Source of the DNA: Murdochiella massiliensis
Lineage (GTDB): Bacteria > Bacillota > Clostridia > Tissierellales > Peptoniphilaceae
Assembly (NCBI RefSeq): GCF_900059565.1
Contig: NZ_FIZW01000001.1
Location: 1-64,000, forward strand
Direction of reading: 5' to 3'
Length of the DNA: 64,000 nt
Below, piece by piece: positions 1 through 64,000 of this stretch. A program made the position numbers and the translations under genes. Each line of letters opens with the position of its first letter. Position 1 is the stretch's first letter. The notes beneath the pieces were generated by a model that saw only the letters and a program-made list of their open reading frames with translations, ran no database searches and was not told the origin of the DNA.

Positions 1-222
1 GAGGACCGGGATGGACGAACCGATGGTGTACCGGTTGTTCTGCCAAGGGCATAGCCGGGTAGCTACGTTCGGACGGGATAAGCGCTGAAGGCATCTAAGC
101 GCGAAGCCCCCCTCAAGATGAGATTTCTAAGAGACCGGGAAGAAAACCCGGTTGATAGGTCCGAGGTGGAAGCGCAGTAATGCGTGGAGCTAACGGATAC
201 TAATCTCTCGAACATTTGACCA
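1..222 (+). rRNA. rrl: 23S ribosomal RNA, 3' end (partial)
   Basis: The first ~222 bases match the conserved 3' end of bacterial 23S rRNA: the sarcin-ricin-distal helices, the ggataagcgctgaaggcatc segment and the terminal gagctaacggatactaat segment are all present. The gene runs in from the left edge, so only its end is visible. The 3' boundary is estimated from the E. coli end and could move by a few bases. It is the upstream member of a 23S-5S-tRNA-fMet unit. Confidence 0.95.
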
Positions 223-396
223 GAAATACCTATTAAGATTGTGAAATGGCCCAACAAGCGAAGCGGTTGGCAGCCATTTCATACGCAAAGATTTCCCGCA
301 AGGCGAGCGCGAAGCGCGAAGGCGAGCGGAAGAAATCGACTGCGTCGGAGACGGAGAAGTCTACGGCGTAGACGCGGAATTGTTAAGAATTCAATA
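223..396 (+). other. 23S-5S spacer with inverted repeats
   Basis: This 174-base internal transcribed spacer contains short inverted repeats, including gcgagcgcgaagcgcgaagg around 303-320 and gaagtctacggcgtagacgc around 355-375. They look like the processing stems that flank mature rRNAs. No tRNA and no plausible reading frame is present here. Confidence 0.6.
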
Positions 397-508
397 TGGT
401 GACGATAGCGCGGGGGATACACCTGTTCCCATCCCGAACACAGAAGTTAAGCCCCACATCGCCGATGGTACTTGGTTGGAAACGGCCTGGGAGAGTAGGT
501 AGTCGCCA
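397..508 (+). rRNA. rrf: 5S ribosomal RNA
   Basis: The sequence has the 5S hallmarks: a terminal helix formed by tggtga at the 5' end and tcgcca at the 3' end, the cacctgttcccatcccgaac core, gaagttaagcccc, and the ctgggagagtaggt 3' arm. The length of about 112 bases is normal. It lies 175 bases after the 23S end and 41 bases before the initiator tRNA. Confidence 0.95.
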
Positions 509-518
509 AATAAAAGGA

Positions 519-546
519 GAAAGGGCACGAAGGTGTCCTTTCTTTC
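519..546 (+). terminator. Hairpin between 5S and tRNA-fMet
   Basis: agaaagggcac (519-529) pairs with gtgtcctttct (534-544) around a GAAG-type loop, followed by a short T-rich tract. It may be a terminator of the rRNA unit or a processing stem, because the tRNA begins only a few bases later and has no obvious promoter of its own. Confidence 0.45.
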
Positions 547-549
547 TAT

Positions 550-621
550 CGCGGGGTAGAGAAGTGGCATCTCGTCGGGCTCATAACCCGGAGGTCGCAG
601 GTTCGAATCCTGCCCCCGCAA
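550..621 (+). tRNA. tRNA-fMet (CAT), initiator
   Basis: A full cloverleaf is visible with anticodon loop ctcataa (anticodon CAT). Two initiator signatures are present: the first acceptor base C faces A at position 72, giving the unpaired C1-A72 end, and the anticodon stem carries three consecutive G:C pairs (ggg/ccc). The T arm is gcagg-ttcgaat-cctgc. The CCA end is not encoded. Elongator tRNA-Met would not have the C1-A72 mismatch. Confidence 0.93.
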
Positions 622-626
622 TACTG

Positions 627-667
627 AAAAGGGAAGAGTGGCCCGATGGGTCGCTCTTCCCTTTTGT
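627..667 (+). terminator. Intrinsic terminator after tRNA-fMet
   Basis: aaaagggaagag pairs with ctcttccctttt and the stem runs into a T-rich tail. It begins five bases after the tRNA, so it probably ends the rRNA/tRNA transcript. Confidence 0.8.
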
Positions 668-714
668 TGTAGAGGTAGGGGCAGGAGGAGAACCGTCAGT
701 TCAGATTGCCGGAG

Positions 715-965
715 CTTCCGCAAGGCCAAGCGCCGGAAAGTAGAGGGGAAATGACACAAATGGAAAAACCCCTCTACCGCCGGTTCAGAATCGGTAGAGG
801 GTAAAAAGTAAAAACGGCAAAACCCCTCTACCGCCGGTTCGGTATCGGTAGAGGGTAAAAGGCAAAAACGGCAAAACCCCTCTACCGCCGGATAGGAATC
901 GGTAGAGGGTAAAAGGTAAAAACAGAAAAAAACCTCTACCGCCAGCTCGGAATCGGTAGAGGGGA
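715..965. repeat. 54-bp tandem hairpin array (array 1)
   Basis: Four complete units start at 769, 823, 877 and 931, spaced exactly 54 bp apart. Each contains a 10-bp inverted repeat (ccctctaccg / cggtagaggg) with a 12-base loop and an A-rich spacer. A decayed unit (715-768) keeps only the right arm, in register. On the minus strand each stem is followed by a run of four to seven T, so each unit resembles an intrinsic terminator. The unit nearest the minus-strand acyltransferase (931-965) is the best terminator and begins 24 bases after its stop codon. Because 54 is a multiple of three the array also reads as an 18-residue repeat, which I do not regard as coding. Confidence 0.9.
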
Positions 966-988
966 AATAACAAAACAGCAAAACTCTC

Positions 989-2896
989 TTATTTCTTTGC
1001 CGGTTTCTGATACGAGCGCGTAATTGCCTCGGCTAAGGTCTGGATATAGAGCGGGGCGCCTTCTTTGCGAGCAAAGAAGTGCGCGCCGTCCGTGCCGTCA
1101 TAGATGGCGGAATGTTCCTGCGAGACTTTGTGCCAGTTGGCGAGAGTCACAAAGGGATATTTCTTCTCCAAAGATGGCAGATAATCCGCGTATTTATTCA
1201 AATCGGAATCGGCCGGTTCGCTGCTGTCGTAGGGACTGACAAAGATAATGCGAGTGCCTGACGGCACGAGAGACACAATTTCTTCGCTGGTCTCTGCAAA
1301 GTTGGGATAAACGTTGTTGCCCAGAGCAACAATGAGCATCTCTTTCAGCTGTCCGCTGTTGATCATGGAACGGATGATATCCGGCGCTTCATGGAGGAAA
1401 CGAGAAACTTCTCCGTCGACCTGCGAGGAGGGAAATGAGGCCAATATTTGATCGCGCACGCCAAGGGCGATGGAGTCACAAACCATGGAAAAACCCGTGG
1501 CGCGAGCTTTGGCCTGTAGTTCTTCATCTGTCTTTTGTTGCTGTACGGCCTGTTTTTCGCTTGCAATGAGACCACGCACCGTTGTGCCGGCTTGTTTTAC
1601 GCCGTCGATTTCCTGTTGCAGAGAAGAAGCCCAGAGACGATTCTCCAGGGCGAGGGCAGACGGAGCGGTAAACACTTGAGTTAGGGTCAGGACAAGTGCA
1701 ATAGCCATGCTCCATTGGGCCAGCACTTTACTTTTTTTCTGATGTGCAGAAAGGATTGTCGGCAAGCGACTCTCCATTCCTTCCCGGTGTAGAATCTCTT
1801 TCCAATGTAGAATCAGCGGTTCCCAGACAGCAAGATTAAACCAGGACAAAAGAAATGCCAAGGTCAGCGTAAGGAAAAGAACAGCAAGATGGGGCAGACT
1901 CGTCGAAGAAAGCACCACGTAAATCGGCCAGTGCAAAAGGTAAAATCCGTAGGAGATTTGTGATAGAAAGCGAATCGGTCGAGGATCTTCTCCGCCTGTT
2001 TTCTGCAAGGATAGAATGCGCGCTGAAAATAAGAGCAGAAAACAGAGTCCATCCACCACAAAAAAGCCTAAGCGATACGTTGCGGGACGGGAATAACTCA
2101 GCTTAAAGGCGAGAAGAAGGTACAGAGCGAGCGAACCGATAAGAACAAGAAGCGTCACAAGCGGTGAAGCCTTTGCCCATTTTTTTGTCGGGTAAGCCAA
2201 AGAAGACATGCCCGTCATACTCGCGACCAGCGTGCCGACGAAAAACGGCGTCATGCGGGTCAGATCCGAAAAATACAAGAAAGCCGTGGGCCATCCCCGG
2301 AACGAACCGAAAAGCATCATCAGGGTCGGCAAGGCAAGGAGCAAAAGAGAAAGAAAGAAAATGCATAAACGCACCCACTCTTGCCGATCTTCCGGATTTT
2401 TCGGATGCCGCTTGGCAGAATAGTGAAGCAGAAAATAGAGAATAGCACCCCAAAAGAGGTAGTAGTGCACCTCCATGGCGAGCGTCCAGGTATGCACGTA
2501 AACATGCGGCGCAAATTGCGCTTCGTAAGAGCCGCCGGAAACAATCTCATAGATATTGGTAGTGAAGGCAAGAACGCCGGCAAGTTGGCGGGAATAGTCC
2601 ACGCGCAAGTCCGGAGAGCCGAAAAAGAGAAGCAGGGCACTGACCATCAACATGAGAAGAAGGCCGGGAAGGAGGCGTTTTGCGCGGCTTTTCAGATAGG
2701 ATGAAAAGGACCATTGCCGATCAGAATCCACGATCTGATCCAATACTTTTGCCGTCAACAGAAAACCGGACAAGGCAAAAAATAGATTCACGCCGAAAAA
2801 GCCGGCGGGCAGCTTGGCCTTTTCCAGATGATACAATACAACAATGGCAAAGGCGAAGACGCGCAAAGAGTCAAACCATGGTAGCCGCTTGTTCAT
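989..2896 (-). CDS. OatA-like peptidoglycan/cell-surface O-acetyltransferase
   Basis: This is a 635-residue membrane protein. Residues 1-380 form an acyltransferase-3 domain with about ten hydrophobic segments and the early FDSLR..A...VLYH motif that carries the family histidine. Another membrane segment near 400 leads to an extracellular SGNH-type domain: VCDSIALG near 470 is the nucleophile serine block (GDS in most members, here CDS) and DGAHF near 602 is the Asp-x-x-His block. The two-domain layout is that of OatA, which acetylates muramic acid and gives lysozyme resistance. An AAAGGA site precedes the start. It is the second gene of a two-gene minus-strand operon, 17 bases after the MORN-like gene. 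The target polymer is inferred; other surface glycans are possible. Confidence 0.85.
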   Translation of the reverse strand: MNKRLPWFDSLRVFAFAIVVLYHLEKAKLPAGFFGVNLFFALSGFLLTAKVLDQIVDSDRQWSFSSYLKSRAKRLLPGLLLMLMVSALLLFFGSPDLRVDYSRQLAGVLAFTTNIYEIVSGGSYEAQFAPHVYVHTWTLAMEVHYYLFWGAILYFLLHYSAKRHPKNPEDRQEWVRLCIFFLSLLLLALPTLMMLFGSFRGWPTAFLYFSDLTRMTPFFVGTLVASMTGMSSLAYPTKKWAKASPLVTLLVLIGSLALYLLLAFKLSYSRPATYRLGFFVVDGLCFLLLFSARILSLQKTGGEDPRPIRFLSQISYGFYLLHWPIYVVLSSTSLPHLAVLFLTLTLAFLLSWFNLAVWEPLILHWKEILHREGMESRLPTILSAHQKKSKVLAQWSMAIALVLTLTQVFTAPSALALENRLWASSLQQEIDGVKQAGTTVRGLIASEKQAVQQQKTDEELQAKARATGFSMVCDSIALGVRDQILASFPSSQVDGEVSRFLHEAPDIIRSMINSGQLKEMLIVALGNNVYPNFAETSEEIVSLVPSGTRIIFVSPYDSSEPADSDLNKYADYLPSLEKKYPFVTLANWHKVSQEHSAIYDGTDGAHFFARKEGAPLYIQTLAEAITRSYQKPAKK

Positions 2897-2913
2897 GACA
2901 ATTCCTTTTCGTT

Positions 2914-3315
2914 CTACTTTTTCTCTTCTTTTTTCGTCCAGAACCCCTCATCGCTCAGGACATAGGTTCCCTCCGCTTTCACTTGCATTTCACCGGATAC
3001 GAGATTTCCCTGTTTGAAGGTTCCCTTCAGAAGATAGGCAGGCTCCAGCTCCACCTCTGCTTTTCCATCGAAATGGCCGTCGGCAAAAGCCCCTCGGTAT
3101 ATCGTTTTATCCGGAAAGGTAATTACGCCCTCTCCATTTTTTCCCGGCATAAGAATTTTTCCTTCCAGCCGAATTCCTCCCTCCAGCGGATAGGAAGTAT
3201 AGAGGCGTGGCTTTTGAGGAAGAAGCGACAACACGGCCATGAGGAGAACAAAGAGAAGTAAAGCGAGGGAAAGAAATTTTGAATTTGGCTGAAATCGCTT
3301 TTCCTGCGTTTTCAT
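2914..3315 (-). CDS. Membrane-anchored MORN-like repeat protein
   Basis: This is a 133-residue protein with one N-terminal hydrophobic anchor (about residues 14-33) and a beta-rich outer part. That part contains three imperfect MORN-like repeats, for example YRGAFADGHFDGKAEV and LLKGTFKQGNLVSGE. MORN repeats commonly bind lipids or proteins. The gene directly precedes the acyltransferase and shares its transcript, so a supporting role at the envelope is a reasonable inference. The start is set by an AAAGGA site. The specific function is unknown. Confidence 0.7.
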   Translation of the reverse strand: MKTQEKRFQPNSKFLSLALLLFVLLMAVLSLLPQKPRLYTSYPLEGGIRLEGKILMPGKNGEGVITFPDKTIYRGAFADGHFDGKAEVELEPAYLLKGTFKQGNLVSGEMQVKAEGTYVLSDEGFWTKKEEKK

Positions 3316-3336
3316 GGTATTCCTTTCGTTAAGAGC

Positions 3337-3361
3337 ACCGGCAAAATAGAGTCCTGCCGGT
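3337..3361 (-). other. 5' UTR hairpin of the MORN-oatA operon
   Basis: accggca (3337-3343) and tgccggt (3355-3361) form a 7-bp stem between the candidate promoter and the first gene. No T-run follows it in the minus direction, so it is more likely an mRNA-stability or regulatory stem than a terminator. Confidence 0.4.
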
Positions 3362-3388
3362 TGATCGATTTTCTCGTATTCTTTCGCT

Positions 3389-3417
3389 ATTATACCTAAA
3401 CGAGGCGGGAATGGCGA
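3389..3417 (-). promoter_or_regulatory. Promoter of MORN-oatA operon
   Basis: On the minus strand a perfect TATAAT (3389-3394) has a weaker TCGCCA -35 (3412-3417) at 17-base spacing. It lies 74 bases before the first gene. The upstream neighbour aspA is divergent. Confidence 0.55.
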
Positions 3418-3602
3418 ACGTACAGAGCTGGTTTTACCTCGATATCTTTCACTTTATGGTATCGTAGGGGGAGGAAAAAATGACGAAATGATGTCTCTTC
3501 ATGCGCCATAGCGGGCACGTCGGCAAAAAAGGAGAAGGTTTTGTCGGCGACCTGTTGCCGTTTGAACAGGAACGCACTACAACGAGGATAAAGGAGAAGA
3601 AA

Positions 3603-5027
3603 ATGGCAGAAGCGTTTCGCGTGGAACATGATTCCCTTGGGGAAGTAAACGTGCCGAAGCATGCCTATTACGGAGCAAACACGATGCGAGCAGTGGAAAA
3701 TTTTCCGATTACAGGAAATCCGATTGATCGGCGATTTATTCGTGCTATCGTGGAGGTTAAAAAAGCGGCGGCGCTGATGAACTATGAAGTGCATCAGCTC
3801 AATGAAAAGCGAACTAAGGCGATTGTTGCTTCCTGTGACCGAATCCTGGCTGGCGAGAACATGGATCAATTCGTCGTGGACCCCATTCAGGGCGGTGCCG
3901 GTACCTCGTTTAATATGAATGCGAACGAGGTGATCGCGAATATGGCGACGGAATCGCTCGGCGGAGCGCTGGGCTCGTACCGCCCGGTTCATCCTAACGA
4001 TCACGTGAATGAAGGACAGTCGACGAATGACGTCATTCCGACCGCCGGGAAAATTGCCATGATTCGCTATTTTCTGGATTTGAAAGAAGAAGCGAAAAAA
4101 CTGAATGCCGCTTTCGAGAAGAAAAGTCGAGAGTTTGACGGCTACATTAAAATGGGGCGCACCCAGAACCAGGATGCCGTTCCTATTCGCTTGGGGCAGG
4201 AATTTGCCGCATATACTGCGGTACTCGAACGGGACGTCACGCGTTTTGATGCGGCGATTGAGGCGCTTTCTGTGGTCAACCTGGGCGGTACCGCCATCGG
4301 TACGGGATTGAATGCCGACGTGAATTATGTGAAGAACATTGTTCCTAAACTGAATGAAGTGACCGGCCTTTCGCTTGTTCAGAGCGCGGACCTCATCGAC
4401 GGAACACAGAATTTGGATGGCTTTCTGTTCGCCTCCTCGGTACTGAAAAATTATGCGATTTCCCTTTCCAAGATTGCTAATGACCTGCGCTTTTTAAGCT
4501 CCGGGCCGCGTTCCGGCATCCATGAAATCACCTTGCCGGCACGGCAGGCCGGTTCCTCCATCATGCCGGGAAAAGTAAACCCCGTTATTCCCGAAGTGGT
4601 CAATCAGATGGCCTTCGCCGTCGTCGGCAACGACATGACGGTCACGATGTGTGTTGAGGGAGGACAACTGGAACTTAATGCTTTTGAACCGGTTTGCTTT
4701 TACAAAATTTTCGAGTCGCTTCGCGGCTTGCGAGGAGCAATTTATACGTTCCGCGTACATTGCATTGAAGGGCTGGTGGCCAATAAAAAGAGTTTGGAAG
4801 AAGAAGTCCAGCGCAGTGTCGGCATTGTGACGGCACTTGCTCCGCACATCGGCTACGAAACCGCTTCCCGATTAGCGAAAACGGCGCTTGCGACCAACAA
4901 GTCGTTACGCGATTTGGTGTTGGAGGAAAAGCTGATGAGCGAAAAGAAACTGGATCGCATTTTTAACCCTTATGAAATGACGCATCCCGGCATTGCGGGA
5001 AAGGAAGAGGACGAGTCCACGCACTGA
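3603..5027 (+). CDS. aspA: Aspartate ammonia-lyase
   Basis: This 474-residue protein belongs to the fumarase/aspartase superfamily. It would interconvert L-aspartate with fumarate and ammonia. The N-terminal LGEVNVPKHAYYG..T.RA..NFPI block is typical of aspartases. GAGTSFNMNANEV, HPNDHVNEGQSTND and the mobile loop GSSIMPGKVNP carry the expected substrate and catalytic positions; the Ser of the GSS loop is the general base. The loop reads MPGKVNP where aspartases often have MPAKVNP, so a fumarase C assignment cannot be entirely excluded. The ATG at 3603 has an AAAGGAG site. In-frame upstream sequence lacks a ribosome site and was not included. The gene stands alone, divergent from the oatA operon. 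Confidence 0.85.
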   Translation: MAEAFRVEHDSLGEVNVPKHAYYGANTMRAVENFPITGNPIDRRFIRAIVEVKKAAALMNYEVHQLNEKRTKAIVASCDRILAGENMDQFVVDPIQGGAGTSFNMNANEVIANMATESLGGALGSYRPVHPNDHVNEGQSTNDVIPTAGKIAMIRYFLDLKEEAKKLNAAFEKKSREFDGYIKMGRTQNQDAVPIRLGQEFAAYTAVLERDVTRFDAAIEALSVVNLGGTAIGTGLNADVNYVKNIVPKLNEVTGLSLVQSADLIDGTQNLDGFLFASSVLKNYAISLSKIANDLRFLSSGPRSGIHEITLPARQAGSSIMPGKVNPVIPEVVNQMAFAVVGNDMTVTMCVEGGQLELNAFEPVCFYKIFESLRGLRGAIYTFRVHCIEGLVANKKSLEEEVQRSVGIVTALAPHIGYETASRLAKTALATNKSLRDLVLEEKLMSEKKLDRIFNPYEMTHPGIAGKEEDESTH

Positions 5028-5059
5028 ACATGGTGTACAGTATTGTCCGGTTGAAAATC

Positions 5060-5114
5060 TTAAGAATTTGTTAAGAATGGGGACTGTCAAAAGACCCTTC
5101 TGTTAGCTTATACT
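5060..5114 (+). promoter_or_regulatory. Promoter of the ABC operon with OmpR-type direct repeat
   Basis: TGTCAA (5085-5090) and TATACT (5109-5114) form a promoter with an 18-base spacer. Just upstream, ttaagaat occurs twice (5060-5067 and 5071-5078), 11 bases apart, i.e. one helical turn. That spacing is typical of OmpR/PhoB-type response-regulator boxes. No regulator gene is adjacent. Confidence 0.45.
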
Positions 5115-5160
5115 GATAGAGGAAAACAATAGGAAGCTAATCGAGAGAAAGGAGGCCACC

Positions 5161-5853
5161 GTGGAAGACGCATTTATTTCCGTGCGCCATCTTTATAAAG
5201 TATTTCGCATGGGCGAAGAAAAAGTGTATGCCTTGCGTGACGTCAACTTGGATATTGCGCGCGGAGAGATGGTGTGTCTGCTCGGCCCTTCGGGATCCGG
5301 AAAATCCACGCTGCTGAATGCTTTAGCCGGCCTTGAGCGGCCGACCAAGGGAGAAATTGTGATTGGCGGCGTGCATATGGAACAGCTGTCCGAGTCTCAG
5401 ATTACTTTATTTCGCAGCCTGAATGTCGGTTTTGTGTTTCAATCGTACAACTTGATTCCGACATTAAATGCCATGGAAAATGTGACACTCGGGCTGATGC
5501 TTAAGGGTGTACCGAAAAAAGAGTATGAAGAGGCCGCAAAGCGGGTGTTGAATTTAGTCGGGTTAGGGGAGCGCCTTTATCACCGACCAAATCAACTTTC
5601 CGGCGGACAACAACAACGCGTCTCCATTGCCCGTGCACTGGTCGGCAATCCCAAGATTCTATTTGCGGATGAGCCTACAGGAAACCTGGATACGAAGACG
5701 AGTTTTGAAGTGATGGATCTGATTTCGCAGGTGGCGAAAGAAGAAAAGGTTACCGTGATCATGGTCACGCACGATGAGGAAATGACCGGCTATGCCGATC
5801 GTATGTTTCATATGCGTGACGGTCAGAATGAACGCGTTCACGAGAGAGCGTAG
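5161..5853 (+). CDS. ABC transporter ATP-binding protein, MacB/LolD type
   Basis: This 230-residue nucleotide-binding subunit would drive the FtsX-like permease encoded two genes downstream. Walker [10 protein letters not shown] lies near residue 41, the Q-loop [16 protein letters not shown] near 90, signature LSGGQQQR near 143, Walker B ILFADEP near 162 and H-loop VTHDE near 200. Length and the P..N..ENV segment are typical of the MacB/LolD/FtsE branch. Translation starts at GTG, placed five bases after AAAGGAGG. The family handles antimicrobial peptides, lipoproteins or envelope signals; the substrate here is unknown. Confidence 0.9.
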
Positions 5854-5868
5854 CGGAGAGGAGAGAAC

Positions 5869-6945
5869 ATGGGCGGAGCGACGTATATTCCGGGCGTAAC
5901 AGATGTGCCTTCGGATGGCGGAAATGGTATGACAAATGTCACCAATAAACCGAAACTGATCATTTCCAATTACAGCCTTGATCCGGAAATGCCGCAGGCA
6001 GGACAAGAATTTGCGGTCTATCTTACTTTTTATAATACGAATGCGGAGAAATCTGTGCGCAATATTAAAATCAGTATCGGCGGCGGTGAAGCCGGAGCCA
6101 TTCCTTCCGCGACCCAGACGGGACAAGGTCAGATATCCGCTCCTTCAGGAAGCGCCGGTTCGGTATTTACGCCGGTTGGATCCTCCAACACCTTCTATAT
6201 TTCGCGCATTCGTCCGCAGGAAACGGATAACAAGACCATACACTTAAAAACAGCGCCCACGTTGGCGGCGCAGAATTATTCCATCAATGTATCGTTTGAG
6301 TATGAAGATTTGCTGGGCAACGAGTTTACGGCCACGGAAACCATCGGTATTCCGGTTGTACAGACGGCGGATATCCTGTTGGGTGATGTGCAAATGAACG
6401 GCGGTGGGGAGGAAATGCTCATGATGGGCAATCCCACCAATGTCGATATGGATATGTATAACATCGGCAAAGATCAATTGACGACGTACATGGTGACTAT
6501 TGAAGGAAAGGGCTTCAAAGTCAACGGCTCTCCGCGCTATTTTGTCGGCAATTTTGCGCCCGGCGGGGCCGATCATTTTTCCGCAGAAATTATTCCGCAG
6601 GAAAACGAAATTTCCGGCAACATCGTGATTACGTTTGAAGATTCTACGGGAAAGAAACATGAACAGAAGCAACCGTTCGAGGCCAAGATCGAAGGGTTTG
6701 ATGAAGGCATGGCGGTAGATCCGTCAAAGTTGCGGCATGATGAGAAAACAGGCCTTCTCATCGATGACGAAACTAGCCAATATTATGATGCCAATACCCT
6801 TGAACCCGTTCCTGCTCCACAGGGAGGTAATTTCCCCCTCATTCCGGTGGGTATCGGTGTTTTGGTGATCCTTGTGGCGGCAATTCTCATTCATCGTCAT
6901 CGCAAGAAAAAGAAACAGGAAAAGGAGTTGAACCTCGATGCGTAA
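5869..6945 (+). CDS. S-layer-like (COG1361-type) extracellular protein with C-terminal anchor
   Basis: This 358-residue protein is built of Ig-like beta domains (PKLIISNYSLDPEMPQAGQEFAVYL...) and ends in one membrane helix (FPLIPVGIGVLVILVAAILI) followed by a basic tail. It sits between the ATPase and the permease and overlaps the permease start by 8 bases, so it is probably the extracytoplasmic partner of the ABC complex. Such proteins normally start with a signal peptide. This one starts straight at MGGATYIPGVTDVP after a GGAGAGGAGAG site and shows no hydrophobic N terminus. The orientation implied by the C-terminal helix alone would leave the body in the cytoplasm unless export is non-standard. 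Confidence 0.7.
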   Translation: MGGATYIPGVTDVPSDGGNGMTNVTNKPKLIISNYSLDPEMPQAGQEFAVYLTFYNTNAEKSVRNIKISIGGGEAGAIPSATQTGQGQISAPSGSAGSVFTPVGSSNTFYISRIRPQETDNKTIHLKTAPTLAAQNYSINVSFEYEDLLGNEFTATETIGIPVVQTADILLGDVQMNGGGEEMLMMGNPTNVDMDMYNIGKDQLTTYMVTIEGKGFKVNGSPRYFVGNFAPGGADHFSAEIIPQENEISGNIVITFEDSTGKKHEQKQPFEAKIEGFDEGMAVDPSKLRHDEKTGLLIDDETSQYYDANTLEPVPAPQGGNFPLIPVGIGVLVILVAAILIHRHRKKKKQEKELNLDA

Positions 6946-8323
6946 CGTCGAGCTCTTACTGTTGGCTTGGCGCAATCTGATGCGCCGAAAATCGCGGACG
7001 ATCCTTACGGTCATCAGCGTCGTGATCGGCGCGGTGGCTATCATTTTGATGCTTTCCTTCGGCTATGGTATAGAGGACAGCAACCGCCGCCAGATGGAAC
7101 AGTTTGCACAGCTCAATGCGATTCGTGTGGAACCGACTTCTTATCAGGATCCGACCAATAGCCAGATGGGGAGTCGTGAGGGCTATTTGCGCGACGAAGA
7201 GATCAAAAAGATCAAGCAGATCGCGCACGTGAAAGACGCGCTGGGCATGAAGTACATGTCCTATGAGATTGTCTTCAAAGATCCCGCATTATCGATGTTC
7301 GGAGAAATGGCGGCGATTGATTTTGATGCCCTGCGCAAAACACAGATGGAAATGAAAGAAGGGAGTCTTCCGAGAGATACCAAAAAAAACCCGTTTATCG
7401 TGGGAAACGCGATTACAGTATTTCGTTACAATACAAAGAATTTCCGCGAGATGCCCAAGCCGGTAAAGGATCTGGACTTTACCCATCAAAAAGTGATGTT
7501 GCGCTCGTTTGATTACGGCAAATCCGACGATACACCCAACAACAACATTATGATCGGCAATCAGGACCAGGCGGCCAAGCTGCCGTTGACCTATGCCGGA
7601 ACGTTTTCCAAGTCCGATCTGCTCGTGCCCAGAGGAATCTATATTTCCTTTGACACGTTGGAGCGCATGCAAAAAGAAGAAGAAAAACGCAGTAGGGGAG
7701 ATAATCCGAATCCGGATGATCCTTCCGCAACACCGACGAAAAGGCTGACACGAGGGAAGAAAACACGCCATTACGATAACGCCATTGTGACGGTGGACGA
7801 CATCAGCTACACCCAGCAAGTTATCGATGAGATCAATGACATGCAATTGAATGCGTACGCAAATTCCGATTCCATTCGCGGACAGGAAGAAGCCATGCGC
7901 GTGGTGCGTTGGATTTTTGCAGGCATCGGCTCGATTTCCTTATTGATTTCCGCCATCGGCATCGCCAACACCATGCTCATGTCCATTCATGAGCGCACGC
8001 GGGAAATCGGCGTCATGAAGGTCATCGGTGCGCAAATTGGAGATATACGGCTAATTTTTCTGGTGGAATCCATGCTTATCGGCATCATCGGCGGGATTAT
8101 CGGCGTCCTTTTCTCCTATCTGTTTTCGTTCGGCATCAATCATTTCTTCGCCCAGTCTATGCTCGGCGACGGCTACGATATTGAACAGAAGATCAGCTTG
8201 ATTCCGTTTTGGCTACCCTTTGCCGCATTCGGTTTTTCCGCACTGATCGGTTTAGTTGCCGGGTACTTGCCGGCAAAACGGGCAACACAAATTTCCGCAA
8301 TTGAAGCGATTCGCACAGAGTAA
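6938..8323 (+). CDS. ABC transporter permease, MacB/FtsX family
   Basis: This 461-residue permease has the four-helix FtsX topology: one helix at residues 17-40 (ILTVISVVIGAVAIILM), a large extracytoplasmic MacB-type domain (about 45-320), then three C-terminal helices. The conserved ANTMLMSIHERTREIGVMKVIGA segment precedes the second helix. It ends GYLPAKRATQISAIEAIRTE, the usual family end. The start overlaps the previous gene by 8 bases, which suggests translational coupling. With the ATPase it would form a mechanotransmission-type exporter or sensor. Confidence 0.88.
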   Translation: MRNVELLLLAWRNLMRRKSRTILTVISVVIGAVAIILMLSFGYGIEDSNRRQMEQFAQLNAIRVEPTSYQDPTNSQMGSREGYLRDEEIKKIKQIAHVKDALGMKYMSYEIVFKDPALSMFGEMAAIDFDALRKTQMEMKEGSLPRDTKKNPFIVGNAITVFRYNTKNFREMPKPVKDLDFTHQKVMLRSFDYGKSDDTPNNNIMIGNQDQAAKLPLTYAGTFSKSDLLVPRGIYISFDTLERMQKEEEKRSRGDNPNPDDPSATPTKRLTRGKKTRHYDNAIVTVDDISYTQQVIDEINDMQLNAYANSDSIRGQEEAMRVVRWIFAGIGSISLLISAIGIANTMLMSIHERTREIGVMKVIGAQIGDIRLIFLVESMLIGIIGGIIGVLFSYLFSFGINHFFAQSMLGDGYDIEQKISLIPFWLPFAAFGFSALIGLVAGYLPAKRATQISAIEAIRTE

Positions 8324-8429
8324 GCGCATTGTTGAGATCTCGACGGGCAAAAGGATTTCTCCTCACAATCTCGCCTTTTTATGCGTCACGCAGTGTGTTA
8401 AGATGGGATGAGAACCGGCGGAGGGGATA

Positions 8430-9152
8430 ATGCAACAACCGTTTGTGACAGCTGTAGTGATCGGCGCGGGCTTAGGCACGCGCATGGGTCGCGGGACAAA
8501 TAAGATGCTTATTGAAATCGACGGCGGTCGGGTACTGCAGCGCGCTTTGCGCGCCTTGCGCCGATCCGGAGCGTTTGACGCTTATGTTGTCGTGGTCAAA
8601 GAAGATATATTACAAACCGTAAAGAAAGATATTCTCCCCCAGGTTTTCGGGGAGAATTTTTCACGTGTGACCGTTTGTCTCGGAGGACCGACCAGACAGG
8701 ATTCGGTAAAAATGGGTCTTGCGCATCTGCCGGAAGAAACCGACATCATTGCCGTTCATGACGGGGCAAGACCTTTTGTTTCCACGGCGGTTATCCGCCG
8801 ATGTCTTTCTCGTGTCGAAAAGGGCGATGTGGACGGTGCAATCTGTGTTTTGCCGATGAAGGATACCATCAAATTTGTGAATGAAAAGGGCGTGATCGAA
8901 AACACGCCGAACCGCGCACACCTCTTTAGCGCACAGACACCACAGATGTTCAAGAAATCCGTATTGCTTGATGCCTATGAAAAGGCGATTTGGGAACAGA
9001 TTCCCATTACGGACGATGCGCAGATGGTGGAAATTTTCGGCGGAAAGGTAGCGACGGTGGAAGGGGATGAGGCGAACATCAAGATTACCACGCCCATGGA
9101 TCTGCTCTTCGGTGAACGTATCGTGACGGAACGGGAGGATTTAGATGAATGA
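8430..9152 (+). CDS. ispD: 2-C-methyl-D-erythritol 4-phosphate cytidylyltransferase
   Basis: This 240-residue enzyme of the MEP isoprenoid pathway transfers CMP to methylerythritol phosphate. The nucleotide loop [12 protein letters not shown] near residue 10 and [22 protein letters not shown] and AQTPQMF are the diagnostic blocks. The first Gly-rich loop has GAGLGTRMG rather than the commonest AAGxGxRMG. The start has a GGAGGGG site. It overlaps ispF by 8 bases, and the next two pathway steps are therefore co-expressed except for ispE, which is not in the window. Confidence 0.93.
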
Positions 9153-9636
9153 TATCGCGTTTCGCACAGGGCTCGGCTACGACGTGCATCAGCTGGTCGA
9201 AGGACGAAAACTCATCCTCGGCGGAGTAGAGATTCACTTTGAAAAGGGGCTGCTCGGCCATTCCGATGCCGATTGCCTGATCCATGCCATCAACGATGCG
9301 CTTCTTGGCGCGCTGGCTCTTGGCGACATCGGTCAGCACTTTCCGGACACCGATCCGCAATATGAAGGTATCTCGTCATTGCTCTTGATGCAGCGGGTGA
9401 TGGCATTGGTTTCTGCTCAAGGCTATCGCATTGGTAACATCGACAGTGTGATTATGGCGCAACGGCCGAAGCTGGCGCCGTATATTCCGGCTATGCGCGA
9501 GGCGATTGCCCGCACGTTGGACTGCGAAATTACGCAAGTGGCGGTGAAAGCGACGACCACGGAACGGCTCGGCTTTGTCGGACGTGAAGAGGGTATCTGC
9601 TGCATGGCACAGGTTTTGTTGCTGCGCTGCGTATAA
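9145..9636 (+). CDS. ispF: 2-C-methyl-D-erythritol 2,4-cyclodiphosphate synthase
   Basis: This 163-residue trimeric zinc enzyme cyclises CDP-methylerythritol phosphate to MEc[21 protein letters not shown] carries the Asp and His metal ligands, [12 protein letters not shown] the third ligand region, and [11 protein letters not shown] and [16 protein letters not shown] complete the active site. It overlaps the end of ispD, a common arrangement that sometimes becomes an ispDF fusion. Confidence 0.95.
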
Positions 9637-9727
9637 AGCGAAAAAGGCGATAAAGATATAATAGACGAACAAAACGAGAAAGAAGACAGCCGGCAACCGT
9701 GTCGGAAGGAATAGAGAAGAGGAAATC

Positions 9728-10924
9728 ATGGAAGAGAACAAAACAGGACACATCCGCACGTCGGAATCTGTCACCGAAGGGCATCCGGATAAAATCTGCG
9801 ACCAGATCGCAGATTCGATTTTGGATGAGGTGTTGCGACAGGATCCCCAATCCCGTTGCGCTTGCGAAGTCATGGCCTCAACGGGCATTATTTTCGTTAT
9901 GGGCGAATTGAGCACGAAGGCGGATGTGGATATCAATGCCATTGTGCGGCAAACACTGCGCAAAATCGGCTATACCGATGCCGAAAGTGGCATTGATGCG
10001 GAACACTGCGCCATTATTACGACCATTCGTGAACAGTCGCAGGATATTGCCTGTGGCGTTTTGCGTTCCGAAGAGGCGCGTGAAGGAGAACAGGAACAAC
10101 TTTCCGGCGAGGGAGCAGGGGATCAGGGCATGGTCTTCGGCTATGCTACGAAGGAAACGCCGGAATATATGCCCATGCCTCTGATGCTTGCGCACCAATT
10201 GGCGAAACGTCTGGCAAAGGTGCGCCGAGAAGGGATCGTTCCGCATCTGCGGCCGGATGGCAAAACGCAGGTTTCGGTGGAGTACGACGAGCAGGATCGT
10301 CCGAAACGCATTGATGCGATTCTGATTTCCACACAACACGACGATCAGGCGGATCAAAAAGCGATTAAAGAAGCCCTCTGGGATCATGTGGTTAAAGAAT
10401 GCATCGATCCGTTGATGATTGATTCGCACACGAAATTTTTTGTCAATCCGACGGGACGTTTTGAGCAAGGCGGTCCGAATGCGGATACCGGTCTGACCGG
10501 ACGAAAGATTATTGTTGACACGTATGGCGGAGCGGGACATCACGGTGGTGGTGCCTTCTCCGGAAAAGATCCGACGAAGGTGGATCGTTCCGCAGCCTAC
10601 TATGCGCGCTATGTTGCCAAGAACATTGTTGCCGCCGGCTTAGCGGATAAAGCGGAGATTTGCGTTGCCTATGCTATAGGCCGTGCGGAACCGTTTTCGA
10701 TCAGCATTGATACGTTCGGTACGGGAAAACTTTCGGATGCACAACTCTTGAAAATCATGCGCGAAGTCTTTGATTTCCGCCCAGCAGCGATTATCAAGAA
10801 ACTGGATTTGCGCCGTCCGATTTATGCCCACACGGCCACCTACGGTCATTTTGGGCGAACCGACAACCGCTATTCCTGGGAAGAATTGGATCAAGTGGAC
10901 ACGTTAAAGAAATATTTGGAGTAG
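9728..10924 (+). CDS. metK: S-adenosylmethionine synthetase
   Basis: This 398-residue enzyme makes SAM from methionine and [24 protein letters not shown] near the N terminus, [32 protein letters not shown] and [22 protein letters not shown] are the three MetK signatures, including the ATP and metal residues. A TATAAT-like element lies at 9657-9662, but there is only 91 bases of leader. I do not see a complete SAM-I riboswitch there. The next gene begins three bases after its stop. Confidence 0.96.
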
Positions 10925-10927
10925 ACC

Positions 10928-11986
10928 ATGGCCTGGTTACGGAAAAATTTAGCGATCGATTTAGGGACCACGAATATTCTGGTGTATACCCGGGCGGAAG
11001 GCATTAAATTCCAGGAGCCTTCGGTGGTTGCTCTGGATTTATACACCGATGCGATGGTTGCGGTGGGAGAAGAGGCCAAGAACATGCTCGGCCGCACACC
11101 CGGCAATATCGTTGCACGACATCCTTTACACAGCGGTGTCGTTGCCGACTATCGTGCAACGGAAAAGATGCTGGGCGCCTTTCTTCATCGAGCGGTCGAA
11201 AAAAGTTTGCTGCATCCGGATGTGATGATCAGCGTGCCTTCCCGTGCCACGCAAGTACAGAAGCGTGCAATCACGCAAGCGGCAACAGCCGGTGGGGCAC
11301 ACGAAGCCTATCTCATTGAAGCCCCGTTGGCGGCTGCACTGGGCGCCGGCGTTGAGGTCTCCGATCCGCGCGGAACGCTGATTGTGGACGTGGGTGGCGG
11401 ACTTACGGATGTCGCGTTGATTTCCCTTGGCGGTATTGTCGTTGCCGAATCGACGACGACGGCGGGCAATGCGTTCGACGAAGCCGTTGCGCGATATATT
11501 CTTGATCAACATCAGGTGATGATTGGGGAACAGACGGCGGAAGAGATTAAGCTTCGCCTGGGTTCGGTTTTGGCGCTTGATGCTCCGGAACGGGTTGAGG
11601 TGAAAGGCCGCCACCGTGCCAATGGTTTGCCGGTTCGGGTATATATGACGCGAAACGATTTGGACGAAGCCTTGGCTCCGCAATTTCAGAACATTGCTGA
11701 GACGGTGCATCGCGTATTGGCACAAACGCCACCGGAGCTTTCTTCGGATCTATTTGATCAGGGTATTCTTCTTTCCGGAGGAGGATCACTTGTACGTGGC
11801 CTGGGTGAGTGCATTCAAAAACGTTGCGGTATTCGCGTAAACTATGTTGAGCAACCGATCAGTGCCGTTGTGCGCGGAACCGGAAAAGCCTTAACCTGGA
11901 TTCGTCGTATGCGCGCGAGCGATGATCTATTAGCGGATAAAACGAGACAACAAGTGATGAACCGTGAAATTTTACGCAAGCGGTAA
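10928..11986 (+). CDS. MreB/Mbl-like rod-shape determining actin homologue
   Basis: This 352-residue protein has the actin-like ATPase fold. IDLGTTNILVY is the phosphate-1 motif, VDVGGGLTDVALISLGG the phosphate-2 motif and ILLSGGGSLVRGL the adenosine motif. The N-terminal MAWLRKNLAIDLG resembles the membrane-binding amphipathic start of Mbl/MreB. MreB normally organises lateral wall synthesis. It lies three bases after metK, away from mreCD, which are not in the window. In a presumed coccoid lineage its role is worth questioning. The paralogue (mreB, mbl or mreBH) cannot be fixed by eye. Confidence 0.85.
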   Translation: MAWLRKNLAIDLGTTNILVYTRAEGIKFQEPSVVALDLYTDAMVAVGEEAKNMLGRTPGNIVARHPLHSGVVADYRATEKMLGAFLHRAVEKSLLHPDVMISVPSRATQVQKRAITQAATAGGAHEAYLIEAPLAAALGAGVEVSDPRGTLIVDVGGGLTDVALISLGGIVVAESTTTAGNAFDEAVARYILDQHQVMIGEQTAEEIKLRLGSVLALDAPERVEVKGRHRANGLPVRVYMTRNDLDEALAPQFQNIAETVHRVLAQTPPELSSDLFDQGILLSGGGSLVRGLGECIQKRCGIRVNYVEQPISAVVRGTGKALTWIRRMRASDDLLADKTRQQVMNREILRKR

Positions 11987-12001
11987 TCCGAGGAGGAAAA
12001 C

Positions 12002-13252
12002 ATGGCGAATTTATTTGAGGAACTCGTTCAGCGGGAGCAGGAAGGCCACCCGATTCGCGTAGGCGTGATCGGTGCGGGACAGATGGGGACGGGTATGATT
12101 GCCCAGATTTCCACCATTCCGGGAATGTGTGTCACCGGTATTTGCGATATCGTGGCGGAACGTGCAGAAGAAGCGAAGCGCATCTATCTTGCTGGTTCGC
12201 AGGACCCGCATAACATCATTACGAGTACGGACTATGCGGAAGTCATTCGCGCGAAAGACGTAGACGTGATTGTCGAAGCGACCGGTATTACAGAAATTGG
12301 CGCGCGGGTATCCATGGCTACGCTGTTAGCCAAGAAACATCTGGTTTTGTTGAATGTCGAAGTGGACATTACGATCGGCGTGCTGATGAAACAGCTTTTT
12401 GATGCGGCGGGTCTGGTTTATACCGGCTCTGACGGCGATGAACCGGCGGCAACGTTCAGTCTCTTCAATTTTGCTCGTGCCATGGGGATGGAAGTGCTTG
12501 TTGCCGGCAAGGGCAAGAATAATAAGTTAAAGCCCTATGCAAACCCGGATACAGCCCGTCAAGAGGCTGAAGAGCGCGGGATGAATCCACATATGCTGGC
12601 GGCGTTTCAGGACGGTACCAAGACCATGGCCGAAATGACGTTGCTTTCCAATGCTACGGGATTTGTGCCCGATGTGGAAGGTATGCACGGCATAGCGGGT
12701 GACTTGGATGAAACGGTAAAACAGTTCGATCTTGTGCGTAACGGCGGAGTTCTCAGTAATTTCGGTGTAGTGGATTATGTGGACGGCATCGCTCCCGGTG
12801 TTTTCGTGATCGTAAAAGGGCAAAATGAACAAGTTGCCGCCGAAATGAATTATATGTTGAAAAAAGGAGAGCGCGATCATCATATTCTCTACCGGCCTTT
12901 CCACCTCGGCAGTTTGGAAACGCCGCTGACCATTGCGCGTGCGGCGTTGCATGGACAGGCAGCCATCGTTCCGCTGGATAAACCGGTTTCCGAGACGGTG
13001 GCCGTGGCGAAAAAGGACATCGCGGAGGGAGAACCCATCGACGGTATTGGCGGCTTTTGTGTGCGCGGGCGCATTGAAACGCATGAAATGCAGCAACAGG
13101 AACGGCACATTCCGATCGGCCTTTTGGTGGGCAACGCTATGGCAAAATGCAATATCGCCAAAGACAGTGTGTTGACGGAAGAGGACGTTGAGTTGGATCA
13201 GTCCACGCAGGTTTATCGCTTGCGCAGTCTCCAGGATTCTCTCATCGGCTAA
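12002..13252 (+). CDS. COG4091-type NAD(P)-dependent oxidoreductase with C-terminal SAF domain
   Basis: This 416-residue protein starts with a Rossmann fold (RVGVIGAGQMGTGMIAQI near residue 18) related to homoserine dehydrogenase. It has the typical VIVEATG and TGSDGDEPAA segments. The last 90 residues (PLDKPVSETVAVAKKDIAEGEPIDGIG...) form an SAF domain, as in sialic-acid synthase and FlgA. The family is annotated as predicted homoserine dehydrogenase-like but the substrate is not established in general, and no threonine-pathway gene is near. The start has GGAGGAAAAC upstream and lies 15 bases after the mreB-like gene. Confidence 0.8.
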   Translation: MANLFEELVQREQEGHPIRVGVIGAGQMGTGMIAQISTIPGMCVTGICDIVAERAEEAKRIYLAGSQDPHNIITSTDYAEVIRAKDVDVIVEATGITEIGARVSMATLLAKKHLVLLNVEVDITIGVLMKQLFDAAGLVYTGSDGDEPAATFSLFNFARAMGMEVLVAGKGKNNKLKPYANPDTARQEAEERGMNPHMLAAFQDGTKTMAEMTLLSNATGFVPDVEGMHGIAGDLDETVKQFDLVRNGGVLSNFGVVDYVDGIAPGVFVIVKGQNEQVAAEMNYMLKKGERDHHILYRPFHLGSLETPLTIARAALHGQAAIVPLDKPVSETVAVAKKDIAEGEPIDGIGGFCVRGRIETHEMQQQERHIPIGLLVGNAMAKCNIAKDSVLTEEDVELDQSTQVYRLRSLQDSLIG

Positions 13253-13262
13253 GCAAGTTCAT

Positions 13263-13291
13263 AGGACAGCAGGGCGGAAGTATGGTAGAAT
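13263..13291 (+). promoter_or_regulatory. Promoter of tRNA-Pro(TGG)
   Basis: AGGACA (13263-13268) and TAGAAT (13286-13291) are separated by 17 bases. The tRNA starts 12 bases after the -10 element, an appropriate distance. Confidence 0.5.
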
Positions 13292-13303
13292 AACCCTGCT
13301 TTT

Positions 13304-13377
13304 CGGGGTGTGGCGCAGTTCGGTAGCGCGCGTGGTTTGGGACCATGAGGTCGCAGGTTCGAATCCTGTCACCCCGA
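13304..13377 (+). tRNA. tRNA-Pro (TGG)
   Basis: A 74-base cloverleaf: acceptor cggggtg/caccccg, anticodon stem cgtgg/ccatg with loop tttggga (anticodon TGG), and T arm gcagg-ttcgaat-cctgt. CCA is not encoded. It lies between the COG4091 gene and the transaldolase-like gene, on the same strand. Confidence 0.95.
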
Positions 13378-13477
13378 GTAGATATACTGGAAACGTTGGA
13401 ATGAAGACGTTTGGGAAAAAGGTGTTCGAAGAGGCAATTTCAAGGAGCAACCTTTACTTGAGGAGAAAGGGGAAACG

Positions 13478-14194
13478 ATGTTTAAGGATTTTCGCGTACA
13501 GATTTTTGCGGACGGCGCGGTGCTGGAAACGATGAAAAAGCAATATGAAAGCGGCCTGGTGGACGGCTTTACGACCAATCCGTCGCTGATGAAGAAGGCG
13601 GGCGTTGAGGATTATACGCCGTATGCCAAAAAGGTGGTTGAGGCGATTCCGGATCTGTCTCTCTCGTTTGAAGTATTTGCTGATGACATGAAAACCATGG
13701 AACAGGAAGCGCGTAAAATTGCTGCCCTCGGGAAAAATGTCTTTGTAAAAATTCCCGTTGTGAATACCAAGGGCGAGAGCATGATTCCTCTCATCGCTCG
13801 TCTTTCAGCGGAAGGCGTAAATTTGAACGTGACAGCCGTTTATTCGGTTGCTCAGACGAAGGCCATTGTGGAAGCGGTCAGCGATAAGGCCATCACGTAC
13901 GTTTCCATTTTTGCTGGACGCTTGGCCGACAACGGACTGGATCCCATTCCCGTCATGACCGAAGCTTCCGAAATTTGCCAAAAATACGATCATGTACGCC
14001 TGCTGTGGGCATCTACGCGCGAAGTGTGGAATGTCTATGAAGCGGAACGTCTCGGTGTGGACATCATCACTTGCCCGGACGGCGTGTTGCAGAAACTCGC
14101 CAAAATCGGGGACAAAACGCCGGAAGAGCTTTCCGTAGATACGGTAATCGGTTTTAATCACGATATTGCCGACCTTGGCTTTACCATTCGTTAA
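13478..14194 (+). CDS. Transaldolase / fructose-6-phosphate aldolase family protein
   Basis: This is a 238-residue TIM-barrel class I aldolase. DGFTTNPSLMKKAG near residue 30 and VFVKIPVV near 90 (the Schiff-base lysine) are the family motifs, followed by NVTAVYSVAQ and the ISIFAGR-like YVSIFAGRLADNG. The size lies near the short TalC/FSA group rather than classical transaldolase B. Whether it acts as transaldolase in the pentose phosphate pathway or as an F6P aldolase cannot be told by eye. GGAGAAAGGGG precedes the start. Confidence 0.85.
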   Translation: MFKDFRVQIFADGAVLETMKKQYESGLVDGFTTNPSLMKKAGVEDYTPYAKKVVEAIPDLSLSFEVFADDMKTMEQEARKIAALGKNVFVKIPVVNTKGESMIPLIARLSAEGVNLNVTAVYSVAQTKAIVEAVSDKAITYVSIFAGRLADNGLDPIPVMTEASEICQKYDHVRLLWASTREVWNVYEAERLGVDIITCPDGVLQKLAKIGDKTPEELSVDTVIGFNHDIADLGFTIR

Positions 14195-14199
14195 TTGCG

Positions 14200-14646
14200 A
14201 TGCGTGCCGTATTACAAACCGTTAAAGAGGCGTCGGTGACCATCGACGGCGAGATTGTCGGTGCCATCAACCGCGGTTATCTCATCTATCTGGGTGTTGG
14301 GCCCGATGATACCAAAGAGGAAGTCGTGCGCTTGTGGACGAAAATCCGCAAGCTGCGCGTCTTTATGGATAGCCAAGGCAAGACCAACCTCGATTTGGCC
14401 GCTGTGCAGGGTAATGTGTTGCTGGTTTCCCAGTTTACACTCTTTGCCTCCATCAAGAAAGGTAATCGCCCAAGCTTTGCGACGGCTGCGCCTCCGGCTT
14501 TGGCCGAGGCGCTTTATAACGAGATGATCGCATTGATCAGGGAAGATTTGCCGGACGTACAGACCGGTCGCTTTGGTGCGGATATGCTTGTCTCGTCGAT
14601 CAACGACGGACCGTTTACCCTTTGGATTGATACCGATGAGCTGTGA
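14200..14646 (+). CDS. dtd: D-aminoacyl-tRNA deacylase
   Basis: This 148-residue protein hydrolyses D-amino acids from mischarged tRNA. MRAVLQTVKEASVTIDGEIVG at the N terminus, the SQFTLFA motif near residue 78 and the NDGPFTLWID motif near the C terminus are diagnostic; DTD is a dimer using the cross-subunit Gly-cisPro pair. It starts five bases after the transaldolase stop with no clear ribosome site, so translational coupling is likely. Confidence 0.95.
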   Translation: MRAVLQTVKEASVTIDGEIVGAINRGYLIYLGVGPDDTKEEVVRLWTKIRKLRVFMDSQGKTNLDLAAVQGNVLLVSQFTLFASIKKGNRPSFATAAPPALAEALYNEMIALIREDLPDVQTGRFGADMLVSSINDGPFTLWIDTDEL

Positions 14647-14746
14647 TCGGAGGAAGAAACGGAAGTAATAATCGAATACCGATAAGAGATCGACAAGGCA
14701 GTTTCAGGTAAAGAAGGTCGGCAGGTAATCGGTTAGGGAGGAATAA

Positions 14747-14775
14747 AAAACCGGGACGACCGTCCCGGTTTCAAA
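14747..14775. terminator. Bidirectional intrinsic terminator
   Basis: ccgggacg (14751-14758) and cgtcccgg (14761-14768) form a compact hairpin with A-run on the left and T-run on the right (aaaaaaccggg...cccggtttc). It can therefore serve both dtd on the plus strand and the convergent tRNA-Pro(CGG) transcript. Confidence 0.75.
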
Positions 14776-14844
14776 ATTTAGTATCAAACGAGTATCATTC
14801 ATCAAGAGAGAATGGCTTGTTTTCAACGTTTAGAAAAAGAAAAA

Positions 14845-14918
14845 TCGGAGTGAGAGGATTTGAACCTCCGGCCTCCTGCTCCCGAAGCAGGCGCGCTACC
14901 GAGCTGCGCTACACCCCG
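14845..14918 (-). tRNA. tRNA-Pro (CGG)
   Basis: Read on the minus strand: acceptor cggggtg/cactccg (one G-T wobble), anticodon stem around loop ttcggga (anticodon CGG), and T arm ggagg-ttcaaat-cctct. CCA is not encoded. It is the second proline tRNA in 1.6 kb, on the opposite strand to tRNA-Pro(TGG), and the two share acceptor and D-arm sequence. Confidence 0.95.
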
Positions 14919-15179
14919 TCGAATTGCTGACCATGGCATTGTACCACAGATTTCTGCAGGAAACAAATTTTTCTACGCATAATAGGTTGGACGCCCGGTG
15001 CGGTTGGATACCATAGGCAGTTGGACGGGATAATGTTCCAATTTGTCGAGAGAGTGCTCTATTTTGGGTAGAGAAGAGTTGCTCCGTTGAATGGCCCTAT
15101 TTACCGAGCTGAAGACGGATGGAACGAAAGGCGTCAACGGAAGAAAAAGAACAGAAGAGGCGAAAGCCGGGAGAATAGG

Positions 15180-15716
15180 ATGAATAAGCAAGTGGATTTG
15201 AAGAAGAAAATGCGTGTTATCGAAGGCTTTCCGGGCCCGGGCATCAGCTATAAGGACATTACGACGATTTTGTCTGACGCTGATGCGTTGCAGGCGATGG
15301 TGGAACAACTTGCCGACGCGGCAAAGCAATGGGACTTTGATTATGTGCTAGGAACGGAATCCCGCGGTTTTATCGTGGGGGTGCCCGTTGCGGCCCTTTT
15401 ACATAAGGGATTTATTATGGCACGAAAACCGGGAAAACTACCGGGAAACCTGATCAAAAAATCCTATACGCTGGAATATGGGGAAGCGGCGATTGAGGTA
15501 GATCGCGATTCGATCCCGGCAGGCGCACGTGTACTCGTTATGGACGATCTTCTGGCCACCGGCGGTACAGCGAAAACGGCCTGCGAACTGGTAGAAGATG
15601 CGGGTGGCGTGGTCGCCGGAACACTTTTCCTGACCGAACTGACCGATCTCGGCGGAAGGAAAGCCTTGGAAGAGGTCGGCTATCCTGTAAAGGCACTGTT
15701 GACCTGGACCAATTGA
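15180..15716 (+). CDS. apt: Adenine phosphoribosyltransferase
   Basis: This 178-residue purine-salvage enzyme converts adenine and PRPP to AMP. FPGPGISYKDIT near residue 18, ESRGFIVG, ARKPGKLPG and the PRPP loop VLVMDDLLATGGT near 120 are the hallmark motifs. The ATG at 15180 is preceded by a modest GGGAG site and gives a protein of normal length. In-frame extension to 15087 would add a Lys/Arg-rich tail not seen in Apt. The hairpin array begins 48 bases after the stop. Confidence 0.95.
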   Translation: MNKQVDLKKKMRVIEGFPGPGISYKDITTILSDADALQAMVEQLADAAKQWDFDYVLGTESRGFIVGVPVAALLHKGFIMARKPGKLPGNLIKKSYTLEYGEAAIEVDRDSIPAGARVLVMDDLLATGGTAKTACELVEDAGGVVAGTLFLTELTDLGGRKALEEVGYPVKALLTWTN

Positions 15717-15763
15717 GCGGAAAGGCTGTTGGCAGCGCGATTTTGGTGATAGAAGGTGTGAAA

Positions 15764-16200
15764 CCCTGGCTGGGCGCAAGATAGCGTATTGGCCAGGGTC
15801 GATTTTTTGCGGAACCCTGGCTGGAAAGAGAAAACTTTGTCGGCCAGGGTTAAATTTTTGTCGCGTAACCCTGGTTAGCGTAAGAAAATGAGCGCTGCCG
15901 GGGTCGAACAGCATCCCTTTTACCCTGGCTGAGAGGAGAAAATTTTGTCGGCCAGGGTCAACTTTCGTCGTGGAACCCTGGCTTAGAAGGGAAAGTTTTG
16001 CTAGCCAGGGTTAAATTTTCCGACGAAACCCTGGCTAGCGAAATGAACACGCTCCAGCCAGGGTCGGTCAAGCCCTTATGAACCCTGGCTGGGAAGAAAA
16101 GATCACACCAGCCAGGGTTAAATTTTCCGACGAAACCCTGGCTAGCGAAATGAACACGCCACAGCCAGGACTGGTCAAGCCCTTATGAACCCTGACTGAA
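15764..16200. repeat. 53-54-bp tandem hairpin array (array 2)
   Basis: The motif ccctgg (last copy ccctga) starts nine units at 15764, 15815, 15869, 15923, 15976, 16029, 16083, 16136 and 16190. Spacing is 51 once and then 53-54 bp. Each complete unit is an inverted repeat, aaccctggctgg ... ccagccagggtt at its best, with about 15 bases in the loop and a T-rich spacer such as taaatttttgtcg. On the plus strand each unit therefore looks like an intrinsic terminator for apt. A 107-bp dimer is repeated almost exactly (16011-16117 and 16118 on), showing recent duplication. The last unit is a decayed half. Stem sequence is unrelated to array 1, but period, arm position and A/T-rich spacers match. Confidence 0.9.
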
Positions 16201-16465
16201 AGAGGAAACGTCCGACGACTGAATGTATCCATCGTTTCTAAATAATATAATCGCGCCTTTCCTTGTACAGAAGCTTTCTCCATTCCCATATTCCGATCAA
16301 AGAAAATTTGGAAACGTATAAAATAACGTATTTTCCAAATACAGTTTTTAGAAAACACAGGTGTTTACGTAGGTGTTTATAATTGTGGGATTTATCCGGG
16401 ATATGATACAATTAAATGCATATTTTTATTGTAAAAACGATCAAATATTAAGAAAGGAAATGATA
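16201..16465 (+). promoter_or_regulatory. AT-rich upstream region of the CWB2 surface protein
   Basis: An extended -10 (TGATACAAT, 16404-16412) with a weak TTGTGG at 16383-16388 is the best promoter. Upstream are an inverted repeat atttggaaa/tttccaaat (16306-16340) and a direct repeat aggtgttta at 16359 and 16371, 12 bases apart. These are candidate regulator sites. There is no gene in this stretch. Confidence 0.45.
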
Positions 16466-19192
16466 ATGAGAAACCGAGTGATTCGATGGCGAAAGTTGGC
16501 AATCTTTGTGATTGCTCTTTTTGCGGTGCTTAGCCTCAGTTCTTTTTCTTCCTCTGCTGCAGGAAAGGAGGTTGTTTTTCATACAACCAATGGTGAGGTA
16601 ACCGTTGATTTTTCGGATTCAGCGGAAACAACTATTGGGGGGGTGAATAACCGCGGTGAAGCATGGAAATCTGGAAGCGGAATCGATAAAAAGTATTTCC
16701 TTGGCTGGAGTGATCAGCAAGATTACGCGAACACTGATGGGGCGAAGCTGTATTATTCCGGCGAAGATCCAACAGCGATGTTGGATGACGGCGTAACAGA
16801 CGTATATCCGGCGCACTTAAGTGAGCTATCTGTTACAGGAATAATGACGAATAATAGCTGTACCATCAACGATGGTATTGGTGATGAAGATACATTGCCG
16901 AATAGTGATTTACACAGAAAAGATGATGATTCTTTCGATCATCATATCGTAGAGAAGTTTGATGAGACAATAAATGAATATCCGATGCATTTGAACGCCA
17001 GCTTTCGAATGAGTAAAGTAGCTGCCCACTGGCTTTATACCGGAAATGGTTCATTCATCATGACGAATATTCAAGGTGATAAAGGAAGTGCGGCGAAAAA
17101 CGCGCAATATACGCATGTAGACTTGAATGTTACGCTGGATGATGCTGTTAAAGTGGAAGATACGCTGACCGTTTCTTTTAGCAGTTACTATTTTCAGCCG
17201 TATTTGGCTTGTGATACAGATTCAAGAGAAATATTTGAGATTGAAGGAGCACCGACTGAACCGTGGAAGATTGAATCCTTCGTCTCTGACACCGATCCGG
17301 TCACGACGTTTACCATAAAAAATCCGAATCACTCTCGTCATATTACTATTCGTACGATTGTGCGCACGAACAGTGGGTTTGGTGGAAAACGGATAAAAAA
17401 TGTCGATGCCAGAACGGTGGAAAACAGTGCAATGCTGCTTTCCGCAGAATCCTCAATTACCATCCCTAAAGCCGAGGCAAAAAAGACGGTGTTAGATACG
17501 GGAAAAACCGTTAAGGTAAGCGGTATGGTCGATGGCTATGTCAAGATGCCTATAGTGAAGATTCTTGGTCGTTCGCATGATTTATCGCGTTCCATTCCTC
17601 CGATTGATGGAATTCTCCCTTTGTCGATTCAGTTTGCGCCGGCCACAGTAAGGTTTGCAAGAAACAGCGACGACTTTCAACCGGGCGAAGAACAGGTTCT
17701 CGGCACCTCCATTGTCGCCTATAACGGGACGCTTGTATCGGACAGCTTTGATGAGGGAAAGAAACCGTCGACCGGAGTATTAGGCGATGCTATGGCGGAC
17801 GATCTCGCGGATGTCACGATCAATGGACAGACCTACGTTTTTCAAGGATGGAATACCAAGAAAGATGGAACCGGGGACGCGTTTGATGAGAATACGGTGG
17901 TTTCAGATGATTTAGTGGTCTATGCACAGTGGAAGAAGCCCGATACACCGACACCAAAGCCGGATCCCAAGCCCTCCACCCCGATCCTTCGCATCGTAAA
18001 GATCGACGGCGACGGCAACCGGATTCCGCTGCCCGTAACGTTTAAGATTACGGACAAGATGATCTCCTCCATCAACCGCGTCGTCACGACGGACAAATCG
18101 GGAGAAGCAAGGGTGGAATTCCTCTCAACGGGCGATTATTCCTTACAGGAAATTAAGACCCCAGAAGGCTATATCCCACTGGATAAGCCGCTCTCCTTCT
18201 CCGTTAAGGATGGGCGTGTCCGCTACGAGAATCAAATCGTTCGTACCATCTACGTCAAGAACGACAAAAAGACGGAAGAACCGGAAACACCGGATGTCAT
18301 CAAACCTATCGATGACCCGACACGGCAGGATATCGCCGCTACGATTTCCAAAACGTATTTCGGCGATGCCAGAAAAGTGATCCTTGTGCAGAATATGGCC
18401 TATGCCGATTCCATGAGTGCCATGAACGTCTCCCAGGGAAACATCCCGATTCTGTATACGCAGAAGGATGAACTCTTCGCCGTGACGAAGCAGGAAATTC
18501 TTCGTACCGAGCGTGACGAGATTATCGTCATGGGTGGCCCGGGAACCATCTCGGAAAAGGTCATTGACGAGCTTAAGGCCATGACGAATGCAAAGATCAC
18601 GCGCGTGGGCGGCATTGATCGCTTTGAGGTGAACAAGAATTCCGCAGCGTATCTGCCGGAGAGCACGAATGCGGTGATTGCAAACGGTATGATCTATACG
18701 GATGCCCTTTCGTCGGTACCGTATGCGCATCAGTGGAAGGCGCCGATTCTTCTGGTACGTGAGGATCGTGTTCCCGAGTTTGTGGCGGATGTCCTAAAGG
18801 CACGCATTCGCGATGCCGTGATCAGCGGCGGCGAAGGAACGATCGCTCCCGAGACGAAACAGGCGATTGAAGCCATGATTGGTAAAACCGTATCTCGTGT
18901 GGACGGTGCGGATCGTTATGTGGTCTCGGCAAAGATGGCGGAGATGGTGATGAATCCGACACGCGCGATAATTACGAGTGGAGAGAAGTGGTCGGATGCG
19001 TTGGTCGCCGGTCCGGTAGCGCAGAAGCTGAATGCGCCGGTACTCCTAACGAAACAGGCGAATCTGCCGATGCCGATTGATGCCTATCTCAATACGCATA
19101 CCGATCTTGAGCAGATTCTCATTGTTGGCGGACCGGCTTCGGTGGGAGAGAGTGTGCGCAATGCGGTGAAGGCGATTTTCCCGGTGAAGTAG
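16466..19192 (+). CDS. Secreted cell-wall protein with SpaA-like domain and CWB2 repeats
   Basis: This 908-residue exported protein begins with a basic n-region and hydrophobic helix (RKLAIFVIALFAVLSLSSF) and a likely cleavage after SSAAG. Residues 35-400 are an unrecognised beta-rich region. At about 411-490 is an InlB/Listeria-Bacteroides-type repeat (YVFQGWNTKKDG..., ending VVYAQWKKP). At 505-600 is a SpaA/prealbumin-like Ig fold (LRIVKIDGDGNRIPLPVTFKI..., YSLQEIKTPEGYIPL). The last 290 residues are three CWB2 repeats (VIVMGGPGTISEKVIDEL, AVISGGEGTIAPETKQAI, ILIVGGPASVGESVRNAV), which hold proteins to the wall non-covalently. The ATG at 16466 fits the AGAAAGGA site. An adhesion or S-layer-like role is inferred. 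Confidence 0.85.
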   Translation: MRNRVIRWRKLAIFVIALFAVLSLSSFSSSAAGKEVVFHTTNGEVTVDFSDSAETTIGGVNNRGEAWKSGSGIDKKYFLGWSDQQDYANTDGAKLYYSGEDPTAMLDDGVTDVYPAHLSELSVTGIMTNNSCTINDGIGDEDTLPNSDLHRKDDDSFDHHIVEKFDETINEYPMHLNASFRMSKVAAHWLYTGNGSFIMTNIQGDKGSAAKNAQYTHVDLNVTLDDAVKVEDTLTVSFSSYYFQPYLACDTDSREIFEIEGAPTEPWKIESFVSDTDPVTTFTIKNPNHSRHITIRTIVRTNSGFGGKRIKNVDARTVENSAMLLSAESSITIPKAEAKKTVLDTGKTVKVSGMVDGYVKMPIVKILGRSHDLSRSIPPIDGILPLSIQFAPATVRFARNSDDFQPGEEQVLGTSIVAYNGTLVSDSFDEGKKPSTGVLGDAMADDLADVTINGQTYVFQGWNTKKDGTGDAFDENTVVSDDLVVYAQWKKPDTPTPKPDPKPSTPILRIVKIDGDGNRIPLPVTFKITDKMISSINRVVTTDKSGEARVEFLSTGDYSLQEIKTPEGYIPLDKPLSFSVKDGRVRYENQIVRTIYVKNDKKTEEPETPDVIKPIDDPTRQDIAATISKTYFGDARKVILVQNMAYADSMSAMNVSQGNIPILYTQKDELFAVTKQEILRTERDEIIVMGGPGTISEKVIDELKAMTNAKITRVGGIDRFEVNKNSAAYLPESTNAVIANGMIYTDALSSVPYAHQWKAPILLVREDRVPEFVADVLKARIRDAVISGGEGTIAPETKQAIEAMIGKTVSRVDGADRYVVSAKMAEMVMNPTRAIITSGEKWSDALVAGPVAQKLNAPVLLTKQANLPMPIDAYLNTHTDLEQILIVGGPASVGESVRNAVKAIFPVK

Positions 19193-19247
19193 GGGGAAAG
19201 AAGCCGATAACGCTAAGGCAAGTTTACGGTGAAGAGAAAAGAAGGCA

Positions 19248-19286
19248 AACGAGGAAAAATGCGAACCCGCATTTTTCCTCGTTTTT
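19248..19286 (+). terminator. Intrinsic terminator after the CWB2 protein
   Basis: aacgaggaaaaatgcg pairs with cgcatttttcctcgtt around aacc, followed by a T8 run. It is a strong and nearly perfect stem. Confidence 0.9.
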
Positions 19287-19301
19287 TTTCTTATTCCCGA
19301 C

Positions 19302-19330
19302 TTGCGCAGAGAACGACGTCGTGATACACT
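19302..19330 (+). promoter_or_regulatory. Promoter of rpmG-secE-nusG
   Basis: TTGCGC (19302-19307) and TACACT (19325-19330) have a 17-base spacer. They lie between the terminator of the previous gene and the structured leader of rpmG. Confidence 0.5.
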
Positions 19331-19354
19331 GATGAAACGTATCCGTCGGGATAG

Positions 19355-19414
19355 GCTTTTTTGAGTGCGCAAAAAAGCACCGACAGGTGTCCTCCGTTGG
19401 CAGGCGAAGGAGGG
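19355..19414 (+). other. Structured leader before rpmG
   Basis: Two stems are visible in the ~110-base leader: gcttttttg / caaaaaagc (19355-19378, perfect 9 bp) and cctccg...gaagg at 19389-19412. The second would compete with the ribosome-binding region. I do not recognise a known ribosomal-protein leader family here. Confidence 0.35.
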
Positions 19415-19441
19415 ATACGATTTTGGGAGTAGGAGGAAACA

Positions 19442-19591
19442 ATGGCTGATAAAGTGAAATTAGCTTGCACCGTTTGCAAGAACAGAAACTACGATACCAC
19501 CAAAAACAAGAAGAACAACACGGAGCGTATTGAGCTGAACAAGTACTGCCCGTTCTGCAAGAAGCATACCCTGCATCGCGAAACGAAGTAA
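19442..19591 (+). CDS. rpmG: 50S ribosomal protein L33
   Basis: This 49-residue protein, [17 protein letters not shown]..., carries two CxxC pairs (CTVC near 9 and CPFC near 38), so it is the zinc-binding form of L33. The start follows TAGGAGGAAACA. It is followed after nine bases by secE, the usual Firmicutes order. Confidence 0.95.
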
Positions 19592-19600
19592 GGAGGATCT

Positions 19601-19786
19601 ATGGCAGAGAAGAAGGCGCCGAGCCGCATTGACGGTATGCGCGCGGAAATGCGTAAGATCCAGTGGCCCACGAGTTCGGAAGTCGTTCAGTACACCACTA
19701 TCGTGCTGGTGATTGCCGCAGTGGTTGCAACGTTCGGTTGGATACTTGATCTGATTTATGGTTGGTTGGTCGGTCTTGTCATTTGA
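19601..19786 (+). CDS. secE: Preprotein translocase subunit SecE
   Basis: This 61-residue single-helix protein stabilises SecY. The amphipathic segment MRAEMRKIQWPTSSEVVQYT contains the conserved K..WP motif, followed by one membrane helix (IVLVIAAVVATFGWILDLIYG). AAGGAGG lies before the start. It is part of the rpmG-secE-nusG-rplKA unit. Confidence 0.95.
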   Translation: MAEKKAPSRIDGMRAEMRKIQWPTSSEVVQYTTIVLVIAAVVATFGWILDLIYGWLVGLVI

Positions 19787-19806
19787 TTCGTAGAATGGGG
19801 GAAATG

Positions 19807-20346
19807 ATGTCGGAACAGGAAAAAGACACCCTGGAAGGAAAATGGTATGTCATTCATACGTATTCCGGATACGAAAACAAAGTAAAAGATAAGATCGAAA
19901 TGATTATCGAGAACGAGCAGGATAAAGATGTATTTGACGTGCGCGTTCCGATGGAAAAGTACACAGAGGTTCGTAATAACGAACGCGTGATTAAGGAACG
20001 TAAAATTCTGCCGGGCTATGTGCTGGTGAAGATGAACATCACCCCGAAGTCCTGGTTCCTGATCCGCAATACCAATGGCGTTACGGGGTTTGTCGGCCCC
20101 GGATCGGATCCCATTCCGCTCACCGCGCGCGAAGTCGCACAGTTTGGCGTACGCGAGCAGATGGCACAACGTGAGATTCACGTTGCCCCAGGCGATGCGA
20201 TCGAAATTATTTTCGGCCCTTTTGCCGGTTTTTCCGCAGAAGTCGAAGAAGTGCAACCGGATAAACAGACGATTAAAGCGCTCATCAATATGTTCGGGCG
20301 TGAAACATCCGTCGAGTTGTCCTATGACGACATCGAGACGCTGTAG
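19807..20346 (+). CDS. nusG: Transcription termination/antitermination protein NusG
   Basis: This 179-residue protein has the NGN domain (KWYVIHTYSGYENKVKDKIE near residue 10, PGYVLVKM, TNGVTGFVGPGSDPIPL) and the C-terminal KOW domain (PGDAIEIIFGPFAGFSAEVEEV). It binds RNA polymerase and couples it to Rho or the ribosome. Tandem ATGs lie at 19804 and 19807; the second has the better spacing to the GGGGG site. Confidence 0.95.
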   Translation: MSEQEKDTLEGKWYVIHTYSGYENKVKDKIEMIIENEQDKDVFDVRVPMEKYTEVRNNERVIKERKILPGYVLVKMNITPKSWFLIRNTNGVTGFVGPGSDPIPLTAREVAQFGVREQMAQREIHVAPGDAIEIIFGPFAGFSAEVEEVQPDKQTIKALINMFGRETSVELSYDDIETL

Positions 20347-20421
20347 CGTGTCGGTGCAATAGTCGTTAGTGGAAGGGGGATATCCCCGCTTTGACCACGA
20401 TAGAAATCCCAGGAGGATACT

Positions 20422-20847
20422 ATGGCTAAAAAAGTAAGTGCGATTGTCAAATTGCAAATTCCTGCCGGCGCAGCACCCCCGGCACCGCCGGTCGGTACCG
20501 CGCTTGGTCCTCACGGCGTCAACATTATGGAATTTGTCAAGGCATTTAATGCGCAAACCGCGGATAAGCAAGGCTTGATTATCCCGGTGGTGATGACGGT
20601 CTATCAGGATCGTTCCTTCACCTTTATCACCAAAACACCGCCGGCCGCGGTTCTGATTAAGAAAGAACTGGGTCTGCAGGCTGCTTCGGGTGAACCCAAC
20701 AAGAAAAAAGTCGGCAAGATTACCAAAGCGCAGTTACAGAAGATCGCGGAGCTCAAGGAGCCGGATCTGAACGCGGCTTCTTTGGAAGCAGCGATGAGCA
20801 TGGTTGCCGGAACAGCGCGTTCGATGGGGATTACCGTCGAGGAATAA
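20422..20847 (+). CDS. rplK: 50S ribosomal protein L11
   Basis: This 141-residue protein begins [28 protein letters not shown], with [15 protein letters not shown] and [12 protein letters not shown] at the end, all standard L11 sequence. It binds the GTPase-associated centre of 23S rRNA. The 75-base gap after nusG holds a ggggatatcccc-centred hairpin. AGGAGG precedes the start. Confidence 0.97.
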
Positions 20848-20892
20848 TGGAGCAGTGGGAGGAATTTCCGCTCGTACCACAAGGAGGATCTT

Positions 20893-21597
20893 ATGCCGAA
20901 GAGAGGCAAAAAATATATCGAAGCAGCAAAGCTCATCGATGCGACGAAGACCTATTCCATTGATGAAGCATCCGAGTTGTTAAAGAAGACGGCAACGGCT
21001 AAGTTTGACGAGACCATCGAGTTGCATGCTCGTTTGGGTGTTGACTCCCGTCATGCCGATCAACAGGTTCGCGGTACCGTTGCTTTGCCGAACGGCACCG
21101 GTAAAGCGGTGCGTGTCGCCGTCTTTGCAAAAGGCGCTAAGGCGGATGAGGCGATTGCCGCCGGCGCTGATTTCGCCGGAGAAGACCTGGTGGAGAAGGT
21201 ACAAAAAGAAAACTGGATGGATTTCGACGTCGCCATCGCTACTCCGGATATGATGGGACAGGTTGGTCGCATCGGTCGTGTTCTCGGTCCCCGCGGCTTA
21301 ATGCCGAACCCGAAGGCCGGCACGGTCACGATGGATGTGGCGCAGGCTGTAAAAGACGTGAAAGCCGGTAAAGTTGAATATCGTACCGATAAGCAGAACA
21401 TCGTTCACGTGCTTATCGGCAAGGCTTCGTTTGATGCACAACAGATCAGCGAAAACCTGAAGGCGGTTATGTCGGCGATCGTTAAGGCGAAGCCGGCGTC
21501 CGCAAAAGGCAAGTACCTCAAATCCGTCACAGTTGCCAACACGATGGGTCCCGGTATTGCGCTGGAGACCACGGCGTTGATGGAATTGGGAAAGTAA
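20893..21597 (+). CDS. rplA: 50S ribosomal protein L1
   Basis: This 234-residue L1 has [25 protein letters not shown] at the N terminus, the [12 protein letters not shown] segment and the [10 protein letters not shown] signature, all typical. It binds the L1 stalk and can act as a translational repressor of the L11 operon. The start is set by AAGGAGGATCTT. Confidence 0.97.
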
Positions 21598-21599
21598 TA

Positions 21600-21778
21600 G
21601 CTTGCCAATAAGCACAACCTGTGCTAATCTACTATTCGGCTACCGAAGACCACAGGTGCCATGAAATGTCGCGTGATGTTTCCGGCTTAATTTCCTGTCG
21701 AGGTGGGAATGATATGTTTTTCCTCTCCCGGTGTGTCGTGCCGGGAGATTTTCAATTTGTAGCCGAAGGAGGTGAAAC
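21600..21778 (+). ncRNA. Ribosomal protein L10 leader
   Basis: The rplA-rplJ gap shows the conserved L10-leader elements: ccgaagaccacaggtgc, the distal cttaatttcctgtcgagg strand and a terminal hairpin (tctcccgg / ccgggaga, 21724-21748) followed by TTTTC. L10 (with L12) binds the kink-turn of this RNA, repressing rplJL. The final hairpin can act as an attenuator. Confidence 0.85.
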
Positions 21779-21780
21779 GA

Positions 21781-22317
21781 ATGAAAGAACAGACACTGCA
21801 GAAAAAGCAAGCGGTGGTCGACGAAATTAAATCGGCGATTGAGCAGGCGCAGTCGGTAACGATTGTGGCGTACAAAGGCATTACGGTTGAGAGCATCACG
21901 GAGTTGCGTAATCAATTCCGTGCGGAAGACGTAGTGTACAAGGTATACAAAAATACCATGGTGCGTCGTGCGTTCAATGATATGGGCGTAACCGAGCTGG
22001 ATGATCTGCTGAACGGTCCGAATGCGTTTATCTTCTCCAATAAAGAGATGGTGGACGGCCCGAAAATCGCGGCCAAGTTTGCCCAAGACAACAAAGAGAA
22101 GTTTCAGATCCTCGGCGGATACATGGATGGCCATGCGATGAGCAGCGAAGAAATGGTCGCACTCTCGAAACTGCCGGCGAAAGAAGTGTTGCTCAGCATG
22201 GTTTTGCGCGGTCTGCAAGGCCCCATTTCCGGTCTCGCCAATGCCTCTCAGGGCGTCCTGCGCAAAGCGGTTTATGCGTTCAATGCAATCAAAGAGAAAA
22301 AAGAAGAAGCCGCTTAA
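21781..22317 (+). CDS. rplJ: 50S ribosomal protein L10
   Basis: This 178-residue protein has the LQKKQAVVDEIKSAIEQAQSVTIVAYKGITV start and LRAEDVVYKVYKNTMVRRA-type rRNA-binding part of L10. The C-terminal helix binds L12 dimers. The ATG at 21781 sits eight bases after GGAGG; a GTG at 21772 overlaps that site and is less likely. Confidence 0.96.
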   Translation: MKEQTLQKKQAVVDEIKSAIEQAQSVTIVAYKGITVESITELRNQFRAEDVVYKVYKNTMVRRAFNDMGVTELDDLLNGPNAFIFSNKEMVDGPKIAAKFAQDNKEKFQILGGYMDGHAMSSEEMVALSKLPAKEVLLSMVLRGLQGPISGLANASQGVLRKAVYAFNAIKEKKEEAA

Positions 22318-22366
22318 TCGCTTAGCGTTATCGGCAACCTATTGTTAGACCATTAGGAGGAATACC

Positions 22367-22753
22367 ATGGCATCTGAGAAAGTTACTGCATTAGTTGATC
22401 AAGTAAAAGAATTGACCGTTCTGGAATTGTCGGAATTGGTTTCCACGCTGGAAGAGGAATTCGGCGTATCCGCCGCTGATCCGGTTGCTGCCGTTGCTGC
22501 GCCGGCTGCCGGTGCTGCCGCCGGTGCTGCGGAAGCGGAACAGACGGAATTTGACGTCATCCTGAAGAGCGCAGGCTCTTCGAAGATCAACGTCATCAAA
22601 GTCGTCAAAGAAATTTCGGGTCTCGGCCTGAAAGAAGCGAAAGCGCTCGTTGATGAAGCACCGAAGCCGCTTAAAGAGAAAGTCTCCAAGGATGAGGCGG
22701 AATCGATCAAAGCGAAGCTGGAAGAAGCCGGCGCTGAAGTCGAGGTTAAGTAA
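22367..22753 (+). CDS. rplL: 50S ribosomal protein L7/L12
   Basis: This 128-residue stalk protein has an N-terminal dimerisation helix, an Ala-rich hinge ([18 protein letters not shown]) and the conserved C-terminal [20 protein letters not shown] factor-binding domain. It is followed by a strong terminator rather than by rpoB. Confidence 0.97.
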
Positions 22754-22781
22754 GAAGTTTAGTAAAAACATTGTTTTTCTT

Positions 22782-22829
22782 AGAGGTTGTGCTCGAACGC
22801 TATGTGTGTTCGACACAACCTCTATTTTT
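22782..22829 (+). terminator. Terminator after rplL
   Basis: agaggttgtg (22782-22791) pairs with cacaacctct (22814-22823), with an inner tcgaa/ttcga extension and an ATTTTTAT tail. It is strong and appears to close the ribosomal protein operon. Confidence 0.88.
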
Positions 22830-22993
22830 ATGTGCAAGACGTGCAGCCGAGCGTACAAAAGTCGAGGATTTTTATCTGCTATTGGCGACGTTTAGGGTGT
22901 GGAAAGTACGCGAAAGGGTAAATACAAAATGGTTTATGAGGATAACGTTTTTCGGGACAACGTTTCCGATGAAGACGGAGGGAAGGAGAACGT

Positions 22994-24346
22994 ATGATCG
23001 ATTATCGCAAGCAATATGAGGAGAAGTTGACCACGCCTGAGGAGGCGGTCAAAATTGTCAAGGACGGTATGTGGCTGGATTATGCCCATGCCCTTTCTGT
23101 GCCGAACCTGTTGGATAAAGCGCTTGCCAAACGTGCGGAAGAACTCAATGAAGTATTTGTACGCGGTTATCTGATTTACCATCCCATTCAGATTTTGGAA
23201 GCCAACAAGCGCCTGAATCGGGATGTGTTTGTCTGGAACAGCTGGTTCATGCAGGGGCAGGATCGCCGAATGGCAAAAGAAGCGCGCGCGTTCTTTGTGC
23301 CAATGCGCTATGCCGAGCAGCCGGAGATGTATCGCCGTTCGGATGATGTCGAGACCGTAGATGTGCTCTTTATTCAGACGTGCGGCATGGATCAAAATGG
23401 AAACTTCAACCTCGGGCCGTGCATTGCTTCCACGAGGGAAGCAATTAAGCGCGCAAAATATGTCATTGTAGAAGCTAATAAGAATATGCCGGTGGTCTAT
23501 GGATTAAGCGACGACTACATCAATATCACTGAAGTTCACGCCGTGGTGGAATCGGATGAACCGATTGATACCATCCCGACGATTAAACCGGATGCAACCG
23601 ATGAAAAGATTGCCGATATGCTGATTAAGGAAATCGTAGACGGCGCAACCTTGCAGCTGGGTATCGGCGGAATGCCGAATGCATTGGGCTATAAAATTGC
23701 CGAATCCGATTTAAAGGACATCGGCATTCACTCCGAAATGTACGTCGATTCCATGATGGCCATGACAAAATCCGGCGTCGTAACCGGTATGCAGAAAGAA
23801 TTGCATCGCGGGAAACAGGTCTTTTCGTTCTCCCTGGGCTCCCAGGAACTGTATGACTGGATGGATCATAATCAGGTTCTGGCGACAGCACCGGTCGACT
23901 ATGTCAACGATCCGTATGTGGTTTCCCAAATGGACAACTTCATTGCCATCAATAACTGCGTGGAGATTGATCTTTTCGGTCAGGTCAACGCGGAATCGGG
24001 CGGTTTTCATCAGATTTCCGGAACGGGCGGACAGCTGGACTTCGTTATGGGCGCGTATATGTCTAAAGGCGGAAAATCCATTACGGCCTTCCAGTCTTCA
24101 CGCACCGACAAACAGGGCAAAATGCAGAGCCGTATCGTTCCGACATTAAGCCCCGGAACAATTGTGACGGATCCGCGTACAACCACACACTATGTGGCCA
24201 CAGAATACGGCATTGTCAACCTGAAAGGAAAGGCCACGTGGCAGCGCGCCGAAGCATTGATCAGCATTGCCCATCCGGATATGCGCGACGAGCTGATTCA
24301 GGAAGCGGAGCGTCTACACATTTGGCGCAACAGCAACAAACGTTGA
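22994..24346 (+). CDS. but: Butyryl-CoA:acetate CoA-transferase
   Basis: This 450-residue family I CoA-transferase would exchange CoA from butyryl-CoA to acetate, the final butyrate-forming step. The catalytic glutamate is in HSEMYVDSMMAM near residue 245, and the SGTGGQLDFVMGAYMSKGGKS segment is characteristic of the But group. 4-hydroxybutyrate CoA-transferases are the nearest alternative, but the gene sits next to thl, crt, bcd and etfBA. The start is preceded by GGAGGGAAGGAG. Confidence 0.88.
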   Translation: MIDYRKQYEEKLTTPEEAVKIVKDGMWLDYAHALSVPNLLDKALAKRAEELNEVFVRGYLIYHPIQILEANKRLNRDVFVWNSWFMQGQDRRMAKEARAFFVPMRYAEQPEMYRRSDDVETVDVLFIQTCGMDQNGNFNLGPCIASTREAIKRAKYVIVEANKNMPVVYGLSDDYINITEVHAVVESDEPIDTIPTIKPDATDEKIADMLIKEIVDGATLQLGIGGMPNALGYKIAESDLKDIGIHSEMYVDSMMAMTKSGVVTGMQKELHRGKQVFSFSLGSQELYDWMDHNQVLATAPVDYVNDPYVVSQMDNFIAINNCVEIDLFGQVNAESGGFHQISGTGGQLDFVMGAYMSKGGKSITAFQSSRTDKQGKMQSRIVPTLSPGTIVTDPRTTTHYVATEYGIVNLKGKATWQRAEALISIAHPDMRDELIQEAERLHIWRNSNKR

Positions 24347-24371
24347 GTGCATGGCTGAAAACGCAAGGAAA

Positions 24372-24411
24372 AAGGCCGTCTTCAGCAATCGCCGAAGATG
24401 GCTGTAATGCC
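24372..24411 (+). terminator. Possible hairpin after but
   Basis: ggccgtcttc and gaagatggct pair with two G-T wobbles around a 10-base loop. No T-run follows, so terminator function is doubtful. Confidence 0.3.
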
Positions 24412-24455
24412 TTGCAGCAACGGTCGACGTTGCCTGTTATGCCATTGTGAATGAT

Positions 24456-24483
24456 TTGACAACATATAGGAAAGCGATAAAAT
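24456..24483 (+). promoter_or_regulatory. Promoter of the thl-crt unit
   Basis: A consensus TTGACA (24456-24461) and TAAAAT (24478-24483) with a 16-base spacer stand 92 bases before thl. This is the best promoter in the butyrate region. Confidence 0.75.
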
Positions 24484-24575
24484 AAAAGGTAGGCATGATA
24501 ACCCGTGGGTCGTCTGCTTTGGAGCCCATTTGCAAAGAAAAGGAAGAACATTCAAACGAGAGTGAAGGGGGAAGC

Positions 24576-25763
24576 ATGACACGCAAAGTATTTATCACAG
24601 GCGCTACGCGTACAGCAATCGGAACCATGGCCGGTGTCTTGAAGGACACATCGGCAGTTAAACTGGGCGAGGTTGTCGTTCGGGAAGCAATGAAACGCGC
24701 CGGCGTAAAACCGGAGCAGGTCGATTTTGTTTACATGGGTAACGTTCTGCAGGCCGGTCAGGGGCAGAACGTGGCAAGACAGGTTGCCCTGAATTCAGGA
24801 CTTCCCGTTGAGACACCCGCTGTTACGCTCAACGTCGTTTGCGGTTCCGGTTTGGAAGCCGTCAATACGGCTGCCCGTTTAATCCAAACGGGAGAGGCGG
24901 ACATCGTGATCGCCGGCGGTACAGAGAATATGGCGATGGCACCGTATGCCATGATGAAGGGCCGTTTCGGCTATCGCATGAACAACGCTACGATCGTGGA
25001 TACCATGGTCAACGATGCGTTGTGGGACGCCTTTAATGATTTCCATATGGGCATTACAGCCGAAAACGTAGCGGAAAAATACGGCATTACGCGTGAGGAA
25101 TTGGATGCCTTCTCGGCAAGAAGCCAGAACCGCGCAGAAGCCGCGCGCAACGCCGGTCGTTTCAAGGATGAGATTGTTCCGATGGAAATCAAACTCAAGA
25201 AAGAAACGATCACCTTTGATACGGATGAAGGCATCCGTGATGGACAGACGCCGGAGATTTTGGCGAAACTGCGTCCGGCCTTTAAGAAGGACGGCATTGT
25301 GACGGCCGGAAACAGCTCAGGTATCAACAACGGTGCTTCGGCGATGGTGCTTGTTTCCGAAGAGAAAATGAAGGAATTGGGGTTAAAACCGCAAGTGGAA
25401 TGGCTGGGCGGAACCCTCGCCGGTGTCGAACCCGAAATCATGGGTGTCGGTCCCATTGAAGCGACCAAGAAGATCTGCAAACGCCTGGATTTGAAACCGA
25501 CAGACTTTGATCTGGTTGAATCCAATGAAGCCTTTGCAGCGCAGTCCGTTGCGGTCGTAAAGGAACTGAAACTGGACGAAGAGAAAGTGAACGTCAATGG
25601 CGGCGCTATTGCTCTGGGTCATCCCGTCGGTTGCTCGGGCGCTCGTATTTTGACGACACTCATCTATGAGATGCTGCGCCGTGACGAAGCGGATTTGGGT
25701 CTGGCGACACTTTGCATCGGCGGTGGCATGGGCTGTGCAGCTGTTGTCAAGAAAGTGAAATAA
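24576..25763 (+). CDS. thl: Acetyl-CoA C-acetyltransferase (thiolase)
   Basis: This 395-residue thiolase condenses two acetyl-CoA to acetoacetyl-CoA. VVCGSGLEAVNTA near residue 88 has the nucleophile Cys, NGGAIALGHPVGCSGAR near 345 the catalytic His and CIGGGMGCA the second Cys. The ATG at 24576 follows AAGGGGGAAGC; earlier in-frame codons lie near the promoter and were excluded. It is followed two bases later by crt. Confidence 0.95.
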   Translation: MTRKVFITGATRTAIGTMAGVLKDTSAVKLGEVVVREAMKRAGVKPEQVDFVYMGNVLQAGQGQNVARQVALNSGLPVETPAVTLNVVCGSGLEAVNTAARLIQTGEADIVIAGGTENMAMAPYAMMKGRFGYRMNNATIVDTMVNDALWDAFNDFHMGITAENVAEKYGITREELDAFSARSQNRAEAARNAGRFKDEIVPMEIKLKKETITFDTDEGIRDGQTPEILAKLRPAFKKDGIVTAGNSSGINNGASAMVLVSEEKMKELGLKPQVEWLGGTLAGVEPEIMGVGPIEATKKICKRLDLKPTDFDLVESNEAFAAQSVAVVKELKLDEEKVNVNGGAIALGHPVGCSGARILTTLIYEMLRRDEADLGLATLCIGGGMGCAAVVKKVK

Positions 25764-25765
25764 TT

Positions 25766-26545
25766 ATGGAGATTGTTGAACGTGAGTGCAAAGGCACGAT
25801 TGAGATTCTCACGTTACATCGGCCGGAGGCACTGAATGCCTTAAACAGTGCCGAATTGAAGGATTTAGAAAACGCAATTGATGCGATTGACCTTGACCAG
25901 GTGCGCGTGGTAATTTTAACCGGTGCGGGCGACAAGGCATTTGTTGCCGGCGCCGACATCGCGCAGATGAAGGATTTGCAGGAAGATGAAGCAAAAGCCT
26001 ATGCGGAACTGGGGCATCGCGTCATGCGAAAAATAGAGACGTTACCTATTCCGGTAATTGCTGCGGTCAACGGTTATGCGTTAGGTGGCGGAAATGAACT
26101 GGCGATGAGTTGTGACATTCGCTACGCTTCCGAAAACGCCGTTTTCGGACAACCGGAAGTCGGCCTCGGCATTACGCCCGGATTTGGCGGCACACAGCGT
26201 CTCACCCGTCTCATCGGTTCACGATCGATCGCCAATGAAATGATCTTGGGCGCTCGAAACATCAACGCCGAAGAGGCTCTACGCATCGGCTTGGTCAGTG
26301 CAGTCTTCCCTCAGGAGGAACTGATGGTGGCAGCAGAAAAATTGGCGAAGGCGATTGCCCAAAACGCGCCCATTGCCGTTCGGAAAGCAAAAGAAGTTTT
26401 GCAGCAGGGAATGGATCTTCCGCTGGAAGAAGGCTTGAAAAAAGAGGTGGACGCCTTTGCACACTGCTTCAGCACACGCGATCAAGTAGAGGGCATGACC
26501 GCTTTTTTGGAAAAGCGAAAAGAAAAACATTTCACCAATCAATAG
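25766..26545 (+). CDS. crt: 3-hydroxybutyryl-CoA dehydratase (crotonase)
   Basis: This 259-residue enoyl-CoA hydratase dehydrates 3-hydroxybutyryl-CoA to crotonyl-CoA. The oxyanion-hole segments AGADIAQMKDL and ALGGGNELAMSCD, and the two catalytic glutamates (in GGGNELA and GQPEVGLGITPGFGGTQRL), are intact. It begins two bases after the thl stop without its own clear ribosome site, suggesting coupling. The expected neighbour hbd is absent. Confidence 0.93.
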   Translation: MEIVERECKGTIEILTLHRPEALNALNSAELKDLENAIDAIDLDQVRVVILTGAGDKAFVAGADIAQMKDLQEDEAKAYAELGHRVMRKIETLPIPVIAAVNGYALGGGNELAMSCDIRYASENAVFGQPEVGLGITPGFGGTQRLTRLIGSRSIANEMILGARNINAEEALRIGLVSAVFPQEELMVAAEKLAKAIAQNAPIAVRKAKEVLQQGMDLPLEEGLKKEVDAFAHCFSTRDQVEGMTAFLEKRKEKHFTNQ

Positions 26546-26554
26546 GCGTAAGAC

Positions 26555-26585
26555 GAAGAGACCCGTCTTCGGGTCTCTTCCTCTT
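26555..26585 (+). terminator. Terminator after crt
   Basis: gaagagaccc and gggtctcttc (26555-26580) form a strong stem around gtcttc, followed by a weak T-rich CTCTT. It separates thl-crt from bcd-etfBA and is probably partial. Confidence 0.65.
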
Positions 26586-26666
26586 GAGCTTATGGGATAA
26601 AAATTTAACAGGATTGGCGTGCTTTCCGTGGGGAAAGCAAGAACCCGACACATGGAGGAGGAAAGA

Positions 26667-27806
26667 ATGGATTTTACGTTAAGTGAAAAGCACAAGATGG
26701 CGCAACAGCTGTTTCGTGACTTTTCTCTGGCAGAGGTGAAGCCGCTTGCCCAGGAAATCGATAAAGAGCATCGTTTCCCGGAAGAAACGGTTGCAAAGAT
26801 GGCAAAATACGGATTTTTAGGAATCCCCTTTGCGAAGGAGTACGGTGGACAGGGCTGTGATACGCTTACATACGTTTTGTGTGTCGAAGAATTGTCTCGT
26901 CTTTGCGCGTCAACGGGTGTTATCGTTTCGGCACATACCTCGCTTTGCGCGAGCTTGATCGAAAAATTCGGCTCCGAAGAACAAAAACAGAAATATCTTA
27001 TTCCGCTGGCAAAAGGTGAGAAGCTTGGTGCCTTCGGTCTGACCGAACCGGAAGCCGGTACGGATGCAGCCGGCCAACAGACGACCGCCGTGTTGGATGG
27101 TGACGAATACGTCATCAACGGTTCCAAAATTTTCATCACAAACGCCGGTTATGCCGATGTTTACTGCATTTTTGCTATGACAGACCGCACCAAGGGCAAC
27201 CACGGCATTTCCTGCTTCATTCTGGAAAAAGGCATGGAAGGCTTCTCCTTCGGTATTGCTGAAGACAAGATGGGTATTCACGCCTCCTCCACGCGCGAGT
27301 TGATTTTCAATAACGTACGCGTACCTAAGGAAAACCTGGTCGGTAAAGAAGGCAAGGGCTTCGGCATTGCCATGGGTACCTTGGACGGCGGTCGTATCGG
27401 TATCGCCGCACAGGCATTGGGTATTGCACAGGGTGCCTTGGATGTTGCGAAAGAGTACGTCAAAGAGCGTAAACAGTTCGGACGTCCGCTTGCCAAATTC
27501 CAGAACACACAGTTCAAACTGGCGGAGATGGAAATTGAAGTGCAGGCTGCCCGTATGCTTGTATATCGCGCAGCTATGGCGAAAGATACGCAGAAACGCT
27601 ACAGCGTGGAAGCGGCTACCGCAAAACTGAAGGCGGCACGTACGGCTTCCTGGGTTGCCAACCGCGCAGTACAGTTGCTCGGCGGCTACGGCTACATGGT
27701 GGATTACGATGTGGAACGCATGATGCGTGATGCCAAGATCACGGAGATTTACGAAGGCACTTCGGAAGTTATGCTCATGGTGGTCGGTGGCGACCTGTTG
27801 AAATAG
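26667..27806 (+). CDS. bcd: Butyryl-CoA dehydrogenase
   Basis: This 379-residue flavin acyl-CoA dehydrogenase reduces crotonyl-CoA to butyryl-CoA, with EtfAB as electron partner; in clostridia the complex bifurcates electrons to ferredoxin. FGLTEPEAGTDAAGQQ, YVINGSKIFITNAG and KQFGRPLAKFQNTQFKLAEM are family motifs. IYEGTSEV near residue 368 has the catalytic glutamate. The ATG at 26667 follows GGAGGAGGAAAG. A hairpin (gctttcc / ggaaagc) lies in the leader at 26621-26638. etfB starts eight bases after the stop. Confidence 0.93.
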   Translation: MDFTLSEKHKMAQQLFRDFSLAEVKPLAQEIDKEHRFPEETVAKMAKYGFLGIPFAKEYGGQGCDTLTYVLCVEELSRLCASTGVIVSAHTSLCASLIEKFGSEEQKQKYLIPLAKGEKLGAFGLTEPEAGTDAAGQQTTAVLDGDEYVINGSKIFITNAGYADVYCIFAMTDRTKGNHGISCFILEKGMEGFSFGIAEDKMGIHASSTRELIFNNVRVPKENLVGKEGKGFGIAMGTLDGGRIGIAAQALGIAQGALDVAKEYVKERKQFGRPLAKFQNTQFKLAEMEIEVQAARMLVYRAAMAKDTQKRYSVEAATAKLKAARTASWVANRAVQLLGGYGYMVDYDVERMMRDAKITEIYEGTSEVMLMVVGGDLLK

Positions 27807-27814
27807 GAGGAATC

Positions 27815-28600
27815 ATGAAAATTGTAGTTTGCATTAAACAAGTGCCGGACACCAATGAGGTGCGCATCGATCCGGTAAAGGGCACCCTTATTCGCGATGG
27901 CGTTCCCTCGATCATGAATCCGGACGATAAAGCAGCGCTCGAATTTGCGCTTTCCATTAAGGACAAAACGCCGGATGCGCACATTGACGTCATTTCTATG
28001 GGACCGCCGCAAGCGGAAGCCATTCTGCACGAAGCGCTCGCCATGGGCGCGGATGATGCCTATCTCGTTACCGACCGTGCATTTGGCGGTGCCGATACGT
28101 GGGCAACGTCTTCGACAATTGCTGCCGCCGTTTCCAAAATTGACTACGACCTGATTATCTGCGGTCGTCAGGCGATCGACGGCGATACGGCGCAGGTTGG
28201 TCCGGAAATGTCCGAACATCTCGGTATCCCCAACATCTCCTACGCGGCAAGCCTGGAAGTGGATGGAGACAGTGTTCTCGTTCAGCGTCAATACGATGAC
28301 GGTTACCACATGGTTCGTGCCAAGATGCCCTGCCTCGTGACGGCTTTGCAGGAAGCGGTCTCCCCGCGTTATATGACGCCGGGTGCCATTTTCGATTCGT
28401 TCGACAACTATGAAATCACGCGCTGGACCCGTGAGGACGTACCCGTAGACGATTCCAACATCGGTCTTGCCGGTTCGCCGACGCGCGTGGCACAGTCTTT
28501 CCCGAAGCCGGTTAAGGCGCCGGGCATGAAGATTGAAAAAGGTGTCGATGAATCGGTCCAGTTCATTATGGACCGTCTGCATGACAAGTACGTACTGTAA
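27815..28600 (+). CDS. etfB: Electron transfer flavoprotein, beta subunit
   Basis: This 261-residue subunit has the MKIVVCIKQVPDTNEVRIDP start, NPDDKAALEFAL and GRQAIDGDTAQVGPEMSEHLG segments of bifurcating-type EtfB, which bind the second flavin. It lies in the bcd-etfB-etfA operon, and GGAGG precedes it. Confidence 0.94.
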   Translation: MKIVVCIKQVPDTNEVRIDPVKGTLIRDGVPSIMNPDDKAALEFALSIKDKTPDAHIDVISMGPPQAEAILHEALAMGADDAYLVTDRAFGGADTWATSSTIAAAVSKIDYDLIICGRQAIDGDTAQVGPEMSEHLGIPNISYAASLEVDGDSVLVQRQYDDGYHMVRAKMPCLVTALQEAVSPRYMTPGAIFDSFDNYEITRWTREDVPVDDSNIGLAGSPTRVAQSFPKPVKAPGMKIEKGVDESVQFIMDRLHDKYVL

Positions 28601-28612
28601 GGGAGGTCAGGG

Positions 28613-29632
28613 ATGAATTTACAGGATTATAAAGGGGTCATGACCTTCGCCGAGCAGGTGGAAGGCAAATTGACCAATGTTTCGTTGGAACTGATCGGCA
28701 AAGGTCGTGAATTGGCCAAAGATCTGAACACCAACGTTACAGCCGTTCTCGTCGGGGAAAATATGGCGGATTTAGCCAAGACGCTCATCGAATATGGCGC
28801 GGATCGCGTTATCGTTGCGGATGATCCAGAACTCAAATACTATCGCACAGAGCCCTACACACAGGTGCTGGCGAACATCATTAACGAATACAAACCGGAA
28901 GCGATGCTGGTCGGCGCAACCGCCATCGGCCGTGACCTTGGTCCGCGTCTTGCCGGACGTATTCATACCGGTCTTACGGCAGACTGCACGAAACTGGAAA
29001 TCGACCCGGAAAACAAAGAATTGCGCATGACCCGTCCGGCGTTCGGCGGCAACCTCATGGCGACGATTCTTTGCTCCAACCATCGTCCGCAGATGGCGAC
29101 GGTTCGTCCGGGCGTTATGGTCAAGGAAATTCGCGATCACAACCGCAAGGGCGAGATCATTGCTTACACAAAGCCGATCGAGAAAAACAACTGCTTTGTC
29201 GAGATCGAAGACGTCGTAAAAGCCATCCACAAGAAAGTGGATATTCAGGAAGCCAAAATCCTGGTTTCCGGCGGTCGTGGCGTCGGCGGCCCGGAGAACT
29301 TCAAAATTCTGCAGGATCTGGCGGATGCCCTCGGCGGCGAAGTATCGAGCTCCCGTGCTGCGGTTGATGCCGGTTGGACGCCGAAGGAAATCCAGGTTGG
29401 ACAGACCGGAAAGACCGTCCGCCCGACGCTTTACATCGCTTGCGGCATCTCCGGTGCGATCCAGCATTTGGCCGGTATGGAAGAATCCGATTACATCATC
29501 GCCATCAATAAAGATTCGGGCGCCCCGATCTTCAACGTGGCGGACGTCGGCATCGTCGGCGATCTCTTCCAGATTGTGCCGAAGCTGACCGAGAAGGTCA
29601 AAGAAGACCGCGCGAAGAACGCGCAGCAATAA
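28613..29632 (+). CDS. etfA: Electron transfer flavoprotein, alpha subunit
   Basis: This 339-residue subunit has a C-terminal FAD domain with SGGRGVGGPENFKIL, SRAAVDAGW, QTGKTVRPTLYIACGISGAIQHLAGM and INKDSGAPIFNVADVGIVGDLFQIVPKL. With EtfB and Bcd it couples crotonyl-CoA reduction to NADH oxidation. The 3' end resembles a short scrap at 40837-40893. Confidence 0.95.
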   Translation: MNLQDYKGVMTFAEQVEGKLTNVSLELIGKGRELAKDLNTNVTAVLVGENMADLAKTLIEYGADRVIVADDPELKYYRTEPYTQVLANIINEYKPEAMLVGATAIGRDLGPRLAGRIHTGLTADCTKLEIDPENKELRMTRPAFGGNLMATILCSNHRPQMATVRPGVMVKEIRDHNRKGEIIAYTKPIEKNNCFVEIEDVVKAIHKKVDIQEAKILVSGGRGVGGPENFKILQDLADALGGEVSSSRAAVDAGWTPKEIQVGQTGKTVRPTLYIACGISGAIQHLAGMEESDYIIAINKDSGAPIFNVADVGIVGDLFQIVPKLTEKVKEDRAKNAQQ

Positions 29633-29639
29633 CAAACAA

Positions 29640-29708
29640 AAAAGGTCATCGAGATATGGCCTTTTGTAAACGAAACCCTGCACGCCGATCGGTGCGCAGG
29701 GTTTTTTT
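29640..29708 (+). terminator. Double terminator after etfA
   Basis: Two consecutive stems are visible: aaaggtcat/atggccttt (29641-29664) with a short T-run, and aaccctgc...gcagggtt (29674-29703) with a T7 run. Together they should stop the bcd-etf transcript efficiently. Confidence 0.88.
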
Positions 29709-29790
29709 GCTTTATTTCTTTCGAGAGCGTCTAAATTTTGATACGGTGTATGGAGATATTTCGTTCGAAATAAAAGAAGGGAATAGAATT

Positions 29791-30933
29791 ATGAGTTTGA
29801 TTACACAGGAAATTGCACAAGCAGTTGTGCATGAAATTGGCTCGGAGATGGACTATCACATTAATTTAATGGATGAACATGGTGTGATTATTGCCAGCAC
29901 GGATCAAAAACGCATCGGGATGAAACATGAAGGAGCGTTACGCATTTTACGGGAAGGTATTGAAGAACTTCCTATTGAAGAAGATGATGCAACCGAAACA
30001 ACACGCATAGGCACCAACCTCGCCATTCATTATCAAAAAAATATTGTTGGAGTTATCGGTATCACCGGACCAAGAGAAGAAGTGCAACAATTTGGGAAAA
30101 TTGTGCGCCGTATGACAGAGGTACTCTTAGAGGAAAGCCTAAGACAAAACACAGGGGTTTTAAATCGTCGTATTGTTTATCGTTTTGTGGATGAATGGCT
30201 TCGCACGGAAGAGGTGTTGAATAACGCTTCGCTGGTAGAACGAGGAAAAGTACTGGGTATGGATGTTCGCCTTCCGCGTCGCTGTTTTGTCATTCGTTAT
30301 CAGCAGGCGGAAGAATTAAATCACACACTGGAAGGACAGCGAAGTATGGGGAAAATGGATCACTTTATTCGTACACAACTTAAGGGAAGCAAAGGCACTG
30401 TTTATTATCATCAGGCGATAGACCAATATTGCTTTGTTCCGGCTGTCCCGGACGATCTTCTCCTGGACCGTATCCATCTCTGGCAGCGCCAGATTCGTCA
30501 TTTGTTTCATCAGGAACTTTTTGTTGCCTATGACAGTGATGAAAAGGGTACACTACGCATTCAAGATGCGTATCAGGAAGCAAAGCAGGCGTTGGCCTGC
30601 TGCACCCTTGATCGACCGATTTTAGGATATGGTGAACTATCTTTGGAATTGGTGCTCAACGAGGTTTCTGCTGTGCAAGCCGGAAATTATTTACATAAAC
30701 TCTTTCGCACGAAAGACACGCAGAAATGGCGTGAGTGGATGATGCTGATCGCCCTTTATTTTCAATATGGAGGAGCCATTACTAAGATGGCCGAAGAAAG
30801 TTTTATTCACAAAAACACCCTACAATATCGCCTGAAAAAGCTGGCTTTACAGACGGGCATGGACATACGTCGTCCGACGGGAGCTGCGCATTTTTATATT
30901 GCCAAAGAACTTTATACAAAATACTTTCATTAA
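29791..30933 (+). CDS. CdaR/PucR-family sugar-diacid transcriptional regulator
   Basis: This 380-residue protein has an N-terminal diacid-recognition domain (LITQEIAQAVVHEIGSEMDYHINLMDEHGVIIAST...). A central region follows, then a C-terminal PucR helix-turn-helix (GGAITKMAEESFIHKNTLQYRLKKL). CdaR of E. coli responds to D-glycerate and activates glucarate, galactarate and glycerate genes. Here the next gene on the same strand is a glycerate 2-kinase, which supports the same inducer. The ATG at 29791 follows AGAAGGG. Confidence 0.85.
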   Translation: MSLITQEIAQAVVHEIGSEMDYHINLMDEHGVIIASTDQKRIGMKHEGALRILREGIEELPIEEDDATETTRIGTNLAIHYQKNIVGVIGITGPREEVQQFGKIVRRMTEVLLEESLRQNTGVLNRRIVYRFVDEWLRTEEVLNNASLVERGKVLGMDVRLPRRCFVIRYQQAEELNHTLEGQRSMGKMDHFIRTQLKGSKGTVYYHQAIDQYCFVPAVPDDLLLDRIHLWQRQIRHLFHQELFVAYDSDEKGTLRIQDAYQEAKQALACCTLDRPILGYGELSLELVLNEVSAVQAGNYLHKLFRTKDTQKWREWMMLIALYFQYGGAITKMAEESFIHKNTLQYRLKKLALQTGMDIRRPTGAAHFYIAKELYTKYFH

Positions 30934-31150
30934 GATTTGACGATAGCGATGTGCAGCGTATATGTGAACTGTTGCACGGACAATTCATTATGGCAAACGA
31001 AGAGAAAAAGGTGCGCTTCCTTTCATGAAAAAACTCTACCGCACAGAAGAATTGTTCTACATACCATAAAGAAACGTTTAAATATATGATGCGTACTATA
31101 TTTCTTTACTAATAAAGTCGATACAATAATGGCAATCACAAGGAGGAAGC

Positions 31151-32401
31151 ATGAACGAAAAGGAATTTGCTCTGCGGAATACTATCACGGGAGTAGTGCA
31201 TGAGGCTATACAATCCTGTTTGCCGGATGCTGCGGTACGAAGAGAAATAGTCAATCTGCCGTCGCAAAAAGGAAAACGTATTCTCATTGCTGTCGGAAAA
31301 GCCGCTTATCAAATGGCAAAAGCTGCTATCGATACCGGAGTGTCCTTTGATGACGGCATTGTCATCACCAAGTATCGCCATGTTGAAGGGAAACTTCCTG
31401 GTATTCGGTGCTTTGAGGCGGGGCATCCGATTCTCGACGAAAACACTATTCGCGCAACCAAAGAGGCCATTGATTTGGTAACACCGCTCAATAAGGATGA
31501 TTTGGTTGTTTTCCTTGTATCCGGCGGTGGGTCTGCACTCTTTGAATTACCTTTGGTTCCTTTGGAAGAGCTCAAAGAGATTACGAACCAGTTACTGGGT
31601 TGTGGTGCCGATATTGTTGAAATCAATACCATCCGCAAGCGTCTATCTGATGTGAAAGGTGGCCGATTTGCGAGACATTGTGCGCCGGCAAAAGTTTATA
31701 ACATTCTTTTAAGCGATGTTTTGGGGGATAATCCCGATATGATTGCCTCCGGACCGACGGTGCCGGATGTTTCTACCGTTGCAGAGGTGGAGGAGATTTT
31801 GGCCAAGTATCCTTTGACTTTGTCTTCCAAGGCGAAAGAGCTCTGTCGTCAAGAAGCGGTGTCTACGCTGGACAATATTACCACGGTTATTTCCGGTAGC
31901 GTTTCCGAACTCTGCCAGGCAGCAGCGAAATCTTTACAAGAGCGCGGATTTCAAACGCAAATTCTCAGTACTTTTCTCTCCTGTGAAGCACGCGAAGCGG
32001 GGGCTTTCATCGCTTCGATTGCTCAAACGTTTCAGCATACCGAAAAACCGCTCGCTTTCCTGTTTGGAGGAGAAACGGTGGTGTACTTACAAGGAAAGGG
32101 GAAAGGAGGTCGAAATCAGGAATTGGTTTTTGGCGCAGCAAGGTTAATTGAGGGATTGGATAATGTGTGCGTATTTAGCGTGGGTAGCGACGGCACAGAT
32201 GGACCTACTGATGCTGCCGGAGGATACGTTACCGGCGAAACGATGAACAAGCTGCGCGCAAACGGCCTTGTCTATCGCGATGTCCTCAAAGAAAACGACA
32301 CATATACAGCACTATCGAAGATCAACCAGCTGATCAAAACCGGATCTACGGGCACAAATGTGAACGATTTAAGCGGTGTATTGATTTATCCCAACCAATA
32401 A
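31151..32401 (+). CDS. Glycerate 2-kinase, MOFRL family
   Basis: This 416-residue kinase phosphorylates D-glycerate to 2-phosphoglycerate, feeding lower glycolysis. The N-terminal GckA/TtuD domain shows VGKAAYQMAKAA, GIVITKYRH and VFLVSGGGSALFELP. The C-terminal MOFRL domain shows LAFLFGGETVV, KGKGGRNQELVF and VGSDGTDGPTDAAGGYV. A TACAAT -10-like element is at 31122-31127. It is the first gene of a three-gene operon with an IlvC-like gene and a GntP permease. Confidence 0.92.
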   Translation: MNEKEFALRNTITGVVHEAIQSCLPDAAVRREIVNLPSQKGKRILIAVGKAAYQMAKAAIDTGVSFDDGIVITKYRHVEGKLPGIRCFEAGHPILDENTIRATKEAIDLVTPLNKDDLVVFLVSGGGSALFELPLVPLEELKEITNQLLGCGADIVEINTIRKRLSDVKGGRFARHCAPAKVYNILLSDVLGDNPDMIASGPTVPDVSTVAEVEEILAKYPLTLSSKAKELCRQEAVSTLDNITTVISGSVSELCQAAAKSLQERGFQTQILSTFLSCEAREAGAFIASIAQTFQHTEKPLAFLFGGETVVYLQGKGKGGRNQELVFGAARLIEGLDNVCVFSVGSDGTDGPTDAAGGYVTGETMNKLRANGLVYRDVLKENDTYTALSKINQLIKTGSTGTNVNDLSGVLIYPNQ

Positions 32402-32411
32402 GGAGGAAAAC

Positions 32412-33398
32412 ATGACAAACATTTATTATGACAAGGATGCGAATTTGGATCTGATTATCGATAAAACGGTAGCCATTTTAGGTTATGGCAATCAGGGGCG
32501 TGCACAGGCATTAAATATGCGTGATTCAGGATTGAAACACATTATCGTGGGCAGTCGCCATGACGATTCTTTTGACACCGCGAATGAAGATGGCTTTCCG
32601 GTCTATTCCATTGCGGAAGCTAGTGAGAAAGCGGACATCATTTTCATGCTTTTGCCGGATGAAGTAGCGCCGGAAATCTTTACGGAACAAATTGCTCCGG
32701 GTTTACACGAGGGAGACATTGTCAATTTTGCTTCAGCCTATAATATCACTTTTAAACATATCGTTCCGCCTTCCTATGTGGACGTGGTTATGGCTGCACC
32801 GCGTATGATCGGTGACGGCGTACGTCAGCTTTATTTACGCGGAGAGGGCTCCCCTGCTTTTGTCGGTGTTGCACAGGATGCTTCCGGAAAGGCGTTGGAA
32901 TACGGAAAAGCGCTTTGCAAAGCTATCGGTGCGACGAAAAAAGGTGCGATCGAAGTGGATTTCATCGATGAGACCATGTTGGATCTGATGACAGAACAAG
33001 GCATTTGGCCGATTATTTATCATGTATTTGACGAAGCATTCAAACTGCACGTTGCCAAGGGTCATCCTGAGGAAGCGGTGCTGATGGAAGCATATATGTC
33101 CAAAGAACCGATGTATATGATGGAAAAAGCTGCTGAAATGGGAATGTTCAAACAGTTGCCGTTCCATTCACATACAAGTCAATACGGTCAGCTTTCCAGC
33201 TATGAAGTCTATGATCCGACGACGATTCGTGAATTTTTAGCGGAACGTTATGATCGTATTCGCAGTGGCGAATTCTCGCAGGTTTGGGATAAAGAACAAA
33301 AAGAAAATCATTTGGAAAACTTCAAGAAGCTCTCGGACCAGGCTATGCACAGTCCTCTTTCCGAAGCGGAGGAGCGCGTACTGGACGTTTTGAAATAA
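32412..33398 (+). CDS. Ketol-acid reductoisomerase-like protein (divergent IlvC homologue)
   Basis: This 328-residue protein has an IlvC-type Rossmann domain (VAILGYGNQGRAQALNMRDSG, VGSRHDDS) and a KARI-like helical domain. In the latter, FIDETMLDLMTEQG preserves the first metal Asp and Glu. Further on, LMEAYMSKEPMY keeps the first of two late glutamates, but the second of the usual E-x3-E pair is displaced, and the SNTAEYG block reads SHTSQYG. No other valine/isoleucine gene is present; it sits between glycerate kinase and a GntP permease. A catabolic isomeroreductase acting on a sugar acid is therefore more likely than branched-chain biosynthesis. AAGGAGGAAAAC precedes the start. Confidence 0.75.
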   Translation: MTNIYYDKDANLDLIIDKTVAILGYGNQGRAQALNMRDSGLKHIIVGSRHDDSFDTANEDGFPVYSIAEASEKADIIFMLLPDEVAPEIFTEQIAPGLHEGDIVNFASAYNITFKHIVPPSYVDVVMAAPRMIGDGVRQLYLRGEGSPAFVGVAQDASGKALEYGKALCKAIGATKKGAIEVDFIDETMLDLMTEQGIWPIIYHVFDEAFKLHVAKGHPEEAVLMEAYMSKEPMYMMEKAAEMGMFKQLPFHSHTSQYGQLSSYEVYDPTTIREFLAERYDRIRSGEFSQVWDKEQKENHLENFKKLSDQAMHSPLSEAEERVLDVLK

Positions 33399-33412
33399 GC
33401 AAAGCGTCTGTA

Positions 33413-33437
33413 GCATTTCGCGATCGTCCGAAATGAC
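33413..33437 (+). other. Intercistronic hairpin before gntP
   Basis: catttcg and cgaaatg form a stem around cgatcgtc, between the IlvC-like gene and the permease. It may modulate relative expression. No T-run follows. Confidence 0.35.
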
Positions 33438-33455
33438 AATGGAAAGGAGCGGCGT

Positions 33456-34790
33456 ATGCCACGCATCGCGTTAGTAATCATATGGCTTGCGATTTCCATC
33501 GCGGTCATACTCTTCTCGATCATTAAACTGAAATTAAATCCGACTATCGGCCTGCTTTTGGGCAGCTTGATCATGGGCATAGGCTGCGGCCTTCCCATGG
33601 TCGAGGTAGCGGAAAGTATGGGAACGGGGTTCGGTAATCTGATGGCTGGCATCGGAATTCCCATCGGTTTGGGATGTATCCTCGGAAAATTGCTGGAAGC
33701 CAGTGGAGGTGCGCGTGTTATAGCAGACACCTTAGTGCGTGCGACGGGTGAGAAGTATGCGCTTTATGCGCTGGGATTTGCCGCATTTTTGCTTTCGATT
33801 CCCGTCTTTTTCGACATCACGTTCATCATTCTTATTCCGTTGGCCGTGGAACTTTCCAAGTCGATTAAAAAGCCGCTCCCTTATGCGATTGGTGCGGTAA
33901 CCATTGGTGCTGCCGGTGCGCACACGCTTGTGCCGCCAACGCCAAACCCGTTAGCAGCGGCAAGCATACTGCAATTTGACCTTGGAATCATGCTCGCAGC
34001 CGGCGCTGGTGTCTGTCTCTTGGCCTGCCTTATCGGCTGGAAGGTCTATTTTATGATGTTGGATCGCGGTTTCTGGAAACCGGAAACGGATGAAACGGGC
34101 CTTCTGGAAGTGGAAGACAGTCATCCGATTCCTGAACATGCTCCGTCGTTTTTTGCAGCGCTCATTCCGCTGGTTTTACCGGTAATTTGTATTTTGCTTA
34201 GTACCGTGACCAAAGCCATGGGAGTTGAATCTACGTTCATTGACTTTATCAGCAACCGTATTATTGCCATGCTGTTAGGAACGATTGCAGCTTATATCGT
34301 TTCTGCAAAAGCGCTCGGCAAGGATATGGAAAGTATTGTAAATTCGGCAGTCGGCGATAGCGGAATTGTCCTCTTGATCACCGGCGCAGGCGGTTCGTTT
34401 GGTGCGGTGATCAGCGCTACCGGCTTTGCTGATGAAGTTGCGCAGTCCTTTAGCAGCACCAGTGCATCTCCTCTCGCTCTCGTGCTCTTTGCCTTTGGTC
34501 TGGCAGTTCTGTTCCGTATCGCCTTAGGTTCCGGAACGGTGGCTTCCATTACTACGATGAACATCATGGCCGGTTTTACTGCGATGACGACATTACATCC
34601 CGTTTTTATCGCCTTGGCTTGTCTTGCCGGCGGTATCAGCATCGGTCATATCAATGACAGCGGATTCTGGGTCGTGACGAATATGTCCGGCTATACGGTT
34701 AAAGGTGGCTTGAAATCATACACTATAGCCGGTGTATTCCTTGCGGTCGTGACAATGGCTGTGGTCATTGTTGCTGCTGTTATTGCATAA
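33456..34790 (+). CDS. GntP-family gluconate/glycerate-type permease
   Basis: This 444-residue protein has about twelve hydrophobic segments. IKLKLNPTIGLLLGSLIMGI near the start, FFDITFIILIPLA, HTLVPPTPNPLAAASIL and GHINDSGFWVVTNMSGYT near the end are GntP signatures. GntP carriers import gluconate, glycerate or related sugar acids with protons or sodium. Operon context suggests glycerate or a precursor of it. Confidence 0.9.
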   Translation: MPRIALVIIWLAISIAVILFSIIKLKLNPTIGLLLGSLIMGIGCGLPMVEVAESMGTGFGNLMAGIGIPIGLGCILGKLLEASGGARVIADTLVRATGEKYALYALGFAAFLLSIPVFFDITFIILIPLAVELSKSIKKPLPYAIGAVTIGAAGAHTLVPPTPNPLAAASILQFDLGIMLAAGAGVCLLACLIGWKVYFMMLDRGFWKPETDETGLLEVEDSHPIPEHAPSFFAALIPLVLPVICILLSTVTKAMGVESTFIDFISNRIIAMLLGTIAAYIVSAKALGKDMESIVNSAVGDSGIVLLITGAGGSFGAVISATGFADEVAQSFSSTSASPLALVLFAFGLAVLFRIALGSGTVASITTMNIMAGFTAMTTLHPVFIALACLAGGISIGHINDSGFWVVTNMSGYTVKGGLKSYTIAGVFLAVVTMAVVIVAAVIA

Positions 34791-34815
34791 AAGGAAATGC
34801 TGGCGAACGATTATT

Positions 34816-34857
34816 TAAAAAGAAAGTCGAAGCAATATTGCTTTGACTTTCTTTTTT
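34816..34857 (+). terminator. Terminator after gntP
   Basis: aaagaaagtcgaagcaa pairs with ttgctttgactttcttt and runs into T6. It closes the glycerate operon. Confidence 0.88.
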
Positions 34858-34917
34858 GTGATTGCTATGCTTTCCGTATTTTATAAAATTGTGTGGCTTT
34901 TTATATTGATCGACATT

Positions 34918-35032
34918 TGCTAATTGTGGTAATAAATTCCGTCAATCGTAGCAATAGAATTCCACCAACAATGATAATAAATTTCCGCCAATCGTAGCAA
35001 TAGAATTCAGCCGATCATGGCAATTTAGTTGA
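34918..35032. repeat. 23-bp tandem repeat array upstream of DUF4143 ATPase (5 units)
   Basis: Five imperfect 23-bp units start at 34918, 34941, 34964, 34987 and 35010. The common pattern is gccaatcgtggcaata followed by aaattcc. The array is AT-rich, and the last unit runs directly into the TTGAAA -35 of the ATPase promoter. A near-identical motif array of seven units lies at 41835-41995. Phasing of 23 bp is about two helical turns, as expected for iterons or multimeric operator sites. Confidence 0.88.
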
Positions 35033-35056
35033 AAAATGACCAAATTTCAATATAAT
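35029..35056 (+). promoter_or_regulatory. Promoter of the DUF4143 ATPase
   Basis: TTGAAA (35029-35034) and a perfect TATAAT (35051-35056) are separated by 16 bases. The first four bases of the -35 belong to the last 23-bp repeat, so a protein bound to the array would touch RNA polymerase. Confidence 0.75.
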
Positions 35057-35090
35057 AAAGAACAGAAAGACGGATTGCGAGGTGGCGAAA

Positions 35091-36365
35091 ATGACCGTGT
35101 ATCGCAGGCGAGTGGCGGATGCCCTCTTAGCGAGAAAATTAGAGGGAAAAGGGGCCATACTGATTGAAGGACCGAAATGGTGTGGCAAGACAACAACTGC
35201 TGAACAAGTGTCGAAGAGCGTTCTTTATATGGATGATCCGAGTCGCATGGAGCAAAACCAGGTGATGGCGCAAATCAATCCGCAACGGCTATTAAAAGGG
35301 AGAACTCCGCGCTTGATCGACGAGTGGCAGCTGGCACCGAAATTATGGGATGCCATTCGTTATGAAGTAGATCACCGTCAAGATCTTGGCCAATTTATCC
35401 TTACCGGATCCACCGTACCGGTTGATACAGAAAAAATCATGCATTCGGGAACCGGACGATTTGCTTGGCTTACGATGCGAACGATGAGCCTTTATGAATC
35501 TGGCGATGCAACGGGCGATGTGAGTCTGGGTGAACTTTTTGAAGCCCCGAAATCCATTGATGGGGAATCCACTCTCAATTTAGACCGTCTTGCTTTTCTT
35601 GTTTGCCGAGGAGGATGGCCACAGGCAGTGGACATGAGAGAGGATCTTGCTCTGGATCAGGCGATAGATTATTACGATGCGGTTGTCCGCTCAGACATTC
35701 ATCGGGCCGATGCGATACAGAAAAATACGGAACGCGTGAGGCGTCTTATGCGATCGTATGCGCGAAATCAGGGATCACAAATACCTAACACGCGATTGGC
35801 TCAAGATGTTTCGACGAAAGGAGAGAACCCTATTGATGAAAGGACGGTCGCGACGTATTTAGATGCCTTGCGAAAAATTTTTGTCGTTGAGGATATGGCG
35901 GCTTGGAATCCTAACTTGCGTTCGAAAACAGCGATTCGTTCGTCGGATACGCGTTATTACGTCGATCCTTCCATCGCTGTTGCGGCTCTTGGCATTGGGC
36001 CGAAAGACTTGCTTGCGGATTTGAATACGTTTGGCCTTTTATTTGAAACGCTGTGTGTTCGTGATTTACGTGTCTTTGCGAACGCCCTCCATGGAGATGT
36101 TTTTCACTATCGTGATAAGGATGATCTGGAATGTGACGCTGTGGTTCATCTTCGTGATGGCTCATATGGCCTTATTGAAATCAAACTCGGGGGAGATCAC
36201 CTTATTGAACAAGGAGCGGAAAGTCTGCTGAAACTCAGCTCGAAAATCGATACAGAAAAAATGAAAGCACCCACGTTTTGTATGGTGCTCATTGGCGTCG
36301 GTGACTATGCTTACCGACGTAAAGACGGCGTGTATGTCGTGCCGTTAGGGTGTTTGAAGAATTAA
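35091..36365 (+). CDS. AAA ATPase with DUF4143 domain
   Basis: This 424-residue protein has an N-terminal AAA_14 domain: Walker A EGPKWCGKTTT near residue 25, LIDEWQLAP near 78 and sensor-like FILTGSTVP near 100. The C-terminal DUF4143 part (about 200-400) has the restriction-endonuclease-like strand DGSYGLIEIKLGGD preceded by DLECDAVVHL, i.e. a possible D...E-x-K core. Such ATPases occur in many copies in anaerobes and their role is unknown. Start choice: GAGG at 35079 fits the ATG at 35091 better than the upstream GTG. A truncated relative lies at 41999-42223. Confidence 0.88.
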   Translation: MTVYRRRVADALLARKLEGKGAILIEGPKWCGKTTTAEQVSKSVLYMDDPSRMEQNQVMAQINPQRLLKGRTPRLIDEWQLAPKLWDAIRYEVDHRQDLGQFILTGSTVPVDTEKIMHSGTGRFAWLTMRTMSLYESGDATGDVSLGELFEAPKSIDGESTLNLDRLAFLVCRGGWPQAVDMREDLALDQAIDYYDAVVRSDIHRADAIQKNTERVRRLMRSYARNQGSQIPNTRLAQDVSTKGENPIDERTVATYLDALRKIFVVEDMAAWNPNLRSKTAIRSSDTRYYVDPSIAVAALGIGPKDLLADLNTFGLLFETLCVRDLRVFANALHGDVFHYRDKDDLECDAVVHLRDGSYGLIEIKLGGDHLIEQGAESLLKLSSKIDTEKMKAPTFCMVLIGVGDYAYRRKDGVYVVPLGCLKN

Positions 36366-36368
36366 CCA

Positions 36369-36411
36369 GGAAGGCCTTCTGACCACAAATCGGCGGGAGG
36401 CCTTTTTCATT
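36369..36411 (+). terminator. Terminator after the DUF4143 ATPase
   Basis: aggcct near 36374 pairs with aggcct at 36399-36404 across a long loop, followed by T5. The stem is short but the T-run is clear. Confidence 0.6.
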
Positions 36412-36594
36412 TATGGGAAGAAGATAGTGAAATACGTCCCTTTTTATTTTTTATAATACTTAATTTCTGCTATATTTATGCATCTATACTGTCATTATAT
36501 CCGCTCTTTTTCAATCATATAACCATATATTATGGGATATTCGATTTCATTCTCTCTGTTGCCTGTCGGATTTTATGAAAATTATACTCATCTT

Positions 36595-36608
36595 AACTTG
36601 TACAAGTT
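36595..36608. promoter_or_regulatory. 14-bp perfect palindrome before the symporter gene
   Basis: aacttgtacaagtt is a perfect palindrome 26 bases before the symporter ATG. Its position and symmetry suggest an operator, of the kind bound by GntR-family dimers. The surrounding 36,412-36,594 region is very AT-rich with no gene. Confidence 0.45.
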
Positions 36609-36634
36609 GGAAGACACGGGAAGGAGGAAGGAGA

Positions 36635-37912
36635 ATGAAGGAAAAGAAGAAATTACCACTTTATGTTAAGATTTTCATCGCGCTGTTTGCAGGGATTATT
36701 GTTGGTTATATTCTAAATTTTTTAGGTGGTGTAAATCAACCGATAATCAATGACCATATTCTGCCGTTCTTACAGTTCCTTGGTGACGTATTTATTCGAC
36801 TCATCAGGATGGTCGTTGTACCTCTGGTATTCTTCAGCATCATCGATGCTGCCCTATCGTTGGGAGATACCAGGAAACTGCGTAGCGTAGGCGTAAAAAC
36901 GGTTTTGTGGTTTTTGGCTACCGGAATGCTCTCCGCGATGATCGGATTAATCTTTGTTAATCTTATTCAGCCGGGGAAAGGGATACAGCTTGGTGAAGCA
37001 GCAGCAGATATTACGACAAAGGAATTGCCAGGGGTTTATCAGACGCTATTGGATTTATTTCCTTCGAATCCATTTGCCGCTCTATCTAACGGAGATATGA
37101 TGCCCATTATTGTTTTCGCGCTATTTGTTGGTTTCTCTATTATTGCCATTGGTTCCACTGCTGAACCACTGGCAAACGTTATCTCAAGCCTTTCTAAAGT
37201 GATGTTCAAGATTGTGGATGTCATCATCCAGATCATTCCTGTTGGCGTCTTCGGCTTGATGTCGGTGACGATGGCGACTTATGGTGTTGCCATTTTTGGC
37301 CCGGTATTAAAATTCATTGTTACCGATTATCTGACAGCAATCACGGTGAGTCTGGTTCTATACAGTTTGTTACTCCGTCTGTTCGGAAAGGTAAGTCCAA
37401 TCATGTTTTGGCGGAAAGCGTTAGAGTCTTGGATTGTCGCGTTTAGTACTTGTACATCCTCTGCCGCTCTTCCTATATCTATGGATATCGCTCCAAATAA
37501 AATGGGTGCGCCAAAGGATATATCCAGTTTTGTTTTACCGCTTGGAGCAACAGCACAAATGAATGGGACATGCGGTTATTTTGCTGTGGTGATTTTATTT
37601 TCCGCTCAATTGTTTGGTGTGGAATTGAGCGTACAGCAGCAAGTTCTCCTATGCATTCAGGCGACGTTTTTGAGCGTAGGGTGTGCTGCAACCCCACAGA
37701 TTGGTCTTGTTATTAGTCTTACTCTAATGACGCAAATGGGATTGCCTTTAGAAGGCTATGCTTTGGTTGCCGGCATCTATCGTATTGTTGATCAGATTCA
37801 CACGGCGACGAACTCCGTTGGAGATCTGGTCGCGACGGTATGTATTTCGGAAATGGAAAATGCTTTGGATCATGACGTATTTAATGATGCAGCATTAATT
37901 GCCAGAAAATAA
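36635..37912 (+). CDS. Dicarboxylate/amino-acid:cation symporter (SDF family)
   Basis: This 425-residue transporter has eight hydrophobic segments and re-entrant loops of the GltPh/DctA fold. FLQFLGDVFIRLIRMVVVPLVFFSI, FSTCTSSAALPISMD (serine-rich hairpin 1), GATAQMNGTCGYFA (the NMDGT-like loop) and DQIHTATNSVGDLVAT (the Asp/Asn substrate region) are visible. Substrates of the family are glutamate, aspartate or C4-dicarboxylates with sodium or protons. The NMDGT motif reads QMNGT. The ATG at 36635 follows GGAAGGAGGAAGGAGA. It is followed by a peptidase-like gene and a LysR regulator. Confidence 0.88.
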   Translation: MKEKKKLPLYVKIFIALFAGIIVGYILNFLGGVNQPIINDHILPFLQFLGDVFIRLIRMVVVPLVFFSIIDAALSLGDTRKLRSVGVKTVLWFLATGMLSAMIGLIFVNLIQPGKGIQLGEAAADITTKELPGVYQTLLDLFPSNPFAALSNGDMMPIIVFALFVGFSIIAIGSTAEPLANVISSLSKVMFKIVDVIIQIIPVGVFGLMSVTMATYGVAIFGPVLKFIVTDYLTAITVSLVLYSLLLRLFGKVSPIMFWRKALESWIVAFSTCTSSAALPISMDIAPNKMGAPKDISSFVLPLGATAQMNGTCGYFAVVILFSAQLFGVELSVQQQVLLCIQATFLSVGCAATPQIGLVISLTLMTQMGLPLEGYALVAGIYRIVDQIHTATNSVGDLVATVCISEMENALDHDVFNDAALIARK

Positions 37913-37996
37913 ACCTTGTTTGTACGTGATGAAACATCGATAAGTCTTTTTGGAAATTGAGATGTTAATGATAGGCAAGAAAAGAGGAGGGTAGAA

Positions 37997-39010
37997 ATGA
38001 ACGACAATAGAATTATTGAAGCGGTTGAGAGAGCAAGCTATATTTTGTCCAATCTTATGGCGGTTAAGCCGGGCGAAGAGGTATTAATCGTCATTGATCC
38101 CCAGACAGATATGCGTATGGCGAATGCTATGGCAGCGGCAGCATTAAAATGCGGTGCGGAATATGGCGTGTACATGATGCCGATTCGCGGAAAAGATAAA
38201 GCAACGATTTTCCCGAAATCTTTAGAAAAAGGAATGGATTCATGTGATGTTTTTGTTGGCATGACAACCGCTTCGGGTGCTGCAATTTATAATAACCATC
38301 TTAAAGAGTTGATCAACCAGAAAAAGTTGCGTGAAGTATCAATTTGCTTACGCAATATTGATAATTTTACGCGTGGCGGTGCTTTAGCGGATTATGAAAG
38401 TGTTTATGCAGATGGATTAAAACTACAGAACATTTGGCGAGGTCATCAAAAAGCGCATATAACTACCCCAGCAGGAACAGATCTCTACATGGAGATGAAT
38501 CAGATGGAACCGATTGTAGAATGTGGAATTGCACGAAACCCCGGCGATGCGATGGCCTGGTCAGACGGAGAAGTGTCTCTCGGACCGGTTATTGGTACAA
38601 CCAGTGGAACATTAGTAGTGGATGGCCCCATCTGCTATTATGGCTGTCCTTCTACACCTGTGGAGTTAACAATTCGAGAAGGGAAAATTGTAGAGGTGGT
38701 TGGCGGTGACGCTAAAATTTGCCGAGAGATCCGACGTCAGATAGAAGAGATAAAAGATTCCGACAATATTGCAGAAATTGGAATTGGTTTGAATCCTGCG
38801 TGCCTGTTTAATGGTGATTTTGAAGAAGAGAAAAAAGCGCGCGGAACTTGCCATATTGCTATGGGGAATGGATTCTATTACGGTCAACCGGCGCGATCAA
38901 CCGTGCATATTGATATGGTGCAGTATAATCCAACCGTCATTTTTGATGAAGGAACAGAAAGAGAAGTGATTATTGTTAAAGACGGAAAAATGGTTTGCCT
39001 TGAAGACTGA
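37997..39010 (+). CDS. M29-like aminopeptidase / NicX-family metalloprotein
   Basis: This 337-residue protein is related to leucyl aminopeptidase T (COG2309) and to dihydroxypyridine dioxygenase NicX. VKPGEEVLIVIDPQTD near the start, GTDLYMEM..., SDGEVSLGPVIGTTSGTLVVDGP, IAEIGIGLNPAC and HIAMGNGFYYGQPARSTVHIDMV contain the acidic and histidine residues that bind metal in this fold. Linkage to the upstream symporter suggests processing of an imported peptide-like or amide compound, but the substrate is unknown. Confidence 0.7.
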   Translation: MNDNRIIEAVERASYILSNLMAVKPGEEVLIVIDPQTDMRMANAMAAAALKCGAEYGVYMMPIRGKDKATIFPKSLEKGMDSCDVFVGMTTASGAAIYNNHLKELINQKKLREVSICLRNIDNFTRGGALADYESVYADGLKLQNIWRGHQKAHITTPAGTDLYMEMNQMEPIVECGIARNPGDAMAWSDGEVSLGPVIGTTSGTLVVDGPICYYGCPSTPVELTIREGKIVEVVGGDAKICREIRRQIEEIKDSDNIAEIGIGLNPACLFNGDFEEEKKARGTCHIAMGNGFYYGQPARSTVHIDMVQYNPTVIFDEGTEREVIIVKDGKMVCLED

Positions 39011-39038
39011 GTCTCTACCAATATTCATAATAAGAGTG

Positions 39039-39076
39039 AAGCATGACGGTGGGACCTTCCCATCGTCATGCTTTTA
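39039..39076 (+). terminator. Terminator between peptidase-like and LysR genes
   Basis: aagcatgacggtggga pairs with tcccatcgtcatgctt and is followed by TTA-rich sequence. The stem is almost perfect. Confidence 0.8.
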
Positions 39077-39101
39077 TTGTAAGTCGGAGGAGGAGAGAGA
39101 C

Positions 39102-40064
39102 ATGCTAAAAGAAATGGAATATGTTTATGCTGTTTATCGGGAACGCAGTTTTTCAAGAGCAGCAAAGAAGATGTTCATCAGTCAGCCGGCATTGAGTAAA
39201 ATGGTCATGAAAACTGAAAGAGAACTTGGCGTAAAAATATTTGATCGAAGCACAATTCCTCTTACCATAACGAAAGAGGGTTTGCGATATATAGAGCAGG
39301 TTGAAAAGATACTTTTCGTTGAGCGAAATATCAAGTCCTATTTCTCTGATCTCAGAGAATTAAAAACAGGAAACTTGGCGTTAGGAGGTGCGGCTTATTA
39401 TTGTTCGTTTATTTTTCCGAATATGATAGGGCACTTTTATCGTCGATATCCTAAGATCTCCATCGATTTGTTGGAAGGGAATATCCATGAACTGGCTAAT
39501 GGGTTGCAAGATGAAACTTTAGATCTCGTTTTGGAAACAGGCTTCAATGAGACGAACGGATCAGTAAAACGGATTTTTTATCACAATGAAACACTAATTT
39601 TAGCGGTTCCTGCAAGTTTTGCTGTTAACCAAAAACTTGTTTCTTATCAGATAACTCCGAAACAGATAACAAGTGAGATGTTTTCAGCGCCTTCTTTTCC
39701 TGCTGTTCCCTTATCGTTTTTTGCGGAATCTCCTTTCATCACGTTGAAACCAGGCAATGATTTATTTAATCGAGCGAAACAGATTTGCTATAATGCTGGT
39801 TTTGAAATGAAGGTCAGTATGATGTTTGATCAAGTACTTACATCTATGAATGTACTTCGAGAAAGTGCTATTGGTGCATACTTCGTACGTTCAGAAATTG
39901 TTCAATATTTACCTTCACAAGATCTCTGCTATTATAAAGTAGGGGATCCACTATCGGTTCGTCCAGTTAATTTTGTGGTAAAAAATGATCGTTATCTCTC
40001 AAAAGCAGCTCGAATGTTCATTAAAATGGCACAAGATAGATATCGATCGCGTGAACGTGCATAA
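39102..40064 (+). CDS. LysR-family transcriptional regulator
   Basis: This 320-residue protein starts with the LysR helix-turn-helix (YVYAVYRERSFSRAAKKMFISQPALSKMVMKTERELGVKIFDRS) and a linker helix. The C-terminal part is a periplasmic-binding-like effector domain. The ATG at 39102 follows GGAGGAGAGAGAC. It follows the symporter and peptidase genes after a terminator, and may regulate them. Confidence 0.9.
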   Translation: MLKEMEYVYAVYRERSFSRAAKKMFISQPALSKMVMKTERELGVKIFDRSTIPLTITKEGLRYIEQVEKILFVERNIKSYFSDLRELKTGNLALGGAAYYCSFIFPNMIGHFYRRYPKISIDLLEGNIHELANGLQDETLDLVLETGFNETNGSVKRIFYHNETLILAVPASFAVNQKLVSYQITPKQITSEMFSAPSFPAVPLSFFAESPFITLKPGNDLFNRAKQICYNAGFEMKVSMMFDQVLTSMNVLRESAIGAYFVRSEIVQYLPSQDLCYYKVGDPLSVRPVNFVVKNDRYLSKAARMFIKMAQDRYRSRERA

Positions 40065-40615
40065 AAAGCTGAGAATTATATTATTTATTGAATTGTGGTG
40101 AGTGAGTTTAGTCACGGGATATTTTAAGAAAAAACATAGAAAACAGTCCTATACAATGAAAATATCAATCAAACAAAGAACGAATTATCTCTCTGTAAAC
40201 CAATATAGCAAAAACGTACCGTATCTTCCATATACTTTGGATACAAGATTTCATGCGATTAAAACGTATCGCTCGGGGTTTTCGGTGATATTTGTTGTTT
40301 GCCACTATAAGATTTCAGAAGCCTCCCCTAATGCACTGAAATCGCCGTTTTGACGGAACTATCGATTCCCTTAGAGACGCTCGCATCGTCCAAAAACGCC
40401 ACATCCGAATGCACACGCACAACGGGGATAGACAGGGCATAAAATGGAAACTCATGGTAAAGCAGAACGGAGTCATCGTAATGACGACGAACGCTTCTAT
40501 TCGCGTTTGTCTTTTACAACTACGAGGCTTTGCTGGTACAGATGAAGCGTTATTTATATAAATCGAATCGGCTGCATATGCTGCCTTCGGGGTGATTAAC
40601 GCCCATGGAAAAACG
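40065..40615. other. Gene-free AT-rich stretch
   Basis: This 550-base stretch shows no reading frame with a plausible start and homology. On the plus strand a stop-free stretch at about 40353-40557 (reading FDGTIDSLRDARIVQKRH...) may be a decayed gene, but I do not recognise it. Confidence 0.4.
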
Positions 40616-40654
40616 TGCCCTATTGATGGCGGATTATCCGCCATCAATAGGGCA
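40616..40654. repeat. Perfect 39-nt palindrome
   Basis: The 19-base arm tgccctattg+atggcggat (40616-40634) is repeated exactly in inverted orientation (40636-40654) with a single T at the centre. No T-run follows in either direction, so it is not a standard terminator. It lies 54 bases upstream of the CRISPR relic. Confidence 0.9.
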
Positions 40655-40707
40655 GCATACAGGAGATTTTCTCTCCCATATTTGGTCTCACATCAATTTT
40701 ATCTCTA

Positions 40708-40806
40708 CACGCGCCCTTCACGGGCGCGTGGATTGAAATATCGCCTCCGGTGAAAACTTCTCCGGCGTGGTATAGTCGCGCCCTTCACGGGTGCATAGAT
40801 TGAAAT
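40708..40806 (+). CRISPR. Relic type I-C CRISPR: two repeats, one spacer
   Basis: Two 32-base repeats (40708-40739 and 40775-40806) enclose a 35-base spacer (40740-40774). They share the core gcgcccttcacggg and the end gattgaaat, which is the well-known type I-C repeat form (palindromic cgcgccc...gggcgcg with ATTGAAA end). The first repeat deviates at its first two bases, the second at three inner bases, so both termini are decayed. No cas gene is visible in the window. Confidence 0.8.
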
Positions 40807-40836
40807 TGTATCCATCCCATTTTTCTTTCCTCTTAT

Positions 40837-40893
40837 CCCAACGTCGCGGATGTAGGCGATCTGTTCCATATTGTGCTGAAACTGACCGATAAG
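40837..40893 (+). pseudogene. Scrap similar to the 3' end of etfA
   Basis: Nineteen codons read PNVADVGDLFHIVLKLTDK. The etfA end at 29535-29601 reads FNVADVGIVGDLFQIVPKLTEK, so the two align with a three-residue deletion. A stem-loop with T5 (ctgcact...agtgtgcag, 40902-40927) follows, resembling the gcagggttttttt end of the etfA terminator. It has no start and is far too short to function. Confidence 0.65.
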
Positions 40894-40992
40894 CAAACGA
40901 TCTGCACTTCAGTGTGCAGGGTGTTTTTGTGATTGCGACGTTTCTATTCGTTTGATAAGGTAAGACGAACGCAAAACACGAAAGGAGACAAC

Positions 40993-41769
40993 ATGAAGTA
41001 TCATCACGCCATTGTTCGCAAACCTGCCCGATCCATGGTTGAAGGCATTACGACCGGTATGTTCAGTACGGAAACGCCGGTATATGAAAAAGCACTGTTG
41101 CAGCACGATGCCTATGTTTCTGCACTACAGGAACTGGGGGTGGAAGTGTTGGTGTTAGAGCCGCTGGAACAATATCCCGATTCATGCTTTGTGGAAGATC
41201 CGGCAGTGGTCATGAAGGAATGCGCCATTGTCACGAATTCCCCGGCGGCATCGCGACACGGCGAAAAACAGGAAATCCTCGCTGCCCTACAAAAGTATTA
41301 TTCTTCTGAGCAAATTTTTGCGCTCACTCCTCCAGCAAACATGGAAGGGGGAGATGTATTGCAAGTGGGCAAGCAGTTTTACATTGGGCTTTCCGATCGT
41401 ACCAATGCGGAAGGTGTACGTCAGTTTTCCGACATTGTTGCACCATACGGCTATACCGTTACCGCAGTTCCCGTAACGGAAGGACTGCATTTGAAGGACT
41501 TTGCGGTTTATTTGGATCATCGGGATCTTCTGGTGAGCGAAGCAATGAACGACCAGGAAGCTTTTGCTGACTTTGATCGCTTCGTCGTTCCCAGGGAGGA
41601 ACTATACGCCATCAATAGTTTATGGATGAATGGTACGGTATTGGTTCCCAAGGGCAATCCGGTTACGCAGAAGCATATTGAAACCATCGGTTATCCGGTT
41701 AAAGTGGTGGATACCGATGAATTCAAAAAAATTGACGGCAGTCTGACCTGCCTTTCCCTACGATTTTAG
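40993..41769 (+). CDS. Dimethylarginine dimethylaminohydrolase / amidinotransferase-family hydrolase
   Basis: This 258-residue protein has the pentein fold. DSCFVEDPAVVMKE near residue 60 carries the substrate Asp and Glu, NMEGGDVL the Glu-Gly-Gly-Asp motif, and GLHLKDFAVYL the catalytic His region. Cys in GSLTCLSLRF, seven residues before the end, is the nucleophile. DDAH hydrolyses methylated arginine (or arginine itself) to citrulline. The ATG at 40993 follows AAAGGAG. No arginine-deiminase partners are adjacent. Confidence 0.88.
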   Translation: MKYHHAIVRKPARSMVEGITTGMFSTETPVYEKALLQHDAYVSALQELGVEVLVLEPLEQYPDSCFVEDPAVVMKECAIVTNSPAASRHGEKQEILAALQKYYSSEQIFALTPPANMEGGDVLQVGKQFYIGLSDRTNAEGVRQFSDIVAPYGYTVTAVPVTEGLHLKDFAVYLDHRDLLVSEAMNDQEAFADFDRFVVPREELYAINSLWMNGTVLVPKGNPVTQKHIETIGYPVKVVDTDEFKKIDGSLTCLSLRF

Positions 41770-41776
41770 ATGGAAG

Positions 41777-41814
41777 AAAACCATGTCTTCGATGAAAAGA
41801 CGTGGTTTTTTCTT
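41777..41814 (+). terminator. Terminator after the DDAH gene
   Basis: aaaaccatgtctt pairs over 13 bp (one G-T) with aagacgtggtttt, followed by TTTCTTT. It is a strong intrinsic terminator. Confidence 0.88.
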
Positions 41815-41834
41815 TGCGATGGTTGTCCGTATTC

Positions 41835-41995
41835 GCTATGTATGGCAATGACTACTCGCCAATCATGGAAATAAAATATCGCTAAATACGGCAACTAAAG
41901 TTAGCCAACCAAGGCAATAAAGAATTGCCAATTGTGGAAATAATTTTACGCCAAGTATGGTAATAAAATCCCATCAATCGTGGTAATTTTATTGA
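41835..41995. repeat. 23-bp tandem repeat array (7 units) before truncated DUF4143 copy
   Basis: Seven units start at 41835, 41858, 41881, 41904, 41927, 41950 and 41973, exactly 23 bp apart, with pattern gccaatcatggcaata plus seven AT-rich bases. It is the same family as the array at 34918. The final unit again ends in attga, giving TTGAAG as a -35-like element at the same place as in the intact locus, but the -10 region is missing. Confidence 0.88.
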
Positions 41996-41998
41996 AGA

Positions 41999-42223
41999 AT
42001 GGCGGCTTGGAATCTCAATTTGCGCTCAAAAAAAGCGATTCGTTCATCCGATACGCGCTATTATGTTGCTCCTTCCATCGCTGTAGCTGCCCTTGGTATC
42101 GGTCCGAAGGATTTGATTGCGGACCTCAACATGTTGGGCTTTCTGTTTGAAACGATGTGTGTCCGTGATTTGCGTATCTTTGCCAATGCTCTCAACGGCG
42201 ATGTTTTTCACTATGGGGATAAG
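41999..42223 (+). pseudogene. Truncated DUF4143 ATPase fragment
   Basis: These 75 codons (AAWNLNLRSKKAIRSSDTRYYV...GDVFHYGDK) correspond closely to residues 269-343 of the ATPase at 35091. The whole ATP-binding half and the C-terminal end are missing. After 42223 the frame continues into unrelated sequence to a stop at 42301. The junction with the upstream array lies at ttgaagaatggcgg, suggesting deletion through short homology between the post-array sequence and the gaggatatggcgg stretch of the gene. Confidence 0.88.
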
Positions 42224-42302
42224 TGTGGTGAGATGATCGTTGTGATCATTCCTACTACATATTACTTGAGTGACTCAGATGTTAAGCAGTGTTTGAAATG
42301 AA

Positions 42303-44225
42303 TCAATGAGCTTCTAATCTATTGCGAAACTCTCTCCAAACATCTTCAAAGAAGAAATCTCTATTTGGGATGGGTCGAGGATCTCTCCAAGAAATCTCGA
42401 TATTTCCGCTATTCCATTTAATCTCTTGAATTTGTTGAAACATTACATTGTCTATTACAGAATAGCGCAAATATTCAGGGAACCTTTCTGATGCTAAAAA
42501 GCCACTGGCATCATAGTAAAGTGCTCCTCCTCGGCTTTTATGTTGCGTATTAGAATAATTAAGCATTGCGCTTAAATATGCAATCTGTGAGATTAAAATA
42601 TCGCGATACTTGTATGCCAGATGAAGTTCTGAACTATTGTTGACGTAATAATTTTGGTGAAGCTGAGCTAGTTCATTCTGCGCCTCTTCCAGCACCACAA
42701 TCATTTCTTGAGGATTGCGAAACGCGGAAGCAGATCTAGTCATGCGATGCTGAGCATATTTAATGTTATCATAAAAATTTTTATCCCTTTTTATGCCTGT
42801 TACCATAACAGGCATAATAGCATCAGCAATTTGAGAGGAAACGCAATCAAGCCAATCTTTCTCTGACAAAAATAGTATGTTTTTTTGAGCGCTAATACAT
42901 TGTGCAGCGCGAATAGCTCCGACTTGACCAGCGTTTAAAGCAGAACCACCCGGCCGATATATACCATGGGTTGAGCTGCATTCTCCGATAGCGAACAAAC
43001 CAGGAACAGAGGTCTCCCACCAACAATTTACAGAAAGTCCACCATTATTATGTTGAGCACTCAAAGTGATTTCAAGAGGAGCTTTTGCTAAATCAATACC
43101 CTTCTTTTTATAAAACTGTATTGCAGGCGAGTTCATGCGCTTTAGACGATCAATAGGTGTACCCAAGCATGCGCCAGCATTTTTTAAATATCGATAGGCT
43201 TCTTCTGACAAGCTACTATAATTTATTTTTTCAAATGGATTATTTTTATAATCTAACCATACACGACGTCCTTTCTTTATTTCTAGAAAGACCAGGATAT
43301 CAATTATTGAGGAACCATCAAGCACTTTAGCACTATCAAAAGGCCATTGATAACCTTTTAAAAATACCAATGACAGCATCTCATAGCGATTCGAAAAATA
43401 ATCTGAAAGAAAGTCATGCTCGTTACAATTAGAATCTGTCGAGTAGAAGCGAGGAAGGGCTTGCATATATGTTCCTGATACATTCCAACGCGGCTTTATT
43501 GAAGAGAGACCATATTGCCACTCAGTGAGATTTTGTCCGACTGCACCAGCCTCAAAAGCAACTCCAGTTGAACCGTTTTGCCCAACGGGGTATACTACAT
43601 TCTCATACATAGCCGCTGGACCTCCTGTTGCCCAGATAATATTTTTACAATGAAATGCTACGTATGGCTCACAATGATGTTTATGCGCTGCAGAAAGATC
43701 AAGACATAAGAGACCACAAGCTTGTTCTTCTATTTTTAAAATTTTGATTGCCATCAAGTGATTAAAAATTGGGACCTGTTTCTTTTCGACGTTGTTTTGT
43801 AATGCTTCAGTCATCATCCTCGAAGTGTAAGGGCCAGCACTTGTAGCTCGCATTTTGGGATCATTGTCAGTTTTATAACCAACGTATTCGCCATAATAGT
43901 TGCAAGGAAAATCAACACCAAGATCTACAAGATGCATAAAAGCACGAGTTGACAGTGCTGCTTCACATAATGCATGATCTCCGTCCACGCATCCACCTTC
44001 AAATAGTGTTTGCGTCATGTCATCGATACTATCTTTCATACCGCCCGATAATGTCAATTTGTAATATGTTTGTTTGTCAGAACCTGCATTTCGAGATGTA
44101 CCGAGATTTATACTTTCCGTGATTATTGCAATGTTTTTCTGTCCAAAGGACCATAATCTATCCGCAGCTGCAAATCCGGAGGCTCCACTTCCTACGATAA
44201 TTGTATCAAAACAATGAATTTTCAT
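42303..44225 (-). CDS. FAD-dependent oxidoreductase of the fumarate reductase/succinate dehydrogenase flavoprotein family
   Basis: This 640-residue protein opens with a dinucleotide fold (DTIIVGSGASGFAAADRLWSFG) and contains IIWATGGPAAMYEN. The second FAD half is LSAQHNNGGLSVNCWWETSVPGLFAIGECSSTHGIYRPGGSALNAGQVGAIRAA. The layout is that of the FAD_binding_2 family (aspartate oxidase, APS reductase A, enoate-type reductases). There is no signal peptide or FMN domain, so it is cytoplasmic. It is divergent from a GntR regulator and linked to TRAP and CoA genes, suggesting oxidation or reduction of an imported organic acid. The start at 44225 follows AAGGAGAGAGA on the minus strand. Confidence 0.78.
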   Translation of the reverse strand: MKIHCFDTIIVGSGASGFAAADRLWSFGQKNIAIITESINLGTSRNAGSDKQTYYKLTLSGGMKDSIDDMTQTLFEGGCVDGDHALCEAALSTRAFMHLVDLGVDFPCNYYGEYVGYKTDNDPKMRATSAGPYTSRMMTEALQNNVEKKQVPIFNHLMAIKILKIEEQACGLLCLDLSAAHKHHCEPYVAFHCKNIIWATGGPAAMYENVVYPVGQNGSTGVAFEAGAVGQNLTEWQYGLSSIKPRWNVSGTYMQALPRFYSTDSNCNEHDFLSDYFSNRYEMLSLVFLKGYQWPFDSAKVLDGSSIIDILVFLEIKKGRRVWLDYKNNPFEKINYSSLSEEAYRYLKNAGACLGTPIDRLKRMNSPAIQFYKKKGIDLAKAPLEITLSAQHNNGGLSVNCWWETSVPGLFAIGECSSTHGIYRPGGSALNAGQVGAIRAAQCISAQKNILFLSEKDWLDCVSSQIADAIMPVMVTGIKRDKNFYDNIKYAQHRMTRSASAFRNPQEMIVVLEEAQNELAQLHQNYYVNNSSELHLAYKYRDILISQIAYLSAMLNYSNTQHKSRGGALYYDASGFLASERFPEYLRYSVIDNVMFQQIQEIKWNSGNIEISWRDPRPIPNRDFFFEDVWREFRNRLEAH

Positions 44226-44305
44226 TCTCTCTCCTTCGGCGTTTATGTTTAGAAGACAATATACAGATAAGACAAAGTGCTTTATCATCTTAATTCAAAT
44301 ATACA

Positions 44306-44427
44306 AAATGATCAGATGTTTGTAAATGGATTATTAATAAAACAAGCGAAAAATACAAAATATACGTCAAAAGAGCGTGTTATTTTTTTCTTTTGTAAGG
44401 CCTTTACAAATAATCATCTGATGATTA
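44306..44427. promoter_or_regulatory. Candidate GntR operators in the divergent region
   Basis: A perfect 17-bp palindrome taatcatctgatgatta lies at 44411-44427, 82 bases before the regulator gene. A related site, aaaatgatcagatgtt (44306-44321), lies near the flavoprotein side and shares the catctgat core on the opposite strand. A further inverted repeat ttgtaaggcctttacaa is at 44393-44409. Paired sites in a divergent intergenic region next to an FCD-type GntR gene suggest autoregulation and control of both directions. Confidence 0.6.
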
Positions 44428-44508
44428 AACTGAACATAGTAGTTAAATCAATTTTTGCTATCAAAAGGAAAAGGATTGCCGACAATGAATGGAGAAAGGA
44501 GGATAATT

Positions 44509-45213
44509 TTGAAGAAGCGTGCAAGTGATCATGTCATTGAGTACATTGAGAAAAATATTCGGAATGGCGTATGGAAAAGTGGCATGAAGATTTCCACAGA
44601 AGATCAGTTGCAAGAAAAAACTGGCGTAAGTAAGGCGAGTATTAGAGAGGCAGTTGAACATTTAGCCGCCAAAAACATCTTAACTAAACGTCAAGGAGAT
44701 GGCACTTATATTAATGATGTTGATGCGGGTACATTAATGGATCAGTTAACTCCGTATTTATTGCTTGGGCCAAAGGATACAATTTCAATTCTTGAATTTC
44801 GCGAGGCAATAGAGCCAGCTTGTGTTCAGATGTTCATCGATTGCTATGATCAAGAAAACGTAAAAATACTGGAAGATCAGCTTCGCGCAATGGAATTATG
44901 TCAAAGTGACATAGAAAGCTTTCATAAGGCTGATATGGAATTTCATCTTGTGATTGCGATGGGAACTGGTAATCCTCTAATGTCTAAAGTTATGGAAATT
45001 CTTCAAGAGCCGATTATTCAGTACCATTTGACAGCGCGACACACCATCGGCTCACGTACAGGACTTGAAGAACACCGACTCATTTTAAATGCGATAAAAC
45101 AAAAAGACAAAGAGCTGGCATCATTATTGATGCGCAGGCACATTCAGCGATCAAAAAAGGATATGCTTGCATACAATCTTGAGAACGAGAAGAAAAAACA
45201 TGAAGAGAGCTAA
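44509..45213 (+). CDS. GntR-family (FadR/FCD) transcriptional regulator
   Basis: This 234-residue protein has a winged helix (VWKSGMKISTEDQLQEKTGVSKASIREAVEHLAAKNILTKRQGDGTYI) and a C-terminal FCD ligand domain. That domain has histidine and aspartate metal-type positions (FHKADMEFHLVIA, GLEEHRLILNAI). The start is decided by the ribosome site: AAAGGAGG at 44495-44502 fits a TTG at 44509, while the ATG at 44485 lies upstream of that site. It probably represses the flavoprotein and the TRAP operon in response to the imported acid. Confidence 0.88.
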   Translation: MKKRASDHVIEYIEKNIRNGVWKSGMKISTEDQLQEKTGVSKASIREAVEHLAAKNILTKRQGDGTYINDVDAGTLMDQLTPYLLLGPKDTISILEFREAIEPACVQMFIDCYDQENVKILEDQLRAMELCQSDIESFHKADMEFHLVIAMGTGNPLMSKVMEILQEPIIQYHLTARHTIGSRTGLEEHRLILNAIKQKDKELASLLMRRHIQRSKKDMLAYNLENEKKKHEES

Positions 45214-45274
45214 CTATTTACAGATAAAATAAGCTTTCATCAAAAAACACAATAAATTAAATGGAGGAGTTGAA

Positions 45275-46354
45275 ATGAAAAAGAACATTTGCACAATGGT
45301 GATGTCGCTAATTATGGTGCTATGCTTGTTCATCATGTCAGGCTGCAGTAGTACAGGACAAGAAATAGACAGCGAAAGTGGAACTAAAACGACGGAAAAT
45401 TCACAACAAGCTTCTGACAATTTGGACTCCAAAATGCCTGAATATCGACTTATTGCAGCACATGTATCTACTGAAAAACATTCATTTCACATTGGAATGA
45501 TGGAATTTAAAAAGCAGGTCGAAGAGAAGTCTAATGGACGTATCGAAATTGAAGTTCATCCTAATGGCGAATTAGGCGGAAATGAAGATGAACTTGTGCA
45601 GAAAATGGCCACTGGCACAGTAGATGTGATCATTTCCGCACCATCCTTTATGGCCCAGAGTGTTTCCGAGGTGGACCTTCTTTCAGTACCTTATCTTTTC
45701 CAAGATGTTGATCACTGGGAAAAAGTTATGGATGGCGACGTTGGCAAGGAAATGAGCAAAATTGTCGAGGAAAAATCCGGAATGTTTCATGTCCTCGGGT
45801 ATTTCAAAGATGGTGTCCGCTCAATGTATACGATAAAACCAGTTCACTCTATGGATGATATGAAAGACCTTAAGTTTCGTATTCAAAATAGCCCAACGCA
45901 GGTTGCATTTTGGACAGAGCTTGGTGTACAACCTACATTTGTGGCATTTAATGAGATCTATCAAGCGTTACAGAATGGTGTGATTGATGGCGCGGAAAAC
46001 TCATACTCACAGATTTATCAGCAAAAACACTATGAGGTATGCAAGAATGTCACTGAGACAGAACATGATGTTGCAACGCGCTTTTTCCTCATCTCTAAGT
46101 CAAAATATGACTCTATGCCAAGTGATCTCCAGGCTATTATAGATGAGTCTGCAGAGATTGCTGTTAAAAAGCAACGTGAAGAAGATGCTGAGATGAGCAA
46201 TGAGTGCAAACAGATGATGATAGACGCAGGAGTTAATTTTATTCAACTAGATAAGCAACCTTTGATTGAAAAAACTGAACATATCCGTGAAGATGCAGCT
46301 CACAAGCTTGAGCTCGATGCGATGTTAAAAACCATCAATTCTCTAAAAAAGTAA
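45275..46354 (+). CDS. TRAP transporter substrate-binding lipoprotein (DctP)
   Basis: This 359-residue protein starts with a lipoprotein signal (MKKNICTMVMSLIMVLCLFIMSGC, lipobox IMSGC). The DctP fold follows: KSNGRIEIEVHPNGELGGNEDELVQKMATGTVD and FRIQNSPTQVAFWTELGVQPTFVAFNEIYQALQNGVIDGAENSY. The Arg in the FRIQNSP block binds the ligand carboxylate, so the substrate is an organic acid. First of a dctPQM set. Confidence 0.93.
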   Translation: MKKNICTMVMSLIMVLCLFIMSGCSSTGQEIDSESGTKTTENSQQASDNLDSKMPEYRLIAAHVSTEKHSFHIGMMEFKKQVEEKSNGRIEIEVHPNGELGGNEDELVQKMATGTVDVIISAPSFMAQSVSEVDLLSVPYLFQDVDHWEKVMDGDVGKEMSKIVEEKSGMFHVLGYFKDGVRSMYTIKPVHSMDDMKDLKFRIQNSPTQVAFWTELGVQPTFVAFNEIYQALQNGVIDGAENSYSQIYQQKHYEVCKNVTETEHDVATRFFLISKSKYDSMPSDLQAIIDESAEIAVKKQREEDAEMSNECKQMMIDAGVNFIQLDKQPLIEKTEHIREDAAHKLELDAMLKTINSLKK

Positions 46355-46372
46355 AGGAGATAGATATTTGTA

Positions 46373-46858
46373 ATGAAGAAAGCATCGGATTTCATTGAGA
46401 AAATTCAGAGTTGGTTTAGCATGGCTCTTTTCGTTGTTTTCCTGATCTGTATTGTTCTTCAAATTCTTTCACGCTATATCCCTTTCATCAAAGTGATAGG
46501 CACGGAAGAAATAGCTACCTATTCATTCATATGGGCAATCCTCATGGGCGCAGCGGTTGAGCTCAAACGCAAAGAACACTTTGCGTTTGAGTTCGTACGT
46601 GCCAATGCAAAAGGGACCTTACACCTTGTATTGGAGACGGCAATTTATGGACTAGTTATTGCCTTTAGTCTATATATTGCGTTAAGTGGAGTGCAATTAA
46701 CTAGACAGTTTTGGAACTGGAATCTTACTTCATTTAACTTTATAAGCCAAAGATATATTTGGTCATCTCTAATCGTTTGCGGTGCTACAATGGCTTTTTA
46801 TGGCCTCTGTAATTTAGTTCTAGTGTACCAGAATTATAATAAGGAGAAAGAAAAATGA
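46373..46858 (+). CDS. TRAP transporter small membrane subunit (DctQ)
   Basis: This 161-residue protein has four hydrophobic segments, with LSRYIPFIKVIGTEEIATYSFIWAILMGAAVELKRKEHFAF, typical of DctQ (YTEE..R-like core and E..H). It stabilises the large subunit. It overlaps dctM by four bases (ATGA). Confidence 0.92.
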   Translation: MKKASDFIEKIQSWFSMALFVVFLICIVLQILSRYIPFIKVIGTEEIATYSFIWAILMGAAVELKRKEHFAFEFVRANAKGTLHLVLETAIYGLVIAFSLYIALSGVQLTRQFWNWNLTSFNFISQRYIWSSLIVCGATMAFYGLCNLVLVYQNYNKEKEK

Positions 46859-48144
46859 ATGTCATCTTATTAGTTCTCTGCTTTTTGCTTCTCCTATTTA
46901 TTGGTATGCCGATTGCGTATGATTTAGGAATAATATCGCTTTTAGGTATAGTCCTTCTTGGTGGGGTTCCTTTGGTTACTGTAGCGCAGAAGATGTTTAG
47001 TGGACTAAACTCCTTTATTTTATTAGCCGTTCCATTATTTATTCTCGCTGCAAATCTAATGAACAGGGGTGGTATTTCTGCTCAATTGGTTGAAGTAGCG
47101 ATTGCAATGGTGGGGCACTTTAAAGGGGGGCTTGGGCATGCCAATGTTCTCGTATCTATGATTTTTGCAGGCATTTCTGGATCTTCACAAGCAGATACCG
47201 CTGGAATTGGAAAAATTTTAATTCCAAGCATGGAGAAAAATGGATACTCTAAAGAAGAGGCCGTAGGTGTTACTGCTGCTTCATCAACCATTGGCGTAAT
47301 AATTCCACCAAGTATTCCGATGGTGATTTATGGTAGTCTTGCTAGCGCATCTGTTGGCGCTTTATTTTTAGGTGGAATAATTCCGGGAATCTTAATTGGA
47401 CTTGCCCAAATGTTTATTGTCCATCTTCACGCAAAGAAATATAACTATCCTAGTACAACACGTGTCCCGTTATTAGATGTATTGAAAATGATGATCAAAT
47501 ATCTGCCATCCTTAATCACCCCTGTAATCATCATTGGTGGCGTTGTTCTCGGGTTAGTTACTCCAACCGAAGCTGCTGCAGTAGGCTGTGTTTATGCTTT
47601 GATTCTTGGATGTGTGGTTTTTAAAACAATTAAGCTTAGAGATTTGCCGGGGATTTTTATCGAAACGATTACCATGACTGCACAATCTTTATTTGCGCTT
47701 GCTACTGCAACTGCATTAGGTCAGCTTCTGAGTTACTATAATGTATCAAGATTGGTCGAACAATTTTTTTCTACCTATCATATGAATTGGATAGTGTTTC
47801 TAATTCTTACTATTCTGTTCTTTCTGTTTTTAGGAACTTTTATGGACGCCATTCCTGCTATGACACTGTTTGTACCAGTACTTCTTCCAGTGGCAACAGC
47901 AATAGGCGTTACACCGATTCATTTTGGCTTAGTCGTTGTAATTACTCTGGCGATTGGATTGATTACTCCTCCTTACGGAATTTGTCTTTTGATTGCGGGG
48001 GCAATCGCGAAACTTCCGGTGGAGAGATCTTTTTCTGCGGTTATGCCGTATTTGATAGCCATTCTATTCGTTCTATTATTAGTGGCTTTTTTTCCGGATA
48101 TTGTATTGTTTTTTCCAAAGTTACTAAGGCCAGAGTGGTTTTGA
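46855..48144 (+). CDS. TRAP transporter large membrane subunit (DctM)
   Basis: This 429-residue protein has about twelve helices. FIGMPIAYDLGI, FAGISGSSQADTAGIGKILIPSMEKNGY, TAASSTIGVIIPPSIPMVIYG and GLVTPTEAAAVGC are the family motifs. It uses a sodium gradient. It starts inside the dctQ stop. The CoA-transferase gene follows after 19 bases. Confidence 0.94.
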   Translation: MNVILLVLCFLLLLFIGMPIAYDLGIISLLGIVLLGGVPLVTVAQKMFSGLNSFILLAVPLFILAANLMNRGGISAQLVEVAIAMVGHFKGGLGHANVLVSMIFAGISGSSQADTAGIGKILIPSMEKNGYSKEEAVGVTAASSTIGVIIPPSIPMVIYGSLASASVGALFLGGIIPGILIGLAQMFIVHLHAKKYNYPSTTRVPLLDVLKMMIKYLPSLITPVIIIGGVVLGLVTPTEAAAVGCVYALILGCVVFKTIKLRDLPGIFIETITMTAQSLFALATATALGQLLSYYNVSRLVEQFFSTYHMNWIVFLILTILFFLFLGTFMDAIPAMTLFVPVLLPVATAIGVTPIHFGLVVVITLAIGLITPPYGICLLIAGAIAKLPVERSFSAVMPYLIAILFVLLLVAFFPDIVLFFPKLLRPEWF

Positions 48145-48163
48145 AAAAGAAAAGGAAGTAAAA

Positions 48164-49681
48164 ATGGCTAAAATAATCACACTTAAGGAAGCGGTTTCTT
48201 TAATCAAAGACAATCAGACAATAGCAATTTTAGGCTCAGGTGGTGGGGTTTGTGAACCTTCTGCTACGCTTTTAGCATTAGCGAATCGTTATAAGGAAAC
48301 GAGGAGCCCTAGAAATTTGACCCTATATCATGCAAACGGAATAGGGGATAAAGAGAGAATTGGCACAGATTGCCTTGCTCAGGAAGGTCTTATTAAGAGA
48401 GATGTTGCTGGCCATTGGGCAATGGCACCCAAAATGGCGAAACTTGCACAGGAAGAAAAAATTGAAGCATACAATTTTCCTCAAGGTGTGTTATCTCAAA
48501 TGTATCAAGCAGTTGCTTCGAATAAGCCAGGTGTTATAACAAAAACGGGCTTATATACTTTTATTGATCCACGTATTGAAGGTGGAAAAATGAACCAGTC
48601 AACAAAAGATGACTACGTCAAAATTTTAGAACTGGATGGTGAAGAATGGCTTTATTTTCCATCAATACATTTTGATATCGGGTTGATTCGAGGAACTACG
48701 GCGGATTGTAATGGGAACATTACCTACGAAGAAGAGGCTGCTATTCTAGATGGATTATCTCTTGCTCAAGCGGTGCATAATTGTGGCGGAATAGTGATTG
48801 CACAAGTAAAATATTTATCTGAACATCCTGCCAAAGCGAAAGATGTTGTGATTCCAGGAATATATGTGGACTATATTGTCTTAGATCCTTCACAGCAACA
48901 AACTTGTGAACGAGCATATGATCCTTCGCTTGCCGGCAATATTTTTACTCCGTATGATTCAGTGCCTAAATTACCAATGGGAGCAAGAAAGATTATAGCT
49001 CGACGTGCTGCTAAGGAGCTAACGAAGAACGCCATTATAAATTTAGGCGTAGGAATCCCGGATGGCATTTCATCTATTGCTCAAGAAGAAGGGTATCTAG
49101 ATCAACTCAATTTTACTGTTGAACAGGGTATTATTGGCGGAATGCCAATGGGAGGGATTATATTCGGCGTGTCACACAACGCTAGTGCGATGATAGACCA
49201 AACGGCTCAATTTAATTTCTATGATGGTGGCGGGCTAGACTGTTGCTTCCTTGGCATGGCTCAGGCAGATATGATGGGCAATATTAATTCCAGCAAAACA
49301 GGCAATTTACTTTCTGGATGTGGTGGTGCTATCAACATTTCTCAAAATGCTAAGAAAGTAGTGTTTTGTGGAACATTTACGGCAAAAGGATTGAAGGTAA
49401 ATGTGAGTGACCATAAATTAAATATTTTGCAAGAAGGCCAGATTAATAAATTTGTCGAAATGGTTGATCAAATCACTTTTAGCGGAAAATATGCAAATCA
49501 AATTGAGCAACCTGTATTGTATGTTACAGAACGGGCAGTATTCCGCTTACTTAATGGGAAAATGGTGTTGACAGAAGTTGCTCCAGGTATCGAATTAGAA
49601 AAGGACATCCTGAACAAAATGCAATTTCGTCCAGAAATTGCAAAGGATCTAAAACAGATGGAAGAGTCCATCTTTGAATAA
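48164..49681 (+). CDS. Propionate/acyl-CoA:acetate CoA-transferase family protein
   Basis: This 505-residue protein contains fused alpha and beta halves. The glutamate of the FTVEQGIIGGMPMGG segment near residue 325 matches the position of the catalytic Glu of Pct/YdiF enzymes. NLGVGIPDGISSIA and FYDGGGLDCCFLGMAQ are also typical. It would activate the imported acid by taking CoA from acetyl-CoA or another donor. It overlaps no gene, but the crotonase starts 13 bases later. Confidence 0.88.
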   Translation: MAKIITLKEAVSLIKDNQTIAILGSGGGVCEPSATLLALANRYKETRSPRNLTLYHANGIGDKERIGTDCLAQEGLIKRDVAGHWAMAPKMAKLAQEEKIEAYNFPQGVLSQMYQAVASNKPGVITKTGLYTFIDPRIEGGKMNQSTKDDYVKILELDGEEWLYFPSIHFDIGLIRGTTADCNGNITYEEEAAILDGLSLAQAVHNCGGIVIAQVKYLSEHPAKAKDVVIPGIYVDYIVLDPSQQQTCERAYDPSLAGNIFTPYDSVPKLPMGARKIIARRAAKELTKNAIINLGVGIPDGISSIAQEEGYLDQLNFTVEQGIIGGMPMGGIIFGVSHNASAMIDQTAQFNFYDGGGLDCCFLGMAQADMMGNINSSKTGNLLSGCGGAINISQNAKKVVFCGTFTAKGLKVNVSDHKLNILQEGQINKFVEMVDQITFSGKYANQIEQPVLYVTERAVFRLLNGKMVLTEVAPGIELEKDILNKMQFRPEIAKDLKQMEESIFE

Positions 49682-49694
49682 TGGAGGTCATGAG

Positions 49695-50468
49695 ATGGCT
49701 ACACGTATTACATGGACGAAGCGAGAAAATATCGCATACATAACTATCATTGAGGAAATCAATAATCGACCTTGTACATTAGATTGGAATTCACTGAGTA
49801 TGCTTGAGAACGTCATTGATGAAATAGGCAAGGATAGCGAAGTTCGAGCGGCGGTTTTGCAAAGTGGCTCAGAAAAATCATTTGTAGTTGGCGCCAACAT
49901 CAATACGCTAGAAACATTAAAGGCGGATAATATCATGTATTGGGTTAAAAATGGGCATCGTGTTTTTAACAAAATTCAACAATTGCCTATTCCAGTAATT
50001 GCTAAGGTTGAAAGTTATGCTCTTGGGGGTGGTCTGGAACTTGCTATGGCGTGCGATATGATTATCGCAACTGAAAATGCAAAATTTGCCCAACCTGAGG
50101 CATCGCTTGGAGTTATGCCTGGTTGGGGCGGAAGTTATCGTCTAGCTAAATTGATCGGGCAAAATCGTGCAAAAGAAATGTTTTTCACAGGTCACCAAAT
50201 TACTGCACAACAAGCTTATGAATGGGGGATTGTGAATCACGTTTGTAAAAAAGAGGAGATAGATGCCAAGATCAACGAGGTTCTTGATGCAATTTTAAAC
50301 AATGAAGAAAAAGTTCTACAGTTCGTCAAGGAAATAATCAACACACACAATCAGAAGGATGTTTCTGTTAATGCATATGAAGAGGCAAATACCTCATATG
50401 TTTGTATGTCCTCAGAATCTACATTGACACGTCTCCAAGAGTTTTTTAAGAACAGAAGAAAAAAATAA
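49695..50468 (+). CDS. Enoyl-CoA hydratase/isomerase family protein
   Basis: This 257-residue crotonase has the oxyanion segments VVGANINTLETL and ALGGGLELAMACD and the two glutamates (GGGLELA, AQPEASLGVMPGWGGSYRL). It differs from the butyrate crt of this window in the N-terminal part (INNRPCTLDWNS in place of RPEALNALNS), so it probably acts on a different acyl-CoA. The ATG at 49695 follows GGAGG. Confidence 0.88.
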   Translation: MATRITWTKRENIAYITIIEEINNRPCTLDWNSLSMLENVIDEIGKDSEVRAAVLQSGSEKSFVVGANINTLETLKADNIMYWVKNGHRVFNKIQQLPIPVIAKVESYALGGGLELAMACDMIIATENAKFAQPEASLGVMPGWGGSYRLAKLIGQNRAKEMFFTGHQITAQQAYEWGIVNHVCKKEEIDAKINEVLDAILNNEEKVLQFVKEIINTHNQKDVSVNAYEEANTSYVCMSSESTLTRLQEFFKNRRKK

Positions 50469-50559
50469 CTATTGATGAGGAGATCATCTGAAATAATATA
50501 TGCGCGATGGGAGGCACAAAGAGATGATAGTAAACATCGAAAGGTAGGGGGGGCTGAAC

Positions 50560-51522
50560 ATGAACGAAGTGCTTCAATTGATTTCAAAAATAGGAATTGT
50601 TCCGGTTATTGTTATTGAAGAAGAAGAAAATGCTGTTCCATTAGCAAGAGCGCTTGTGGAGGGTGGATTACCTGTTGCGGAGATCACTTTTCGCACAGAT
50701 TCGGCAGAAAAAGCTATTCGAGCAATAAAACGTGAAGTACCGGAAATTTTAGTTGGTGCAGGTACAATTTTGTCACGAGATCAGCTTGATCGTGCACTTA
50801 CTGCAGGAGCAGAATTTATCGTTACACCAGGATTTAACCCAAGTATCGTAAAATATGGATTATCAAAGAATGCACTTATCCTTCCAGGGACAGCGACTGG
50901 TGGCGAAATGGAACAAGCTATGGCCATGGGAGTAGAAGTTGTTAAATTCTTTCCAGCAGAAGACAATGGAGGAGTAAAAAAATTAATGGCTATGGCGGGT
51001 CCGTACACAGATTTAATGTGGCTGCCCACCGGTGGGATCAATTTAACAAATCTTATTGATTATTTATCGTTTGATAGAATTATCGCCTGTGGGGGAACAT
51101 GGATGGTTAAAAAGGATTTAATCGAGAGAAAGGACTGGAGGCAGATTACACAAACTTGTAAAGAAGCAGTGCATACAATGTTAGGAATTGAACTTGCTCA
51201 TGTTGGTATAAACTGCGATAGTGAGAAGAAAGCAAAAGAAATGGCTGAACATGTTAGTTCATTGTTAGGATATTCACCTAGACAGATGAGAAAATCTTGG
51301 TTTGTAGGTGATGACATTGAGTATATGAATCAACCTGGATTTGGTCAGAATGGACATATAGCTTTTAAGACGAACAGTGTAAAAAGAGCAATGTATCATT
51401 TATCTCGTAAGGGGATAGAATTTGATTCTAGTTCTATATCTTACAACTCTAAAGGTGACCCAACGCTGGCATATATAAAGGGGAACTTTGGAGGATTTGC
51501 CATTCATTTGGTAAATCGATGA
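50560..51522 (+). CDS. KDPG/KHG aldolase fused to a VOC (glyoxalase-like) domain
   Basis: This is a 320-residue protein. Residues 1-205 are a class I KDPG aldolase: VAEITFRT has the catalytic Glu, VGAGTILSRDQ and FIVTPGFNPS the phosphate site, and VVKFFPAE the Schiff-base Lys. Residues 215-320 form a second domain (LAHVGINCDSEKKAKEMAEHVSSLLG..., ending FGGFAIHLVNR) of vicinal-oxygen-chelate type. Single-domain KDPG aldolases are about 210 residues, so the C-terminal half is an extension. It follows the crotonase gene after 91 bases. Confidence 0.83.
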   Translation: MNEVLQLISKIGIVPVIVIEEEENAVPLARALVEGGLPVAEITFRTDSAEKAIRAIKREVPEILVGAGTILSRDQLDRALTAGAEFIVTPGFNPSIVKYGLSKNALILPGTATGGEMEQAMAMGVEVVKFFPAEDNGGVKKLMAMAGPYTDLMWLPTGGINLTNLIDYLSFDRIIACGGTWMVKKDLIERKDWRQITQTCKEAVHTMLGIELAHVGINCDSEKKAKEMAEHVSSLLGYSPRQMRKSWFVGDDIEYMNQPGFGQNGHIAFKTNSVKRAMYHLSRKGIEFDSSSISYNSKGDPTLAYIKGNFGGFAIHLVNR

Positions 51523-51592
51523 GGTATGAAAGATATTCATTAATATTCACTCTAACTATGGAAAAACTGCATCATATTACAAGGAGAAAATA

Positions 51593-52621
51593 ATGTTTAA
51601 AATCGTAACCTTCGGCGAGCTAATGATTCGTCTTCAACCATATAATTATGAGCGATTTGTACAAGCAAATTGTCTTTCTTTTACTTTTGGCGGCGGAGAG
51701 GCCAATGTCGCAGTTTCCTTAGCAAATTATGGCGCTAATGCGACTTTCGTGACAAAACTTCCTTCTCATGCGATTGGGCAGTGTGCAGTTAACTCCTTAC
51801 GACGTTATGGGGTTTATACAGATAAAATTACCCGAGGTGGGAGTCGTGTTGGAATTTACTTTAATGAGAAAGGAGCCTCTCAGCGCGGAAGTCTATGTAT
51901 CTATGATCGAGAACATTCTGCTATTGCTGAAGCTACAGTTGATGATTTTGATTGGGATGATATTTTTGATGGAGCAGATTGGTTTCACTTTACGGGCATT
52001 ACGCCTGCTCTAGGCTCCAATTTGGTCGAAATCTGCAAGCGGGCTTGTATAGCTGCAAAAAAACATGGAGTGAAGATTTCATGCGACTTAAATTATCGCC
52101 AAAAGCTTTGGTCCCGGGCTGAAGCTAGTGAAGCAATGTCGGAATTATGTAAATATGTTGATTTATGCATCGCAAATGAAGAGGATGCGAAAGATGTTTT
52201 TGGAATTGAGTCAGTAGCAACTGATGTTTATGCAGGTGAAATAAATAGGGAAGGATATAAAAGTGTTGCAAAACAGCTTGCTGAGAGATTTGATTTTGAA
52301 AAGGTTGCTATAACTCTGAGAGAATCATATTCTGCGAGTGATAATGGCTGGTCGGCAATGTTATATGATGTGGACTCTAACGCATGTATTTTTTCAAAGA
52401 AGCATGAGCTCAGAATAGTTGACCGTGTAGGCGGTGGAGATAGTTTTAGTGCTGGATTAATCTTTGCTCTACTAAGCAAAAAAAATCTTAAGGATTCAAT
52501 AGAGTTTGCTGTAGCTGCATCGGCACTTAAACACTCTATTGAAGGAGATTACAACATGGTAACGTATGAAGAGGTACAAAAACTTGTTGAAGGCGATGGT
52601 TCTGGACGCATTCAACGGTAA
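51593..52621 (+). CDS. PfkB-family kinase, probably 2-dehydro-3-deoxygluconate kinase
   Basis: This 342-residue sugar kinase has FGELMIRLQP, the substrate loop FTFGGGEANVAVSLANYGA near residue 32, DLNYRQKLW typical of KDG kinases, and the anion-hole/catalytic RVGGGDSFSAGLI near 285. With the preceding KDPG aldolase it would complete KDG to pyruvate and glyceraldehyde 3-phosphate. The start follows AAGGAGAAAATA. Confidence 0.85.
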   Translation: MFKIVTFGELMIRLQPYNYERFVQANCLSFTFGGGEANVAVSLANYGANATFVTKLPSHAIGQCAVNSLRRYGVYTDKITRGGSRVGIYFNEKGASQRGSLCIYDREHSAIAEATVDDFDWDDIFDGADWFHFTGITPALGSNLVEICKRACIAAKKHGVKISCDLNYRQKLWSRAEASEAMSELCKYVDLCIANEEDAKDVFGIESVATDVYAGEINREGYKSVAKQLAERFDFEKVAITLRESYSASDNGWSAMLYDVDSNACIFSKKHELRIVDRVGGGDSFSAGLIFALLSKKNLKDSIEFAVAASALKHSIEGDYNMVTYEEVQKLVEGDGSGRIQR

Positions 52622-52804
52622 GCCAACAAGTAGACCTATGATGCTTTTGGTTTTAGCGCTTTCTCCATAATTCATCGAAAATCTACAGGTGAAAAAATAT
52701 AATGGTGGTGGATAGAGATCTTCTTAGCATATTTGTTACCTTTTACCAAAAAACTGATTTCAAGAAGGTCTGAAAATAATAGTATGCATGATTTATTTAT
52801 ATTT

Positions 52805-52840
52805 TAAGCCGTTCATTGTTATTGGTGGACGGCTTAATTT
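52805..52840 (+). terminator. Terminator of the sugar-acid unit
   Basis: aagccgttca pairs with tggacggctt (one G-T) and is followed by AATTTCATT. The stem is good, the T-run moderate. Between 52622 and 52998 I see no other feature; the stretch is very AT-rich. Confidence 0.6.
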
Positions 52841-52999
52841 CATTCTATAATGCAACCCGCAAGGTTTTCCTTCAAATATTTTTCATCCAAATTTTCAGAT
52901 ATTATCTACCAATATATCATTGAACAACTATTTAGCATTATCTACCTGAAATATCAAAAAAACTATTTCTTATTATCACAAATACATTGAAAGAAAAAA

Positions 53000-53140
53000 A
53001 TGGGAAAGACAGGCGTTCTCTTAGGCCTTGCTTGTGGAGCCTTTGTATTATTGGGTATTTTGCTTTTTCTTAACAAAAAACAATTGGGACAGACGGAGAA
53101 AAGAAAAGGCCGAAAGCTGGAGAATAAAAAGAAAAAGTAA
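53000..53140 (+). CDS. Small single-pass membrane protein with basic tail (hypothetical)
   Basis: This 46-codon frame reads MGKTGVLLGLACGAFVLLGI and then LLFLNKKQLGQ, ending in a Lys/Arg-rich tail. That gives one Gly/Leu-rich helix and a cytoplasmic basic end. GAAAGAAAAA before the ATG is a weak ribosome site. It is convergent with ogt. The amino-acid pattern looks like a real small membrane protein, but no function can be given. Confidence 0.4.
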   Translation: MGKTGVLLGLACGAFVLLGILLFLNKKQLGQTEKRKGRKLENKKKK

Positions 53141-53168
53141 TTCAAGGAATCTATTTAAATCAATATGA

Positions 53169-53690
53169 TTACCGCATGCGCTCCTCCCATGCCAACAACT
53201 GTGCTTTTCGTTTCAATCCACCGGCATAACCGGTTAGCGCGCCCTTTGCACCGACCACACGGTGACAAGGGATGATGAGAAGAATGGGATTGTGCGCAAC
53301 GGCGTTACCGACGGCTTGGGCGGACATGGTCGGACGGCTCAATCGTTTTGCCGCCTGCAGGGCAACATCACCATAGGTCAAAGTTTGTCCATAGGGAATT
53401 GTAAGCAGAATTTCGTAGATGATATGGCGAAAGGGCGTAGTGTTGCTAGTCAGAGGAGGAAGAAAATTCGGCTGATGACCGGAAAAATAAAGATCCAGCC
53501 AGCGTGTTGTCTCTTGAAAGACGGGCTGGTTCAAATATTTTGATGATCCAGAAACGGAAAAATGCTCCTCGAAGCGCAGTGCGTGAAGAGCATTTTCATC
53601 GAATGTGATTCGGATCGTGCCGAGCGGAGAAGAATAAAATCCCGTCATCACGGGAGTGGTCGGGAAAACCCGAAAAACCTCAGCCTTCAT
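53169..53690 (-). CDS. ogt: Methylated-DNA-[protein]-cysteine S-methyltransferase
   Basis: This 173-residue suicide repair enzyme moves the methyl group from O6-methylguanine to Cys. IPCHRVVGAKGALTGYAGGLKRKAQLLAWE contains the active PCHRV motif, and IPYGQTLTYGDVA and AQAVGNAVAHNPI are standard. The ATG at 53690 lies inside the end of the FeoA-like gene (overlap 11 bases), implying coupling. Confidence 0.93.
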   Translation of the reverse strand: MKAEVFRVFPTTPVMTGFYSSPLGTIRITFDENALHALRFEEHFSVSGSSKYLNQPVFQETTRWLDLYFSGHQPNFLPPLTSNTTPFRHIIYEILLTIPYGQTLTYGDVALQAAKRLSRPTMSAQAVGNAVAHNPILLIIPCHRVVGAKGALTGYAGGLKRKAQLLAWEERMR

Positions 53691-53955
53691 GTTCTGCGCA
53701 TGGACGCGCCTGGAGCAGAAACGGCTGTGCACTTTCCGCGACCGGAGCGACATCTATCTTTTGCGCCAACTCACGACTGATGCCGAGGCGTGTTTCCTTG
53801 ACCACAACAATATAGTTTCCTTGCGTTTCATTCACCAATCGAATTTGACTGCCGGGAACAAATCCAAGATTCATCAGCTGTTTTTGCAGTTTTTCGCGTC
53901 CTCCGATATGTGTTATTTCATAGGCTTCACCCGGATTCGCTAAGAACAGTTTCAT
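53680..53955 (-). CDS. FeoA-domain protein
   Basis: This 91-residue SH3-like protein (LANPGEAYEITHIGGREKLQKQLMNLGFVPGSQIRLVNE) has the FeoA core with an extra tail of about 18 residues. FeoA normally assists the FeoB iron transporter, but no feoB is in the window. It lies first in an operon with ogt, and a palindrome resembling a metal-regulator box lies upstream. Confidence 0.82.
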   Translation of the reverse strand: MKLFLANPGEAYEITHIGGREKLQKQLMNLGFVPGSQIRLVNETQGNYIVVVKETRLGISRELAQKIDVAPVAESAQPFLLQARPCAEHEG

Positions 53956-54071
53956 GATACATCCTTTCTAATGGCGATTATGTTTCGCCGACAACTTCAC
54001 GCAAAGCATTCTATGTACATGACGAGAGGTGCCGGACGGTACCGAAAAACTCGTCCATTGTCCAAGAGATA

Positions 54072-54087
54072 GTTAGCTTTATCTAAC
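54072..54087. promoter_or_regulatory. Possible metalloregulator box
   Basis: gttag-ctttat-ctaac is an inverted repeat in the region between feoA and the divergent rlmL-like gene. The GTTAG/CTAAC half-sites resemble those of DtxR/IdeR-type boxes but with a longer centre. The rest of 53956-54250 shows no gene. Confidence 0.4.
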
Positions 54088-54250
54088 ATGATTTTACGCG
54101 GGGTTGTGCTTGACGTCAAGAGCGATTTTCACAGCGGTTAACTTATATTGTCGAAATTGCTCTTTATTTTTTCATTTCCTCGTGACTTGACTCTGTCTGA
54201 CTGGAAAAAACCGCTCAAATACGCCAGAATAGAACCGGGAGGAAAGACAG

Positions 54251-55402
54251 ATGACGCAATGGACCATACATGCTACAGCGGCCTTCGGGCTGGAAGCGGT
54301 GGTAAAAAGACAATGCGAAGCACTCGGGTTCGGCCCCTGTCGTATTGAAGAGGGGCATGTACTGTTTGCCGGTGACGTCGAGGACGTGATGCGGGCAAAC
54401 TTGTATTTGGCCAGTGCGGATCGTGTGCTGTTGGAAGTGGGACGTTTTCGTGCCGAAAGTTTCGACGCGTTGTTCGAAGCGACGAGGGCGCTGGGCTGGA
54501 CGGATTGTTTGCCGTGCGACGCCCGTTTTCCGGTGCGTGCGAAAACCGTACAATCCCAATTGGCTTCGCCGTCCGATGTGCAGAAACTGGTCAAAAAAGC
54601 GGTGGTCACCGCATTACAGCGTCGGGATGCGTTGGAACATTTTCCGGAAGACGGCGCACTGTTTCCCATCGACGTGACCATTCGCCACGACGAATGCGTG
54701 GTGTGTCTGGATACGACCGGCGAGGGCTTGTTCAAGCGAGGCTATCGACGGGAAAAAGGTGGCGCGCCGCTGAAAGAAACCATGGCGGCTGCGCTTATTG
54801 ATCTTTCTGTCTGGATACCGGATCGCCCGTTTGCCGACGTTTTTTGCGGATCGGGTACTCTCGTGATCGAAGCGGCGCGCAAAGCAAGAGGCATTGCCCC
54901 GGGCCTTGATCGCTCTTTTCTCTTTTTGCATTGGCCGTGGATCAATGCGCAACGGTATAGGGAATTGCGCCGCGAAGCGCTGGCTGCGGTTAAGACGGAT
55001 CTTGAAGCCGATATGCTCGGCTTTGATATCGATCCGGCCATGGTTCGCATCGCACGGCACAATGCCGACGAGGCAGGTGTTTCCGATATGGTTCGCTTTG
55101 TGAATCGGGATATGCGCCAAGTCGGATTCCATGAAAACTTCGGTGTTCTTGTGACTAACCCGCCGTACGGAAAGCGTCTTTCTCCCGTAGAAGGCGTGGA
55201 TGCGCTGATGTGCGACTTCGCACGGCGATTTTTAACCCTGCGCACGTGGTCGACGTATGTCCTCACCGCTATGCCGGATTTCGAGACGCTGACCTTGCAT
55301 GAAGCGGGAAGAGAAGCAACCAGACGACGGAAACTGTTTAATGGTGGAGAAGAAACAACCTATTATCAATTTTTAGGCCCCGATCCGAAATTGTTTCGCT
55401 AA
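54251..55402 (+). CDS. THUMP-domain class I SAM-dependent RNA methyltransferase (RlmL/YcbY type)
   Basis: This 383-residue protein has an N-terminal ferredoxin-like/THUMP part (residues 1-160) and a Rossmann methyltransferase. SAM-binding ADVFCGSGTLVIEAA lies near 198, GFDIDPAMVRIARHNA near 258, and the NPPYGKR catalytic motif near 302. The family methylates N2 of guanosine in 23S rRNA. Length matches the single-domain Firmicutes form (YpsC). GGGAGG precedes the start. It leads a same-strand run to dnaE. Confidence 0.9.
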   Translation: MTQWTIHATAAFGLEAVVKRQCEALGFGPCRIEEGHVLFAGDVEDVMRANLYLASADRVLLEVGRFRAESFDALFEATRALGWTDCLPCDARFPVRAKTVQSQLASPSDVQKLVKKAVVTALQRRDALEHFPEDGALFPIDVTIRHDECVVCLDTTGEGLFKRGYRREKGGAPLKETMAAALIDLSVWIPDRPFADVFCGSGTLVIEAARKARGIAPGLDRSFLFLHWPWINAQRYRELRREALAAVKTDLEADMLGFDIDPAMVRIARHNADEAGVSDMVRFVNRDMRQVGFHENFGVLVTNPPYGKRLSPVEGVDALMCDFARRFLTLRTWSTYVLTAMPDFETLTLHEAGREATRRRKLFNGGEETTYYQFLGPDPKLFR

Positions 55403-55477
55403 TGAACTGTGCGGATTCTCCGTCGCAAAGGCCTCCGCTATGATAAGATAATGACGGGAACGGCGAGGGAGGAGCGC

Positions 55478-56569
55478 ATGAAAAATACCACAATAAAAGA
55501 GCAGACCTTTCTTACCGATACCACTCTTTTGAATGCGATGGAAGATTATGTGCGCGTCGTCGATCGTAGGGGACGTATTCTCTTTGAAAACGAGGCGCTT
55601 TTACGTTTTAATCAGGTAGAAAGTAAGGGAAGGCCAATTTTTCCGCTGTCCACAGCAACAGGTCCGTTTCTTGAGCACACCGTCACAAGAACGGAGTTTT
55701 GTGTTGCCGGACACGTGTTTTCCGTGATGAATTCGCCTATTTATGAAGATGGCGAAGTCGCTGCAGCCATACAAGTGTTTCGCGACACCACCATCCAGAA
55801 CAACATTACCATGCAGCTGATGAACCGGGACCGAAAATGGCAAAAAGAAATTGCCTTGGCGCGGACCATCCAAACAAAAATGCTGCCACGTATGAAGTCA
55901 TTCGGGCATTTGCAATTCGACTTTGCCTACATGCCCAGTGAAGAGCTTTCCGGCGATTTCTTTGATTTTGTGCCGCTGGGCAAAGGCCGCCTGGGCTTCT
56001 ATATTTCCGACGTGGTCGGCCACGGTGTATCTGCTTCGATTTTGACTATGTTCGTCCGACAGACCATGCGTTCTATTCTGGAAGAAGAAAAAATTCGCGA
56101 GCCCGCACAGGTTTTGCATGCGTTGCGCGATCGATTTTACGAAATCCAAATGGACGACGGACAATATTTTTCTCTGTTTTATGCCGTCTTTGACACCGTT
56201 GAAAACACCTTGACGTACGCGAATGCAGGGCATCATTGTTTGCCAATGGTGGAAAGCGATGGGGATTTGGATGTTTTGTTTGCCACAGGCAAACTCATTT
56301 CGCCGGTCCCCCTGGAAGGGTATACCTATCAACAGCACGTTCGTCCCATGCATAAAGAAGAGCGTTTTCTTTTCTTTACCGACGGGGCGGTTGAAGCGAA
56401 GAATGCATTGGGCGTCGAATACGGCGAAGAAAATCTGCGCCGTTTATTGCTCAGTACAAAAAAGAACACGTTACCGACGATTGTCCACGATTTGCGCCAA
56501 TATACTGGAGAGCAACTCAAGGATGACATTGCGATTGTCTATGTTGAGAATCAAAGGAGGAAAGCATGA
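55478..56569 (+). CDS. PAS-type sensor and SpoIIE/RsbU-like PP2C phosphatase
   Basis: This 363-residue protein has an N-terminal PAS-like domain (LLNAMEDYVRVVDRRGRILFENEALLRFN), a short linker helix, and a PP2C domain from about residue 130. In the latter, EIALARTIQTKMLP, FDFAYMPSEELSGDFFDFVPL and GFYISDVVGHGVSASILTMFVRQ carry the metal Asp residues, followed by FTDGAVEAKNALG and DDIAIVYV. Such phosphatases act on anti-sigma-factor antagonists. No partner genes are adjacent. It overlaps pgi by four bases. Confidence 0.87.
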   Translation: MKNTTIKEQTFLTDTTLLNAMEDYVRVVDRRGRILFENEALLRFNQVESKGRPIFPLSTATGPFLEHTVTRTEFCVAGHVFSVMNSPIYEDGEVAAAIQVFRDTTIQNNITMQLMNRDRKWQKEIALARTIQTKMLPRMKSFGHLQFDFAYMPSEELSGDFFDFVPLGKGRLGFYISDVVGHGVSASILTMFVRQTMRSILEEEKIREPAQVLHALRDRFYEIQMDDGQYFSLFYAVFDTVENTLTYANAGHHCLPMVESDGDLDVLFATGKLISPVPLEGYTYQQHVRPMHKEERFLFFTDGAVEAKNALGVEYGEENLRRLLLSTKKNTLPTIVHDLRQYTGEQLKDDIAIVYVENQRRKA

Positions 56570-57840
56570 AGCTGGACTTGTCACAGGCCGGAATGGCGAA
56601 GGCTCGGGAAGAAAAGAAAGAACAGGTGTTGGCCGCCCTCAATACGCTGGTGCAAAAGAACGGCGCGGGCAATGACTTTTTAGGTTGGGTGGATCTGCCG
56701 GAAGAGGTGGATCAAAAAGAACTGTCGCGCATCCGTGAAGCGGCAAAACGTATTCGCAATGAAGCGGAGGCGCTGGTGGTCATCGGCATCGGCGGATCGT
56801 ATCTCGGTGCCCGTGCGGTGATTGAGGCGCTTTCCCCATCGTATGAAAAGGAAAAACCGGAAATTCTTTTTGCGGGCAATCAGCTTAGCGCCGAGGAAAC
56901 CGTGGAACTTTTAGCGCATCTTAAGGGGAAGACCTTTGCGATCAACGTCATCTCCAAATCCGGGACCACCACTGAACCGGCTGTGGCGTTTCGTCATTTC
57001 AAGGCATTGCTTGAAGAAAATGTCGGCAAAGAAAAAGCCAAGTCTCTCATCTTTGCCACAACCGATCGGAAGCGCGGTGCCCTCAAGACTTTGGCCGATG
57101 CAGAAGGCTATGAAACCTTTGTTGTTCCGGATGACATCGGCGGACGCTTTACCGTCCTGACGGCTGTAGGTCTGTTGCCGATTGCTGCGGCGGGCATCGA
57201 CGTGGATGCATTGATTGAAGGCGCAAGAACGATGCGAAAAACGGTACTTGAGGCCAATTTTGAAACGAATCCGGCGCTTCGCTATGCAGCCTCCCGTTTG
57301 GCGCTCATGGAAGAAGGAAAAAACATCGAAATTCTCGTGTCGTATGAACCGAAGATGCACTACATCCAGGAATGGTGGAAACAATTGGCGGGCGAGAGTG
57401 AAGGCAAAGAGGGCAAAGGTCTCTTTCCGGCATCCGTCAGCAATACAACCGATCTGCATTCCTTGGGGCAGTGGATTCAGGAAGGTCCGCGCATCCTTTT
57501 TGAGACGGTAGTGTGGTTTGCCGAAGTCGACAAGGATGTGGCCGTGCCGAGTACAGCGGATAATTTGGACGGGCTGAACTATCTTGCCGGCAAGTCCATG
57601 CATGAGGTGAATGAACAGGCCATGGAAGCGACGCGTCAGGCGCATTATGACGGCGCGGCGCCCAATCATCTGCTGGTTTTCCGCAAACTGGATGCGGAAA
57701 ATCTCGGCGCTATGCTCTATTTCTTTGAAACGGTCATCGGTATTACAGGTTATGCCATGGGCGTTAACCCCTTCAATCAACCGGGCGTGGAGCAGTACAA
57801 GACAAATATGTTCCAACGCTTAGGTAAACCGGGCTATTAA
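56566..57840 (+). CDS. pgi: Glucose-6-phosphate isomerase
   Basis: This 424-residue enzyme interconverts glucose 6-phosphate and fructose 6-phosphate. VVIGIGGSYLGARAVIEAL near residue 65, NVISKSGTTTEPAVAFR near 127, and GRFTVLTAVGLLPIAAAGID are family signatures. The C-terminal part has the active-site lysine region QPGVEQYK. It is slightly shorter than the usual 445-450. It starts in the overlap with the phosphatase stop. Confidence 0.94.
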   Translation: MKLDLSQAGMAKAREEKKEQVLAALNTLVQKNGAGNDFLGWVDLPEEVDQKELSRIREAAKRIRNEAEALVVIGIGGSYLGARAVIEALSPSYEKEKPEILFAGNQLSAEETVELLAHLKGKTFAINVISKSGTTTEPAVAFRHFKALLEENVGKEKAKSLIFATTDRKRGALKTLADAEGYETFVVPDDIGGRFTVLTAVGLLPIAAAGIDVDALIEGARTMRKTVLEANFETNPALRYAASRLALMEEGKNIEILVSYEPKMHYIQEWWKQLAGESEGKEGKGLFPASVSNTTDLHSLGQWIQEGPRILFETVVWFAEVDKDVAVPSTADNLDGLNYLAGKSMHEVNEQAMEATRQAHYDGAAPNHLLVFRKLDAENLGAMLYFFETVIGITGYAMGVNPFNQPGVEQYKTNMFQRLGKPGY

Positions 57841-57892
57841 TAAGAGCGCGTTCGTAACCGCTTTTTCCTATGGAACTTAATAAGGAGGAAAC

Positions 57893-58600
57893 ATGGCCAC
57901 ACCACATATTGAAGCAGAAAAAGGCGAAATTGCGGAAAAAATCCTGTTGCCGGGTGACCCGTTGCGCGCAAAATTCATTGCCGAGACGTATTTGACCGAT
58001 GCGGTTTGCTTTAATCGCGTGCGCAATATGCTGGGCTATACCGGCCTCTATCGCGGAGAGCGCGTTTCCGTCATGGGCACGGGCATGGGTATGCCTTCGC
58101 TGTCCATTTACGCACATGAACTGATTCATGCGTATGGCGTAAAGACCTTGATTCGTGTGGGTTCGGCGGGGGCGATGCGTGAGGATCTGCATCTGTATGA
58201 TCTTGTTCTTGCGCAAGGGGCCTGCACCGATTCGCGTATTGCCTTTCCCTATGCCTTAAACGGTACGTATTCCGCTATTGCCTCGTGGAATCTGCTTTCG
58301 CGCGCTGCACAGGCAGCCGATGCACAGGGAAAAACCGTACATGTGGGCAATGTGTTTTCCACCGATGTTTTTTACAATCCGCTCAACAGCAGTGAAGCCC
58401 ATTGGAAAAAATGGGCAAATATGGGCTGCTTGGCTGTGGAAATGGAAACGTACGCTCTCTACGCTCTGGCAGCCTCCGCAGGCGTCGATGCGCTGGCCAT
58501 TCTCACCATTTCCGATTCTCTTGTCAGCGGTAAGGAAACCACCTCCGAGGAACGACAGAACAGTTTTCACGCCATGATGGAAATTGCACTGGCCGTGTAG
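57893..58600 (+). CDS. deoD: Purine-nucleoside phosphorylase
   Basis: This 235-residue hexameric-type phosphorylase has [31 protein letters not shown] at the start, the phosphate-binding Arg segment RVGSAGA and [12 protein letters not shown] with the ribose-binding Met-Glu. [11 protein letters not shown] carries the base-contacting Asp. With deoC it recycles nucleosides. AAGGAGGAAAC precedes it. Confidence 0.95.
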
Positions 58601-58635
58601 TTTGAAGAATGAAACAAAATAGAAATGAGGAAACT

Positions 58636-59283
58636 ATGCAGATCAATCGCATGATCGATCACACGTTGCTCAAACCCGACGCACAGCCGGAAGAAATTGA
58701 AAAATTGTGTGTTGAGGCATTGCAGTATCACTTTTATTCCTGTTGTGTAAACGGCTCTTTTGTCGCACAGGTGCACGGACGTCTTGCCGGGTCGGATGTG
58801 AAGACGTGCTGTGTGGTCGGATTCCCTCTTGGCGCGATGTCAACGGCAGCAAAAGCGGCCGAAGCGCGCGATGCGGTAGCAAACGGTGCCGATGAAATCG
58901 ATATGGTAATTCATGTGGGTGCGCTCAAACGCGGGGACACCGAATACGTGCGCGAAGATATTGCTCAGGTCAAGGCCGCTTGTGGCAATCGCATCCTGAA
59001 GGTCATTCTGGAGACGTGTCTGTTGACCGACGAAGAAAAATCGCTGGGCTGTGTTTTGGCCATTCAGGGTGGCGCAGATTTTGTGAAAACCTCTACCGGG
59101 TTCTCGACAGGTGGTGCGACGGTGCACGATGTGCGCCTGATGAAGGAAACGGTAGGCGAGAGCGCCGAAGTCAAGGCTTCCGGCGGCATTCATACCGCAG
59201 AAGAAGCCCTCGCTATGATTGAAGCCGGAGCAACGCGCATCGGCGCAAGTGCAGGCATCGCCATTGTGGAAGGCATGAAGTAA
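58636..59283 (+). CDS. deoC: Deoxyribose-phosphate aldolase
   Basis: This 215-residue class I aldolase splits deoxyribose 5-phosphate to acetaldehyde and glyceraldehyde 3-phosphate. IDHTLLKPDA at the N terminus, LKVILETCLL with one active lysine region and FVKTSTGFSTGGAT with the Schiff-base Lys are diagnostic. The ATG at 58636 follows TGAGGAAACT. Partner of deoD. Confidence 0.95.
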   Translation: MQINRMIDHTLLKPDAQPEEIEKLCVEALQYHFYSCCVNGSFVAQVHGRLAGSDVKTCCVVGFPLGAMSTAAKAAEARDAVANGADEIDMVIHVGALKRGDTEYVREDIAQVKAACGNRILKVILETCLLTDEEKSLGCVLAIQGGADFVKTSTGFSTGGATVHDVRLMKETVGESAEVKASGGIHTAEEALAMIEAGATRIGASAGIAIVEGMK

Positions 59284-59299
59284 CGAATTCGAGGAAAGC

Positions 59300-59767
59300 A
59301 TGCATCGACAAGAAGACGTTCAGCTGCTCAACATGGTGATGTTGGAGCGTGCCGACGGCGCTGTTTTGGTGTTGGATAAAGTCAAAAAAGAAGGTTGGGA
59401 AGGGCTGACCTTTCCGGGCGGCAAAGTGGAACCGAATGAGAGTCTGACCGATGCCATGCGCCGTGAAGCGTGGGAAGAAACCGGTCTCACCCTCGGTCGG
59501 GTGGATCTCGTCGGCATGGTGCATTGGCTGCATCAGGATAAACCTTTGCGCCAACTGGGACTCTTATATCGTTGTGACGACTTTTCCGGCGACGTGGTTG
59601 CCGGGCCGGAAGGCAGTTTGCAATGGATGTCGTTTTCTTCTTTTCTGGCGATTCAACCCAAGAGCGATTCCATGGATGAGATGCTGGAAATTTATCAGGG
59701 AAAAGCCAAAGAGGTGCTGATTACCGTCAACGACGGGAAAAAAGGCGAGGTCACCTTCATTCGGTGA
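59300..59767 (+). CDS. NUDIX hydrolase (MutT/MTH1-like)
   Basis: This 155-residue protein has a complete Nudix box, from GGKVEPNESLTDAMRREAWEETGL (near residue 46), with the G-x5-E-x7-REUxEExGU pattern. It resembles 8-oxo-dGTP diphosphatases that clean the nucleotide pool. It overlaps nothing and is followed after 26 bases by the sirtuin. Confidence 0.88.
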   Translation: MHRQEDVQLLNMVMLERADGAVLVLDKVKKEGWEGLTFPGGKVEPNESLTDAMRREAWEETGLTLGRVDLVGMVHWLHQDKPLRQLGLLYRCDDFSGDVVAGPEGSLQWMSFSSFLAIQPKSDSMDEMLEIYQGKAKEVLITVNDGKKGEVTFIR

Positions 59768-59793
59768 TGATGCACAAACCAAAGGAGGAAGCC

Positions 59794-60531
59794 ATGGAAT
59801 TTACAGACGCGATGAAGAAAGCGAAAGCCTGGGTCAAGGATAGCTCCCACATCGTCTTTTTCGGCGGTGCCGGCGTTTCCACGGCTTCGGGTATTCCTGA
59901 TTTTCGTTCAGAAAACGGCCTCTATCACACCATGAAGCGTGAGCATTCTCCGGAATATTATTTCAGTCATGAATTTAGCATCGAAGATCCCGACGGCTTT
60001 GCGGATTTTACTCGTGAATGCATCGCCAGCTATCAGGTTCCGCCAAGCGGCGCCCATTTGGCGTTGGCGCGCCTGGAGCAGGAAGGAAAGCTCGATGCGG
60101 TGGTCACGCAAAACATCGACAGTCTGCATCAACGCGCCGGTAGCAAACGCGTTTTTGAAGTGCATGGCAATATGGCGCGCATCTACTGTCCCGCTTGTGG
60201 GCATCATCTGCCCGTTGAAGAATTTATGGCCGGAAAGGGGCGCGCACTTTGCCCGATTTGCGGGGAAATTATGCGCCCGGACGTAGTGCTCTATGGGGAA
60301 CCGCTCAATGAAGACGTATTTCTCGGTGCCATTCAGGCCATTGCGAAAGCCGACACGCTCATCGTAGGCGGTACATCGCTTGTCGTCTATCCGGCTGCGG
60401 GTCTCTTGAATTATTATCGCGGTCATCAGTTCATACTTCTTAATCGCGACCCTACACCGGCAGATTCGCGGGCGAATATTGCGATACACGGCAACATCGC
60501 CGAAATTTTACCGGCTTTGGTGGAAGATTGA
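59794..60531 (+). CDS. cobB: NAD-dependent protein deacylase (sirtuin)
   Basis: This 245-residue Sir2 protein has GGAGVSTASGIPDFRSENGLY near residue 27, TQNIDSLHQRAG, the catalytic VHGN histidine, two zinc pairs CPAC and CPIC, and GTSLVVYPAAGLLNY. It lacks the Tyr/Arg signature I would expect of a dedicated desuccinylase as far as I can see, so general deacetylase is assumed. The ATG at 59794 follows AAAGGAGGAAGCC. Confidence 0.93.
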   Translation: MEFTDAMKKAKAWVKDSSHIVFFGGAGVSTASGIPDFRSENGLYHTMKREHSPEYYFSHEFSIEDPDGFADFTRECIASYQVPPSGAHLALARLEQEGKLDAVVTQNIDSLHQRAGSKRVFEVHGNMARIYCPACGHHLPVEEFMAGKGRALCPICGEIMRPDVVLYGEPLNEDVFLGAIQAIAKADTLIVGGTSLVVYPAAGLLNYYRGHQFILLNRDPTPADSRANIAIHGNIAEILPALVED

Positions 60532-60598
60532 AAACGCGAGGAAAGAACGAAACAGATTTTCTCGTCGCTGAAGAGGCGAACACGGACAGGAGGGACCG

Positions 60599-63500
60599 GT
60601 GACCTTTACACACCTCCATTTGCATACACAATACAGCCTGCTGGACGGCTTTTGCCGTATTGACCGGTTGATGGATACCGTTCGTGATCAAGGGATGGAA
60701 GCGGTAGCCATCACGGATCACGGCAATATGTTCGGCGTAATTCAATTCTACAAGGCCGCCAAGGAGGCGGGAATAAAGCCGATTATCGGGTGTGAGATCT
60801 ACGTGACGGAAGATCGTTTCGATCGCAAGGATCGCACGCGCTATCATCTCGTGCTGTTGGCCGAGAATGAGACGGGCTATCATAACTTAATGAAAATCGT
60901 CTCCACCGGCTGGGTGGAGGGCTTTTACTATAAGCCGCGTGTGGATTTTTCCACTTTGGAAAAATATCATGAGGGTCTGATCGCACTGTCGGCTTGTCTT
61001 GCCGGGGAGTGCGCACAGCGCGCCCTGGACAGTTCCTATGAAGTGGCGAAAGAAACGGCGCTGCGCTACGAGCAGCTTTTCGGTAAGGATCACTTTTTTC
61101 TGGAAATTCAACATCATGAATTGCGGGAAGAGGCGACGGTCGCCCGTATTTTTGCGCGCATTCATGAAGAAACGGGGATTGGTTTAGTAGCGACCAACGA
61201 CTGCCACTATCTGCGTCAGGAAGATGCCGAAGCACATGATGTTTTGCTGTGTATTCAAACCGGTGCTACCATTGACCAGGAAAAGCGGATGCGCTTTCCG
61301 AACGATTCGTTTTATTTGAAAAGCCCGGAAGAGATGGAAGCCGTTTTGGGCGATTACGACGGCGCCATCGCGAATACGGCACGCATTGCCGCGCGTTGCA
61401 ATGTCGAGATTCCCTTCCACGAGCCGCATTTGCCCAATTTTGAAGTGCCCGGCGGGGAAGACCATGAAACCTTTTTGCGTCGGCTGGTTCGGGGAAACCT
61501 GAAGAAAAAATATCCGGATTCCGGCGAGGCGGTTGCACGCGCCGAGCATGAGCTCGATGTCATTTCTTCCATGGGCTTTGTGGATTATTTTCTCATCGTT
61601 TCCGACTTTGTGCATTTTGCGAAGACGCACGGCATTTCCGTCGGACCGGGGCGCGGTTCCGCCGCCGGATCCATTGTGGCGTATGCTTTGGACATTACCG
61701 GCATTGATCCGTTGCGTTTTGATCTCCTTTTTGAGCGTTTTCTCAATCCCGAGCGCGTATCCATGCCGGATATCGACATCGATTTTGATGATGTGCGCCG
61801 GGAAGAAGTGATCGATTACGTCAAACAACGCTACGGCGCCGAAAAAGTAGCACAGATTGTCACCTTCGGGACGCTGGCGGCCAAGATGGCCATTCGGGAT
61901 GTCGGCCGGGTGTTGGATATGCCGCTCGGTACCGTCGATCGCATTGCCAAAGCCGTCCCCAATGCGTTAAAGATGACACTGGATCGGGCATTGGAAGAAA
62001 GCCCCGATTTCCGACAGATTTATCAGGAAAATGAAATGCATCATCGTCTGGTGGATTTGGCTCGCGCCATTGAAGGAATGCCGCGCCATACGTCCACACA
62101 CGCGGCAGGCGTTCTCATTGCCGGCGAAGCGGTGGAGAATTTGGTACCGTTGTCGACAAATAGCGGCCAGGTGACGACGCAGTACAATATGATCGAATTG
62201 GAGGAGCTTGGGCTTCTCAAGATGGATTTTCTCGGTCTACGTAACCTTACCGTCATTGACGATGCCCTGGATATGATTGAAAAACGCACGGGAACGCGTC
62301 CGGACTTGGATCGCATGGACATTAACGATCCCGAAGTGCTCAAACAGTTTCAGGATGCCGAAACCATCGGCCTCTTTCAATTCGAGTCGCCGGGAATGCG
62401 TCGCTTCCTTTCGCAGCTGAAACCCACGCGTTTTGACGATCTGGTGGCCGCAAACGCCTTATTCCGTCCGGGACCCATGGAACAAATTCCGACCTATGTC
62501 GAGGCAAGGCATAATCCGGCGTTGGTGCGCTTCCTGGATCCGGCACTGGCGCCGATACTGGAAAAAACCTACGGCGTCATTGTTTATCAGGAACAGGTCA
62601 TGCAGATTGTGCAGCAACTGGCCGGCTATACGCTTGGCGGTGCGGATAATTTGCGCCGTGCCATGTCTAAGAAAAAAATGGCCGTTATGGAAGAAAACCG
62701 GGAATATTTTGTGCACGGCAAAACAGAATCAGACGGAACCGTTACGATTGAGGGATGTGTGCGCCGCGGCATTCCCGCTACGGTTGCGAATGAAATCTTC
62801 GACCAGATGATTGCCTTTGCCAAGTATGCGTTTAATAAATCGCATTCGGTGGCCTACTCCTTCTTGGCGGTGCAGACCGGCTATTTGAAGAGATACTATC
62901 CCTGTGAGTATTTTGCCGCGCTGCTCTCCAGCGTGATGGGGGATTTTTCCAAGATGTCGCTCTATATTCGCGAAGCGGAACGTATCGGGGTAAAATTGCT
63001 ACCTCCGGATGTCAATGCGTCTTTCGGCAAGTTTTCTGTGGAACAAAATGCCATGCGTTTCGGCCTTTTGGGCATTAAGCACGTCGGTAGCGCCATTGTG
63101 GAGGCGACGGTGAAAGCGCGAAAAGACGGTCCGTTCACGTCTCTGGAAGAGTATATGCGCCGCATATGCGATGTCGACAGCAATGCGCTGAATCGCAAAT
63201 CCATGGAAAGTTTTATTTATGCGGGTGCTTGTGACGGATTCGGTGCGCATCGCGCCCAGATGATGGCGGACTTGGAGATGTCGCTTTCCGGCATTCAAAC
63301 GGCGCATCGGCAAAATCTAAGCGGCCAGCAATCGCTCTTCGGCACGTTTTCCGCTTTGGAAGATCCGGGCGGATGGCGTACGAAGCCGGTTCCGGAATAC
63401 GGTGTTCCCGAACGACTCGCCTACGAAAAGGAGGTATTGGGCGTCTATCTTTCCGGACATCCCTTTGCGCCATATGAAGCGGCGTTTGCACCTTTCCAGA

Positions 63501-64000
63501 CCTTTTCGACGGAGGAATTGTTGGAAGAGGAGAATCGCGATCACCTGGATGGTCGAAAAGTACGCTTTGCGGGCATTGTGCGCGGAAAGCGTGATTTGCT
63601 GACCAAGAAACAGGAGGCAATGAGCTTCCTTGAAGTGGAAGATCGCACAGGAAGTTTGCGCTGTGTGGTTTTCCCGCGTGTCTACGCCTCATATCGCGAT
63701 CGCATTCACATGGAAGAACCCTTGCTGTTAAGCGGTTCGTTGCAAGTGCGAGAGGACGAAGTCAATTTATTGGTGGATCGACTTTGGGCCAAGGACGAGT
63801 TGCCGTCCGCACCAAAAGCGCAAGGGGAGCCTAAGGTACCTACCTCATTGTCTTCAGTGGAAACTGTGGAGGCGGCATCCGAGGAAACAGGAGCGAAATC
63901 CAACAGAAACGCGAAACTGTATGTGCGTTTGCCACGACAGGATCGTAAAGACTATGCAGCGATGACGGCCATTTTGCAAAAACATCCCGGATCGGTTCCG
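60599..64000 (+). CDS. dnaE: DNA polymerase III alpha subunit, DnaE type (partial, runs off right edge)
   Basis: There are 1134 codons without interruption. The N-terminal PHP domain (FTHLHLHTQYSLLDG, AITDHGNMFGVIQFYKAAKEAGIKPIIGCEIY) opens the protein. The polymerase core has GPGRGSAAGSIVAYALDI and the catalytic PDIDIDFDD near residue 392, then FQFESPGMRRFL and AFNKSHSVAYS. After that comes an OB domain (VRFAGIVRGKRDLLTKKQEAMSFLEVEDRTGSLRCVVFP) near residue 990. Translation starts at GTG five bases after AGGAGG. The end lies beyond the window. Confidence 0.95.
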   Translation, partial: MTFTHLHLHTQYSLLDGFCRIDRLMDTVRDQGMEAVAITDHGNMFGVIQFYKAAKEAGIKPIIGCEIYVTEDRFDRKDRTRYHLVLLAENETGYHNLMKIVSTGWVEGFYYKPRVDFSTLEKYHEGLIALSACLAGECAQRALDSSYEVAKETALRYEQLFGKDHFFLEIQHHELREEATVARIFARIHEETGIGLVATNDCHYLRQEDAEAHDVLLCIQTGATIDQEKRMRFPNDSFYLKSPEEMEAVLGDYDGAIANTARIAARCNVEIPFHEPHLPNFEVPGGEDHETFLRRLVRGNLKKKYPDSGEAVARAEHELDVISSMGFVDYFLIVSDFVHFAKTHGISVGPGRGSAAGSIVAYALDITGIDPLRFDLLFERFLNPERVSMPDIDIDFDDVRREEVIDYVKQRYGAEKVAQIVTFGTLAAKMAIRDVGRVLDMPLGTVDRIAKAVPNALKMTLDRALEESPDFRQIYQENEMHHRLVDLARAIEGMPRHTSTHAAGVLIAGEAVENLVPLSTNSGQVTTQYNMIELEELGLLKMDFLGLRNLTVIDDALDMIEKRTGTRPDLDRMDINDPEVLKQFQDAETIGLFQFESPGMRRFLSQLKPTRFDDLVAANALFRPGPMEQIPTYVEARHNPALVRFLDPALAPILEKTYGVIVYQEQVMQIVQQLAGYTLGGADNLRRAMSKKKMAVMEENREYFVHGKTESDGTVTIEGCVRRGIPATVANEIFDQMIAFAKYAFNKSHSVAYSFLAVQTGYLKRYYPCEYFAALLSSVMGDFSKMSLYIREAERIGVKLLPPDVNASFGKFSVEQNAMRFGLLGIKHVGSAIVEATVKARKDGPFTSLEEYMRRICDVDSNALNRKSMESFIYAGACDGFGAHRAQMMADLEMSLSGIQTAHRQNLSGQQSLFGTFSALEDPGGWRTKPVPEYGVPERLAYEKEVLGVYLSGHPFAPYEAAFAPFQTFSTEELLEEENRDHLDGRKVRFAGIVRGKRDLLTKKQEAMSFLEVEDRTGSLRCVVFPRVYASYRDRIHMEEPLLLSGSLQVREDEVNLLVDRLWAKDELPSAPKAQGEPKVPTSLSSVETVEAASEETGAKSNRNAKLYVRLPRQDRKDYAAMTAILQKHPGSVP

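Follow-up and report, generated by a model that had tools for sequence, protein, structure and literature searches.

A candidate sugar-acid regulon joining a flavoprotein, a TRAP carrier and CoA enzymes to KDG kinase and KDPG aldolase in Murdochiella massiliensis

We analyzed a 64,000-nucleotide stretch of the Murdochiella massiliensis genome (hereafter referred to as the window), in which nine genes form a block at positions 42,303 to 52,621. A flavoprotein gene on the minus strand is followed by genes for a FadR-type GntR regulator, the DctPQM carrier, a YdiF/FadX-type CoA-transferase, an enoyl-CoA hydratase, a KDPG aldolase and a KDG kinase. Open reading frame calls and profile searches with Pfam and NCBIfam reproduced the coordinates of all nine genes in the initial annotation and agreed with its family assignments. 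Its statement that the genes run in a single direction downstream of the regulator also held, as the eight genes from GntR to the KDG kinase all lie on the plus strand and the flavoprotein gene diverges from them. The gap past the GntR gene is 61 bp, and those from dctP onward range from −8 to 91 bp, the widest being the one before the aldolase gene. Past the kinase gene, the unit ends with a terminator-like hairpin (52804..52837, plus strand) of 15 pairs with a T-rich tail; the remaining plus-strand stems within the block have 5–8 pairs each. The terminator-like sites total 11, close to the shuffled expectation (mean 8.1, sd 2.8).

The nine genes have GC contents of 0.38–0.40 and GC3 values of 0.27–0.38, against 0.48–0.55 and 0.52–0.66, respectively, for 26 flanking ORFs (mechanically chosen, each of at least 200 codons), which bears out the AT-richness first noticed in the sequence. 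The right edge is sharp near 53 kb. On the left, the initial annotation needs one amendment, as GC already drops near 29.6 kb; genes at 29.7–41.8 kb have GC contents of 0.38–0.50. The block is the most AT-rich portion of a wider mosaic. It is compositionally foreign and probably has its origin in another bacterium. An ORF at its left edge (41999..42301, plus strand), the portion of which up to 42223 copies part of an ATPase gene at 35082–36365, is a possible junction of the block. The two ORFs are 85% identical over 75 residues (272–346 of the ORF at 35082), and a 225-nt direct repeat (81%) underlies the copy.

The regulator (44455..45213, plus strand) belongs to the FadR subfamily and has GntR and FCD domains according to Pfam and NCBIfam. 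Between it and the flavoprotein gene lies the palindrome-like sequence ATCATCTGATGAT (44413..44425, no strand assigned), with a partial copy at 44308–44320. When up to two substitutions were allowed, ATCATCTGATGAT had seven strand-wise matches at about five places in the 64-kb window, two of them in the flavoprotein–GntR gap. A sequence resembling it is present in the flavoprotein–dctP gap of the related locus L002, and none was found in the corresponding gap of L003. We predict ATCATCTGATGAT to be the probable operator.

The flavoprotein gene (42303..44288, minus strand; 661 aa as called) likely starts at an ATG around 44225, and its product matches FAD_binding_2 (Pfam PF00890, 71 bits). Searches of Pfam, NCBIfam and PDB found no close characterized relative: the best score against NCBIfam fumarate reductase/aspartate oxidase models was 90 bits, far below the cut-off of 718, and the best PDB match was L-aspartate oxidase (E 4.6e-9). 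Residue R426, numbered after the first row of the alignment, is invariant across 15 flavoprotein sequences and aligns in sequence with an arginine of L-aspartate oxidase that we take to be the active-site residue holding the carboxylate. The flavoprotein of L003, which is in two pieces, was omitted from A1 and from the flavoprotein tree, for which L131 and L132 were too short. An AlphaFold2 model (four sequences) was discarded at a mean pLDDT of 48. Its direct substrate, by our inference, would be the acid imported by the TRAP carrier.

That carrier is complete by Pfam, with a solute-binding protein DctP (45275..46354; PF03480, 257 bits), a small permease DctQ (46373..46858; Pfam) and a large permease DctM (46855..48144; Pfam and NCBIfam), all encoded on the plus strand. 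The nearest solved relatives of DctP are TRAP binding proteins, the best PDB matches being 4nx1/4ovp, 4x8r, 4p1l and 4x04, whose ligands are presumably hexuronates. According to PMC7660916, 4n91, also among the solved relatives, binds D-glucuronate, and the glucuronate site of STM3169 comprises Arg150, Arg170, Asn210, Asp237, Asn35, Gln36 and Glu74. Judged by the spacing of the residue numbers in that account of STM3169, R182, R202 and N242 of the window DctP correspond to Arg150, Arg170 and Asn210. Assigned by residue offset, the place of Asp237 is Arg in the window and in L002 and Asp in E. coli; those of Asn35-Gln36 and Glu74, which upstream gaps may shift, are Glu-Lys and Glu in the window and Asn-Gln and Gln in E. 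coli. By this comparison, a glucuronate-type pocket would be only partly conserved.

The CoA-transferase (48164..49681, plus strand; PF01144) is a family-I enzyme of the YdiF/FadX type, matching E. coli YdiF (2ahu) at E 3e-150 and the FadX model at 414 bits, under its cut-off of 750. Its translation, read by eye, contains EQGIIG, which resembles EXGXXG, the catalytic glutamate motif of family-I CoA-transferases. The crotonase gene (49674..50468, plus strand; PF00378, 158 bits) likely starts at the ATG at 49695, and its product retains the glutamates of both the GLELA and the QPEAS motifs, as do all seven aligned sequences; these are the catalytic positions of crotonases. This enoyl-CoA hydratase is the sole (de)hydratase-type enzyme of the block, which, as the initial annotation had stated, contains no sugar-acid isomerase or classical dehydratase.

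The last two genes encode a KDPG/KHG aldolase, Eda (50560..51522, plus strand), which carries about 110 extra residues at its C terminus, and a PfkB kinase of the KDG-kinase type (51593..52621, plus strand). Eda passes the cut-offs of both TIGR01182 (253 bits versus 156) and NF004325 (268 versus 241), while the kinase matches KDG-kinase models best, under their cut-offs (NF041633, 557 versus 700; NF041332, 248 versus 440), and is the only KDG kinase match at E ≤ 1e-60 in the window's genome. By these assignments, the lower branch of the Entner-Doudoroff pathway is present in the block. The possibility, raised earlier, that standard uronate genes lie elsewhere found no support in the genome, which had no match to UxaC, UxuA mannonate dehydratase, KduI or the ILV_EDD domain of IlvD/Edd; in the control of 14 known genomes, these searches were positive in 7, 5, 6 (5 above the cut-off) and 14, respectively. 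The related SDR family PRK12745, searched with regard to the KduI/KduD pathway, gave a best match of 142 bits against a cut-off of 250.

Of 391 genomes sampled from the class, 55 carry the flavoprotein family (identity 42–61%, some partial; L075 of G018 is not within this count). The family mostly stands without CoA genes: the window is the only one of the 55 loci with a CoA-transferase beside the flavoprotein, and in most relatives the place of the CoA-transferase and crotonase is occupied by an Old Yellow Enzyme (OYE) and an SDR, both found at 42 of the 55 loci. Eight loci (the window, L049, L061, L066, L118, L120, L123 and L128) have Eda and/or KDG kinase (KdgK) no more than 10 kb away from the flavoprotein, with OYE, SDR, flavoprotein, Eda and KdgK contiguous at L118 and an aldolase-kinase fusion near the flavoprotein at L123. 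At the other 47 loci, several of them truncated by contig ends, the sequence read contained no KDG gene. A uronate context is seen in heparinase II/III-type genes at four of the 55 loci and glucuronate isomerase at two. KdgK (E ≤ 1e-60) occurs in 46 of the 55 flavoprotein genomes versus 136 of the 336 others, and, where UxaC had no match, in 16 of 17 flavoprotein genomes versus 46 of 201 lacking the flavoprotein, all these genomes being interrelated. UxaC is also commoner with the flavoprotein (38 of 55 versus 135 of 336 genomes, likewise interrelated), so the link to KdgK may be due in part to a shared sugar-acid lifestyle.

Other gut bacteria have gene sets related to the block. In MAGs, a CoA-transferase/crotonase pair adjoins the flavoprotein at four loci, one of them with a broken flavoprotein. 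The order flavoprotein-DctPQM-CoA-transferase-crotonase-GntR is kept in L002 and, with the broken flavoprotein, in L003, so that the CoA genes are linked in these relatives. Two of the three refuting conditions set in the initial annotation, standard uronate genes elsewhere and CoA genes unlinked in relatives, were thus not borne out. The CoA-transferases of the window and the four MAG homologues (that of L040 being a cut ORF) form one clade with 100/100 support. On the flavoprotein tree, association with the pair is polyphyletic and requires at least four changes, which suggests that the CoA enzymes and the flavoprotein swapped partners. Such a pattern would be expected if the flavoprotein has the same job in both settings. 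Flavoprotein-linked CoA-transferases formed a single group in 0 of 200 bootstrap trees. This hints that E. coli and Rhizobium may have recruited the enzyme independently, but the branches are long, the Rhizobium row is only 37% filled and the starred branches are compatible with a single origin.

The linkage of Eda and KdgK to the flavoprotein, the co-occurrence of KdgK, and the lack of UxaC, UxuA, KduI and IlvD/Edd matches in the genome indicate that the two halves of the block probably form one KDG-forming sugar-acid route. We place somewhat better than even confidence in the reading that the block was gained horizontally and is the regulon for a single C6 sugar acid of the hexuronate or hexonate kind. 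The acid would be imported by DctPQM and converted to its thioester by the CoA-transferase; the crotonase would then eliminate water between the alpha and beta carbons to give an enol and from it a 2-keto-3-deoxy acid, the CoA being passed on. The flavoprotein would carry out a two-electron step at the same carbons, either before or after this dehydration, and the KDG-type kinase and KDPG aldolase would bring the acid to pyruvate. The usual isomerase and dehydratases would in this manner give way to a little-studied flavin enzyme and a pair of CoA enzymes. Conversion of hexuronate to KDG requires a net 2[H], and the lack of an SDR in the window operon counts against this reading. A further point against it is that the flavoprotein, were it to reduce an unsaturated uronate, would yield a 4-deoxyuronate, not KDG. 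Also unfavorable are the 47 flavoprotein loci at which no KDG gene was read, the L002 and L003 operons without Eda/KdgK, the presence of an adjacent CoA-transferase at just one of the 55 loci, and the DctP residues that depart from the glucuronate site. A more specific version, possible though doubtful in our judgment, is that the C6 acid is dehydrated as a CoA thioester by the CoA-transferase and crotonase, the accompanying flavoproteins being a new fumarate-reductase-like subfamily. Classical sugar-acid dehydratases would then be replaced by the pair, which would be interchangeable with an OYE-SDR module that arrives at an equal net dehydration through an oxidation, an elimination and a reduction. 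If true, a sugar acid would enter the Entner-Doudoroff pathway by thioester chemistry, which is unexpected. The flavoprotein family, which may provide a route to KDG where glucuronate isomerase is missing from the genome, is common, and the one member scanned against NCBIfam falls far under the cut-offs of the models listed, so a single assay could annotate very many genes.

The initial annotation had left the choice between two linked pathways and one new route, and the occurrence of Eda and/or KdgK near the flavoprotein at eight of the 55 loci favors the latter. With two pathways, the flavoprotein, CoA-transferase and crotonase would degrade a short, non-sugar acid taken up by the TRAP carrier, and Eda-KdgK would be a separate KDG unit placed last by chance. 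CoA-transferase and crotonase are a classic combination for short acids, Eda/KdgK are missing from the L002 and L003 operons, the 91-bp gap precedes eda, and the regions read in E. coli and Rhizobium have no annotated Eda. We nevertheless regard this reading as unlikely, given the Eda and/or KdgK genes at seven further flavoprotein loci, the presence of KdgK with the flavoprotein even without UxaC and the lack of another KDG source among the four families searched in the genome. Quite improbable, in our estimate, is that the CoA-transferase and crotonase act downstream, fermenting pyruvate by steps of the lactate-acrylate or butyrate type, and leave the flavoprotein to initiate the sugar-acid route by itself. 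YdiF/Pct-like CoA-transferases do work in fermentation, and related CoA-transferases (46–53%) occur in 27 further genomes of the 391, with a flavoprotein at none of 29 such loci (L084–L112, flanks of about 1.5 kb) and a crotonase adjoining at three. The window enzyme, however, sits in the clade of flavoprotein-linked CoA-transferases, such a pair also lies close to members of the flavoprotein family in E. coli and Rhizobium, and the block contains neither acyl-CoA dehydrogenase nor lactoyl-CoA dehydratase.

We consider it highly improbable that the window Eda and KdgK serve KDG made by the one mandelate-racemase-family enzyme above cut-off in the genome (C2:1277 kb, 176 bits). In NCBIfam it comes closest to sugar-acid dehydratase models, but all of these score far under cut-off, and its neighbors (a sodium:solute symporter, acyl-CoA dehydrogenase and EtfBA as identified by eye, another crotonase and a butyryl-CoA:acetate-type CoA-transferase) look like a CoA pathway of their own. 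Three further candidates were rejected. CaiB of carnitine-type CoA pathways is a type III CoA-transferase, whereas the window enzyme is of family I; quinate/shikimate degradation is chemically possible, but inspection by eye showed uronate and KDG genes and no shikimate genes near the flavoprotein; and no gene supporting oxidative ether cleavage of lactyl sugars was noticed.

Among known systems, we found in the open-licence literature no description of the route proposed for the regulon, nor a characterized form of the island that lies between ytfB and rplI in E. coli and is at least 80% covered in 1440 of 5426 complete genomes, about a quarter. This island, ordered TetR-SDR-sugar phosphate isomerase-crotonase-CoA-transferase-FAD protein-TRAP, resembles the window in its flavoprotein family (33%), CoA-transferase (45%), crotonase (31% over 180 residues) and DctP (33%). 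It differs in having an SDR, an isomerase and TetR and in lacking Eda/KdgK, and its CoA-transferase falls outside the clade of the window and MAG enzymes, in a weakly resolved placement. In Rhizobium, a CoA-transferase/crotonase pair likewise lies near the same flavoprotein family. The STM3169 type of system, with a glucuronate TRAP carrier and UxuABC, shares uronate TRAP import and the KDG-KDPG end with the window, as described in PMC7660916; the window has instead the flavoprotein and CoA enzymes, with UxaC and UxuA unmatched in its genome and the pocket conserved only in part. The L-gulonate TRAP pathway of Haemophilus influenzae, which uses two dehydrogenases and UxuA, has, according to PMC5788505, a TRAP carrier, KdgK and KdgA together in one cluster, as does the window, whose block is without the two dehydrogenases and UxuA, the latter unmatched genome-wide. 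The OYE-SDR-flavoprotein triad has a homologous flavoprotein and, at several loci, KDG genes nearby as in the window, and carries OYE and SDR where the window has the CoA-transferase and crotonase.

The nine genes of the AT-rich block (42303-52621) were all borne out, with the coordinates and families that the initial annotation had assigned to them, and the block is a real, acquired operon, probably a single one devoted to a sugar acid. The FAD_binding_2 flavoprotein gene (42303-44288, minus strand) is followed, in order, by genes for a FadR-type GntR protein, DctP, DctQ, DctM, a YdiF/FadX-type CoA-transferase (CoAT), an enoyl-CoA hydratase (ECH, a crotonase), a C-terminally extended KDPG aldolase (Eda; 50560-51522) and a KDG-type PfkB kinase (KdgK). 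From dctP to the kinase gene the spacing is -8 to 91 bp, and a terminator-like hairpin of 15 pairs lies 3′ of the latter. The flavoprotein-GntR gap contains a palindrome-like sequence, ATCATCTGATGAT, and one partial copy, an arrangement that would fit a regulatory model in which GntR controls the two divergent units together. A close match to ATCATCTGATGAT occurs between the flavoprotein gene and dctP at L002, a MAG locus; the corresponding gap of a second, L003, has none. The aldolase extension (~110 aa) matched no Pfam family; Eda ORFs of comparable length occur at L133 and L135 (324 and 320 aa).

GC3 is 0.27-0.38 in the block versus 0.52-0.66 in 26 flanking ORFs, and the left edge is adjoined by a fragment (41999-42301) of an ATPase gene (35082-36365). 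Of 130 genomes in a family scan (E<=1e-30), the window's genome and three more had the flavoprotein, which was absent from all four same-genus genomes listed. These results, taken together, indicate that the block was acquired horizontally. The nearest loci, L002 and L003 from Lachnospiraceae MAGs, have a GC of 0.46, above that of the block. Near-tandem repeats of ~23 nt (34934-35024 and 41920-41987) precede the ATPase gene and its fragment, respectively, which are possibly a mobile or repeated element.

The flavoprotein was detected in 55 of 391 genomes of the class, presumably Clostridia (E<=1e-60), and we read the neighbourhoods of all 55 loci, window included, many of which end at contig ends. 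By translated BLAST, an SDR lay nearby in 50, an Old Yellow Enzyme (OYE) in 43 and both in 42; 2-hydroxyacid dehydrogenases (14), sugar-isomerase-like proteins (12), heparinase II/III-type genes (4) and glucuronate isomerase (2) were rarer, and a CoAT was near the flavoprotein only in the window. Eda and/or KdgK lay within 10 kb in eight loci, as in L118 (OYE-SDR-flavoprotein-Eda-KdgK) and L128 (OYE-Eda-SDR-flavoprotein), and L123 has an aldolase-kinase fusion. KdgK alone was this close in six loci versus ~0.35 expected for random placement in 2.6 Mb genomes (p 3e-5, computed with a count of 5). KdgK (E<=1e-60) occurred in 46/55 flavoprotein genomes versus 136/336 others (Fisher p 1.2e-9), glucuronate isomerase (UxaC; E<=1e-30) in 38/55 versus 135/336 (p 5.7e-5) and, among genomes lacking a UxaC match, KdgK in 16/17 with the flavoprotein versus 46/201 without it (p 5.2e-9), p-values that are inflated by shared ancestry and lifestyle and include incomplete genomes. 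Linkage and co-occurrence thus support the KDG end of the route.

L002 has the order flavoprotein-DctPQM-CoAT-ECH-GntR, without Eda/KdgK; L003 has the same gene set with the flavoprotein in two pieces, and the MAG loci L004 and L005 combine CoAT, ECH, GntR and flavoprotein with a different transporter. The flavoprotein frames split in two at L003 (4141-5657) and L128 (2460-4374) may reflect either decay or sequencing error. The flavoprotein-linked CoATs of the window and MAGs (n=5) form one clade (100/100), and well-supported branches of the flavoprotein tree force at least four gains or losses for the seven CoAT/ECH-linked rows. Therefore, partner exchange between the flavoprotein and the CoAT-ECH cassette is probable, which suggests that the flavoprotein may have the same function in the two contexts, with CoAT-ECH as a possible substitute for OYE-SDR. 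By chemical reasoning, OYE-SDR could give the same net water loss through oxidation, elimination and reduction.

The simplest reading of the window is that thioester-activated water loss across the alpha and beta carbons would yield a 2-keto-3-deoxy acid, which KdgK and Eda would then handle. The putative CoA step is plausible. A hexonate as starting acid would require no net redox, leaving the flavoprotein's step without explanation; a hexuronate would require 2[H], of which the flavoprotein could be the source, with the caveat that an unsaturated uronate, if reduced directly, would become a 4-deoxyuronate. Both catalytic glutamates of the crotonase are kept in 7/7 sequences compared. Flavoprotein R426, invariant in 15 sequences (R261 is not), aligns with an aspartate oxidase arginine that holds the substrate carboxylate. 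The best solved relatives of DctP are TRAP binding proteins; one, 4n91, is a D-glucuronate binder (PMC7660916). By residue offset, the window DctP keeps two arginines and the asparagine of glucuronate-type sites and, like L002, has Arg at the Asp237 position; E. coli DctP has Asp there and keeps the Asn-Gln pair. The acid is thus probably sugar-like and need not be glucuronate; the extra Arg could point to a ligand with additional negative charge.

In the window's genome (99.3% completeness), UxaC, mannonate dehydratase (UxuA), KduI and the IlvD/Edd-type domain ILV_EDD gave no match, and no SDR exceeded the PRK12745 cut-off, which both SDRs tested (L075 and E. coli) passed. One mandelate-racemase-family enzyme exceeded its cut-off, within another CoA-type cluster. 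This second acid cluster, on contig 2 (L137, 1268000-1287000), comprises that enzyme, a symporter, a crotonase, a CoA-transferase of butyryl-CoA:acetate type (below its model's cut-off) and ORFs resembling acyl-CoA dehydrogenase and EtfBA. A single run at 29656-34790 resembles a distinct unit for a sugar acid or glycerate, with a CdaR-like regulator and a GntP-type permease (called by eye) and glycerate 2-kinase and a ketol-acid-reductoisomerase-like enzyme (from model comparison).

Among the open-licence papers searched, we found no description of operons of the window's type and none of the E. coli ytfB-rplI island, whose gene names are generic. In Rhizobium CCGE531, CoAT-ECH-ALDH occurs with a sugar ABC importer, two GMC enzymes, Gfo/Idh, the flavoprotein, a sugar kinase and an aldolase. 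The E. coli island (L043/L113), covered to at least 80% in 1440/5426 complete E. coli genomes, carries TetR, SDR, sugar phosphate isomerase, ECH, CoAT, FAD protein and TRAP genes, and is a relative of the window's system.
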